DNA of 37,697 bases from a virus: positions 1 to 37,697 of the IMG/VR virus record IMGVR_UViG_3300042460_000811. The stretch is one strand, 5' to 3'. A model generated the notes under the pieces. That model searched no databases, had not been told where the DNA came from, and saw only the letters and a program-made list of their open reading frames with translations. The position numbers and the translations under genes are program-made. Below are positions 1 to 37,697 of the stretch, one piece after another. The first letter of the stretch is position 1. The number at the start of each line of letters is the position of its first letter.

Positions 1-1791
1 AGTTGGTGTCTGTGTTGGAGTTGGTGTCTGTGTTGGTGTTGGTGTTGGTGTTGGTTGATATTCACAATCAAACAATGCGGTAAAATCAACATCACAAGGC
101 GGCTCAGGGGTTGGAGTTGGGGTAGGACAAACACCCTCAATTAAATAGTCATCACATAAATCAGGACAAACACTATAACAAGGTGATTTACCTGATAATA
201 AACAATTACCACCTAAAGTATTAGACAAACACCATTGGTTAGTTACCGAATCAAAATAAATGTAAAATGTATTGGAGTCATTTACCCAATAAAACTTACC
301 ATTATATGAACCACTTCTAGTGTAAGTACCATCCCAAGATGAGTTACCAGTACCTAATAAACAATAAACAACGACACCACACTCATCTGGTGATGTAGGT
401 GACGGTGTTGGAGTTTGAGTCGGAGTTGGGGTCTCAGTAGGAGTAGGCGTTGGAGTCTCTGTAGGGGTTGGAGTAGGGGTTTCTGTTGGAGTAGGTTCAC
501 AAGAATTTCCACTACAAGGACCATTATTAACATATCCTATACCAAATATAAGAGGTGGAAATGGTTGCCAACCATTAGTAAGTGGTGTTGATGAGGATAC
601 TAAAATATCATCTTGATAAAAACTTACAAAGTCTATGATTCCGCTTTGAGTGCATATATAAAATATCGAATTAACGGTTTGGACGTATTTTTGTGGGTTA
701 CCATCACAATCTGTATAAGTCATCTCAACAATATTATTAAGACTAGGGTTTGTATTACCAGTCGCTAAAGATACTAAATTAGAGTCAACTTGAAGACAAG
801 TACAGTTAGATGTTGGTGTTGGAGTAGGAGTCTCAGTAGGTGTAGGTGTTGGTGTCTCAGTTGGTGTTGGAGTAGGAGTCTCAGTAGGTGTAGGTGTTGG
901 TGTCTCAGTAGGTGTAGGTGTTGGTGTCTCTGTAGGCGTAGGCGTTTCAGTTGGTGTTGGCGTAGGAGTTTCAGTTGGAGTAGGAGTCTCAGTAGGCGTT
1001 GGAGTAGGCGTTTCAGTTGGTGTTGGCGTAGGAGTTTCAGTTGGAGTAGGAGTCTCAGTAGGCGTTGGAGTAGGCGTTTCAGTTGGTGTTGGCGTAGGAG
1101 TTTCAGTTGGAGTAGGTGGTTGAGTTGGTTCAGGGGTATCAGTTGGAGTAGGTGCAGGAGTCTCAGTTGGTTTAGGTGGCTCAGGGGTAGGCGTAGGAGT
1201 CTCAGTTGGAGTTACATAAGGGGTTTCAGTTGGAGTGGGAGTAATAAAACATTCTTCATCATAAGTACAATTATTTAGAGATTGTATTGAAGTTGAAACC
1301 CCAATTGTTACAACATTATTTTTATAGTAATACGGGTCAGGTGTTAATAGTATTCCGCAAATATAATACGTCCCCGCAACAGTAAATGAAAGAGTTACCG
1401 ATTGATTATTATCGCACTCCCAAATATCAAGAAATACAGTGTTATCATTTGATGGGTTTATTGTATTACCAGTTGCGTCGTCAAGGTCTAATTTAATAAC
1501 AATTACCTCAATACACTTACATTCTGGAGTAGGTATTTGAGAACATACGCCTGTGTTTATTCCAACACATGCTGAGCAAGTATCATCGAATATTACGTAA
1601 TCATTAGAATTATTATAGTCAGTCTCAACACCACTGTTTATTGCGGTCCAGCATATATTATTTGTATCAACATAAACATTTCCTACACCAAACGTAGAAT
1701 TTGATATTGAATTAACTGTAGGAGTGCATGGTCTAATAATCACCAAAGGGTCATTACAACATTGTAAATATATTTTATTACTACACGCCAT
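1..1791 (-). CDS. Pro/Thr-repeat tail fibre or adhesin-like protein (3' end outside window)
   Basis: The frame opens with ATG at 1791 and stays open for 597 codons to the first base, so the C-terminus is missing. It begins [10 protein letters not shown] with no signal peptide. Cysteine-containing globular segments alternate with linkers made of TPTPTET units; the largest linker lies at about 820-1215, others at about 410-500 and 1-55. Two segments are clearly related: each starts with C-x-C, has ATGNT followed by NPS, then a C-D-x-N step and ends in Y-I-C (about 630-815 and 1350-1530). This looks like domain duplication in a fibrous surface protein. A tail fibre or receptor-binding adhesin is inferred from architecture and the neighbouring small beta-rich gene, not from a recognised family. 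A TATTTATA box lies upstream at 1828-1835. Confidence 0.7.
820..1215 (-). repeat. Tandem repeat coding for TPTPTET linkers
   Basis: On the plus strand the units read as variants of GTAGGAGTCTCAGTTGGTGT, repeated many times with small changes. They encode TPTPTET/TPTPTDT linkers in the minus-strand fibre-like gene. The repeat is translated in frame and is not a CRISPR array: units abut with no unique spacers. Shorter blocks of the same repeat occur at about 1-55 and 410-500. Confidence 0.85.
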
Positions 1792-1827
1792 TTATTTTAG
1801 TCTTTTTTTTAAATGATTAACTCAGTC

Positions 1828-1835
1828 TATAAATA
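1828..1835 (-). promoter_or_regulatory. TATTTATA box (putative late promoter) for the fibre gene
   Basis: TATTTATA in minus-strand sense, 36 nt before the ATG at 1791. The same box in the same orientation precedes several other structural-looking genes here. Promoter function is inferred. Confidence 0.45.
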
Positions 1836-1849
1836 CCTTATTATTCTTT

Positions 1850-2518
1850 TTATTTTTGTAAAGTATCGTAGTGAGAGTAACACTTTTTCACAAATTTATC
1901 ACTCCACTCAAAATCAGGTTTATTATTAATACCCAAACTTAATACCTTTAACTTAATATCGTCGAGAATTTCAACAGACTCTTTATGTGAAATCCTATTC
2001 TCTTTAATATCTAAAATATTTTTATCTAACCTTAATGGGTAAGATAAATTATTACTTAAATTATAATAAAGTTCCATTAAATCTGAACAGGCGTAATAAA
2101 CTTGTTTATATGTGGTGACAGTTTTGTTTGGTGGTAAAGGGTATTCACCGTTAGCTAAAGATAACTTTCTTTCTACATATTTAATTGTTCCATCGATTAA
2201 AGGACGGCCAATTAGTCGTTCCCTATTTTCTATTAGCTCAATACCAAGTTCGGAAGGGTCTAAATATTTTGGGGTTGTTAATGAATTAAATAAGAATGGA
2301 GCACAATCTTCACCGTTTAAAATTTGTTTTAAGGCTAACTCTGTTTCCCAATAGTCAATATCTAACATTTTGTCAGAATCTAAACTTTTTTTCGAAACAT
2401 GAAAAGTACTTTTAGTGGTTTTGTGTAAGTAAAAAAATCTAATATCAATATCGTTTGGGGATGATTCAAATCTCGTGGTACTTCCCACATAGTTTTGTAG
2501 TATATGGATAAATCTCAT
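1850..2518 (-). CDS. Predicted nucleotidyltransferase, RlaP-like (Pol beta superfamily)
   Basis: A 222-residue protein whose N-terminus carries the minimal nucleotidyltransferase signature: G12-S13 followed nine residues later by D23-x-D25 in a hydrophobic strand (NDIDIRF). Further on comes D-Y-W-E-T-E-L-A-L with a leucine/phenylalanine-rich helix, as in the predicted RlaP-type nucleotidyltransferases found in phages and in RNA repair clusters. The catalytic carboxylates appear intact, so activity is plausible; the substrate is unknown. I chose ATG 2518 rather than the in-frame TTG at 2527, because the upstream minus-strand gene ends at 2528 and ATG gives the shortest clean gap. It sits between the fibre gene and a small beta-rich gene in a probable minus-strand operon, an odd place for an RNA enzyme. 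Confidence 0.6.
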   Translation of the reverse strand: MRFIHILQNYVGSTTRFESSPNDIDIRFFYLHKTTKSTFHVSKKSLDSDKMLDIDYWETELALKQILNGEDCAPFLFNSLTTPKYLDPSELGIELIENRERLIGRPLIDGTIKYVERKLSLANGEYPLPPNKTVTTYKQVYYACSDLMELYYNLSNNLSYPLRLDKNILDIKENRISHKESVEILDDIKLKVLSLGINNKPDFEWSDKFVKKCYSHYDTLQK

Positions 2519-2527
2519 GATTAACAA

Positions 2528-2752
2528 TTAGGGATTGTTGACATCTAAATATGTAATTACCTCACAATCGTTATTATCAATAATTTTTAAATTAAAACTT
2601 GTTTGACTTTCCATGACAGGAGGAACATCAAACGAATATGGAATCGAGTTGATTGTGTCAATATAAATACATATTGTTGTTGGGTAATCACAAAGATAGA
2701 CATCAAATGGTGTTGCACCCGTAATATCGTTAATGGTTATAGTTGTTGACAT
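2528..2752 (-). CDS. Small beta-rich phage protein, probably virion-associated
   Basis: A 74-residue protein with alternating hydrophobic/polar strands, a G-A-T-P-F-D-V-Y-L-C-D segment and a second Cys pair region (NNDCEV). There is no signal peptide or membrane segment. The sequence resembles short Ig/PKD-like beta modules of surface proteins. It is the first gene of the minus-strand block that ends in the fibre-like gene, which suggests a tail or fibre accessory role. No family is firmly recognised. A TATTTATC box lies 15 nt before the start codon. Confidence 0.6.
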   Translation of the reverse strand: MSTTITINDITGATPFDVYLCDYPTTICIYIDTINSIPYSFDVPPVMESQTSFNLKIIDNNDCEVITYLDVNNP

Positions 2753-2767
2753 TTATATTTCTTTTTA

Positions 2768-2775
2768 GATAAATA
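2768..2775 (-). promoter_or_regulatory. TATTTATC box (variant of putative late promoter)
   Basis: Minus-strand TATTTATC followed by TAAAAAG, leaving 15 nt to the ATG at 2752. Spacing matches the plus-strand boxes at 15372, 21395 and 33724, which have 14-15 nt. Promoter function is inferred. Confidence 0.4.
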
Positions 2776-2836
2776 TAATCGGAGTCAAAAACTTGTGAAG
2801 GTTGATTAACTTAATATTTTTAATTATTATTATTAG

Positions 2837-3739
2837 ATGTCGGACGATAAAGAAATTTTATTAGAGTTACTCAGGGAAATCCTTGATGATGAAAAACAAC
2901 ACTACGAGTCTAAAGGGCAAATAGCGTTCGACTGTCCAATATGCGATGAAGACAGACATAAGGGTAATTTAGAGGTTAATTACATACATCACGTATATAA
3001 ATGTTGGAGTTGTGGTGATGTTAACAATACTAAAGGACCACTTGGTAAACTATTCGACCAATTTGGAAACAAAAAACAAAAGAAAGTTTATACACTACTA
3101 CAACCCGAGGAATTTAAACCCAAGGAAGAAAAAGTTCAAAAATTAAGACTACCTGAAAGTTTTACATTATTTAAAGACTCAAGTACCGTTTATCCTGTTA
3201 GGAGACAAGCTTACAACTACTTAAAGAGTCGAGGTATTGGTGACGATATTATCGAAAAGTATGGTATTGGGTTTTGTGATAATGGCTCTCATAAAGGTAG
3301 AATCATTGTACCCTCGTATGATAAGAAAGGAGAATTAACTTATTATATTGCCAGAAGTTGGGACCCAAACACACGAGCTAAATATAAAAACCCACAAGCC
3401 GAGAAAGATAAAATAATCTTCAATGAAACCCTAATTGATTGGAAAAAAGATATATTTTTAGTTGAGGGTGTGTTTGATGGATTTTTCCTACCAAATAGTA
3501 TCCCAATGTTAGGAAAACACATGAGTGAATTACTATTCAACTCGTTATATAATAAAGCAAAAAAAAACATTATAATTTCTTTGGATGGAGATGCTTGGGA
3601 CAATGCAACTAGATTATACGAGGAGTTAAACGGCGGTGAATTATATGGTAAAATAAAAATCTTAAAATTACCGAAAGATAAAGATGTTTGTGATTTAAAA
3701 GGTGAGATTAACGACTATTATTATACTATGAAATTTTAG
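2837..3739 (+). CDS. DNA primase (zinc-binding plus TOPRIM domains)
   Basis: A 300-residue DnaG-type primase that makes RNA primers for lagging-strand synthesis. The N-terminal zinc module has paired cysteines C33-x2-C36 and C56-x2-C59 (YKCWSCG). The TOPRIM core shows the glutamate strand F-L-V-E-G (E210) and the D-G-D metal site (D250-G-D252). It stops after TOPRIM with no helicase domain, so a separate helicase must be encoded elsewhere or borrowed from the host. First gene of a plus-strand replication/recombination operon, divergent from the tail block; the next gene starts 1 nt after its stop. No typical host-type promoter was identified in the 84-nt divergent region. Confidence 0.85.
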   Translation: MSDDKEILLELLREILDDEKQHYESKGQIAFDCPICDEDRHKGNLEVNYIHHVYKCWSCGDVNNTKGPLGKLFDQFGNKKQKKVYTLLQPEEFKPKEEKVQKLRLPESFTLFKDSSTVYPVRRQAYNYLKSRGIGDDIIEKYGIGFCDNGSHKGRIIVPSYDKKGELTYYIARSWDPNTRAKYKNPQAEKDKIIFNETLIDWKKDIFLVEGVFDGFFLPNSIPMLGKHMSELLFNSLYNKAKKNIIISLDGDAWDNATRLYEELNGGELYGKIKILKLPKDKDVCDLKGEINDYYYTMKF

Positions 3740-3740
3740 G

Positions 3741-4091
3741 ATGAATATTGGTAAATTAATTAAAGTTAAAGTTGGGGATATCAAAGCCCCTGAATGTATT
3801 GTTTGGACACCTGACCAATTAGATATGATTGATAGTATTATTAAAAACTATGATGTTAATATTAGTGCAATAATAATATCTAAAGATTTTAAACTAATTG
3901 ATGGTAGTCATCGACTTTGTATACTTTGGGAAGAATATGGTGATGAACATGAGATTAGTGTTAGACAAGTACCTATAAGTCGTTGGTTGTATTATATAAT
4001 ACTATTCACGTTTCTACCAATATTATTTCCAGTGGGAATTGTGTTCAGGATTTTAGAACAAAAGAAAAATACGAAATATGGAATTAAATAA
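3741..4091 (+). CDS. ParB/sulfiredoxin-fold protein with C-terminal membrane segment
   Basis: A 116-residue protein. Residues about 5-75 resemble the ParB/Srx nuclease-like fold, with the hallmark D-G-S-H-R-L (usually D-G-H-H-R) after a hydrophobic strand. Residues about 82-104 form a hydrophobic segment (WLYYIILFTFLPILFPVG) followed by a basic tail, suggesting membrane attachment. A membrane-anchored ParB-like domain is unusual; a role in DNA handling near the membrane is possible but inferred. It follows the primase by 1 nt, and its last 14 nt overlap the next gene, so it is cotranscribed with replication genes. Confidence 0.6.
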   Translation: MNIGKLIKVKVGDIKAPECIVWTPDQLDMIDSIIKNYDVNISAIIISKDFKLIDGSHRLCILWEEYGDEHEISVRQVPISRWLYYIILFTFLPILFPVGIVFRILEQKKNTKYGIK

Positions 4092-4938
4092 GATTGCGGA
4101 AGAAATACGTGGTATTTTAGAAGAAAAAAGAAAACAACTTGAACTAACGTTTATAGAAGACACTCACACTTACTTTATGAAGGATTTAGATGGGGTTGTG
4201 AAAACAAACTTCCCATCAGTTAGTAAGGTCATGAAATATTTCTATGAGGAGTTTCCTTCTGATGAGATTGCTGAGAAAAAGGCTAAAGGAGACCCTGAGG
4301 AGAAACAGAGGTTATTAGATGAGTGGAAAGCCGCGGGAGATTACTCAACAAATATGGGTAGTAGAGTTCACTTCCTGTTAGAACAAAAAACCATTGAAAT
4401 GTTTGGGGGGTATAAAGAAGTTAGGTTACCTATTTTTGATTGTGATTTCACTCAAATATTAAAGGGTGATAGTATGGTTTCTGCGGGAAATGAATTTTTA
4501 GAATTAATGGTTCAGAGAGGTGCAGTTTTACTTGACACAGAGATAGTTTTAGGTGACCCTGAATTAGGGTACACAGGACAACCCGATAAAGTGTGGTTGA
4601 TTATGAATAAAGAAGGGACTGAGTTTGGGTTAATAATTACCGATTGGAAAAGTAACAAACCTAAAAACTTTGAGGAGAATCATTTCACCAAAAGAATGTA
4701 TCCGCCATTCCAAAAACACCCGAATAATGCTTTGGGTCACTACTTCACTCAGTTACCATTTTATGGTAAGTTATTAATGAAAATGTTAAAAGGTACCAAA
4801 TACGAAAACGTAAAACTATATGGTTGTATAATTGTGTTAGTTAAAGAAACTGGTGAATATGAAGAGTTTAGAGTACCTAAAGAGGTTATTACAACTATTC
4901 TCGATATGGACATGAAAAGATATTTGACTAAAAAGTAA
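4078..4938 (+). CDS. PD-(D/E)XK family nuclease (RecB/Cas4-like)
   Basis: A 286-residue predicted exonuclease. The RecB-type order of motifs is visible: G-S-R-V-H98 (GxxxH), then E155, Q-P-D170, I-T-D189-W-K191 (the D-x-K catalytic pair) and Q225-xxx-Y229 (motif QxxxY). The N-terminal part has F-x-E-D-T-H-T-Y and PSVSK, typical of phage exonucleases of this fold. Probable role: 5'-3' or single-strand exonuclease in recombination or replication. It overlaps the ParB-like gene by 14 nt and precedes gp47- and gp46-like genes, so a recombination context is clear. No iron-sulfur cysteine cluster is seen. Confidence 0.75.
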   Translation: MELNKIAEEIRGILEEKRKQLELTFIEDTHTYFMKDLDGVVKTNFPSVSKVMKYFYEEFPSDEIAEKKAKGDPEEKQRLLDEWKAAGDYSTNMGSRVHFLLEQKTIEMFGGYKEVRLPIFDCDFTQILKGDSMVSAGNEFLELMVQRGAVLLDTEIVLGDPELGYTGQPDKVWLIMNKEGTEFGLIITDWKSNKPKNFEENHFTKRMYPPFQKHPNNALGHYFTQLPFYGKLLMKMLKGTKYENVKLYGCIIVLVKETGEYEEFRVPKEVITTILDMDMKRYLTKK

Positions 4939-4967
4939 AAAATAACTAAATTTAAAAAAAAAGAATT

Positions 4968-5183
4968 ATGGACGATATATTAAAACCAAAAATTGATTTA
5001 AAAACACAACCTACACTTGTGTGTGAGGGGTGCGGTAGCATTTACTTCAAAGAAGTTACTATGATAAAAAAAGTTAACAAGTTGTTAACAGGTAGTAATG
5101 AAGACACCATTGTACCATTCCCGACCTATAGATGTGACGATTGTGGTCACGTAAATGAAGATTTTAAATTATTTGATAAATAA
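4968..5183 (+). CDS. Zinc-ribbon protein
   Basis: A 71-residue protein with two cysteine pairs, C19-x2-C22 and C56-x2-C59 (YRCDDCGH), the pattern of a zinc ribbon. There is nothing else diagnostic. It sits between the nuclease and the gp47-like gene, with an A-rich leader (AAAAAAAAAGAATT) instead of a Shine-Dalgarno site. A small nucleic-acid-binding or protein-interaction factor is likely, but the function is unknown. Confidence 0.65.
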   Translation: MDDILKPKIDLKTQPTLVCEGCGSIYFKEVTMIKKVNKLLTGSNEDTIVPFPTYRCDDCGHVNEDFKLFDK

Positions 5184-5184
5184 G

Positions 5185-5964
5185 ATGATTAAAAAATTAG
5201 TTCACTTTAGTGACTTACATATTCGTTTATTTAAAGACCATGATTTGTATCGTGGTATCTTGAATGATATGTTAAATAGATTTAAGGAGATTAATCCTGA
5301 TAGAATTGTGTTCACAGGAGATTTAGTGCACTCAAAAAATCAAATGACACCTGAACTTATAGAGTTTGTTGCGTGGATTCTTACCGAATGTTCTAAGATT
5401 ACTAAGACAGTTTTAATTATTGGTAACCACGATTTCCTTGAGAATAATATGTCTCGATTAGATTCGTTAACACCAATCATTGATTCACTTAATAATGACA
5501 ACATTGTTTACCTAAAAAACCGAGGTGAGTATGCTGATGAGAATGTTGATTGGGTTGTGTTTTCATTAATGGACCACAACATTCCACCTGATATTGAAAA
5601 TAACGGTAAAACCAAAATTGGTTTATTCCACGGACCTGTTCAAGGACTAACTACGGATATTGGTTACAAATTTGAAACAGGATTCGACTCAGATAAATTT
5701 GGGGGGTGTGATTTAGTTCTTTGTGGTGATATTCATAAAAGACAAATCTTTAACATACCTGGTGGTAAGAAAGCATATATGGTTGGGTCAACAGTTCAAC
5801 AAAATTATGGTGAAACAATTAATAAACATGGGTTTGGTATATATGAACTTGAAAATGACAAATATGAATTTGTTGATTTGAAAAACCCAAAACCATTCTT
5901 ATCTTTTAAATTAAAATCATTTGATGACATCATAAATGGAACCGAAAAACTTGCCAACTCATAA
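5185..5964 (+). CDS. Recombination endonuclease subunit, gp47/SbcD/Mre11-like metallophosphoesterase
   Basis: A 259-residue calcineurin-fold nuclease. The metal-binding motifs occur in order: F-S-D-L-H-I near the N-terminus, F-T-G-D-L-V-H, I-G-N-H-D-F and L-C-G-D-I-H-K. Known partners (T4 gp47, SbcD, Mre11) act with an SMC-like ATPase to process DNA ends in recombination-dependent replication; the partner is encoded at 7288. I chose ATG 5185 (MIKKLVHFSDLH), 1 nt after the zinc-ribbon stop, because the family begins right at this strand; an in-frame ATG at 5155 would add 10 residues inside the previous gene. It lacks the longer C-terminal capping region of SbcD and is close to a minimal catalytic core. 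Confidence 0.85.
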   Translation: MIKKLVHFSDLHIRLFKDHDLYRGILNDMLNRFKEINPDRIVFTGDLVHSKNQMTPELIEFVAWILTECSKITKTVLIIGNHDFLENNMSRLDSLTPIIDSLNNDNIVYLKNRGEYADENVDWVVFSLMDHNIPPDIENNGKTKIGLFHGPVQGLTTDIGYKFETGFDSDKFGGCDLVLCGDIHKRQIFNIPGGKKAYMVGSTVQQNYGETINKHGFGIYELENDKYEFVDLKNPKPFLSFKLKSFDDIINGTEKLANS

Positions 5965-6655
5965 ATTAAACGCATTAAACATCAAAGATATTACCAGTTA
6001 TTGTAAATTGAATAATATTGATGATGTTGACTCTTTTGTTAACAAATGTTTCAAGAGAGGATATGATGTTGAGGTTTATGGACTTTTGGGAAAAACGTGC
6101 GGGATTGAAGAAAAACGTGCGGGAATTGAGGTAATTCAAGAAAAACGTGCGGAAATACCTGTTGAGGTTATAATCGAAGTTGAGAAAATAGTTGAAGTTG
6201 AAAAGATAATAGAAAAAACTATTGAAGTTCCTGTTGATAAAATAGTTGAAGTCATCAAAGAAATTCCCGTCGAGAAGGTGGTGATAAAGGAGGTTATTAA
6301 AGAAGTTCCTGTTGAGACTGTTGTCACAAAAATAGAATACATTAGTGACAATACTCAAATAAATGAACTGTTGTTAAAAATACAACAGTTGGAAAGTAGA
6401 CCACCTGAGATAATTGAAATAATTAAAGAAGTCCTTATGGACAAAATAGTAATTCAGGAGAAGATTGTTGAAGTTGATAAATCAAATGATAAGTCAAAAT
6501 TATTAGAGGTAACTTTACAGAACCTTAGAAAAGAATTAAGTTTAAAGAACGAAACAATTAAAGACCTTGAAAATAAAAATAAACAATTGGAATCTGTAAA
6601 TATTGACCGAGGAGCGGTTTATATGAAAGGTTCTAATATAACACAAAACATGTAA
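5936..6655 (+). CDS. Coiled-coil protein with EVPVE/VIKEV-type repeats
   Basis: A 239-residue protein, overlapping the gp47-like gene by 29 nt. Residues about 10-55 form a compact region (NALNIKDITSYCKLN). Residues about 75-150 are Val/Ile/Glu/Pro repeats of the type EVEKIVEV and KEIPVEKVV. The C-terminal third is a charged coiled coil ending in polar residues. The same repeat type recurs in the membrane protein at 11417-12268. Three copies of the 12-mer AAAAACGTGCGG lie at 6091, 6111 and 6141 and are read in two different frames. Function is unknown; a scaffold or filament-like role is only inference. Confidence 0.6.
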   Translation: MEPKNLPTHKLNALNIKDITSYCKLNNIDDVDSFVNKCFKRGYDVEVYGLLGKTCGIEEKRAGIEVIQEKRAEIPVEVIIEVEKIVEVEKIIEKTIEVPVDKIVEVIKEIPVEKVVIKEVIKEVPVETVVTKIEYISDNTQINELLLKIQQLESRPPEIIEIIKEVLMDKIVIQEKIVEVDKSNDKSKLLEVTLQNLRKELSLKNETIKDLENKNKQLESVNIDRGAVYMKGSNITQNM

Positions 6656-6656
6656 T

Positions 6657-6995
6657 ATGACAATTTTAATTTGGTTAATCGCGGCTTATGGAATGAGTAA
6701 CATACTGGTGTATGGTTCCATATTCGCAGGAATGAGAGAGTTCTTCAAAAAATGGGGAAGTAATGAATACGCACCTTTCAATGGTGTTGGACAATTCATA
6801 TCGGATTTACTATCTTGTATGATGTGTACAAGTACGTGGGTTGGATTCTTCTTCTCATTATGTTATTACTCACCATCACACGAATTGATGGGTACTAATT
6901 TAACCTCATGGTTTTTTGACGGTATGATAGCCTCAGGATTTGTATGGGGGTTAAACTCAGTAATTGAATGGTTCGAAGAGAATCGACCTAAATAA
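6657..6995 (+). CDS. DUF1360-like membrane protein
   Basis: A 112-residue membrane protein starting 1 nt after the previous stop. Predicted membrane segments lie at about residues 3-25, 55-75 and 88-105. Between the first two is the signature L-L-S-C-M-M-C-T-S-T-W-V-G, matching the C-x2-C...W-x-G pattern of the DUF1360 family found in phages and bacteria. The function of that family is not established. Its position among recombination genes probably reflects operon packing rather than a direct role. Confidence 0.6.
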   Translation: MTILIWLIAAYGMSNILVYGSIFAGMREFFKKWGSNEYAPFNGVGQFISDLLSCMMCTSTWVGFFFSLCYYSPSHELMGTNLTSWFFDGMIASGFVWGLNSVIEWFEENRPK

Positions 6996-7016
6996 TTTAT
7001 AAATAAAAACAACAAA

Positions 7017-7283
7017 ATGGGAAAAAAAGCAAAAGAACACAGAAAAAAAGTTCAAGCGAGAAATGCAAGAATTAAAGGTGAACAAAACAAAATGAAAAAA
7101 CTTTATCAAGATATGTTTAGTAAACAACTATCTGAATTACAAGGTAAATTTTCGGGGGAAACAGAAGATTTAAATGTTACTGTTGGTGGTGTTGAGGTTC
7201 CTTTTGAGGTATTGAATAATCCAATTGAAAATATTCTTGAAGAAAAACAAGTTGAAGACCAAATTTCCGAATTAGAAAAATAA
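7017..7283 (+). CDS. Small lysine-rich hypothetical protein
   Basis: An 88-residue protein with a very basic N-terminus (GKKAKEHRKKVQARNARIKG) and an acidic, glutamate-rich C-terminal half ending SELEK. No membrane segment or cysteine is present. It sits 4 nt before the gp46-like gene, so it may be translationally coupled to it. The basic N-terminus could bind nucleic acid. A TATAAATA sequence lies 11 nt before the ATG, in the opposite orientation to the boxes described elsewhere. Confidence 0.55.
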   Translation: MGKKAKEHRKKVQARNARIKGEQNKMKKLYQDMFSKQLSELQGKFSGETEDLNVTVGGVEVPFEVLNNPIENILEEKQVEDQISELEK

Positions 7284-7287
7284 TAAG

Positions 7288-9657
7288 ATGGATTTGTTTA
7301 ATCCTCCAATAGAATTTAATTACACAATAATGACAAAAGATTTAGACATAACTACTTTGGATAACCCATACGTACAAGTCGTATGGGAAGATTATGCGGA
7401 GAACTTCACTCAGGAAAAGATTAAGAGTGTTAGACATTACTTCCAAAAGAAGTATTTGACGACTAACGTGAATGTTATTACCAAGACCAAGGTTAGTAAA
7501 GACACAACTCATACGGTAGACATTTCGTTTAATATTTTAGACGAAAATTACCAACTTGAGTTAGTTAAGTCTTTCTTAGGTTCTAAAGGTAATGAAAATC
7601 ATTTTGATGAGATTTACAATTTAAACACAGTGGTTGATAATAAGTTATTATTAAATCAAACTGAGGTGTCTCCATTTAAAAGATGGTTTATTAAAAACAT
7701 TGAGTTCTCTAACTTCCTTTCCTATGGAGAAAACCAAAAATTAGATTTTGAAAAGTGTGACGGTATTTCAGTTGTAGAGTCAAATCCGCCAAACTTTGGG
7801 GGTAAGACAGTACTTACGGTAGACTTATTATTATTCCTATTCTTTAACGAGACAACTAAAACGTCTAAAGCCGAGGAAATCTTCAACAGGTTTACTGATA
7901 AGAATAAAGTACACGTCAAGGGTGAAATCATCATTGACGGTGAAGAGTATATTATCGTAAGAAATATTGAAAGAAAACTATCTAAAGCGGGGGAATGGAA
8001 CGTTAAGACTGAGCTAGATTTTTTCAAAAAACTATCTGATGGTAGTCTACAAAACTTCACTGGTGAACAAAGAAGAGAAACTGAGAACTTTATTAAAACA
8101 TCTATTGGTTCTAAAGATGATTTCTTGATGACTATTTTGACTACCGCGACAAATTTAGAGGAGTTAATCGATTCTAAACCAACTGCTCGTGGACAGGTAT
8201 TATCTCGTTTTATGGGGTTAGATTTTTTAAAACGTAAAGAAGAAGCTGCTAAAGAAGTTTATTCTGAGTTCTCAAAATCAATGATGTCTAACATTTACAA
8301 TACCGAACAACTTAAAACAACAAACGAAGAAAGTTTAACTAAAATCACAGAACTTAATGAGAACAACGATGAGTTAGAACTTAGTTTAGTCAATGTTAAT
8401 GAGAGAATTGTTAAAGGTCAAAACTATCGTGATGGTTTACTGAATAGTAAACATAATATCGATAAAGAGGTTAGTTTAATTTCACCTGACAAAGTACAAT
8501 CTGAAATTAATAGTTTAGGGTTGGATAAGTCTAAAGCTATTTCTGATAGAGATAATGTTAAAGTTGTTGAACCATCTTCGTTTTATCATGAAGATGAACA
8601 TGATAAGGTTAAGGAAGAATACGATTCGGTATACAAAGAAGTGATACGTATTGATACGGAAATATCCGCAATTAACAAATTGAAGTCTTCAGTTGATGGT
8701 GGTATTAAATGCGAACACTGTGGTATTGAGTTGATGAACGCCGCGATAACTAATGCTAAAATAGCTGAACTTGCTGGTTATATCATGCAAAAAGAGGAAA
8801 ACGAGGGGTTAATGACGGTTTTATCAGGCAAAGAACAAGGATTTGTACAACTTAAGAAAGAGTTCGATGAGTATGAAAAAAACAAACTTATCAAAGAGAA
8901 ATATGACTTAAGTGTTGAACGTTTCCAATTAATGATTGATGCGTTAAAAACCAAATTGGAAAGATATTCTGAGGTACAAGATAAAATTGCTGAGAATAAT
9001 AAAACTGATGGGTTATTAATTCAGGCGGGTATATTACTTGATAAATTGGAGTTAGAAAAGAATGGGTTTATTAAGACTATTGATAATAATAACTTCCAAA
9101 TTAAAACGTTAACTGACAAGATTGGGGCTAACAAAAAAATCATTGAAAGAATTATTGAAGAGTCTGAGAAAGAAAAAATCTATAAGATTTACTTAGAGAT
9201 TTATGGTAAGAATGGTATTTCTAAATTAATTATGAAAACTATGATGCCGTTGATTAATGGTGAATTACAAAGATTGTTAGAAGACAGTTGTCACTTCAGA
9301 TTAGAAGTTAGAATTAACGATAAGAATGAAGTTGATTTCTTAATGATTGATAATAACACTCAAGTCGAGAAACCAATGGCTTCAGGTTCAGGGTATGAAA
9401 GAACTATCGCATCACTTGCGTTGAGAGCGGTATTAAGTAAGATTTGTTCGTTACCAAAACCAAACATAGTTGTGTTTGATGAGGTGTTCGGTAAGATATC
9501 AAATGACAATTTGGAAATGGTGTCTGAGTTCTTTAGTAAGATTAAAGAATATTTTGAAAAGATTTTTGTTATTACACATAATCCATTGGTTACCAATTGG
9601 GCCGACAACGTGGTTAAGATTAGAAAAGAAGAAAATATTAGTTTTGTGTCACAATAA
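7288..9657 (+). CDS. Recombination endonuclease subunit, gp46/SbcC/Rad50-like SMC ATPase
   Basis: A 789-residue SMC-like ATPase, the partner of the gp47-like nuclease. The ABC head starts near residue 137 (NIEFSNFLSYG), with a P-loop at 166-174 (N-P-P-N-F-G-G-K-T). Long coiled coils flank a zinc hook C475-E-H-C478. The signature region (S-G-S-G-Y-E-R-T near 700) and Walker B F-D-E-V-F (D731-E732) follow, then a switch histidine in T-H-N-P-L. The P-loop is slightly off consensus (Asn for the first Gly). About 130 residues precede the ATPase head, which canonical SbcC and gp46 proteins lack. The two subunit genes are separated by three small genes. Confidence 0.87.
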   Translation: MDLFNPPIEFNYTIMTKDLDITTLDNPYVQVVWEDYAENFTQEKIKSVRHYFQKKYLTTNVNVITKTKVSKDTTHTVDISFNILDENYQLELVKSFLGSKGNENHFDEIYNLNTVVDNKLLLNQTEVSPFKRWFIKNIEFSNFLSYGENQKLDFEKCDGISVVESNPPNFGGKTVLTVDLLLFLFFNETTKTSKAEEIFNRFTDKNKVHVKGEIIIDGEEYIIVRNIERKLSKAGEWNVKTELDFFKKLSDGSLQNFTGEQRRETENFIKTSIGSKDDFLMTILTTATNLEELIDSKPTARGQVLSRFMGLDFLKRKEEAAKEVYSEFSKSMMSNIYNTEQLKTTNEESLTKITELNENNDELELSLVNVNERIVKGQNYRDGLLNSKHNIDKEVSLISPDKVQSEINSLGLDKSKAISDRDNVKVVEPSSFYHEDEHDKVKEEYDSVYKEVIRIDTEISAINKLKSSVDGGIKCEHCGIELMNAAITNAKIAELAGYIMQKEENEGLMTVLSGKEQGFVQLKKEFDEYEKNKLIKEKYDLSVERFQLMIDALKTKLERYSEVQDKIAENNKTDGLLIQAGILLDKLELEKNGFIKTIDNNNFQIKTLTDKIGANKKIIERIIEESEKEKIYKIYLEIYGKNGISKLIMKTMMPLINGELQRLLEDSCHFRLEVRINDKNEVDFLMIDNNTQVEKPMASGSGYERTIASLALRAVLSKICSLPKPNIVVFDEVFGKISNDNLEMVSEFFSKIKEYFEKIFVITHNPLVTNWADNVVKIRKEENISFVSQ

Positions 9658-9688
9658 TTTGGAATTAACCAAAAAAGTTGTAACTTTG
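9658..9688 (+). promoter_or_regulatory. Bacteroidota-type promoter for the sigma-factor unit
   Basis: TTTG at 9658-9661, a 19-nt spacer, and TAACTTTG at 9681-9688: a full match to the Bacteroidota -33/-7 consensus (TTTG/TAnnTTTG). The ATG at 9704 follows 15 nt later. The -33 box directly follows the gp46-like stop codon. Confidence 0.8.
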
Positions 9689-9703
9689 TAAAAAATAAAA
9701 CGT

Positions 9704-10255
9704 ATGAATGATAAATTAACTAGTTATATTTTATTCGTCTTCGCTAAACACGATGAACAGGAAAAGTTTATAACATCATTAGCTGAGGAACTATCGGTAA
9801 TATCCGATTCATTAAATATAAAGTTTTATTATGGGCCCGAATCTGGTATTTTTACTTTTGATACCATGGATGATTTCCCAATTGTTAAGGAATATATGGA
9901 GATAATGTTTTGTGAAAGTAAAATTGTTTATATGTTGTTACCATATGAACATGACAAAATGTCAGTTGGTTTGACCGATGACATTTATAATCACTTATTT
10001 ACTCAAAATATTAGTGAAAATATGTCAGGTTTTGAACCTGAGGCACAAAAAATGTTAAGTAAAGAATTGAAGGAGAGAGTTGATTTGTTTTTTGATAAGA
10101 TAACAGACGACGAGGATGAAGATGACGAAATTAAAAAAATTAAGTCTAAATTACCAATTCCTTCTTTAGATAACCTACTCGATAAAATAAAAGATAAAGG
10201 TATGGTGTCATTAACAAAAAAAGAACTATCTTTGCTAGAACAATACTCTAAATAA
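9704..10255 (+). CDS. Acidic protein with Bacteroidota-type C-terminal helical tail
   Basis: A 183-residue protein. The N-terminal 110 residues look like a compact alpha/beta domain (SYILFVFAKHDEQEKF) with no recognised motif. An acidic linker follows (DDEDEDDE). The last 35 residues (LDNLLDKI...GMVSLTKKE) match a short tail that ends many Bacteroidota proteins, including rhomboid-family and DUF6576 proteins, with pattern LDxILDKI-xxxG-xxSLT-xxE. That tail supports a Bacteroidota host and may mediate interaction with a host factor (inference). It is the first gene after a canonical host-type promoter and lies 5 nt upstream of the sigma gene, so it could be a transcription takeover or sigma-modulating protein. 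Confidence 0.55.
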   Translation: MNDKLTSYILFVFAKHDEQEKFITSLAEELSVISDSLNIKFYYGPESGIFTFDTMDDFPIVKEYMEIMFCESKIVYMLLPYEHDKMSVGLTDDIYNHLFTQNISENMSGFEPEAQKMLSKELKERVDLFFDKITDDEDEDDEIKKIKSKLPIPSLDNLLDKIKDKGMVSLTKKELSLLEQYSK

Positions 10256-10260
10256 AAAAT

Positions 10261-11061
10261 ATGAAAGAAAAAAACTCATCAATTCCAATTAACCAAGAAG
10301 AGATACAAGTATATCTTAAAGACATTCGTAAAATTAAAGTTATGACTCCTGATAGGGAGAAAGAACTTGCTAAAATGATAGCCACTGAGGGAATTACCCA
10401 AAGAGAAAAAGACGCCATTCATAAAGAACTTTTAGAAGGTAATTTACGTTTTGTAATCACAGTCGCGAAACAATATCAAAATCAAGGATTAGATTTCCCT
10501 GATTTAATTGCGGAAGGTAATTTAGGGTTAATGAAGGCTATTCAAAATTTTGACTGGTCTAAAAATCTTAGATTTATTTCTTATGCGGTTTGGTGGGTTA
10601 AACAATCTATCTTACAGTCTTTAAATGATAACGCGAGAACGATTAGACTACCTGTTAATGTAGTTCAAGACTTACATCGTGCAAAGAAAGCAGTTGAATC
10701 TACGGGGGCTCAGTTAGATGCTAAATTCCAAAGTTTACCATCTATGATTGATTTGGATATGAATATTAATGAAGAAGGTGATACCTTAATTGATATTATC
10801 AAAAACGACCAAGCGGACATGCCTGATGAGGTGTTTAATAGTAAGGATATGTTAAAGTCAAAACTACTACATCTACTAACTTCTTTAGATGAAAGAGAAA
10901 AAGTAATCATTGAAGATTATTTTGGATTAACAGGAACACCAAGAACTTTAGAGGATATAGGGGGAGATTTCAACCTAACTAAAGAAAGGGTCCGACAAAT
11001 TAAAGAAAAGGCCTTAAGAAAATTAAGGAACGATAGTTCAGTTCTTTTCGATTATATGTAA
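10261..11061 (+). CDS. Phage RNA polymerase sigma factor, sigma-70 (RpoD-like) family
   Basis: A 266-residue primary-type sigma factor. Region 1.2 lies at 13-41 (IQVYLKDIRKI). Region 2 at 57-131 includes N-L-R-F-V-I-T-V-A-K and F-I-S-Y-A-V-W-W-V-K-Q-S-I, the core-binding and -10 recognition helices. Region 3 is shortened and poorly conserved (about 132-190). Region 4 at 205-256 carries the -35 recognition helix-turn-helix (TLEDIGGDFNLTKERVRQIK). Region 2.4 stays very close to Bacteroidota host RpoD, so host-like -7 boxes should still be readable, while region 3 divergence could change promoter choice. The unit runs from a host-type promoter (9658) to a strong terminator (11069). Confidence 0.93.
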   Translation: MKEKNSSIPINQEEIQVYLKDIRKIKVMTPDREKELAKMIATEGITQREKDAIHKELLEGNLRFVITVAKQYQNQGLDFPDLIAEGNLGLMKAIQNFDWSKNLRFISYAVWWVKQSILQSLNDNARTIRLPVNVVQDLHRAKKAVESTGAQLDAKFQSLPSMIDLDMNINEEGDTLIDIIKNDQADMPDEVFNSKDMLKSKLLHLLTSLDEREKVIIEDYFGLTGTPRTLEDIGGDFNLTKERVRQIKEKALRKLRNDSSVLFDYM

Positions 11062-11068
11062 AAAAAAG

Positions 11069-11102
11069 AAAACCTTCTATTTATTAAGATAGAAGGTTTT
11101 TT
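11069..11102 (+). terminator. Intrinsic terminator after the sigma gene
   Basis: A perfect 12-bp stem (AAAACCTTCTAT / ATAGAAGGTTTT) with an 8-nt loop, followed by a T run. It starts 7 nt after the sigma stop codon. Confidence 0.92.
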
Positions 11103-11129
11103 ACTTTTATAAAAAACAAACAAAATATT

Positions 11130-11420
11130 ATGAAAGCAATTTTAAATTTTATTGACACTTGGGGGATTAGAATCACTACATTATTGGTATTAGTTATCTT
11201 CCTTAAAACTTGTTCGACTAATGGAAAAGTTGAGAAAGTTCAAAAGAGAGTAGTTGAAACTAACATTAAAGTGGATTCGTTATCAATTGAATTACAGAAA
11301 CAAATTAAGATAGAAGGTCTTAAGTCTGAAAAAAGAATGATTCAATCTACTGATAGAAAAATTATGGATGTTAACAGACAGACAGAAATTGATAAAGAAA
11401 TATCTCAATTAGATAAATGA
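11130..11420 (+). CDS. Small membrane-anchored coiled-coil protein
   Basis: A 96-residue protein with one N-terminal membrane segment at about residues 11-28 (WGIRITTLLVLVIFLKTC), then a charged helical region likely to form a coiled coil. Its TGA overlaps the ATG of the next membrane protein (ATGA). The topology (short N-terminus, one membrane helix, long soluble helix) resembles the 13816-14157 product and inner-membrane spanins. The function is not assigned; a lysis or envelope role is possible. Confidence 0.55.
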   Translation: MKAILNFIDTWGIRITTLLVLVIFLKTCSTNGKVEKVQKRVVETNIKVDSLSIELQKQIKIEGLKSEKRMIQSTDRKIMDVNRQTEIDKEISQLDK

Positions 11421-12268
11421 AAATAATTTGGTCATGGATTAAATCCAACCCAATCAGAGCTATGTTCTTATTCCCCATTATATTAGTGGGGATTATTTCC
11501 ATTTCCCACGTAGTCTCTTGGTATAATTTAGCGAATCCAATTAGTTGGGCGATATATCTATCGATAGCCATAGAGATTGGTGCTATGACGGCATTGATTG
11601 CTGCAACAAATCGTATTAAAGGTGGTGTATGGTTCATGTTTGGTTTGGTCACGTTTGTGCAAATGATTGGTAATATATTCTTCTCTTATAAAGAAATTGA
11701 CTCCGACGGGGAATTATTTAAATCTTGGGTAGAACTAACTGGCCCTGTATGGGAAAGTTTAGGTTCTGACGTTACAGATGTTGTTGCATTGAAAAGATGG
11801 TTGGCATTTTTAGAAGGTGGTTTACTACCTATCATATCATTAACTTCATTACACTTTTTTACCAAATACGATGACGGTAGTTCTACTATTGTAGAACCTG
11901 AAGTTGTTGAGGTTATCAAAGAGGTTGAAGTACCTGTAGAAGTAATCAAAGAAGTTGAGGTTATCAAAGAGGTTGAAGTACCTGTAGAAGTAATCAAAGA
12001 AGTTGAGGTTATCAAAGAGGTTGAAAAAATTGTTGAAGTAATCAAAGAAGTTGAGGTTATTAAAGAAGTTGAAAAAATTGTTGAAGTACCTGTAGAAGTA
12101 ATCAAAGAAGTTGAGGTTATCAAAGAGGTTGAGAAAATTGTTGAAGTACCTGTTGAAGTAATCAAAGAAATTGAAAAAATTGTTGAAGTGATAAAGGAGA
12201 TTGAAATAACAACTACCACAACAACTGAAGATGATGTTAAACGATTAAGTTATGTGAAACCTAATTAA
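11417..12268 (+). CDS. Multi-pass membrane protein with long VIKEV/EVPVE repeat tail
   Basis: A 283-residue protein. Residues 1-155 contain about four membrane segments (roughly 16-35, 43-64, 69-88 and 131-148). From about residue 160 to 270 the sequence is almost entirely repeats such as EVIKEVEVPVEVIKEVE and EKIVEVPVEV, then a short polar end with a Thr run. Such Val/Glu/Pro repeats are superficially like the EKIVEVP repeats of protist alveolins and recur in the 5936-6655 product. The tail could be a self-associating cytoplasmic rod or fibre anchored by the membrane part. It shows no enzyme motif. It overlaps the upstream gene by 4 nt. Confidence 0.6.
   Translation: MKIIWSWIKSNPIRAMFLFPIILVGIISISHVVSWYNLANPISWAIYLSIAIEIGAMTALIAATNRIKGGVWFMFGLVTFVQMIGNIFFSYKEIDSDGELFKSWVELTGPVWESLGSDVTDVVALKRWLAFLEGGLLPIISLTSLHFFTKYDDGSSTIVEPEVVEVIKEVEVPVEVIKEVEVIKEVEVPVEVIKEVEVIKEVEKIVEVIKEVEVIKEVEKIVEVPVEVIKEVEVIKEVEKIVEVPVEVIKEIEKIVEVIKEIEITTTTTTEDDVKRLSYVKPN
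11903..12210 (+). repeat. In-frame tandem repeat coding for VIKEV/EVPVE units
   Basis: Imperfect direct repeats built from GAAGTTGAGGTTATCAAAGA and GAAGTACCTGTAGAAGTAAT blocks. Units vary at third codon positions and are combined in different orders, indicating repeated in-frame duplication within the 11417-12268 gene. Confidence 0.85.
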
Positions 12269-12299
12269 GATAACTAAATAAATTTTTAAGTTATATGTA

Positions 12300-12905
12300 A
12301 TGGTTGATATAATTGACTACAAGAAATTTAAACCTAAGGGTAAACAAAAGAAAAAAAATCAAATAATCTTAACTCATACATCGAGGAATATCACAGATTA
12401 TTTAAACTCTATTAAGTATAGATATAATGGAAATTATTACAAAATTCCCAACTATATAATCACTAGAGATGGGAAAGTATTACAACTATTAGATAATACG
12501 GAACATTCCCAATACTTCGAAGAACCTAACATTAATAGGAATTCAATTATTATTTCATTAGAAAATTTAGGGTGGTTACAAAAAGAACCTCTAAAAGACT
12601 ATTACGTTAACTGGATTGGTGATATTTATAAAGGTAATGTGTTTGAAAAAAAGTGGAGAGATTACTTTTTTTGGCAACCCTATACCGATATCCAAGTACA
12701 GAGTACCAGTATATTGTGTAATATGTTGTTTAAGGAAATGTCTATAAAACCGATGGTTGTCGGACACAATACAAAAATAAATGGTATTGAGAAATATGAA
12801 GGTGTGGTCACTAAAAGTAATTTTGATGTGAATTTTACTGATGTTAGCCCGTCTTTTAATTTTGAAGAATTTTTAAAAAAAATTGATAATGAAAAAAATA
12901 GTTAA
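12300..12905 (+). CDS. N-acetylmuramoyl-L-alanine amidase-like endolysin (Amidase_2 fold)
   Basis: A 201-residue protein matching the Amidase_2/PGRP layout: I-I-L-T-H26-T-S (first zinc histidine), P-N-Y-I-I-T-R-D-G-K-V-L-Q-L-L, N-S-I-I-I-S-L-E-N-L-G, then V-V-G-H156-N and a third ligand candidate in T-D181-V-S-P. These enzymes cleave the bond between N-acetylmuramic acid and L-alanine in peptidoglycan. No signal peptide is present, so release would need a holin or pinholin. The lysis-cassette context is supported by spanin-like genes at 13816-14506. The divergence around the usual D-P-G motif is notable. It overlaps the start of the next gene by 17 nt. Confidence 0.7.
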   Translation: MVDIIDYKKFKPKGKQKKKNQIILTHTSRNITDYLNSIKYRYNGNYYKIPNYIITRDGKVLQLLDNTEHSQYFEEPNINRNSIIISLENLGWLQKEPLKDYYVNWIGDIYKGNVFEKKWRDYFFWQPYTDIQVQSTSILCNMLFKEMSIKPMVVGHNTKINGIEKYEGVVTKSNFDVNFTDVSPSFNFEEFLKKIDNEKNS

Positions 12906-13197
12906 ATTAACCGAGTCTGAATTAGAAAATCTTATTAAAAAATTTATTACTGAAGAAGAATCTGACGATGAATTTAACGATGACCCTTTTACAGTTGAAC
13001 CAAATGTTAAAATGATACCTAGAGAAAAACAACTACAAGGTATGTTTGGAAAATACGAGAGTCAAGTTCCAAATGATGTTTTAAGGTATTTAAGAAAAAA
13101 CCCACAACTAATCATGGACCGTTTAGTTAAGATTTATGGTGAAAAATTTTTAGATTTTGCTGAGAAGGCTTACGACAAACAATATAAGATAAAATAA
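12889..13197 (+). CDS. Small acidic protein with N-terminal KLTESEL tag
   Basis: A 102-residue protein that opens with MKKIVKLTESELENLIKK followed by FITEEE. The same N-terminal pattern starts other proteins in this window (28458, 33746, and internally 15394). After the tag come an acidic stretch (ESDDEFNDDP) and a helical domain (VPNDVLRYLRKNPQL). I chose ATG 12889 because it puts the tag at the N-terminus; ATG 12883 would add only two residues. The gene overlaps the amidase by 17 nt. Probable virion or prohead component by analogy with the other tagged genes; no enzymatic motif. Confidence 0.6.
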   Translation: MKKIVKLTESELENLIKKFITEEESDDEFNDDPFTVEPNVKMIPREKQLQGMFGKYESQVPNDVLRYLRKNPQLIMDRLVKIYGEKFLDFAEKAYDKQYKIK

Positions 13198-13205
13198 TAT
13201 TTAAA
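13198..13205 (+). promoter_or_regulatory. TATTTAAA box (variant of putative late promoter)
   Basis: TATTTAAA followed by TTAATAAAAATAC, 14 nt before the ATG at 13220. Context and spacing match the TATTTATA boxes at 15372, 21395 and 33724; only one base of the 8-mer differs. Confidence 0.35.
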
Positions 13206-13219
13206 TTAATAAAAATACA

Positions 13220-13816
13220 ATGAATAATTCACACGATGAAATTAAAAGTTTATTAAAAGCCTCTAGAAAATTATTAAATAATGAGACTATTAATGAAGAT
13301 ATCCGTAAACAATATGGGTTATTAACCGAACAAGGTGTTGACATGACTGATGATAATGTCACTAAAAAACTTAATATTACACAATCGGTTGAAGACGAAA
13401 TAGAAGATAATACAGAGTCTTCAGAAGATAAATCACAAGGGTATAGAATATCTGGTGGGGTATTAGTTTTACACGGTAAAGACCAAACTGAATTAGAGTT
13501 AACTACTGATGAGAAAATCGCGTTCCAAGAAACTATGGATGAGTTTGTTGCCGAGGTTTCTGATTTAGTGGATTTTAATAAGTTAAATATATTCCCAAAC
13601 AATGTTGAATGGTCAGGTAAGATAATTGATTTTGATATCGAGTTCTTTTTTACTATTGGTGAGGAAAATGGCGTTTATATTAATGGGGAGATGATTAAGA
13701 CTGATGATAAATTCTTAGAAATGGTCAATAAATTAAAAACTTTTTATGAAAAGTTTAAATCAAAATGGGCTAAAATTATGGCATCAAGAAAGAAAACAAA
13801 AAAAACTGAAGAATAA
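13220..13816 (+). CDS. Hypothetical phage protein, probably virion-associated
   Basis: A 198-residue protein without membrane segments. The N-terminal 70 residues are helical and acidic (LLKASRKLLNNETINEDIRK, then LLTEQ). The middle has beta-rich segments (GYRISGGVLVLHG, DFDIEFFFTIGEENGVYING). The C-terminus is a basic helix ending RKKTKKTEE. No family is recognised. The last base of its stop codon is the first base of the next gene's ATG. Its neighbours are tagged structural-looking proteins and lysis genes, suggesting late expression. Confidence 0.55.
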   Translation: MNNSHDEIKSLLKASRKLLNNETINEDIRKQYGLLTEQGVDMTDDNVTKKLNITQSVEDEIEDNTESSEDKSQGYRISGGVLVLHGKDQTELELTTDEKIAFQETMDEFVAEVSDLVDFNKLNIFPNNVEWSGKIIDFDIEFFFTIGEENGVYINGEMIKTDDKFLEMVNKLKTFYEKFKSKWAKIMASRKKTKKTEE

Positions 13817-14157
13817 TGAAAGAATTTTTTAATAAACAAACAATCTTATTATTAATCATTGCGGTATTGGCGATTTGGAATATATTCAACACCAATGAGA
13901 TTAAAACGGATGTTAATAGTTATAGAGACAAAATAGATTCAATCCAAGTACAGGTCGATTCTGCACAAGTAGTGAATAAAGAGATTGATGTGAAAATTGG
14001 TAAGGTTGATGAGAAAGTTGTTAATGTTACTAAAGAGATTCATCACATTGATAATACAATAACAATAGTAAAAAATAACACAAATGAAAAAATTAATACT
14101 GCTGACAATTTTGGCGTTAACGAGCTTGAATTGTTTTTCGCAAACAGGTACCAATAA
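13816..14157 (+). CDS. Membrane-anchored coiled-coil protein, possible inner-membrane spanin
   Basis: A 113-residue protein with an N-terminal membrane helix (residues about 8-24, ILLLIIAVLAIWNIF) and a long heptad-like helix (about 28-95). Its last 74 nt overlap the start of the next gene in another frame, as in Rz/Rz1 spanin pairs. The topology fits an i-spanin: N-in, one membrane helix, periplasmic coiled coil. It lies four genes downstream of the amidase start. Spanin identity is inferred from topology and gene overlap; spanins are too divergent to call by sequence. Confidence 0.5.
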   Translation: MKEFFNKQTILLLIIAVLAIWNIFNTNEIKTDVNSYRDKIDSIQVQVDSAQVVNKEIDVKIGKVDEKVVNVTKEIHHIDNTITIVKNNTNEKINTADNFGVNELELFFANRYQ

Positions 14158-14506
14158 AGAATCCGACACCACTAAAGTTGTTTTAACTAAGGAGGTTGCT
14201 AAACAAGTTGTTAAAGACTTAATTAAATTAGATGGTTGTCAAGAAGAATTGAAACTAACTCAAGATAAGGTTATAAAACTTGAGGAGAGAGAAATACAAA
14301 AAGACACTATTATTTCTTTATTGAAAGATAAGGATAAAAATAACCAATTCATAATTACTCAAAAAGATAAACAATTACAAATCTCGGAAGATTTATCTAA
14401 AAATTTAGAGAAAGAATTAAAAAGTTCCAAAAGAACTACATTCTTATATAAATTGGGTACTGTCGTCGGGATTTTATCAACATCAATATTATTGATAACT
14501 AAATAA
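14084..14506 (+). CDS. Spanin-like protein with N-terminal signal and C-terminal membrane helix
   Basis: A 140-residue protein. Residues 1-17 form a signal sequence (MKKLILLTILALTSLNC) with a cysteine at 17 that could be a lipidation site, or be followed by type I cleavage after F-S-Q. The middle is a charged coiled coil (about 45-118), and residues 119-139 form a C-terminal membrane helix (FLYKLGTVVGILSTSILLIT). Signal plus coiled coil plus C-terminal anchor is the layout of unimolecular spanins (phage T1 gp11, about 130 residues), which fuse inner and outer membranes at lysis. The start lies inside the upstream gene in another frame. The lipobox (SLNC) is weak. Confidence 0.55.
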   Translation: MKKLILLTILALTSLNCFSQTGTNKESDTTKVVLTKEVAKQVVKDLIKLDGCQEELKLTQDKVIKLEEREIQKDTIISLLKDKDKNNQFIITQKDKQLQISEDLSKNLEKELKSSKRTTFLYKLGTVVGILSTSILLITK

Positions 14507-14507
14507 C

Positions 14508-15356
14508 ATGAATATTAAGGAAACATACTCTGGTGATTTAAAAACTAAAATGGCTGATGAAATGAGTAAAACAGGTGTTTTCTCACAAGGTTCAGATGCG
14601 GTACAAACCGCAAACTCTTTTATTAGAAGTATACCTGAGGGTAAAAACAAAAAAGAAGAGATTATTCGTAAACCACTAAAGAAAGGTGTTACCGATAAGT
14701 TAGTTAGTACTAAAAAAATAAAAAAACCTATTGGTAAGTTAACCACAGGTTTACCTATAATGGGGGAAAAGAAAACTGAGTCAACTGAATCAACAGGTTC
14801 AGGTTCTGCGGGAGGGTTCTCATCACCATTATTCTCAACAACTAAAAAAGAAATGGAAGAGAATACATTCAAAGCTCCAAAACTGACTATGTTTTCGGAT
14901 GAGGCACCAAAACTTAAGAGAGAAATGAAAGAAGCTTGTTGGAAAGGATACAAACAGAATGGTATGAAAAATAAGAATGGTAAACAAGTACCTAACTGTG
15001 TTCCAATTAATGAGAATGAAGAAGGCGAAGTTAAGAAAACCGAAACCAAAGAAGCTACGGGTTCATCATCTTCAGGTTCTTATGAAACAAATGCCGCTTG
15101 GGCAAAATCAACAAGTAAAAAAGATTGGAGAGGTAAATCAAAAACTCAAATACCTGGTGGTAAATTTGTTCAAGTTAAAAAGAAATGTAAAAAATTCCCA
15201 TACTGTAATCAAGGTGACATTAAAGCCTTAAAAATATTTGAAAACGATACTGTTAAAAAAGTAATTACAAATATTAGTAAAAAACATAACATAAGTGAAA
15301 ATGTGATTAAAACGATACTATCTTATGAATATGAAAATAGTAAATCTAACAAATAA
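14508..15356 (+). CDS. Basic, disordered phage protein with Cys-containing VPNCVP motif
   Basis: A 282-residue protein, mostly low-complexity and lysine-rich. A short motif at about 145-167 reads A-C-W-K-G-Y-K-x-N-G-M-K, then K-x-V-P-N-C-V-P; from memory a similar motif occurs in other environmental phage proteins. A second ordered patch near 205-240 (DWRGKSKTQIPGGKF, then CKKFPYCNQGDIKAL) contains two more cysteines. The final 35 residues form a helix pair. It starts 1 nt after the spanin-like gene and ends within the sequence upstream of the EF-hand protein. Likely a structural or internal head protein (inference). Confidence 0.5.
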   Translation: MNIKETYSGDLKTKMADEMSKTGVFSQGSDAVQTANSFIRSIPEGKNKKEEIIRKPLKKGVTDKLVSTKKIKKPIGKLTTGLPIMGEKKTESTESTGSGSAGGFSSPLFSTTKKEMEENTFKAPKLTMFSDEAPKLKREMKEACWKGYKQNGMKNKNGKQVPNCVPINENEEGEVKKTETKEATGSSSSGSYETNAAWAKSTSKKDWRGKSKTQIPGGKFVQVKKKCKKFPYCNQGDIKALKIFENDTVKKVITNISKKHNISENVIKTILSYEYENSKSNK

Positions 15357-15371
15357 ACTGAAATATTTAGA

Positions 15372-15379
15372 TATTTATA
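15372..15379 (+). promoter_or_regulatory. TATTTATA box (putative late promoter)
   Basis: GATATTTATATTAAAAACG context, with 14 nt between the box and the ATG at 15394. It is nearly identical to the boxes at 21395 and 33724. Confidence 0.5.
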
Positions 15380-15393
15380 TTAAAAACGAGAAA

Positions 15394-16872
15394 ATGAAAA
15401 ACACAAATAACAAATACCTTGATAATTTGGTTGCTAGATTGGTAAAAGAAACCTTAGAGGAAAGAGCCGACGAGTTAACTACAAAGATAAATGAATTAGG
15501 TGGAATGGATGATGGTCATCCTAAATTTGGTAAACTAAACTTATCTAAGATGTCTGATAAAGACTTAGATGATTTGATGAATTCTAATGTAAAAGACGAG
15601 GACGACGCGTTTCAGTATGATGGTGACATAGATAATGAATTTGATGACGAAGAAGAATTAGATGAGTCTTCAGAAGTGTGTGAACAATGTGGTAATACCA
15701 TGAAAGAAAATGTTTGTGAACAATGTGGTTCAGGGAAAATGGAAGAAGGTATCTATGATGAAGAAGACCTTAATGGTGAGTTTGATTATGTTGAAGAAGA
15801 AGTTGACTTTGAAGATGAGGAAGAAACTGAAGACGAGACTCAGTCGGAAGATAAAGAGGCTTGTAAGTACCATATGGACAATTTTGGTCCCGAGGACGAA
15901 AGAACTCAACAGTTCTGTGGGTCAAGTAAAATGGGGTTAGATAAGTTTAAATTCTCAATGAACGAGAGATTAAAAGGTAGACAAAGAAATATTGACAAAA
16001 ACAAAAATGGTAAAATTGATTCTGAAGATTTTGAAATGTTAAGAAAAGGTGAGACCAAAGAAGGTAAAATGAATGAAAAATTGAAAGGTGGGCAGAAAAA
16101 TATTGACAAAAACAAAAATGGTAAAATCGATTCTGAAGATTTTAAAATGTTAAGAAAAGGTGAAACTAAAGAAGGTAAAAAATCAGTTAAACTTTCTGAA
16201 AGTGAAATGATTGATTTAATAGAAAAACTTGTTAGAGAAGAAAAGGCTAGCGAACAACAAACAAAAAATATTAAAAGTGCTGGAAAACCTAAAGGTCTTG
16301 CTAAGTATGAACAAATTCATACTAAAGATGGTAAAGAAAATAACAACTACATTAAGGATGTTTCTAAAAAAATGAAAGATTATTTGAAAGACGGTTCTAA
16401 AGGTGATTTTGATATGAACCCTAAAATGTTCCCTAAAGGAAATGGTGAATTGGCAAAAATGGAAAAGAAAGCGTATATCCCATCAACTGCGGTTGAGGAT
16501 TATGTTGACAACTTTACGGCGGCGGCTTTAGAGAATCTGGACTACGATGAGATTCAACCAAATGAAGAATGGGTGACAGATAACATCGAAGGTTCTTCAA
16601 GAACAGGAAATAACCCTGAATGGGCTAATACTGGTGAGTCTGATGTTAACAAAAAACGTAACAAAATCAGAAAAGACAATATGTTAGCTAAAATTAAGAG
16701 AAAGGCGTATAATAAATCACCTCAACCAGTTGTTAGTGATAACGCGGGTGAAGATAAAGGTAGTGCTATCATGGCTAAATTAGAGTCAACAGAACCAAAA
16801 CAAGCAAAACAAATTAATGAAGAGTTTGATAGAATGAAATCTTTAATGGGTTACAATCAAAAAACTCAATAA
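15394..16872 (+). CDS. Acidic multi-module virion-like protein with zinc-knuckle, tandem EF-hands and internal KLSESE tag
   Basis: A 492-residue protein. In order: an N-terminal helix (KYLDNLVARLVKETLEE), an acidic region, two C-x2-C pairs (CEQCGNTMKENVCEQCGSG), a very acidic stretch, then two tandem EF-hand-like loops D-K-N-K-N-G-K-I-D-S-E-D at residues 201-212 and 238-249. These are followed at about 265-285 by VKLSESEMIDLIEKLVREE, an internal copy of the tag that starts other proteins here. The C-terminus ends EEFDRMKSLMGYNQKTQ. Position 12 of each EF loop is Asp, not Glu, so calcium binding is plausible but weaker. I chose ATG 15394 over ATG 15325 because it follows the box at 15372 by a normal gap and does not overlap the upstream gene. 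Probably a structural or internal head protein. Confidence 0.6.
   Translation: MKNTNNKYLDNLVARLVKETLEERADELTTKINELGGMDDGHPKFGKLNLSKMSDKDLDDLMNSNVKDEDDAFQYDGDIDNEFDDEEELDESSEVCEQCGNTMKENVCEQCGSGKMEEGIYDEEDLNGEFDYVEEEVDFEDEEETEDETQSEDKEACKYHMDNFGPEDERTQQFCGSSKMGLDKFKFSMNERLKGRQRNIDKNKNGKIDSEDFEMLRKGETKEGKMNEKLKGGQKNIDKNKNGKIDSEDFKMLRKGETKEGKKSVKLSESEMIDLIEKLVREEKASEQQTKNIKSAGKPKGLAKYEQIHTKDGKENNNYIKDVSKKMKDYLKDGSKGDFDMNPKMFPKGNGELAKMEKKAYIPSTAVEDYVDNFTAAALENLDYDEIQPNEEWVTDNIEGSSRTGNNPEWANTGESDVNKKRNKIRKDNMLAKIKRKAYNKSPQPVVSDNAGEDKGSAIMAKLESTEPKQAKQINEEFDRMKSLMGYNQKTQ
15961..16182 (+). repeat. Two tandem 111-nt direct repeats encoding the EF-hand unit
   Basis: 15961-16071 and 16072-16182 align base for base with few changes. 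Each encodes 37 residues: a short basic lead-in, the EF-like loop and the segment M-L-R-K-G-E-T-K-E-G-K. High nucleotide identity, including third positions, points to a recent duplication. Confidence 0.9.
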
Positions 16873-16900
16873 TTTACAAACACATAATATAACTTATAAT

Positions 16901-16934
16901 TTCTCCATAGACTAACTCTATGGAGAATTTTTTT
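16901..16934 (+). terminator. Intrinsic terminator overlapping the next start codon
   Basis: A perfect 10-bp stem TTCTCCATAG / CTATGGAGAA with a 7-nt loop and a following T run. The ATG of the 16920 gene lies inside the descending arm. Confidence 0.75.
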
Positions 16935-17387
16935 AATTATATATCAAAGCCGTTGACACCTGAGGATGTCGATATTTGGTTCAGGGTGAATAATATTATA
17001 CCTGAAAAACTAGAGTTGTTTTCTGACTTCTCACATTCCCTAAACATATTAATTGTTGAAACTTATTTAGGTGAGAATAATACCGCAAACGAGACTAAAA
17101 TCGTCATGTCTTCAGAAGATAACAACAAACATTTTGAATGGTGTTGGAATAAAATAATTAATAATTTTACCAAGGAAAATATTAAATTTCAACCAACAGG
17201 TAATCATTATGAGTATTTCCAATCATTTTTTGTTGATATCTTTTATAATCAAAGTGATGTTAAGATTAGACATTCCATCAGTAGTTTTTTCAATGACCTT
17301 TTTGATACCAAAAAACCTTTTACTAAATCTGATTTGGATATGATAGCAACTATATATAAAGTGTTAGATAAAAACCTTAAAATTTAA
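16920..17387 (+). CDS. Hypothetical phage protein (155 aa)
   Basis: An acidic 155-residue protein starting MENFFNYISKPLTPEDVDIW. Helical patterns with several Trp and Phe; no membrane segment, signal or catalytic motif. Its ATG is inside the stem of the terminator at 16901-16934, so the start could be shielded in read-through RNA, and any monocistronic promoter must lie upstream in the 16873-16900 gap or inside the previous gene. No other in-frame ATG preserves the N-terminus, so I keep this start. No family is assigned. Confidence 0.6.
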   Translation: MENFFNYISKPLTPEDVDIWFRVNNIIPEKLELFSDFSHSLNILIVETYLGENNTANETKIVMSSEDNNKHFEWCWNKIINNFTKENIKFQPTGNHYEYFQSFFVDIFYNQSDVKIRHSISSFFNDLFDTKKPFTKSDLDMIATIYKVLDKNLKI

Positions 17388-17469
17388 AAAATACCTTTAT
17401 AGTGTTTACTATAGACCAAAAAAAATTATTTTATAATAAAACAATAAATCAACTAATTGAATTTTAAAA

Positions 17470-17646
17470 ATGGAAACATTAGAACAAATTAAAGCACTAA
17501 CTGAAGAGTTGTCACAAGATGCAACTAAATTCTTTAAAGGTAATAAAAGTGCGGGTACTAGAGCTAGAAAAAGTGCTCAAGACTTAAAAAATTTATTACA
17601 AACACTAAGAACTGAAATACTTGAAGAAAGAAAAAAACCTGAGTAA
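17470..17646 (+). CDS. Histone H1-like (Hc1-type) nucleoid protein
   Basis: A 58-residue protein: METLEQIKALTEELSQDATK, then F-F-K-G-N-K-S-A-G-T-R-A-R-K-S-A-Q-D-L-K and a closing helix. The K-G-N-K-x-A-G-T-R-x-R-K core is the hallmark of the small histone H1-like Hc1 proteins common in Bacteroidota. Those proteins bind DNA non-specifically and compact the nucleoid. In a phage it could coat or condense phage DNA, or displace host nucleoid proteins (inference). The stop codon's last base is the first base of the next ATG. The upstream 82 nt are AT-rich with a weak TATAGT/ACTATA hairpin at 17396-17413. Confidence 0.8.
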   Translation: METLEQIKALTEELSQDATKFFKGNKSAGTRARKSAQDLKNLLQTLRTEILEERKKPE

Positions 17647-17834
17647 TGGATAATTTAAATACAATATATTTGTTTTTATTTATCTTTTCGGTTCTGACCG
17701 TAATTAGAACGGTTGTTAGGTTTATAAGTGCCCTATTACAGAACCCGCCAAGTCAACTAAAATTGACTGGGTGGGAACTTATACACTTAGGGATAGCAAT
17801 ATCCTACACCATAACCTATATTATTAAAAATTAA
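17646..17834 (+). CDS. Small two-segment membrane protein
   Basis: A 62-residue protein with two hydrophobic segments (about 6-28, TIYLFLFIFSVLTVIRTVV, and 44-60, ELIHLGIAISYTITYII) separated by a short polar loop with P-P-S. It overlaps the Hc1-like stop by one base (TAATG). Size and topology allow a holin role, but the distance from the amidase and the lack of a diagnostic motif make that speculative. Confidence 0.5.
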   Translation: MDNLNTIYLFLFIFSVLTVIRTVVRFISALLQNPPSQLKLTGWELIHLGIAISYTITYIIKN

Positions 17835-17836
17835 CT

Positions 17837-18280
17837 ATGAGTTTATATAAAGAGTTTTCAACATTACTTCCATACATACAATCAGTAAGGAAACTTAAAA
17901 ACTATCTAAGTTTTGATGTTAGTTTTCCTAAAACATGGAGATTACCTAAAAAATATGTTGAGGAAGATAAGATAATGGAACAAGAAAGTACTATTATTGA
18001 CCATAGATTTTTTTCATTTGTATCGGAAATAACCGAAGACGGTGTTGAAAACACATCTAAAAATATACAGAATATTATTAGATACAATTTAGAAAGAGAA
18101 GAAAAGGAACAATTATTCCAAAATAAAGTGGATGAATTAAAATATATTTTTGAGAAACAAAATCTTAAAAACTTGAAAAGTCTACAATTTGAAATAAAAA
18201 ATAAAAAAATAGAACTCGAATACGATGAAGAAGAACTCGAAGGCACTAGAGTGGTTCCAGAACGAATTGACGAAGGATAA
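17837..18280 (+). CDS. Hypothetical phage protein, helical (147 aa)
   Basis: A 147-residue protein starting MSLYKEFSTLLPYIQSVRKL. The N-terminal half has a distinctive segment N-Y-L-S-F-D-V-S-F-P-K-T-W-R-L-P; the C-terminal half is a charged helix with coiled-coil potential. Its 3' end overlaps the next gene by 56 nt. No domain is recognised. It forms a tight cluster with the next two small genes, which suggests a joint, possibly structural or assembly, function. Confidence 0.55.
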   Translation: MSLYKEFSTLLPYIQSVRKLKNYLSFDVSFPKTWRLPKKYVEEDKIMEQESTIIDHRFFSFVSEITEDGVENTSKNIQNIIRYNLEREEKEQLFQNKVDELKYIFEKQNLKNLKSLQFEIKNKKIELEYDEEELEGTRVVPERIDEG

Positions 18281-18419
18281 GATTGAATTAGATAAAACAA
18301 AGTCTGATTTAATTAAACAAATCACTAAACTAAATAAGGAAGAAATACTTCCTAAAATACCCAAACCCCCCGAAAAAATATCACTATGGAAGAGAATCAA
18401 AAAAGTATTGATGGGATAA
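18225..18419 (+). CDS. Small coiled-coil protein with basic tail
   Basis: A 64-residue protein: a helix W-F-Q-N-E-L-T-K-D-K-I-E-L-D-K-T-K, a proline-rich hinge (PKIPKPPEK) and an amphipathic basic end (ISLWKRIKKVLMG). It overlaps the upstream gene by 56 nt and the downstream gene by 34 nt. The proline hinge and amphipathic tail argue for a real gene rather than a shadow frame. Membrane-surface binding through the tail is possible. Confidence 0.5.
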   Translation: MKKNSKALEWFQNELTKDKIELDKTKSDLIKQITKLNKEEILPKIPKPPEKISLWKRIKKVLMG

Positions 18420-18700
18420 TTGAAAAATTAGCGTTAGTTGCGGATGCAATTGACAGTTTATTTCCTGATGGAAAATCAGCTATAGCCTTTGAACTTAAGT
18501 CAGGTGATTTTAAGAGAGTCCAAAATAACTTTAGACAAGTTGACCATACTCACAAACAATTTAAAATAGTTATTTCAAATACCGAATTTATGTTTTTGTT
18601 GGATGGGTTGTCGATTGACGAAACAGATAGGTTTTCGGAAACCCTTTCTCAGATAAAATTGAGTAAAGATACTTCCTCTGAGCCGTCGAATAATCTTTAA
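18386..18700 (+). CDS. Hypothetical phage protein (104 aa)
   Basis: A 104-residue protein with an alpha/beta pattern (MEENQKSIDGIIEKLALVAD, then SAIAFELKSGDFKRV and FKIVISNTEFMFLLDGLS). No motif is recognised. The last 113 nt are also covered by the 3' end of the minus-strand gene 18588-19235, a true antisense overlap of two convergent genes if both are expressed in full. Confidence 0.5.
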   Translation: MEENQKSIDGIIEKLALVADAIDSLFPDGKSAIAFELKSGDFKRVQNNFRQVDHTHKQFKIVISNTEFMFLLDGLSIDETDRFSETLSQIKLSKDTSSEPSNNL

Positions 18701-19235
18701 CAAACATACAGTCACTTCTTTTCTTAGATATAAAATTTTCAGAAAGATTGTCCAGTAGTCTTGATGAATCATCATCATTCTTTAATGTAAATAAATTATA
18801 ATGGTCATCGTTTTGTACGATGACTTTATTATTTAATTTAGATACCATTTTTAAACCAGGTGGGTCTAAGTATTTTTTAATAAAATCACTAATTGTTATC
18901 CGAGTATTGGTTGAATAATCTACAATAAGTTCCTCTAAATTATATGTTGATATCCTAATAATTGTGAAATCGTTATCATCTAAGTCAACTTTAACTTGTC
19001 TGCCAAAAGTATCCTTCATAAACATAGGTAACAAAGTTCCTGATGTTTTTTCTAACAACGCCAATTCATATAATGATTCGTAACCATTCTCATATTTTTT
19101 ATCAAAAAGAACGGTATTACTTTCCTCAACCAACGAATTATATAACTCATTTGCCTTTTTATGAGTTTTAAATTTATTGATTATTTTCTTTTTTACTTTA
19201 TTCTTAAAAAGTACTACTTGATAGTTGTATGACAT
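18588..19235 (-). CDS. Hypothetical phage protein (215 aa)
   Basis: A 215-residue protein starting MSYNYQVVLFKNKVKKKIIN, a basic N-terminus followed by K-T-H-K-K-A-N-E-L-Y. The middle contains a beta-rich region and a region with K-K-R-S-D-C-M-F-V-K-D-Y-S-T near 170. It has no membrane segment or known catalytic motif. It stands alone on the minus strand between plus-strand clusters, divergent from dnaJ, and its 3' end overlaps the 18386 gene. No promoter was identified in the 49-nt divergent gap. Confidence 0.6.
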   Translation of the reverse strand: MSYNYQVVLFKNKVKKKIINKFKTHKKANELYNSLVEESNTVLFDKKYENGYESLYELALLEKTSGTLLPMFMKDTFGRQVKVDLDDNDFTIIRISTYNLEELIVDYSTNTRITISDFIKKYLDPPGLKMVSKLNNKVIVQNDDHYNLFTLKNDDDSSRLLDNLSENFISKKRSDCMFVKDYSTAQRKYLYSILSEKGFPKTYLFRQSTTHPTKT

Positions 19236-19284
19236 TCCAAAATGATAATATTAACTAAATTAGTTTCAAAACAAATATAAGTAA

Positions 19285-20208
19285 ATGAGTATGAATAATT
19301 TTTACGATACACTAGGGGTTACGGAAACCTCAACCCAAGACGAAATTAAAAAGGCTTACCGTAAATTAGCTATTGAACATCACCCTGATAAAGGTGGGGA
19401 TGAAGATAAATTTAAAAAGATATCAGAAGCTTATAATATCTTAGGTGACGAAACTAAAAGAAGTCAATACGATAATCAAAGACAAAATCCTTTTGGCAAT
19501 ATGGGTGGGGGAGGATTCAATCCATTTGAAGACCTATTTAATGGGGCTTTTCATACTCAGAGAAGACGAAGTGTTCCTGATAAGGTAATTGAAGTTCAGG
19601 TTGGTGCTATTGAGTCGTTTATGGCGGGTGATAAAATAATTAACTACTCAAGACAACATATGTGTAATGATTGTAGTGGACAAGGTGGGGAAAGAGAAAC
19701 CTGTAATGTCTGTAATGGTGATGGATTTATTGTTCAAAAAATTGGCGGTAGTATGTTCTCTCAAATGGTTAGACAAGCTTGTAATAAATGTAAGGGTAAT
19801 GGGTTTTCATATAAAAAGACTTGTGGTACTTGTCATGGACAAACAACTAAGTCTGAAACGGAATCTATTAAAATTAAACTTCCACATGGTATTGATGACG
19901 GACAATTTTTAAGATTACAAGGTAAGGGGGATTATAAAGATGGTATGTACGGTAATTTGGTTATTAGAGTTAAAGCAACACCCGAGAATAATTTTGAAAA
20001 ACTTGGGGATGATTTAATTTATAATGCTTATTTTGATTTAGATGGGTTACGTACAGAGAATTTAGAGATTCCTCATCCACAAGGGAACATATTAATTAAA
20101 TTACCAACTCAATTTGATACATCAAAACCCCTTAGAGTTAAATCTAAAGGGTATAATAATGTTGGGGATATGTTTGTTAAACTTTTTGTTAGGTTTAACC
20201 GTAATTAA
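19285..20208 (+). CDS. dnaJ: DnaJ-type Hsp40 co-chaperone
   Basis: A 307-residue type I J-protein. The J domain (5-66) has the H33-P-D35 tripeptide needed to stimulate DnaK ATPase. A short Gly/Phe region (70-90, GNMGGGGFNPF) follows. Four zinc-finger repeats lie at C127-x2-C130, C140-x2-C143, C166-x2-C169 and C180-x2-C183. The C-terminal substrate-binding domain is shorter than in host DnaJ (about 375 residues) and lacks the usual dimerisation end. It probably redirects host DnaK to phage replication or folding of phage proteins. Start is ATG 19285; ATG 19291 would remove only two residues. No phage dnaK is in the window. Confidence 0.93.
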   Translation: MSMNNFYDTLGVTETSTQDEIKKAYRKLAIEHHPDKGGDEDKFKKISEAYNILGDETKRSQYDNQRQNPFGNMGGGGFNPFEDLFNGAFHTQRRRSVPDKVIEVQVGAIESFMAGDKIINYSRQHMCNDCSGQGGERETCNVCNGDGFIVQKIGGSMFSQMVRQACNKCKGNGFSYKKTCGTCHGQTTKSETESIKIKLPHGIDDGQFLRLQGKGDYKDGMYGNLVIRVKATPENNFEKLGDDLIYNAYFDLDGLRTENLEIPHPQGNILIKLPTQFDTSKPLRVKSKGYNNVGDMFVKLFVRFNRN

Positions 20209-20408
20209 TGTGTGAAGTAATTGTTTGCTTCATGGATTAATTTGATAGTCCCATAGATTGCGGCAAATAGAATATAAAATGATATTGCTATTAAAAACCA
20301 TTGTTGTTTTGGAAATTTACTACAAGAACTACATTTTTTTGTAGATTTAGGGTTTTTACCTGTATTAATTTCGGTTTCATCAATTACTGTTCCTTCGACT
20401 GTTTCCAT
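20205..20408 (-). CDS. Small single-pass membrane protein
   Basis: A 67-residue protein: an acidic N-terminus (METVEGTVIDETE), a C-S-S-C pair (KKCSSCSKF) and one membrane helix (about 37-56, FLIAISFYILFAAIYGTI). Its stop overlaps the dnaJ stop tail-to-tail by 4 nt. The Cys pair before the helix could bind metal or form a disulphide. Upstream on the minus strand is a TATTTAAA box, 11 nt before the ATG. Function unknown. Confidence 0.6.
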   Translation of the reverse strand: METVEGTVIDETEINTGKNPKSTKKCSSCSKFPKQQWFLIAISFYILFAAIYGTIKLIHEANNYFTH

Positions 20409-20419
20409 TGTTTTTTAAT

Positions 20420-20427
20420 TTTAAATA
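20420..20427 (-). promoter_or_regulatory. TATTTAAA box (weak variant of putative late promoter)
   Basis: Minus-strand TATTTAAA followed by ATTAAAAAA, 11 nt before the ATG at 20408. Sequence context matches the boxes at 13198 and 21395, but the spacing is shorter. Confidence 0.25.
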
Positions 20428-20528
20428 GTTTATGGTTTAAAAATAAGGTAAAAAACTGTCAAAGTAAAATACGTAAAACATTTGCCTTTTTGGTTTTTTT
20501 CACTTATACTTTTAAAAAAAAAATAACT

Positions 20529-21368
20529 ATGCTATCATACATTGGAGGTAAAAGTAAAATTGGAAAGTGGATTGTCCCTTTCTACCCTGAAGACATGGAG
20601 ACATACGTAGAAACATTCGGAGGAATGTTTTGGTGTTTCTTTAACATGGATTTATCCAAATATCCGAATCTTAAAAAAGTCGTATATAATGACTTTAATC
20701 CATTAAACTATAATTTGTTTCAATGTGTTAAAAACCCGCAATCATTACTTGATGCGATTAACTCAATTCCATGTCAACAATTTGGTGAAGAAATTACCCC
20801 TTCAATTTATAAGGAACAATTTATAAGCTTTCAAGCTGAAATATTTGATAAGAATTTCAGCGTACAACCTGGCGATTATGTTGTTGCTGCGAAATATGCT
20901 TACGTATTAACACAAGTATTTAGTGGTAGTAAACCTGAAACGAGTGGTTTTATTGATTTAAAAGGTAAGTACAAATCAAAATACCTAACATTTAGAGATA
21001 AGTTATCTAAACCTGAATGGGTTGAACATTTCTTAAAAATAACTGAAGTCGAGAATATGGATTTTGAGGATGTTATTAAAAAATATGACTCACCAACAAC
21101 ATATATCTATTTAGACCCACCTTATTGGAAAACAGAAAATTATTACAATAATCATGACTTTGATAGAAATGACCATGAGAGATTAGCAAACGCGTTAAAA
21201 GATATTAAAGGTAAATTTAGTTTATCTTATTATGACTTTGAATTATTACACACTTGGTTTCCTGAACCAAAATATCGATGGGTGAAAAAAGAATTCGCCA
21301 AAGCGGCGGCGGCTAAAAAAGGTAAGACTCAAAACATGGGTGAAGAACTTTTGATTATGAATTATTAA
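20529..21368 (+). CDS. DNA adenine methyltransferase, D12/Dam family (N6-adenine)
   Basis: A 279-residue alpha-class N6-adenine methyltransferase. The N-terminus Y-I-G-G-K-S-K-I-G-K-W-I is the SAM-binding start of D12 enzymes, followed by E-T-F-G-G-M-F (motif I) and the catalytic D196-P-P-Y199 (motif IV, YLDPPYWKT). Real start is ATG 20529; upstream in-frame codons are non-coding in character. Dam-family members often modify GATC, but GATC seems absent from this window, so another target or a historical role is possible. The upstream 120 nt contain TACTTTTA, one base off the Bacteroidota -7 box. Preceded by a convergent dnaJ/membrane-protein pair. Confidence 0.85.
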   Translation: MLSYIGGKSKIGKWIVPFYPEDMETYVETFGGMFWCFFNMDLSKYPNLKKVVYNDFNPLNYNLFQCVKNPQSLLDAINSIPCQQFGEEITPSIYKEQFISFQAEIFDKNFSVQPGDYVVAAKYAYVLTQVFSGSKPETSGFIDLKGKYKSKYLTFRDKLSKPEWVEHFLKITEVENMDFEDVIKKYDSPTTYIYLDPPYWKTENYYNNHDFDRNDHERLANALKDIKGKFSLSYYDFELLHTWFPEPKYRWVKKEFAKAAAAKKGKTQNMGEELLIMNY

Positions 21369-21394
21369 ATAATGGATTATTTCTTAATTCCGAA

Positions 21395-21402
21395 TATTTA
21401 TA
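21395..21402 (+). promoter_or_regulatory. TATTTATA box (putative late promoter)
   Basis: AATATTTATATTAAAAAC context, 15 nt before the ATG at 21418. It closely matches the box at 15372 through 16 consecutive positions. Confidence 0.5.
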
Positions 21403-21417
21403 TTAAAAACATTTAAA

Positions 21418-22794
21418 ATGAGAATAACAACTTTACTTTCGAATTTAATAGTAGAACAATCTCGATTCCAGGTCTTGTTTGACAAATTAGTTAAACCTGC
21501 GACGAAATCTAAAAATATTGAGCCAGGGAAAAAACCAAAAAGTATTATGGATTTTGAAACCCTAAAGGCGATTATCCTTGCTGACCCAACAACTAGAGTA
21601 CCTGAAGGTAAAGATATAGATACTTTATCCATGGAAGATATGGAAAGAGTTAAAGTTGGTAAGTACTCACAATGGTTACTTAAAAACTATGTCAGTCCTC
21701 AGATTGAAACTGATGCAGAAGTTGATTTTAAAAGTCCTGCATATCAAAAGTCTTTGGCTGAAGCTCGAAGATTATTCATGGAGGATTTGTATAAAACCAC
21801 TGCTGACTTAATTAAGTTTGAAAAGGCTAAACCATATTTACCTCAAGAACAAAGAGATATTAATAAATTTACGGTGGTGTCATTATTCGACACGTTAAAG
21901 GATTTCCAAATCCCTGAAAAGAAAAAGGCGGAAATTGAAAAGAAAGAAGCTAAAAAATCGAGAGAAGGTCTTAAACACGCTGGAGGTGAAATTGTTTTTG
22001 AAGGTTCAAATTGGACAATGATTAAAATTGAAGACCAAGGTAGTGTTGGTAAAGACGCGGCGGTTTACTATGGTGGATTCCACGAATATGACCAAGGTGA
22101 ATCAAGATGGTGTACATCATCACCTGGATTATCTTACTTTAACGGTTATATTAAAGATGGTCCATTATACGTTGTGTTCCCTAATGATGATAAAGGTTTA
22201 GTGGGTAAGAAAACGGGATTACCTCAAGAAAGATTTCAGTTCCACTTCCCTTCAAATCAGTTTATGGATAGACATGATAGACAAATCAATTTGGTTGAAT
22301 ATTTGAATGGACCTATGTCCGAACTTAAAGACTTCTTTAAACCTGAATTTGCGAAAGGATTAGTTAGTAAAGGTGGTAATAAAGTTGAAATCAACTACCC
22401 TGATAGTTCAGCAGGTAAATTTGTTGCGTTATACGGATTTGATGAATTGTTTGATAGTTTACCAGAGTCAATTGAACACTTATTAATTAACAATAAATCA
22501 AAAGAAACTATTGCATTAACTGTTCCTGAGTCTTTAGGTAGATTTAAAGACCTACAAGCATTGCTACTACAAAATATTGCTAAATCATTACCTAAGTCAA
22601 TCGGACAATTACAGAATTTAAATTTCTTGGCATTACCGTCTAACAAATCGTTAGAAAGTTTACCTGAGTCAATTGCTGATATACCAGGTTTGGCGTTCAT
22701 CAACTTGAAAGATAGTAATCCTAATATTAAAATACCTGAAAGATTGAAAGAAAAACTATCTGATGAGGGTAGTGGGTTTTATTATGTGAACTAA
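21418..22794 (+). CDS. Phage protein with WCTSS/GPLYVVF module and leucine-rich repeats
   Basis: A 458-residue protein. It opens MRITTLLSNLIVEQSRFQVL, a possible variant of the tag on other proteins here (L-I-V-E). A central module around 195-300 contains R-W231-C232-T-S-S, G-P-L-Y-V-V-F-P and F-Q-F-H-F-P-S-N-Q-F-M-D, an ordered set seen by me as a recurring phage module of unknown activity. From about 340 to 440 come leucine-rich repeats (ELFDSLPESIEHLLI, LGRFKDLQALLLQNI, LPKSIGQLQNLNFLAL). LRRs usually mediate protein binding. A TATTTATA box precedes it. Likely a late or virion protein that contacts host or phage proteins. Confidence 0.6.
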   Translation: MRITTLLSNLIVEQSRFQVLFDKLVKPATKSKNIEPGKKPKSIMDFETLKAIILADPTTRVPEGKDIDTLSMEDMERVKVGKYSQWLLKNYVSPQIETDAEVDFKSPAYQKSLAEARRLFMEDLYKTTADLIKFEKAKPYLPQEQRDINKFTVVSLFDTLKDFQIPEKKKAEIEKKEAKKSREGLKHAGGEIVFEGSNWTMIKIEDQGSVGKDAAVYYGGFHEYDQGESRWCTSSPGLSYFNGYIKDGPLYVVFPNDDKGLVGKKTGLPQERFQFHFPSNQFMDRHDRQINLVEYLNGPMSELKDFFKPEFAKGLVSKGGNKVEINYPDSSAGKFVALYGFDELFDSLPESIEHLLINNKSKETIALTVPESLGRFKDLQALLLQNIAKSLPKSIGQLQNLNFLALPSNKSLESLPESIADIPGLAFINLKDSNPNIKIPERLKEKLSDEGSGFYYVN

Positions 22795-22800
22795 TTTACT

Positions 22801-22808
22801 TATTTTTG
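22801..22808 (+). promoter_or_regulatory. Bacteroidota -7 box (TATTTTTG)
   Basis: TATTTTTG matches TAnnTTTG, 16 nt before the ATG at 22825. The -33 position holds TTTT (22777-22780) rather than TTTG, so strength is uncertain. Confidence 0.5.
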
Positions 22809-22824
22809 TAAAAAAAATAATGTT

Positions 22825-23115
22825 ATGAGAAATGTCGATGTGGACATATATGTTAATCAGTTTATATCATTTTTTGATAAAAACCCTGAGGAATTAAAGA
22901 TGTTAATTGGTGATGTGAATAAAGATGATTTTTATCTTAAAGTCACTGAACAATGCCACACCAATGTTGAGAAGGGTGAAGACCCTTCTTTAACAAGACC
23001 TCAAATTATTGAAATAATTGTTAAACTTAGAAAGAGTGAAATTACTATCACTGAAGAAACTAAGATTTACGAAATTTTCCAAAAAACAAAATTCGGAGAC
23101 ATTTGTCTAAATTAA
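22825..23115 (+). CDS. Hypothetical phage protein (96 aa)
   Basis: A 96-residue helical, acidic protein (MRNVDVDIYVNQFISFFDKN...KTKFGDICLN). No motif, signal or membrane segment. It has its own -7-like box and is followed by the stronger promoter of the DUF932 gene, so it is probably an independently expressed early or middle gene. Confidence 0.55.
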   Translation: MRNVDVDIYVNQFISFFDKNPEELKMLIGDVNKDDFYLKVTEQCHTNVEKGEDPSLTRPQIIEIIVKLRKSEITITEETKIYEIFQKTKFGDICLN

Positions 23116-23116
23116 A

Positions 23117-23148
23117 TTTGGTAATACGAATGATATTCACTATCTTTG
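23117..23148 (+). promoter_or_regulatory. Bacteroidota-type promoter for the DUF932 gene
   Basis: TTTG at 23117-23120, a 20-nt spacer and TATCTTTG at 23141-23148, a full -33/-7 match. The ATG at 23174 follows after 25 nt. Confidence 0.8.
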
Positions 23149-23173
23149 TATTATAAATTTAAAAAGACAAAAT

Positions 23174-23929
23174 ATGTTATACACTCCTGAGTTAATTAAA
23201 TCAACCGCACCATCAGTATTTGCAACTTCTCCATCTCAAAAGATGTCGGATAAGTATGTTTTTGTACCAACATTTGAAATTCTTGAGAATTTTGAACGTG
23301 AGGGTTGGCAATTATCATCTGTTAAACAAACAGGTCGTGGTGAACATGGTGTTCACGAATTAAGATTTCGTAATGGGGAATTACCTAAAGTTGGAGATTC
23401 AATCGTGGAGGCAATCATCCGTAACTCACATAACGGATTGGCAACATTCTCAGTTAGCGCTGGTCTTCATAGATTAGTATGTAGTAACGGTTTAACGGTT
23501 CCTACGTCACTTTCTGAGTCATTCAACCTTAGACATCAAAGATTTGATTTAGATGAGGTAAAACAACTTACAGAGAGTTTTGCAGGACGTTTACCAGTAA
23601 TCCAAAGGTCAGTAGACCGAATGATGAATAAAGAACTGACTTTACCTGAGAAAATTCAATTCATTAAGAAAGCCATCAACACTCGTTGGAAGACTGGTAC
23701 TGTACCACCAACACTTGATGTTATGGAGATTATGTACCCTAAACGTGAGGAAGATAATAAGAATGACCTATGGACGGTATTCAATGTGGTACAAGAGAAG
23801 TTTATTAAAGGTGGCCTTGAGTATCAAACACAAAGAGGTAGAAAAACATCCTTAAGAGGTTTAAGTAGTATTATGGCGGTTAACCAAGTTAATACCAAAC
23901 TTTGGGAACTTGCGGAAGAGATGTGTTAA
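23174..23929 (+). CDS. DUF932 phage/plasmid-like protein
   Basis: A 251-residue protein fitting the DUF932 (phage/plasmid-like TIGR03299) pattern: Y-V-F-V-P-T-F-E-I-L-E near residue 29, H-E-L-R-F-R, a central S-A-G-L-H-R-L-V-C-S-N-G-L-T-V-P block, and a helical C-terminus. These proteins are widespread on phages and plasmids and probably act on DNA or replication, but no biochemical function is established. It stands as its own unit between a full host-type promoter (23117) and a hairpin (23934), which suggests early or middle expression by host polymerase. Confidence 0.8.
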   Translation: MLYTPELIKSTAPSVFATSPSQKMSDKYVFVPTFEILENFEREGWQLSSVKQTGRGEHGVHELRFRNGELPKVGDSIVEAIIRNSHNGLATFSVSAGLHRLVCSNGLTVPTSLSESFNLRHQRFDLDEVKQLTESFAGRLPVIQRSVDRMMNKELTLPEKIQFIKKAINTRWKTGTVPPTLDVMEIMYPKREEDNKNDLWTVFNVVQEKFIKGGLEYQTQRGRKTSLRGLSSIMAVNQVNTKLWELAEEMC

Positions 23930-23933
23930 TTTA

Positions 23934-23966
23934 AATGGGGGTGAATAACCCCCATTCATTTATTTT
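23934..23966 (+). terminator. Terminator-like hairpin after DUF932
   Basis: A perfect 9-bp stem AATGGGGGT / ACCCCCATT with a 5-nt loop, followed by CATTTATTTT. The T run is interrupted, so efficiency is uncertain. Confidence 0.65.
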
Positions 23967-23971
23967 AAACT

Positions 23972-25768
23972 ATGAAAGAAATTTACTCATATACTTTAAC
24001 GGATTATACCACGATAAAATTCGAGGACACTAATGACTTATGTTTTGATAGACATGAGACTAAGAATCCTTTGTGGGATGAAGAGCCGTTAAGAGAAAGA
24101 AAAATATTATCTACCGACAATTGGGACGGTGGGTATTATGGTAAATTTAAACAAGAACAAGGTCCTGTTAGTGAAGATGAAGAGGATTACACTAAAAACT
24201 ATGGTAACCCTTTATCTACTGTAATGATGTATCGAAGAACTATGGTAGTTACTGAGAAAGATGATAAAATTGCTTTAAAAATATTCACGTATAACCGAGT
24301 TAGACATAAAGCGACAAAATACTTTAGGGTATCCACAAGAGTTGACTTCCTAACTTTCAACCATAGAACAAATTCATTATATACAGGTTATATTCACGAT
24401 TATCATAAGAAAAGAAAGTGTCGTAAAAAAATTAGAAGAGGTAATTTTGCTGAGGACCCAATCAATCGTTTTCGCTCACTAATGAATAGTTTATTGGGGG
24501 ATTATGATAGAAAAGTTGTTGAACCTAAAATTTGGGAGAGAACGGACTTAATTAATCACATCATTACCGTTTTTGTTAACTCAATCCCTGGTACTGAAAA
24601 ATACCCTGAATTAACGCCTGAATTAAGAATGTATAAACGTTATTTAGACTATTCGGGGATTAAATTTTCAAATAATTGGGAATCATTCATGTTATACAAC
24701 CCACAACCTAAAAAGGTTGAGTTGGTAAAGAATGGTATGAAGTATATTGATACTATTATTAATAACGCTGGTCTTAATGGTGATAAACTTAAACGTGTAT
24801 TACATAAGGTAAAACAATGTGATTTCACAACATTAAATTACACTTATGAGGTTTTTGGTAAGAATTTTATAATGTCACAAAATGATGACATCATTAAGAA
24901 AATGATTGAAAACCCCGTGGTTAGTGGTGAAGGTACCCAAGTTAATTTTACTAACAAGGAAAAACAAAACTCGTTCGACATATTCAAGTTAGTGTTAGAC
25001 GGACAAATAAATTACAATACCTTCCACGACCATTTAAACTTTCATAATTTTTTAAATAATTTAGAAACTGTTAAGTGGAAGTCGTCAAACTATGATGAGT
25101 TTATGAATGAGCACTTTGAGTGGTCAGAGAAAAAAGCATTCTACACTTCAGGAGACTTTAAACGATATTATAGTGAGACGTTTAAATTAGAAGTTGAAAG
25201 ACCTTTATTAGGGGTTAATGTTCATTTCCCTGTGTTATTGTCAACTAGTAAAGAATATAATAAAGAGTCGTTCATACAATCTAATTGTGTTAAAACTTAC
25301 ATTAAGACACCCCACTCAATTATCATATCTTTAAGAAGAGATGATGTTGATTCTGAAGAGAGAGCAACAATTGAATACTTTATTAAGTACAGTGAAGGTA
25401 AAGTGGTTGGTTTAAAGAGAGTGCAATCGTTAGGACGATTTAACTACAACCTGGGTGATAGTTGGTCAATTATTTTAGAACAACTTGATAGAAGAATAGA
25501 TGGATTGGTTAAAAAAGAATTGTTTACCTTACCTGAGATAGAATCTAAATTTGGATACAAAACAATTAAAAGTAAATTAGTTGAAATAGGGCCAAATCAA
25601 TTCTATGGTATTAATATTCATAGAGGTAGTGAAACTAGATTAGATTGGGAAAATAAGATGATACATAACGTTAACCCAAGACGTGAAGATAACCCAATAC
25701 AAAACAGAATAGTTGATGAAATGATTGGTGATGATTTACTAAATGCCGTAAATGAATTAGAATTTTAA
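23972..25768 (+). CDS. Large hypothetical phage protein with PcfJ-like C-terminal region
   Basis: A 598-residue protein. The N-terminal 130 residues are aromatic and charged (NWDGGYYGKFKQ; TYNRVRHKATKYFRV). The centre is helical. Around residues 435-500 a block reads S-N-C-V-K-T-Y, then S-I-I-I-S-L-R, R-A-T-I-E-Y and V-Q-S-L-G-R-F-N. This order resembles the PcfJ-like domain found on mobile elements (C-V-x-x-Y ... T-x-E ... Q-x-x-G-x-x-N). PcfJ function is unknown. The gene follows a terminator directly and the next gene starts 1 nt after its stop, so it heads a unit that ends with thioredoxin and glutaredoxin. Confidence 0.5.
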   Translation: MKEIYSYTLTDYTTIKFEDTNDLCFDRHETKNPLWDEEPLRERKILSTDNWDGGYYGKFKQEQGPVSEDEEDYTKNYGNPLSTVMMYRRTMVVTEKDDKIALKIFTYNRVRHKATKYFRVSTRVDFLTFNHRTNSLYTGYIHDYHKKRKCRKKIRRGNFAEDPINRFRSLMNSLLGDYDRKVVEPKIWERTDLINHIITVFVNSIPGTEKYPELTPELRMYKRYLDYSGIKFSNNWESFMLYNPQPKKVELVKNGMKYIDTIINNAGLNGDKLKRVLHKVKQCDFTTLNYTYEVFGKNFIMSQNDDIIKKMIENPVVSGEGTQVNFTNKEKQNSFDIFKLVLDGQINYNTFHDHLNFHNFLNNLETVKWKSSNYDEFMNEHFEWSEKKAFYTSGDFKRYYSETFKLEVERPLLGVNVHFPVLLSTSKEYNKESFIQSNCVKTYIKTPHSIIISLRRDDVDSEERATIEYFIKYSEGKVVGLKRVQSLGRFNYNLGDSWSIILEQLDRRIDGLVKKELFTLPEIESKFGYKTIKSKLVEIGPNQFYGINIHRGSETRLDWENKMIHNVNPRREDNPIQNRIVDEMIGDDLLNAVNELEF

Positions 25769-25769
25769 A

Positions 25770-26081
25770 ATGAAAGATATACCTTTATTTTGTATTGAAA
25801 TGTTCACCAAAATGTATGGAGGTTCTCCTAGTTTTGTTGAGGTTATGCCACCGTATTTAGAATCCGCAATTAAAACCGTGATTAAGAAATCACATTTATT
25901 ATGGTATAATGATTTTGTTAACGAAAATGGTGAAGTGGTTACTAAAGACATGTTATATGAATACGATTCAACAGGGATTCTATTGTATTTTAAAAACGGT
26001 ACTGATATATTTATATTAACAAAACCCGACAAAAAAAGTATTGTCGAGTTTTTCATACATAACTTAAAAAAAATAAAATAA
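25770..26081 (+). CDS. Hypothetical phage protein (103 aa)
   Basis: A 103-residue protein starting MKDIPLFCIEMFTKMYGGSP with a beta-rich C-terminal half (STGILLYFKNGTDIFILTKP). No motif is recognised. It lies between the PcfJ-like and thioredoxin genes with gaps of 1 and 3 nt, so it is cotranscribed. A TATTTATA sequence inside it (26008-26015) is probably coding chance, although it lies 69 nt before the thioredoxin start. Confidence 0.55.
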   Translation: MKDIPLFCIEMFTKMYGGSPSFVEVMPPYLESAIKTVIKKSHLLWYNDFVNENGEVVTKDMLYEYDSTGILLYFKNGTDIFILTKPDKKSIVEFFIHNLKKIK

Positions 26082-26084
26082 ACT

Positions 26085-26408
26085 ATGGAAATTACACAAG
26101 AATTATTACAGGAAAAAATTAACAACGGAGAAAAATTAGTCGTGGACTTTTGGGCCCCTTGGTGTGGTCCTTGTAAGATGATGAAACCTATTTTTGAGAA
26201 AGTTGCGGAGAAATATCGAAATGAAAATTCTGACGTACAATTATACACATTAAATGTTGAGGAGAACAAAGAGTTTGCTGCCGAGTTAGGGATTCGAGCT
26301 ATTCCTACTGTTAAATCTTTCGCTAATGGTAAAGAACAATTCTCAAGGCCAGGGTTACAAATGGAGGGTCAGATAAACGATATCGCTAACGAGTTATTAA
26401 ATGGATAA
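26085..26408 (+). CDS. Thioredoxin
   Basis: A 107-residue thioredoxin with the complete active site W26-C27-G28-P29-C30-K31, the preceding V-V-D-F-W-A-P strand and the cis-proline loop R-A-I-P74-T. It is a cytoplasmic disulphide reductase. Likely uses in a phage are electron supply to ribonucleotide reductase, a polymerase processivity factor, or redox control; none can be chosen from this window. It is full length for the family and overlaps the glutaredoxin gene by 8 nt. Confidence 0.93.
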   Translation: MEITQELLQEKINNGEKLVVDFWAPWCGPCKMMKPIFEKVAEKYRNENSDVQLYTLNVEENKEFAAELGIRAIPTVKSFANGKEQFSRPGLQMEGQINDIANELLNG

Positions 26409-26685
26409 GATATTAATTCTTTTCACTATGGAAGGTTGTCCGTATTGTGAAATGATGAAAGAACAGTTAGATGCTATTAACGCTGATTACGTTGTTAGAG
26501 ATATTAACGAACACGAGGATGAATATAATATGTTTGTTGAGATAACAGAAAATGATTTTGTACCTGCGTTTATGATTGTAGAGTCGCCCGATGAAACCCC
26601 TAACACTATGTTATTTGCACCTGAAAGGGACTTTAATGAAATAGAAGACGGTGTTAAAATAATTAAAGAACATTTTAATTTATAA
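26401..26685 (+). CDS. Glutaredoxin-like protein
   Basis: A 94-residue protein with the C13-P-Y-C16 dithiol active site (MEGCPYCEMMK), a V54-P55 cis-proline loop and the thioredoxin-fold strand order. The usual glutathione-binding T-V-P is V-P preceded by N-D-F, and the C-terminal G-G-x-x-D motif is replaced by an acidic region (ERDFNEIEDG), so the substrate may differ from glutathione. It overlaps thioredoxin by 8 nt, suggesting coupled synthesis of two redox proteins. It ends at a strong terminator. Confidence 0.85.
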   Translation: MDKILILFTMEGCPYCEMMKEQLDAINADYVVRDINEHEDEYNMFVEITENDFVPAFMIVESPDETPNTMLFAPERDFNEIEDGVKIIKEHFNL

Positions 26686-26709
26686 AAATCCCTCACGGGA
26701 TTTTTTTTT
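26684..26709 (+). terminator. Intrinsic terminator after glutaredoxin
   Basis: Stem AAAAATCCC / GGGATTTTT with a TCAC loop and a nine-T run. It overlaps the last bases of the glutaredoxin stop codon. Confidence 0.88.
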
Positions 26710-26723
26710 GTTTATTATTTTTG

Positions 26724-26731
26724 TATATTTG
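26724..26731 (+). promoter_or_regulatory. Bacteroidota -7 box (TATATTTG), near-leaderless start
   Basis: TATATTTG matches TAnnTTTG. Only 4 nt separate it from the ATG at 26736, so the transcription start should fall at or next to the start codon. The region around -33 is T-rich but lacks a well-spaced TTTG. Confidence 0.55.
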
Positions 26732-26735
26732 CAAT

Positions 26736-27260
26736 ATGAATTTGACATTTAAAAAAGATGGTGTTACACATCATCCTGTAAGAACTTGGGAATTGGCTGA
26801 CGGTAATTATATTAATATTTACCAAGGTAGTCGTGGTCACAATCCTGAGTTGGACTTTATTGTTAAATACAAAACTGAAAAATCTAGATTAAGAGCCCCA
26901 TCTCATACTCATTGGATTGTTGACTTACTTTTAAAATGTGAACATAATCCTAATTGGGTTAATTTATATGTGACAGAATGGTTGGAGATATACGATGTTG
27001 CGGAACCCTTCAACTCAGTAGAAGAACGTAATAACTATAATTTAATTTATAATGATTATTTTACTGAAAAATATGATTCATTACAGAATTTAGGTGTCTT
27101 TTCTATTGAATTCTTATCCGCAATGATTGAATTATTTATTAAGTGTGAAAAACAAACACCTAATGCGTTCATGTTTAAAACCCTTTTAGTTTTAATTAAA
27201 GATTATTGTGAGGGCAAAAAGGATTTTTATCAAGTAGTTTCCTATTCTAAAAGAGTTTAA
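26736..27260 (+). CDS. Hypothetical phage protein (174 aa)
   Basis: A 174-residue protein starting MNLTFKKDGVTHHPVRTWEL. A short motif G-S-R-G-H-N-P-E-L-D-F-I-V-K-Y and a histidine-rich patch (SHTHWIVDLLLKCEHN) stand out; His and Cys spacing could bind metal, but no known family is seen. ATG 26736 is chosen because the -7 box ends at 26731; an in-frame ATG at 26721 would lie upstream of the likely transcription start. It converges with the next minus-strand gene with a 4-nt stop overlap. Confidence 0.55.
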   Translation: MNLTFKKDGVTHHPVRTWELADGNYINIYQGSRGHNPELDFIVKYKTEKSRLRAPSHTHWIVDLLLKCEHNPNWVNLYVTEWLEIYDVAEPFNSVEERNNYNLIYNDYFTEKYDSLQNLGVFSIEFLSAMIELFIKCEKQTPNAFMFKTLLVLIKDYCEGKKDFYQVVSYSKRV

Positions 27261-28078
27261 AAAATAATTAAATCTTTTGTTCTATCATGGATTAACCATG
27301 GTTTACCACCAATAGGATTATTCAAATCCTCGGACACATCGTAGTCTAATATGGTGGTTTGAAATTTATTTAGATTAAAATCGAACACATCCAATATCAT
27401 AGATTTAATTGTCCCCTCCTGATACATTGAATCCGAAATGATTCTTATATTAAAATCGTCATCTTGGTTTTTAAGTGTTGATATTTTAAATAATATTTTA
27501 TTTGAGTTAATCACACGGAATAATTGATTACAGATGTATTCCGAATAATAAAAATATAATCTACCCATACTTAAACTATGTCCGTATGGAAATTCTGATG
27601 AAATATTAAGAGGTGAATAAGTGAAGTAACTTAATTTTGTTGTATCCTCATGACTGAAATCCAGCTCAACCATGAACCCTTTATTGTCCGAAACAGAATT
27701 ATACTCAACGGTATTATCTGATTGAACAAAATCAATCATTTTTTGGTTAAATGAAGGTCTTTCAGTATTATAGAAGGTAAACCAATATTCTTCCTTCTTA
27801 ACTAATTCATTATCATATAATATTAAGTCTACAACATTAATATTATCATAACCGTACTTATTTAACAAGGATTCGTTTTCTTTATAGAACCTTTCTTTAA
27901 CGTCAGACATATCTAATATTTTAGAAGAACTTGTCATACCGTTTATTACAAAGAATTTACCACAATCGGTTACCTCAACTACCGTATCGTATTTTGTGTC
28001 TTTGTTTATCTCTTTTAAAACGAAATCTGCGAAATTGTTTACGATTCCTCTATTTGAATGCCTATTGATGTAGTTCAT
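27257..28078 (-). CDS. Hypothetical phage protein (273 aa)
   Basis: A 273-residue protein: MNYINRHSNRGIVNNFADFV at the N-terminus, then V-E-V-T-D-C-G-K-F-F-V-I-N-G-M-T-S-S, and a central Y-F-T-Y-S-P-L-N-I-S-S-E-F-P-Y-G-H-S-L-S block, ending K-P-W-L-I-H-D-R-T-K-D-L. The T-D-C-G-K-F-F-V region loosely recalls the N-terminal part of S-adenosylmethionine synthetases, but the catalytic motifs are not present, so I do not assign a function. Probably soluble. A TATTTATA box and a bidirectional terminator lie upstream. Confidence 0.6.
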   Translation of the reverse strand: MNYINRHSNRGIVNNFADFVLKEINKDTKYDTVVEVTDCGKFFVINGMTSSSKILDMSDVKERFYKENESLLNKYGYDNINVVDLILYDNELVKKEEYWFTFYNTERPSFNQKMIDFVQSDNTVEYNSVSDNKGFMVELDFSHEDTTKLSYFTYSPLNISSEFPYGHSLSMGRLYFYYSEYICNQLFRVINSNKILFKISTLKNQDDDFNIRIISDSMYQEGTIKSMILDVFDFNLNKFQTTILDYDVSEDLNNPIGGKPWLIHDRTKDLIIF

Positions 28079-28119
28079 TTTTAGTAATTATACCAATTAA
28101 TAGTGAAAATAATTTAGAT

Positions 28120-28127
28120 TATAAATA
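28120..28127 (-). promoter_or_regulatory. TATTTATA box (putative late promoter)
   Basis: Minus-strand TATTTATA, 41 nt before the ATG at 28078 and immediately downstream of a terminator hairpin that ends the upstream gene. Confidence 0.45.
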
Positions 28128-28128
28128 G

Positions 28129-28154
28129 AAAAAGAGGTGATAACACCTCTTTTT
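28129..28154. terminator. Bidirectional terminator hairpin
   Basis: A perfect 11-bp stem AAAAAGAGGTG / CACCTCTTTTT with an ATAA loop; it ends in T runs on both strands. It separates the minus-strand 28177-28350 gene from the next minus-strand gene and its TATTTATA box. Confidence 0.85.
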
Positions 28155-28176
28155 AATAAATAGACACTGAGACTTA

Positions 28177-28350
28177 TTATTTCTTATTGTAGTACTTCTC
28201 AACAACTTTCTTAATAGACTCTTGAATTGAGGAGTTATTAGTAGTTTGTGCTTGAACCTGAGCCAAAGTTTGATTTTGACTACTTTGTTGAGGAGTAGAG
28301 ACCGTTTGAGTCTGTGTTTGAGTTCCTTTATTTTTGCAACCGCATCCCAT
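28177..28350 (-). CDS. Small Cys/Gln-rich phage protein (MGCGCK)
   Basis: A 57-residue protein with a short cysteine cluster at the N-terminus (MGCGCKNKG), a Gln/Thr-rich disordered middle and a basic C-terminal helix (SIQESIKKVVEKYYNKK). Start ATG 28350; the stop is TAA at 28177-28179. The cysteines could bind metal. The C-terminal helix resembles the amphipathic tags on other proteins here, so packaging into virions is possible but unproven. It has its own TATTTATA box upstream and a terminator downstream, making a monocistronic unit. Confidence 0.65.
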   Translation of the reverse strand: MGCGCKNKGTQTQTQTVSTPQQSSQNQTLAQVQAQTTNNSSIQESIKKVVEKYYNKK

Positions 28351-28382
28351 GGTAGATATATTTAAATTTGTTTATTCTTTCT

Positions 28383-28390
28383 TATAAATA
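28383..28390 (-). promoter_or_regulatory. TATTTATA box (putative late promoter)
   Basis: Minus-strand GATATTTATAAG context, 32 nt before the ATG at 28350. Confidence 0.45.
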
Positions 28391-28446
28391 TCACCAACTA
28401 ATCTTTAATGTCAAGAAATTCAGGTTAAATTTATTTTATTTTAGAG

Positions 28447-28454
28447 TATTTATA
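28447..28454 (+). promoter_or_regulatory. TATTTATA box immediately before a start codon
   Basis: Plus-strand TATTTATA ends only 3 nt before the ATG at 28458. If it acts as a -10 element, the transcript would start at or inside the start codon, so either translation is leaderless from a later codon (GTG at 28470) or this copy is not a promoter. Confidence 0.3.
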
Positions 28455-28457
28455 GAT

Positions 28458-29822
28458 ATGGGAAATAAAGTGAGACTTACTGAACAAGGGTTACGTCAAT
28501 TAATTAAAAGAATTGTCGAGGAAGTTGATGGTGAATATTATAAGATATCACCTGAAGAATACTTAGACCTACTAAAGTTATCAGGGTATCACGGACGAGG
28601 AATCAGTAGATTACCAAAGTTCCAAGGAAAACCTCTGTGGATAACAGGTGACTTAAAAATAAATAATACATCAACAGATTCTTTAGGAAACGTAGGTTAT
28701 GTTGACGGTTCTTTAGATATTTCAAACACTAAGATTAGTGATATATCAAATATTAAAGTTAAAAAACATGTGTGGGACTCTGGAACTCCGATTGAACGTA
28801 AAAGATTAGCCGCGGAATTACAAAAAAAGAAAAATGAAATGGATGTTCTTCGTGCTAACGATGAATGGGATATCAATGATACTGACGAGTTAGGTTTAAA
28901 AGCAAATGCGTTATTTAAACATTTAGTTTCTGAAGGTTTAGATGTCTTAGATGATGAGGGGAAAGAAAGATTATCTAACTTAAAAATTGAGTTAAATAAA
29001 TTACAGGACGAATATGATAACGTTGAAGACTCTGAATTGGTATCTGATTTATATGATAAAATCACTGAGTTAGAAGGAGATATTGAAGGGTTAGAAAATG
29101 AGAACAACGATGTTTATCTTTTATTTCCAAATCGTTATAGTACCTATGGATTACAATCCTTTGAAGTATTGAGTCCTGAGTTTAAAAATATTGTGTATAG
29201 TGTCGGTACGTATGATGAAATGGATGAATCGGCTTTAAATTATGCTAAAAGTTATATAGATGAAGTCGGAGTAGATGGGTTTAATCAGGGATTTATTGAT
29301 GATTATATTGATACTGATTACGTTAGAAGTTATTTTAGTGACTGGTACGAAGATGACGTGAGACAAAACTCCGAAGTTTATTTCAATGAGAGTGATTACG
29401 AATTAACTTTAGCTCAAGAAGAAAGAAAAGACCAATTAGAAAATGAAATTTCTGAGTATGAAGAAAGACAAAGTAACTTAGATAGTGAAATTGAGGACCC
29501 TGATGAATATTCTAGAATGTATGACCAAATACAAGACCACATCGATTCCTTACAAGAAGAGTTAGATAATATAACACCTGATGATGAACCTACGGAACAA
29601 ATGATTGAGGATAAGGTTGAAAGTATGTTAGAAGATGTCGAAAGGAATCCAATATATTATATCAAAGAATATGGCGCTGACATTAAAGATTTTATCGATG
29701 AAAACGCTTTAGCCCAAGGACTGGTTGATAGTGACGGATGGGGAATTATGAATAGTTATGACGGTCAATATGATGAGGTAACCGTTGCGGGACGTGATTT
29801 TTATATCATGAGAGTCGAGTAA
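28458..29822 (+). CDS. Tagged virion-like protein with repeat-type beta region and coiled coils
   Basis: A 454-residue acidic protein. It starts MGNKVRLTEQGLRQLIKRIV, the tag pattern shared with other late-looking genes. At about 55-95 short repeats read W-I-T-G-D-L-K-I-N-N-T and V-D-G-S-L-D-I-S-N-T-K-I-S-D-I, like the L-x-L-x-x-T-x-I beta-helix/LRR-type repeats of phage proteins. Then come long charged coiled coils (about 105-225 and 345-405) and an acidic C-terminus ending R-D-F-Y-I-M-R-V-E. ATG 28458 is the first codon placing the tag at the N-terminus; a longer in-frame start at 28368 lacks coding character. Probably an internal or structural virion protein. Confidence 0.55.
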   Translation: MGNKVRLTEQGLRQLIKRIVEEVDGEYYKISPEEYLDLLKLSGYHGRGISRLPKFQGKPLWITGDLKINNTSTDSLGNVGYVDGSLDISNTKISDISNIKVKKHVWDSGTPIERKRLAAELQKKKNEMDVLRANDEWDINDTDELGLKANALFKHLVSEGLDVLDDEGKERLSNLKIELNKLQDEYDNVEDSELVSDLYDKITELEGDIEGLENENNDVYLLFPNRYSTYGLQSFEVLSPEFKNIVYSVGTYDEMDESALNYAKSYIDEVGVDGFNQGFIDDYIDTDYVRSYFSDWYEDDVRQNSEVYFNESDYELTLAQEERKDQLENEISEYEERQSNLDSEIEDPDEYSRMYDQIQDHIDSLQEELDNITPDDEPTEQMIEDKVESMLEDVERNPIYYIKEYGADIKDFIDENALAQGLVDSDGWGIMNSYDGQYDEVTVAGRDFYIMRVE

Positions 29823-29863
29823 AAGTATTCATTTATTCATAAAGTCTTTGTATATTTTAATAA

Positions 29864-30643
29864 ATGGAAAAGAAACGAAGACATAAAAAAGTAGAGTTCA
29901 TAATGGATACTGATTGGTTGTTCCAAGGTATCTTAGATGCGGAACAAAAACAATACGTTTTATTAGACTATTTTCAAAAATTAAATAAACATTTGGAACA
30001 AATGGAAGTCTACCCGATGTTTATTGAACTCTCATTACATTTAGGTAATATCCAAACATTACTTAATCAAAACAAGATATTATATACCGAAAAAAAATTC
30101 TTAACAAATGATGACGAATTAGTGTTATCTGATTTAAAAGTTAAAGATATTCCAGTTCTTGCGAATGAAGAAGTTACTGAATATCATCAGATTTTAAAAA
30201 ACTCACAACCACAATTATTTGACTACTTTAATTTTGCAAAATCAATTTGGAGTATTGTGTATGATTCTGTTGATATTGTTGTTAAAAAAAATAAGGGTAA
30301 CCTTAAAAGTAATTCAGGGTTTTTCTACTTCAAATCCAATAATATTGTCTATGTATGGCAATATACCACCAAAAAAGTTTACAGAACTAAGAATCAAAGT
30401 AAAACAACTACAAAATTAGTTTACGAAGGACCACAAGATGGTTTGACAATACACGAAATAATATCTAAATTTTCTAAAACATATGAAAAGAACGAGGAAG
30501 TTAATAATCCTGTTTTTGAAATGTTTTGTAAAGATATATTCCCACTTGAGGAAACGTTAATACCAATCTTTAAAAGAAAAGTGTTAGCTTACATTAATCA
30601 AAGTGGCGGTAATAGTAAAAAAACAGTTAAATATATAGAATAA
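29864..30643 (+). CDS. Hypothetical phage protein (259 aa)
   Basis: A 259-residue protein with a basic start (MEKKRRHKKVEFIMDTDWLF). It is mostly helical, with a conserved-looking block F-N-F-A-K-S-I-W-S-I-V-Y-D-S-V and a beta patch with W-Q-Y-T-T-K-K-V-Y-R-T-K. Neither a membrane segment nor a catalytic motif is recognised. Its stop overlaps the next ATG by one base. It heads a run of small genes leading to glutamine synthetase. The 41-nt leader has TATATTTT, a weak match to the -7 box. Confidence 0.55.
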   Translation: MEKKRRHKKVEFIMDTDWLFQGILDAEQKQYVLLDYFQKLNKHLEQMEVYPMFIELSLHLGNIQTLLNQNKILYTEKKFLTNDDELVLSDLKVKDIPVLANEEVTEYHQILKNSQPQLFDYFNFAKSIWSIVYDSVDIVVKKNKGNLKSNSGFFYFKSNNIVYVWQYTTKKVYRTKNQSKTTTKLVYEGPQDGLTIHEIISKFSKTYEKNEEVNNPVFEMFCKDIFPLEETLIPIFKRKVLAYINQSGGNSKKTVKYIE

Positions 30644-30849
30644 TGGGGTTCAACAAAAGATTTATCGACATCGACACTATCAATCGTTACTTAGATGGTA
30701 AAGAAAGTTTAGATGTATTATTTAAAGGTGATGCGTTTATTTTTATGGATAACACGGCGTCTAAAGTTTATGGGTGGTATACTAAAAAGTTAACTGATAA
30801 AGAAATAAAACTAAAAATAAATGAACTTTATGAATCAACAAAAAATTAA
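30643..30849 (+). CDS. Hypothetical phage protein (68 aa)
   Basis: A 68-residue protein (MGFNKRFIDIDTINRYLDGK, then V-Y-G-W-Y-T-K-K-L-T). Mixed alpha/beta, no motif. It overlaps both neighbours (1 nt upstream, 29 nt downstream), which indicates translational coupling. Confidence 0.5.
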   Translation: MGFNKRFIDIDTINRYLDGKESLDVLFKGDAFIFMDNTASKVYGWYTKKLTDKEIKLKINELYESTKN

Positions 30850-31024
30850 TTTGCTATTTTCAAAACTAAGACAACCTATTCACATTGATTATATTTGTGA
30901 AGTAATTACAAAAGATAGTTACGAAAACACTAAAAAAATACTACAAGAATTTGTAGATAAAGGAAAAATTGAAGAAAGTAAAACCACTAAGGATTATTAT
31001 GTTCTTACAAAAGAAAACTTATAA
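30821..31024 (+). CDS. Small winged-helix-like protein
   Basis: A 67-residue protein with a helix-turn-helix/winged-helix pattern: an N-terminal helix with I-H-I-D-Y-I-C, a second helix with Y-E-N-T-K-K-I-L-Q-E-F-V-D-K-G-K-I-E, and a basic beta wing T-K-D-Y-Y-V-L-T. The fit is typical of small DNA-binding regulators but rests on pattern alone. ATG 30821 or ATG 30830 could be the start. It overlaps both neighbours. Confidence 0.45.
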   Translation: MNFMNQQKINLLFSKLRQPIHIDYICEVITKDSYENTKKILQEFVDKGKIEESKTTKDYYVLTKENL

Positions 31025-31226
31025 AGTACATGGACTTGGTGTTCAACACATTATAAAAGTGTTTGGATACCCTATTGTTGTTAGTATTGGTGATTATGAT
31101 TTTTGGGCTCGTTTTGGTAAGAATGAGAAAGGGTTTAGTATTACATCTAAACCAAAGTTTTCATTAAGGAATGGTTATAGGAAATCATTAAAAATTGGTA
31201 AGTATTACATAGATAAAATAAAATAA
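30999..31226 (+). CDS. Small basic beta-rich protein (75 aa)
   Basis: A 75-residue protein beginning MFLQKKTYKVHGLGVQHIIK, with alternating strands and a basic C-terminus (RKSLKIGKYYIDKIK). ATG 30999 is chosen because it shortens the overlap with the previous gene to 26 nt. No motif. It ends 5 nt before glutamine synthetase. Confidence 0.45.
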   Translation: MFLQKKTYKVHGLGVQHIIKVFGYPIVVSIGDYDFWARFGKNEKGFSITSKPKFSLRNGYRKSLKIGKYYIDKIK

Positions 31227-31231
31227 AAAAG

Positions 31232-32425
31232 ATGATAAAAATTGAGTATATATGGTTAGATGGTTATAAACCAGAACCTAATTTAAGGAGTAAGATTAAA
31301 GTAATTGAAGGAGAGATTCCTGACTTATCTAAAGTTCCTGAATGGAACTTTGATGGTTCATCAACAAAACAAGCTGAGGGATATAACTCTGACGGTATAT
31401 TAAAACCCGTTCGATTATATCGTGAGATGAATAGTATTGATAAGGTTTATGTTTTATGTGAGGTAATGAATCCTGATGGGACCCCACATGAATCAAATCA
31501 TAGAGATATGTTGGGTGATGAGGTTAATGACATGTGGTTTGGTTTTGAACAAGAATACTTCATTCAAGAGGGTGTTAGTAAACCAATCTTAGGGTTTAAC
31601 AGACCTCACGTTGAAGGACAAGGTAAATACTATTGTGGCGTTGGGAGTAATGTTGTTGGTAGACAACTAGTTGAAGAACATATGGATTTATGTTTGAGTA
31701 TGGGAATTGAAATTACTGGTGTTAACGCTGAGGTTGCTTTAGGACAATGGGAATATCAAGTATTCGCTAAAGGTAAAATTAAAGCTGGTGATGATTTATG
31801 GATGTCAAGATATTTGATGGAAAAATTATCCGAAAAATACGGGTACCATATTAACTACCATCCAAAACCTATCACGACAGGAGATTGGAATGGGTCTGGA
31901 CTACATACAAACTTCTCAACAAAAAAGATGAGAGAAGTTGGTGGGGAAAACTATTTTAAAACGTTATTCAATGCTCTTGAATCAAGAAGAGAACAACACA
32001 TTGAGGTTTATGGTTCTGACAACAACCTTAGATTAACAGGTAAACATGAAACACAATCAATTCATAAATTTAGTTGGGGTGTAAGTGATAGAGGGGCGTC
32101 AATCCGAGTCCCAAGGTCTGTTGCTGAATTATGGAAGGGTTATGTTGAGGATAGAAGGCCAGCATCGAATGCTAATCCATATGAAATTATTAAAGTGATA
32201 AGTGACACTATTGACATGGCGGATGAGTTATCTGTTACGTTGAATAACATGTATTCAAATGTTAACACCAAAAACTTTGATGATTTAAAATCTAAGTACA
32301 ATGGAATACCAACTGCTCAAGAACTCTTAGATGAGTATAAAAATGATGATGATTATGAATTATCAGAAGAAATGACCAACTCTAGTGCGTACATCAAACC
32401 AGAATCAATTGATAATAAAAATTAA
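31232..32425 (+). CDS. Glutamine synthetase, type II (GSII)
   Basis: A 397-residue enzyme that makes glutamine from glutamate, ammonia and ATP. The N-terminal beta-grasp segment I-E-Y-I-W-L-D-G and the block E-W-N-F-D-G-S-S-T (near 37-45) are typical of GSII. The catalytic region holds F-G-F-E-Q-E-Y-F, Y-Y-C-G-V-G, N-A-E-V-A-L-G-Q-W-E-Y-Q, then N-G-S-G-L-H-T-N-F-S and R-P-A-S-N-A-N-P-Y. All major active-site blocks are present. A tail of about 50 residues extends beyond the usual end. A phage copy could boost glutamine for nucleotide synthesis (inference). Nearby small genes share the operon; DUF3310 follows after 4 nt. Confidence 0.93.
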   Translation: MIKIEYIWLDGYKPEPNLRSKIKVIEGEIPDLSKVPEWNFDGSSTKQAEGYNSDGILKPVRLYREMNSIDKVYVLCEVMNPDGTPHESNHRDMLGDEVNDMWFGFEQEYFIQEGVSKPILGFNRPHVEGQGKYYCGVGSNVVGRQLVEEHMDLCLSMGIEITGVNAEVALGQWEYQVFAKGKIKAGDDLWMSRYLMEKLSEKYGYHINYHPKPITTGDWNGSGLHTNFSTKKMREVGGENYFKTLFNALESRREQHIEVYGSDNNLRLTGKHETQSIHKFSWGVSDRGASIRVPRSVAELWKGYVEDRRPASNANPYEIIKVISDTIDMADELSVTLNNMYSNVNTKNFDDLKSKYNGIPTAQELLDEYKNDDDYELSEEMTNSSAYIKPESIDNKN

Positions 32426-32429
32426 TAAT

Positions 32430-32660
32430 ATGAGTGAGCAGGTAGACCATCCACAACATTATGGTGGAGAAAATAATCCATATGAGGCAATTAAAGTTAT
32501 TGATGCTTGGGGGTTAGGATTCTCACTAGGGAATACAGTAAAGTATATCTCAAGAGCGGGTAAAAAGAATAAGGAAAAAGAATTAGAGGACCTTAAGAAA
32601 GCGTTATGGTACTTACAACATCACATTGAAACACTATCGAATAATGAAATGGAATCTTAA
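32430..32660 (+). CDS. DUF3310 (SaV-like) small phage protein
   Basis: A 76-residue protein matching DUF3310: D-H-P-Q-H-Y near the N-terminus, Y-E-A-I-K-V-I-D-A-W-G-L, then F-S-L-G-N-T-V-K-Y-I-S-R-A-G-K-K and E-D-L-K-K-A-L-W-Y-L-Q. Many tailed phages carry this protein; its role is not well defined, though members occur with nucleotide metabolism genes. ATG 32430 gives the family start; an upstream in-frame ATG at 32385 is inside the glutamine synthetase gene. Confidence 0.88.
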   Translation: MSEQVDHPQHYGGENNPYEAIKVIDAWGLGFSLGNTVKYISRAGKKNKEKELEDLKKALWYLQHHIETLSNNEMES

Positions 32661-32829
32661 TGAATGGCAAGGACGTTCAAAAAAACAAGTAGAAGATAAT
32701 AATAAAGTTTTTGGATACTCAATAATTTTAGTTATACTTGGATTTATAGTAGGACTACTTTTTTTTAGTAGTTGTAAATCATCGGAAACAGTAAACTGTG
32801 ACGCATATAGTAAAATAGAGAACAAATAA
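32644..32829 (+). CDS. Small membrane or lipoprotein-like protein
   Basis: A 61-residue protein with a basic N-terminus, one hydrophobic segment (about 25-42, YSIILVILGFIVGLLFF) and a lipobox-like S-S-C just after it. The long N-terminal region before the helix argues for a signal-anchor rather than a clean lipoprotein. It overlaps DUF3310 by 17 nt. ATG 32644 is preferred over an upstream TTG. Function unknown. Confidence 0.5.
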   Translation: MKWNLNEWQGRSKKQVEDNNKVFGYSIILVILGFIVGLLFFSSCKSSETVNCDAYSKIENK

Positions 32830-32830
32830 A

Positions 32831-33700
32831 ATGACGGAAAATTATATAGGGAAAGTTGTAAATGGTAGTTGTATTGATGTAATGTCAACTATGGGTGAGA
32901 ACACAATTGATTTAGTGGTTACATCCCCACCATACAATGTAGGGATTGAGTATGATACTCATAATGATAGACTTAAGATGGATGAGTATTGGGAATTTAC
33001 TAAGAATTGGTTGTCTCAAGTTTATCGTACACTAAAACCTGATGGTCGAGTTGCAATTAATATACCTTACGAAGTAAATGTCCAAGACAGAGGTGGTAGA
33101 GTTTTATTCATGGCCGAGTTTTGGGGTGTTATGAAAGAGGTTGGTTTTAAATTTTATGGGTTAGTAGACCTTAATGAAGATTCTCCTCATAGAAGTAAAA
33201 CAACTGCTTGGGGTAGTTGGATGTCACCGTCATCACCTTACATTTATAACCCTAAAGAGTGTGTTATATTAGCCTACAAAACTGTTTCTAAAAAACAAAA
33301 TAAAGGAATACCACAATGGATTGGGGTTACAGATGAGATTGAACAGGAAGATGGTTCATTTAAAAAGAAAGTATTATATACCGATGAAGCTAAAAAAGAG
33401 TTTATGGGTTTAGTATACGGGCAATGGAACTATTTTGCTGACACTAAACAAATGACTAAAGCGACATTCTCAATGGATATCCCAACAAGAGCAATTAAAA
33501 TATTAACGTATCGAAATGAAATTGTTATGGACCCTTTTGTTGGTTCAGGAACTAGTTTAGTTGCGGCTGAAACATTAGATAGACGATGGATTGGTATTGA
33601 ACTATCTGAAAATTATACAGAAGTTGCAAAACAAAGAGTCCAATTATTTGTGGATAAGAAAAAACAAATTGAATTAGAATTTAACGAAGAGGGGATTTAA
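32831..33700 (+). CDS. Site-specific DNA methyltransferase, beta-class (N4-cytosine or N6-adenine)
   Basis: A 289-residue amino-methyltransferase with motif IV first, T31-S-P-P-Y35 (VVTSPPYNVG), and the SAM-binding motif I near the C-terminus, D234-P-F-V-G-S-G-T-S, followed by G-I-E-L-S-E-N-Y. This order is the beta class. The S-P-P-Y catalytic site is common in N4-cytosine and some N6-adenine enzymes, so the modified base is open. It starts 1 nt after the previous stop and ends at a hairpin. With the Dam-like enzyme at 20529 it suggests protection of phage DNA from more than one restriction system. Confidence 0.85.
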   Translation: MTENYIGKVVNGSCIDVMSTMGENTIDLVVTSPPYNVGIEYDTHNDRLKMDEYWEFTKNWLSQVYRTLKPDGRVAINIPYEVNVQDRGGRVLFMAEFWGVMKEVGFKFYGLVDLNEDSPHRSKTTAWGSWMSPSSPYIYNPKECVILAYKTVSKKQNKGIPQWIGVTDEIEQEDGSFKKKVLYTDEAKKEFMGLVYGQWNYFADTKQMTKATFSMDIPTRAIKILTYRNEIVMDPFVGSGTSLVAAETLDRRWIGIELSENYTEVAKQRVQLFVDKKKQIELEFNEEGI

Positions 33701-33713
33701 TATCCTCTTTTTT
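33687..33713 (+). terminator. Terminator-like hairpin after the methyltransferase
   Basis: AAGAGGGGAT pairs with ATCCTCTT with a two-base bulge, followed by TTTTTTG. The stem starts inside the coding end of the methyltransferase. Confidence 0.65.
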
Positions 33714-33723
33714 GTTTTCATGA

Positions 33724-33731
33724 TATTTATA
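33724..33731 (+). promoter_or_regulatory. TATTTATA box (putative late promoter)
   Basis: TGATATTTATAATAAAAAAA context, 14 nt before the ATG at 33746, directly after the terminator of the preceding gene. Confidence 0.5.
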
Positions 33732-33745
33732 ATAAAAAAATACAC

Positions 33746-34858
33746 ATGAAAGGAATGAAACTTACTGAGTCTGAATTAAAAGACAAAATAGTTCAAATTT
33801 ATAAAGAGGAGCAATATAAGATTCTCGAAGAAAAATGGAACAAATTATCTAAAGAAGATAAAATGTTTGTTGTTGAATTTGCTAAAGAAATATACCCTGA
33901 ACAAGCCAAGTTAATAAAAGAATCCAAATGGTATAATACTGTTGGAGATATCGTTGGTATATTTGACCCAACAGGTGTTGTTGATATTGTTAATGGTATT
34001 AGTTATTGGAGACAAGGTGATAAATTATATGCACTTCTCTCATTAATATCTGCGGTTCCTTACTTAGGTGACCTTATAGCAAAACCTGTTATTGGTGTTA
34101 TGAAATTAGGTGGAGGTGCTGCCAAAGCATTTAAAGCGGCAACCTTAACGGGGGACGCGGTTAAAATAGCAGGTGCCGCAAGAAGAGCTGGTGGTCCTAT
34201 TGCTAAAATGGTTGAGAAAGCACCAAGTTGGGGTGAAAAATTAGTAACCTTTTTAAAAGGTTCTGTAGGTAGAGTTCCTATGTTAGGTTCTGGATTGGTA
34301 AAAGTTATTGAAGAGTATGTTCAAATTTTTGGTAAGGCGGGAAAAGAAATGAAAGCGGGAACTGAAATAGGTAAAGGGGTTATAAAAAGTGAGAAGGCTT
34401 TAAGTGCGGTTGAAAAACAAGAATTATTAAAACAAATGAGTAAAGACCAAGCTTTTAGAGGGTTTAGAGATTATAAAGGAGGTTTACAATCAATGTCAAA
34501 TAAATATATCTCAGGTGGTATGGGTCGTCTATTTGGTAATAGAGCGACAAGGTCGTTAATGAGAAGAACTAAATGGTATTTAGGTTTATTAGATTGGTTA
34601 GGTATTGGTAACTTTGTTGGTCCTGAGGAATTAGAGAATATAGTACCTAATTTAGAGGAAAGAGCTAATCAATATAGTGAGACACCTGAATCACAAAGTT
34701 TATGGAACCAAGAGTTTGCCGCAGGTCAAACAACAGGAAGTTCAGTTGTACCATCATTATCTACTGCAACACAATCAGCGTCAACTGCAGTTAAATCAGA
34801 CGCATTCACATCATTACTTGGTTCACTATTAGGTGGAGGTACAAAAGCATTAGTATGA
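33746..34858 (+). CDS. Tagged virion-like protein with hydrophobic pre-toxin-like module
   Basis: A 370-residue protein starting MKGMKLTESELKDKIVQIYK, the clearest copy of the N-terminal tag after 12889. Residues about 60-115 form a Gly/Asp-punctuated hydrophobic region (VGDIVGIFDPTGVVDIVN, YWRQGDKLYALLSLI, AVPYLGD) like membrane-penetrating or pre-toxin regions of polymorphic toxins. Ala/Gly-rich helices follow, then a basic region and a Ser/Thr/Ala-rich C-terminus. No catalytic motif is visible. An injected protein that acts at the host membrane is an attractive but unproven reading. It lies just behind a TATTTATA box and overlaps the DHH gene by 4 nt. Confidence 0.55.
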   Translation: MKGMKLTESELKDKIVQIYKEEQYKILEEKWNKLSKEDKMFVVEFAKEIYPEQAKLIKESKWYNTVGDIVGIFDPTGVVDIVNGISYWRQGDKLYALLSLISAVPYLGDLIAKPVIGVMKLGGGAAKAFKAATLTGDAVKIAGAARRAGGPIAKMVEKAPSWGEKLVTFLKGSVGRVPMLGSGLVKVIEEYVQIFGKAGKEMKAGTEIGKGVIKSEKALSAVEKQELLKQMSKDQAFRGFRDYKGGLQSMSNKYISGGMGRLFGNRATRSLMRRTKWYLGLLDWLGIGNFVGPEELENIVPNLEERANQYSETPESQSLWNQEFAAGQTTGSSVVPSLSTATQSASTAVKSDAFTSLLGSLLGGGTKALV

Positions 34859-36261
34859 AAAAATTAATTAAAGAAAGTGGTATTAGAGATATCAATAAGT
34901 TAGCTAAACGTTACCCTAAAGCGGAGATTTATTTCCACCAAGATTTAGATGGAGTAACAACCGCAATTGCGATGAAAAAATATCTTGAAGATAACGGGAT
35001 TAAAGTTGTTGACGCTCATGTCATTCAATATGGAGATAAAGAGTTCTCGGTAAAGAAGAATGATGCACAAGGTGATATTATGCCTGTACTCGTGGATTTT
35101 GCACACGGTAAACCAATGTTTGTTATTCATACAGACCACCACGATAGACAAGCAGGTGCTGAAGATACTAAATCAACTTCATTTAGAAGTTCACGTTCAA
35201 ATGTTGAAACAATATCACAAGTTGTATCACCTAATGAAATATTTTCCCCTGAAGACATCCAATTAATATCTATGGTTGACTCAGCTAATTACGCGGCTAA
35301 CGAGGTAACTGTTGACCAAGTAATAAATTATTTATTCAAATTAGATAAAGAAAAATCTTTAGGTAAAAACAAAACTGCCTTAGGTTTAGTTGCTAATAAG
35401 TTATTATTAGCGTTTAAAAATAAACCAGGGTTTTTAGAAGAACTTGTTATGGTTGGTACCCCATCACTTATGAATCTTGTTACTAACATAAAAAGAATCA
35501 TGATTGAGAAAGGTTATGCCACTGTACCCGAATTAGAAAAAAACAAAGAAGGTTACATTGAACAAATGAAAAACCACCCAAATGTTAAGATAGAAGGTAA
35601 CATCATTGTTCAATATGGTGGTGGTAGTATGATGAAACCAGGTTCTTATGACAGGTATACCCCATTTAAAAATAATCCTGATGCGGATTTCTTAGTTATT
35701 GCATGGCCATTAGGTTTAGTTCAAGCGTCTTGTAACCCTTACAAAAAAGAACGTGAGTTAAAAGGTGTTAACTTAGGAGAGATTGCTCAGGAGGTACTTG
35801 CTAAATGGGAGACTCAATTACAAGAAAGACAAATACCACTATCGACTATTAAATGGATTTCTGAAGGGTCAAAAGGTTTTGGTCCTGAATCTGTTGGTTT
35901 TACATTTAAAGATTTTGTTGCTTTATACGGTAATAAATTCAAATCAATGGAAAACGGTAAAGAATACTTAACTGAGATTGGTAAAATGATGGAAACACCA
36001 TTTACTGAATTGAGTGAGGAAGAGAAAAAAATGTTAGATGGTGTTACAATTAATGCTTGGGATTTAATTCAGGCAAATAGTGGTGGTCACAAATGTATAA
36101 CAAACATATCGGGTCTTAGTTATTTAGGTAGGTCTAAGAGACCACCAGAAGGAAAGTACAAATATAATGCTGAGTCGGAAGATTCGCCTTATGTTAAGTT
36201 TACCAAAATGGTTCAAAAAGAATTGGTGAATGTTTTACAATCTAAAATAAATGAAGGTTAA
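34855..36261 (+). CDS. DHH-family phosphoesterase
   Basis: A 468-residue DHH phosphoesterase. Metal-binding motifs: H-Q-D30-L-D32-G, then the name-giving T-D94-H95-H96-D-R, and a C-terminal substrate-binding G-G-H412-K (DHHA1-like, SGGHKCIT). Relatives include RecJ exonuclease, NrnA oligoribonucleases and c-di-AMP phosphodiesterases; the substrate here is open. It starts inside the stop of the tagged gene (ATGA), so the two are translationally coupled, and its first residues (MKKLIKESGI) resemble the LI-x-E part of the tag. That pairing raises the chance that this enzyme is packaged with the virion (inference). Confidence 0.8.
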   Translation: MKKLIKESGIRDINKLAKRYPKAEIYFHQDLDGVTTAIAMKKYLEDNGIKVVDAHVIQYGDKEFSVKKNDAQGDIMPVLVDFAHGKPMFVIHTDHHDRQAGAEDTKSTSFRSSRSNVETISQVVSPNEIFSPEDIQLISMVDSANYAANEVTVDQVINYLFKLDKEKSLGKNKTALGLVANKLLLAFKNKPGFLEELVMVGTPSLMNLVTNIKRIMIEKGYATVPELEKNKEGYIEQMKNHPNVKIEGNIIVQYGGGSMMKPGSYDRYTPFKNNPDADFLVIAWPLGLVQASCNPYKKERELKGVNLGEIAQEVLAKWETQLQERQIPLSTIKWISEGSKGFGPESVGFTFKDFVALYGNKFKSMENGKEYLTEIGKMMETPFTELSEEEKKMLDGVTINAWDLIQANSGGHKCITNISGLSYLGRSKRPPEGKYKYNAESEDSPYVKFTKMVQKELVNVLQSKINEG

Positions 36262-36605
36262 AAATTAACTTCATCACCGATTTGTAATCCTAATTTTTTT
36301 GCGGTACCACCCATAATTTCTAAAATCATATCACCTTCACCACAGTAATTACCGCAGTCATCTGTGGTACAGGGTTTACAATCATGATGAATTTCTGTAA
36401 TAGTATTACCGTCAATAAAAATGATATCTAACGGAACTACACAATTTTTCATCCAAAAACAATGTTCACCATCACTCATTAAAAATAACATACCATTAAA
36501 GGTATTATCAAATTTTTTACCCATCATACCTTTTTGAGTATCTTTAGGAGAAAAAACGGTTTTAACCTTAAATTTAGTATTTTTTAGACTGATTATCATA
36601 TCCAT
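36258..36605 (-). CDS. DUF192 protein
   Basis: A 115-residue protein with the DUF192 layout: G-M-M-G-K-K near 26-31, G-M-L-F-L-M, then the conserved F-W-M-K-N-C-V-V-P-L-D-I-I-F-I-D, and an A-K-K-L-G-L-Q-I-G-D-E-V end. DUF192 proteins are small beta proteins of unknown role, sometimes lipoproteins; this copy has no signal peptide. Extra cysteines (H-H-D-C-K-P-C, D-C-G-N-Y-C) form a possible metal site that is unusual for the family. Converges with the DHH gene with a 4-nt overlap. ATG 36599 is an alternative start two residues in. Confidence 0.85.
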   Translation of the reverse strand: MDMIISLKNTKFKVKTVFSPKDTQKGMMGKKFDNTFNGMLFLMSDGEHCFWMKNCVVPLDIIFIDGNTITEIHHDCKPCTTDDCGNYCGEGDMILEIMGGTAKKLGLQIGDEVNF

Positions 36606-36680
36606 AAATATATGATTTAATTAAAATAAAAATTATTAAATAAATTTTATACTAAAAGTAAACTTTTCAAAAAAACATTA

Positions 36681-36688
36681 TATTTATC
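36681..36688 (+). promoter_or_regulatory. TATTTATC box with no gene directly downstream
   Basis: Plus-strand ATATTTATC, the same variant seen before the 2752 gene. The nearest plus-strand start (36791) is 102 nt away, beyond an intrinsic terminator. Confidence 0.3.
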
Positions 36689-36693
36689 ATTTA

Positions 36694-36765
36694 CGAGCCC
36701 AACAACCCCTTTCTTAAGTTGGTTAATACTTAAACCCTAACAGTGTAAAAATTGTTAGGGTTTTT
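36694..36765 (+). ncRNA. Candidate small phage RNA (hairpin plus terminator)
   Basis: Between the TATTTATC box and the terminator lie about 70 nt with no open frame. They contain a CCAAC / GTTGG stem (36699-36703 with 36718-36722) or, alternatively, TTAAGT / ACTTAA (36714-36719 with 36728-36733), followed by the terminator hairpin. The combination promoter box, structured core and terminator is what an sRNA gene looks like, but transcription is inferred. It is too short for a tmRNA. Confidence 0.25.
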
Positions 36766-36766
36766 A
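36732..36766 (+). terminator. Intrinsic terminator upstream of smpB
   Basis: Stem AAACCCTAACA / TGTTAGGGTTT with a loop of about 10 nt and a T run. It cannot terminate the minus-strand DUF192 gene, so it must end a plus-strand RNA coming from the left. Confidence 0.8.
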
Positions 36767-36778
36767 ATTTTTAATTAC

Positions 36779-36786
36779 TATCTTTG
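36779..36786 (+). promoter_or_regulatory. Bacteroidota -7 box for smpB
   Basis: TATCTTTG, a perfect TAnnTTTG box, 4 nt before the ATG at 36791. The best -33 candidate (ATTG at 36751) overlaps the terminator stem and is spaced 24 nt. The mRNA should be leaderless or nearly so. Confidence 0.6.
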
Positions 36787-36790
36787 CTTC

Positions 36791-37225
36791 ATGGGAAATC
36801 AAGTCAACATAATAAATCGTAAAATTAAATTCGAATATTCATTTATCGAAACTTTAATTGTTGGTATTAAATTGGTTGGACCTGAGGTTAAATCAATTCG
36901 CAGTGGTAAAGTATCGTTAGTCGATGCTTATTGTTTTTTTGTGGGTAACGAGTTAGTAGTTAAAGGAATGAATATTCCTGAATATAAAATGGCGTACACT
37001 CACGAACCATTACGAGATAGAAAGTTATTACTTAATAAAAAGGAAATTGTTAAATTACAAAAAGAACTTGTTAAAGGATTAACATTGGTCCCATATAGAA
37101 TATTCTCGAATGATAGGGGATTATTAAAGATGGAAATAGTTTTAGGTAAAGGTAAAAAATTACATGATAAGAGAGAATCTATTAAAGAAAGAGATATTAA
37201 TAGAGAAATTATGCGTGGTATTTAA
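36791..37225 (+). CDS. smpB: SmpB, tmRNA-binding protein
   Basis: A 144-residue SmpB, close to normal length. Family blocks occur in order: N-R-K-I-K-F-E-Y near residue 9, G-P-E-V-K-S-I-R-S-G-K-V-S-L-V-D-A-Y, then H-E-P-L-R-D-R-K-L-L-L, the L-V-P-Y-R-I-F block and the tail G-K-G-K-K-L-H-D-K-R-E-S-I-K-E-R-D. SmpB delivers tmRNA to stalled ribosomes for trans-translation. ATG 36791 matches the family start; a longer in-frame opening at 36752 is inside the terminator/promoter. No phage tmRNA was found in the window, so it probably works with the host tmRNA or modulates it. Confidence 0.93.
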   Translation: MGNQVNIINRKIKFEYSFIETLIVGIKLVGPEVKSIRSGKVSLVDAYCFFVGNELVVKGMNIPEYKMAYTHEPLRDRKLLLNKKEIVKLQKELVKGLTLVPYRIFSNDRGLLKMEIVLGKGKKLHDKRESIKERDINREIMRGI

Positions 37226-37235
37226 AAATTTTTTG

Positions 37236-37243
37236 TATCTTTG
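37236..37243 (+). promoter_or_regulatory. Bacteroidota -7 box (TATCTTTG)
   Basis: TATCTTTG matches TAnnTTTG, 20 nt before the ATG at 37264. No well-spaced TTTG is present at -33. Confidence 0.55.
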
Positions 37244-37263
37244 TATTCACAAACACCGATACT

Positions 37264-37697
37264 ATGACAGAGACATTAACCCAAAAAGAAATTGCAAAAA
37301 CTAAATATCAAGATGCTAAACGTGTTGCGTTAAGAAGTTATGACCAACGAAAGTTGGCTACTGATGATAATCAAAAAGTTTTTGAGGATTTCTATAATGA
37401 TATGGTTAAAGTATCTCCTGATTTTGAATTGGTTAAGACACCAAACTCTACAGACTACAAGGTTTGGATTGATAATTTTCCTGTAGAAACATTTACATTA
37501 AACTATTTTAATTGTGAAATTAAGTACACAGGTAAATTACCTGAAGCGACCTCAAGTGGTAAAGTTCGTATTGATGTTAGTGAACAACATATTACTCCAA
37601 GAGGTTCTTGGAGACAAAAAAACTTAGGTTTTAAAATTAGAACTTCATTAAATTATGTAGAAAGCCCATACTACAAATCAGGTAGAACTGCCGCTAA
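37264..37697 (+). CDS. Hypothetical phage protein (3' end outside window)
   Basis: An open frame of 144 codons that continues past the window end. It starts MTETLTQKEIAKTKYQDAKR, is helical for about 45 residues, then becomes beta-rich (DYKVWIDNFPVETFTLNY; GKVRIDVSEQHITPRG). No motif is recognised. A -7-like box lies 20 nt upstream, consistent with a separate early or middle gene after smpB. Confidence 0.6.
   Translation, partial: MTETLTQKEIAKTKYQDAKRVALRSYDQRKLATDDNQKVFEDFYNDMVKVSPDFELVKTPNSTDYKVWIDNFPVETFTLNYFNCEIKYTGKLPEATSSGKVRIDVSEQHITPRGSWRQKNLGFKIRTSLNYVESPYYKSGRTAA

Follow-up and report, generated by a model that had tools for sequence, protein, structure and literature searches.

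The window that we analysed from sequence, a virus record of 37,697 bases, carries a compact transcription unit (9658–11102, + strand) that we think probably works as an early-to-late switch in a clade of large phages of Bacteroidota type, with a cassette driven early by the host polymerase supplying a late sigma factor together with a co-conserved co-factor. From its gene content, its promoter type and the DUF6576 tail carried by one of the unit's proteins, the record appears to come from a phage with a Bacteroidota-type host. An earlier sequence-only reading had described a promoter, an acidic gene, a sigma factor gene and a terminator as one unit, and all four parts were confirmed. A -33-type TTTG element (9658–9661, +) is followed, after a 19-nt spacer, by a -7-type box of the host sigma-A type, TAACTTTG (9681–9688, +), so that the TTTG-N19-TAACTTTG promoter stands as described. 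Behind it lie the ORF of the acidic partner protein (183 aa; 9704–10255, +), a sigma-70 family ORF directly downstream (266 aa; 10261–11061, +) that was recognised by Pfam, PHROG 351 and alignment with Bacteroidota RpoD, and an intrinsic terminator hairpin with a T run (11067–11102, +). The unit begins immediately after the stop, at 9657, of an SbcC-like gene.

TTTG is one half of the Bacteroidota sigma-A promoter, and in the unit it precedes TAnnTTTG at the distance of about 19 nt that defines promoters of this kind. TAnnTTTG itself is reported as the -7 box of Flavobacterium sigma-A, located at -12 to -5 (PMC9723704), and by the Flavobacterium register transcription of the unit would start about 11 nt ahead of the ATG of the partner. 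The promoter pattern stays within chance when only the window is considered (6 found versus 2.7 expected, with 9 of 100 shuffles reaching 6), and its significance comes instead from its conservation in relatives. TAnnTTTG was found within 100 nt upstream of the partner in 65 of 69 distinct regions, against 5.3 expected from mononucleotide shuffling, and was accompanied by TTTG 17–22 nt further up in 38 of the 69. Three of the 65 boxes (L044, L046 and L052), which lie 39 nt up and inside the end of the upstream gene, are probably fortuitous. The pattern TATTTAT[ACT] was present upstream of the partner in just 3 of the 69 regions.

The pairing of partner and sigma was strict from whichever gene the search was seeded. 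A sigma-seeded search confirmed 106 relatives, of which the best 80 were kept (73–91% identity to the window sigma), and a search seeded with the partner alignment confirmed 155, of which 80 were kept and one was already in the sigma set. The partner lay directly upstream of sigma in 80/80 sigma-seeded loci (the best 80 of 106), where an ORF with the same tail ends a few bases before the sigma ATG or overlaps it slightly, and sigma lay directly downstream of the partner in 79/79 new partner-seeded loci (from the 80 kept of 155). The two sets share contigs and together comprise 81 distinct partner–sigma stretches; the partner of L050 is cut by the contig end, leaving only 69 aa visible, and L105, L116 and L153 have a truncated partner or sigma. 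Relatives of the partner came only with the alignment, since none was confirmed when the single sequence was compared with viral contigs, and tblastn of the partner against named phages gave no match. In four fecal loci with sigma relatives, neither the partner nor the tail was matched below E 0.1, but several of these loci may be bacterial contigs. Prevotella Lak-A1 encodes a 25.8%-identical sigma with no partner or tail match in the surrounding 6.8 kb, where the ORFs looked broken, possibly from recoding, so that a partner may have been missed. From the strict co-occurrence we argue that partner and sigma share a job. A two-protein late factor with its genes side by side is also found in SPO1, as gp33/gp34, late promoters there requiring both proteins. 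There, gp34 is the late sigma (PMC9429907), and the likeness to our unit, two adjacent phage genes of which one encodes a sigma, rests on gene arrangement (80/80 and 79/79 here); promoter and host phylum differ.

The partner is acidic, as the earlier reading had it, with a pI of 4.55 in the window and a median of 4.45 over 50 members. AlphaFold2 predicts a ferredoxin-like beta-alpha-beta-beta-alpha-beta core over residues 4–94 (9713–9985, +; pLDDT mostly 84–92), then low-confidence stretches (103–118 and 136–150) that flank an acidic linker, and finally a C-terminal helical hairpin. Comparison of the core with PDB folds gave Z scores of up to 9.0 (ribosomal protein S6) and 8.4 (ACT domain); because the ferredoxin-like fold is common, we infer no function from it. 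Profile comparison of the partner with the PDB yielded nothing credible (best E 0.12, to KRas), PHROGs yielded no family common to more than 3 of 50 members, and BFVD yielded an uncharacterised phage homologue, A0A6J5L5Y3 (E 4.8e-13). No interface was predicted when AlphaFold was given partner and sigma as a single read-through chain (pTM 0.30, a weak test given the shallow alignment of 34 rows and the short linker).

A precedent for such a protein comes from phiEco32, in which gp79 inhibits transcription by sigma70 and stimulates transcription by gp36, whose promoters consist of a single element, tAATGTAtA (PMC8948821). The two systems are alike in joining a single-element late promoter for a phage sigma to a small helper, and they differ in that gp36 is described there as without region 4 homology, whereas the window sigma keeps region 4. 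On this pattern the partner would inhibit the host sigma-A holoenzyme and sigma alone would read the putative late motif, TATTTATA. The partner is acidic, small and fast-evolving, its relatives being 21–84% identical to the window protein, far below the 73–91% of sigma, as would suit a protein that faces the host. However, its most conserved stretch is the tail rather than a fast-changing host interface, and the strict adjacency to sigma fits a sigma partner equally well or better, and we regard host shut-off as the main role of the partner as possible but not likely.

That tail, which the earlier reading had likened to Bacteroidota proteins, is the helical hairpin of Pfam DUF6576 (PF20216; residues 155–183, 10166–10252, +; E 1.3e-8, 35.2 bits versus a cut-off of 27.3), and all 50 of the distinct partner relatives examined gave a match to it at E up to 0.1. 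DUF6576 was present in 148/148 Bacteroidota genomes searched, the listed rows being mostly one ORF of about 270–350 aa with a few short exceptions, and all eight of the cellular DUF6576 proteins tested were rhomboids (PF01694 match). The partner is like these Bacteroidota rhomboids in its C-terminal hairpin and differs from them in having another core and no rhomboid domain, PF01694 being undetected in the window partner even at E 1. Within the unit-bearing clade, one phage has a second DUF6576 match, within a 233-aa protein; the second DUF6576 protein of G005 (L232:9286) has TATTTATT 3 nt before its ATG. Two huge-phage records encode DUF6576-tail proteins with no sigma match within 3 kb, and when the ORFs of the fetched phage loci were scanned with the tail profile, the only hits were ORFs matched by the partner profile as well, and these were set aside. 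Since DUF6576 is carried by host rhomboids as well as by other phage proteins, we take it to be a general module and not a part specific to transcription. As far as our searches show, the partner would represent a new family of sigma partners whose tail is common with a host membrane enzyme, the rhomboid.

It is conceivable that the tail docks on whatever binds the rhomboid tail, so that the main job of the partner would be to place the late complex or to recruit a host protein rather than to recognise promoters. The presence of DUF6576 in every Bacteroidota genome searched (148/148) and on every partner (50/50), together with the finding that every cellular tail protein tested is a rhomboid (8/8), favours this idea; we know of no binder of the tail, however, and its recurrence in unrelated huge-phage proteins may mark it as a generic oligomerising hairpin, and we would give docking as the main role a minor chance. 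Anti-sigma genes often adjoin their sigma, and the co-conservation and short intergenic spacing of the pair would also suit an anti-sigma or a timer, which would keep the phage sigma in check until replication or another signal frees it, but the partner gene comes first, so that its product would be made before or with sigma, no anti-sigma family was among the partner matches, and the fold search gave just a common fold; we consider this role improbable.

The window sigma has Pfam matches over cut-off to regions 1.2, 2 and 4. In our alignment with Bacteroidota RpoDs, on which the region names are our own assignment, region 2.3–2.4 is kept (WWVKQSILQSLNDNARTIRLP in the phage sigma), bearing out the earlier view that region 2.4 is host-like, on which that reading based the idea that recognition of TATTTATA may need a second factor; region 4 is kept as well. 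Region 3.1 is shortened, with about 16 residues absent relative to Bacteroidota RpoD, and the full region 3 of primary sigmas is not present, the window sigma giving no Pfam region 3 match. A single sigma-70 region 2 exceeded the cut-off in each of 13 related records of 165–322 kb; in G157 and G159 there is also a second sigma match below the cut-off, which counts against an argument from a single sigma. Neither the window record nor two 320-kb records gave an RNAP beta match. Group 2 jumbo phages, some of them phages of Bacteroidetes, are described as without an RNAP of their own and as encoding sigmas, some RpoD-like, along with gp33 orthologues, and the same strategy as here has already been proposed for them (PMC7824862). 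Given that RpoD-like sigmas of Bacteroidetes jumbo phages have been reported, the sigma itself was to be expected; the partner, TATTTATA and the terminator element are absent from that description, as far as the accessible part of the source goes.

The earlier reading had also proposed TATTTATA as a phage promoter class, and its enrichment upstream of genes supports this. Over the whole window the motif is not enriched (11 versus 8.3 expected). Upstream of window genes, strand-aware counting over 24 regions gave 4 versus 0.26 expected, with copies at 21395–21402 (+) upstream of ORF 21418, at 28120–28127 (-) upstream of ORF 28078–27257, at 28447–28454 (+) 3 nt before the ATG at 28458, and at 33724–33731 (+) upstream of ORF 33746. 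In unbiased counts of 8-mers upstream of genes, TATTTATA and its shift ATATTTAT came out on top both in G005 (21 versus 1.06 and 26 versus 1.25 expected, respectively) and in G006 (18 versus 0.86 and 19 versus 1.03). All nine sampled phages with the unit had TATTTATA above expectation upstream of genes, the lowest ratio being that of G154 (5 versus 0.6, with ATATTTAT there at 17 versus 1.12), and one of the two was the top upstream 8-mer in eight of the nine, the overlapping AGTATTTA being slightly higher in G159. Seven Bacteroidota host genomes (159 regions), which are richer in G+C (40–54%), gave 1 versus 0.34 for TATTTATA, and TAnnTTTG in the same regions gave 19 versus 3.8. Among AT-rich control phages, TATTTATA was found 0 times versus 0.71 in phi14:2 and once versus 0.92 in phi10:1, where the same counting gave 31 versus 2.17 for G005 and 23 versus 1.94 for G006. 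The numbers were small in Lak-A1 (1 versus 0.44) and in LR745206, which has tail proteins (2 versus 0.97).

When 240 TATTTAT sites from the nine phages were pooled, an A stood immediately before the motif in 69%, and A-rich columns appeared 11–13 bases downstream of the motif's first position. These sites were without a -33 element, TTTG being found 16 times versus 11 in the control (n = 240), and TAnnTTTG sites had TTTG 18 times versus 5 (n = 71). The window sigma keeps region 4 though the late motif is without a -33 element, an observation that counts against our best reading. T4 offers a parallel in that the gp55 sigma redirects host RNAP to -10-like promoters with no conservation of a -35 sequence; gp55 consists of a sigma region 2 homology domain and a helix-loop-helix, and gp33 of five helices (PMC7892883). 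The unit resembles T4 late transcription in having a phage sigma that would redirect host RNAP to a single -10-like element without -35 conservation, here read from sequence. The window sigma differs from the reduced, region-2-only type of gp55 in having region 4, and the partner, with its predicted ferredoxin-like core and DUF6576 tail, is set apart from gp33 by the published five-helix description. A clamp-coupled model of the T4 kind, in which gp33 binds the RNAP beta flap and the gp45 sliding clamp, was also considered and rejected: PF02916 gave no match over cut-off in 11 records and one at E 0.05, though the controls were without a T4-like phage and a diverged clamp may have escaped the search.

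We compared the genes behind the two motifs using a late and an early list. The late list held 18 of the 19 longest G005 and G006 genes with ATATTTAT or TATTTATA at most 60 nt upstream, extended by ten hand-picked TATTTAT genes (L235:10936 was among the later additions, and L233:13785 has its motif over 50 nt upstream). The early list held 20 of the 21 longest genes with TAnnTTTG at most 60 nt upstream and no ATATTTAT or TATTTATA there, L232:9286 being left out. A functional PHROG was assigned to 8 of the 28 proteins behind TATTTAT, all concerned with the virion, packaging or lysis (tail sheath, terminase, portal, head maturation protease, two head-tail adaptors and two endolysins), in a list where several proteins lie in one G005 cluster and 20 of the 28 are without a functional PHROG. 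Behind TAnnTTTG, 13 of the 20 proteins received one and none was a virion protein (helicase, ribonucleotide reductase, methyltransferase, nuclease, five peptidases, three phosphoesterases and a lipoprotein). Because TATTTATA is enriched upstream of genes in phages with the unit and not clearly in the controls, and because virion, packaging and lysis genes lie behind it, it is most likely a late promoter. The sigma of the unit would be the factor that reads it, being the sole sigma over cut-off and having an early-type promoter of its own. Thus, of the host-to-phage switch proposed earlier, the closed unit under a host promoter stands, and the switch looks directed to late genes, namely those for virion, packaging and lysis.

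Bacteroidota start sites are A/T-rich and the motif frequently ends 3–5 nt from the ATG (78 of 240 sites), but it seems quite unlikely that TATTTATA is an AT-rich translation-initiation signal or is read by another phage factor, since the known promoter box TAnnTTTG has an equal near peak (4 nt, 16 of 71; such distances may be biased, as the gene caller picks the longest ATG ORF), TATTTATA marks virion and lysis genes and is not enriched in hosts or phi14:2, and there is one sigma over cut-off per phage.

The hairpin that ends the unit has a predicted RNA folding energy of -18.4 kcal/mol (z -4.65, with 0 of 200 shuffles as good) and is followed by a T run, as is characteristic of an intrinsic terminator. 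The unit is therefore closed by a terminator, as the earlier reading had proposed, with the adjustment that this terminator seems to contain a late promoter and thereby to open the lysis module that follows. Nested in the hairpin is a conserved copy of TATTTATT (11078–11085, +), and we examined 71 distinct 75-nt regions after sigma for the same arrangement. By our set criteria a hairpin with a T run was present in 33 of the 71, and a hairpin of at least 9 net pairs, with no T run or sequence demanded, in 35. Inside 32 of those 35 hairpins lay TATTTATT, and the 15-mer ACCTTCTATTTATTA was exact in the same 32, with 1–3 mismatches in none and at least 4 in the remaining 39 regions. Because ACCTTCTATTTATTA is exact in 32 regions while the sigma genes of 21 representatives show a mean identity of 43.7% at fourfold sites, we argue that the element is under constraint; a hairpin identity of 96.5% was obtained from hairpins picked by sequence, which is circular, and was not used as evidence. 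The bases opposite TATT vary (AA, GA, AG, GG or CG before TAGAAGG), which indicates that this side of the stem is held less tightly. In two of the other three hairpins, those of L020 and L074, ATATTTAT lies in the loop or close to it, and the L073 hairpin is unrelated. Among the other regions, 15 have a stand-alone TATTTATA or TATTTATT ahead of a small membrane-like ORF of 89–99 aa, which a protein search found to be homologous to the window gene at 11130 in L055, L058, L061, L063, L071 and L108; in the other nine regions this search detected no homology to that gene.

The simplest reading of the nested TATTTATT is that it is probably a late promoter for the downstream lysis genes. Against a promoter at this place counts its distance of 44 nt from the next ATG, versus the usual 3–5 or 11–17 nt. 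A degenerate ACTTTTATA lies closer to the ATG and could serve instead. The nested TATTTATT is also one inherited element and not many independent ones, which likewise counts against it.

In the early-to-late switch that we favour, the host holoenzyme would read TTTG-N19-TAACTTTG early and produce a short two-gene mRNA ending at the hairpin. The acidic partner, translated just before sigma, would serve sigma as a co-activator or accessory subunit that docks through its DUF6576 tail, and the phage sigma would bring host core RNAP to the single-element (A)TATTTATA promoters of virion, packaging and lysis genes. The late promoter in the terminator would start the lysis transcript within the 3' arm; a start about 5 nt after TATTTATT would skip the 5' arm, so that the late RNA would be without the terminator and escape termination. 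We also entertain, as a speculative and on balance unlikely elaboration, that the partner represents a new kind of phage sigma subunit, with a tail copied from the cytoplasmic docking motif of host rhomboids, and that it tethers late transcription to, or takes over, a broadly used Bacteroidota protein, with the terminator doubling as a late promoter.

As far as our searches show, the new elements are the strictly paired partner and its tail, together with the promoter code and the element in the terminator. Literature searches found no paper with the word DUF6576, and no title on Bacteroidota phage late promoters stood among the matches listed, some listings being capped (one at 10 of 83), so that published work may have been missed. 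The probable promoter code, TAnnTTTG for early and TATTTATA for late genes, would make gene timing readable from sequence in large Bacteroidota-type phages that are known from metagenomes. The work also names a new family of sigma partners with a testable tail, and the phage copy of DUF6576, which all Bacteroidota genomes searched contain (148/148), could make the function of this domain testable. The 36-base hairpin is compact in that the same bases seem to serve for both early stop and late start.

The genes around the unit recur among its relatives. Upstream in the window lie an SbcD-like (T4 gp47-type) nuclease subunit (5155–5964, +; PHROG 100, E 1.2e-28) and, directly before the unit, an SbcC-like (T4 gp46-type) subunit (7288–9657, +; PHROG 77, E 2.2e-34). 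Among the 73 distinct loci having more than 3 kb of upstream sequence, an SbcD-like homologue was found upstream of the unit in 47 and an SbcC-like homologue in 71, within 150 nt in 37. The unit thus frequently adjoins gp46- and gp47-like genes, as T4 gene 55 adjoins genes 46 and 47. The first gene after the unit encodes a small membrane protein, weakly Rz-spanin-like (11130–11420, +; PHROG 739, E 0.0087), a homologue of which lies at most 300 nt downstream of the unit in 40 of the 81 distinct loci. Further downstream in the window is an amidase, a probable endolysin (12300–12905, +; Pfam PF01510, E 2.1e-9), with an amidase homologue downstream of the unit in 71 of the 81.

When we pooled the promoter-motif sites of the phages carrying the partner-sigma unit (loci L230-L243 and L264-L283), we found that the spacing between motif and predicted ATG was bimodal. 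The proposed late motif, TATTTAT, ended 3–5 nt from the predicted ATG at 78 of 240 sites, while TAnnTTTG, the host-type box, stood exactly 4 nt from it in 16/71 cases. This bimodal distribution, as measured to predicted starts, suggests the existence of leaderless mRNAs, which make up 5.5% in F. psychrophilum (PMC9723704).

In two relatives, L020 and L074, the late motif (ATATTTAT) also occurred 20–45 nt past the sigma stop codon, inside a palindrome that has no T run and whose 3′ arm is also the beginning of the gene that follows (CTCAT...ATGAG). In the 634-kb phage LR745206, TAATATAT was enriched in upstream regions (8 vs. 0.64), and may represent another huge-phage promoter class.

The partner-sigma pair was also present on RFNS01000300.1, a 3.3-kb contig from a genome titled as an Alphaproteobacteria MAG; the contig is therefore probably a misbinned phage contig. 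On L063, another ORF that carries a DUF6576-like tail (upstream of 7460; 3857-4102 in L111, the same contig) ends directly before the partner gene, and is perhaps a duplication of the partner.

Within the window, two proteins with (V/I)EVIKEVEV(P)-type coil repeats are encoded, the first before the SbcC-like gene (5936-6655) and the other after the sigma unit (11417-12268). Judged by eye from their translations alone, five ORFs look like host-type genes carried on phage: glutamine synthetase (31232-32425), DnaJ (19285-20208), thioredoxin (26085-26408), glutaredoxin (26401-26685) and SmpB (36752-37225). A peptide of the form KLTESELxxLIxxIVxEE recurs across several otherwise different window proteins, at the N-termini of those encoded at 12883-13197, 28458-29822 and 33746-34858 and internally in that at 15325-16872; this peptide, which has a similar counterpart in the 233-aa protein of L220, could possibly be a tag for targeting to the virion or capsid.
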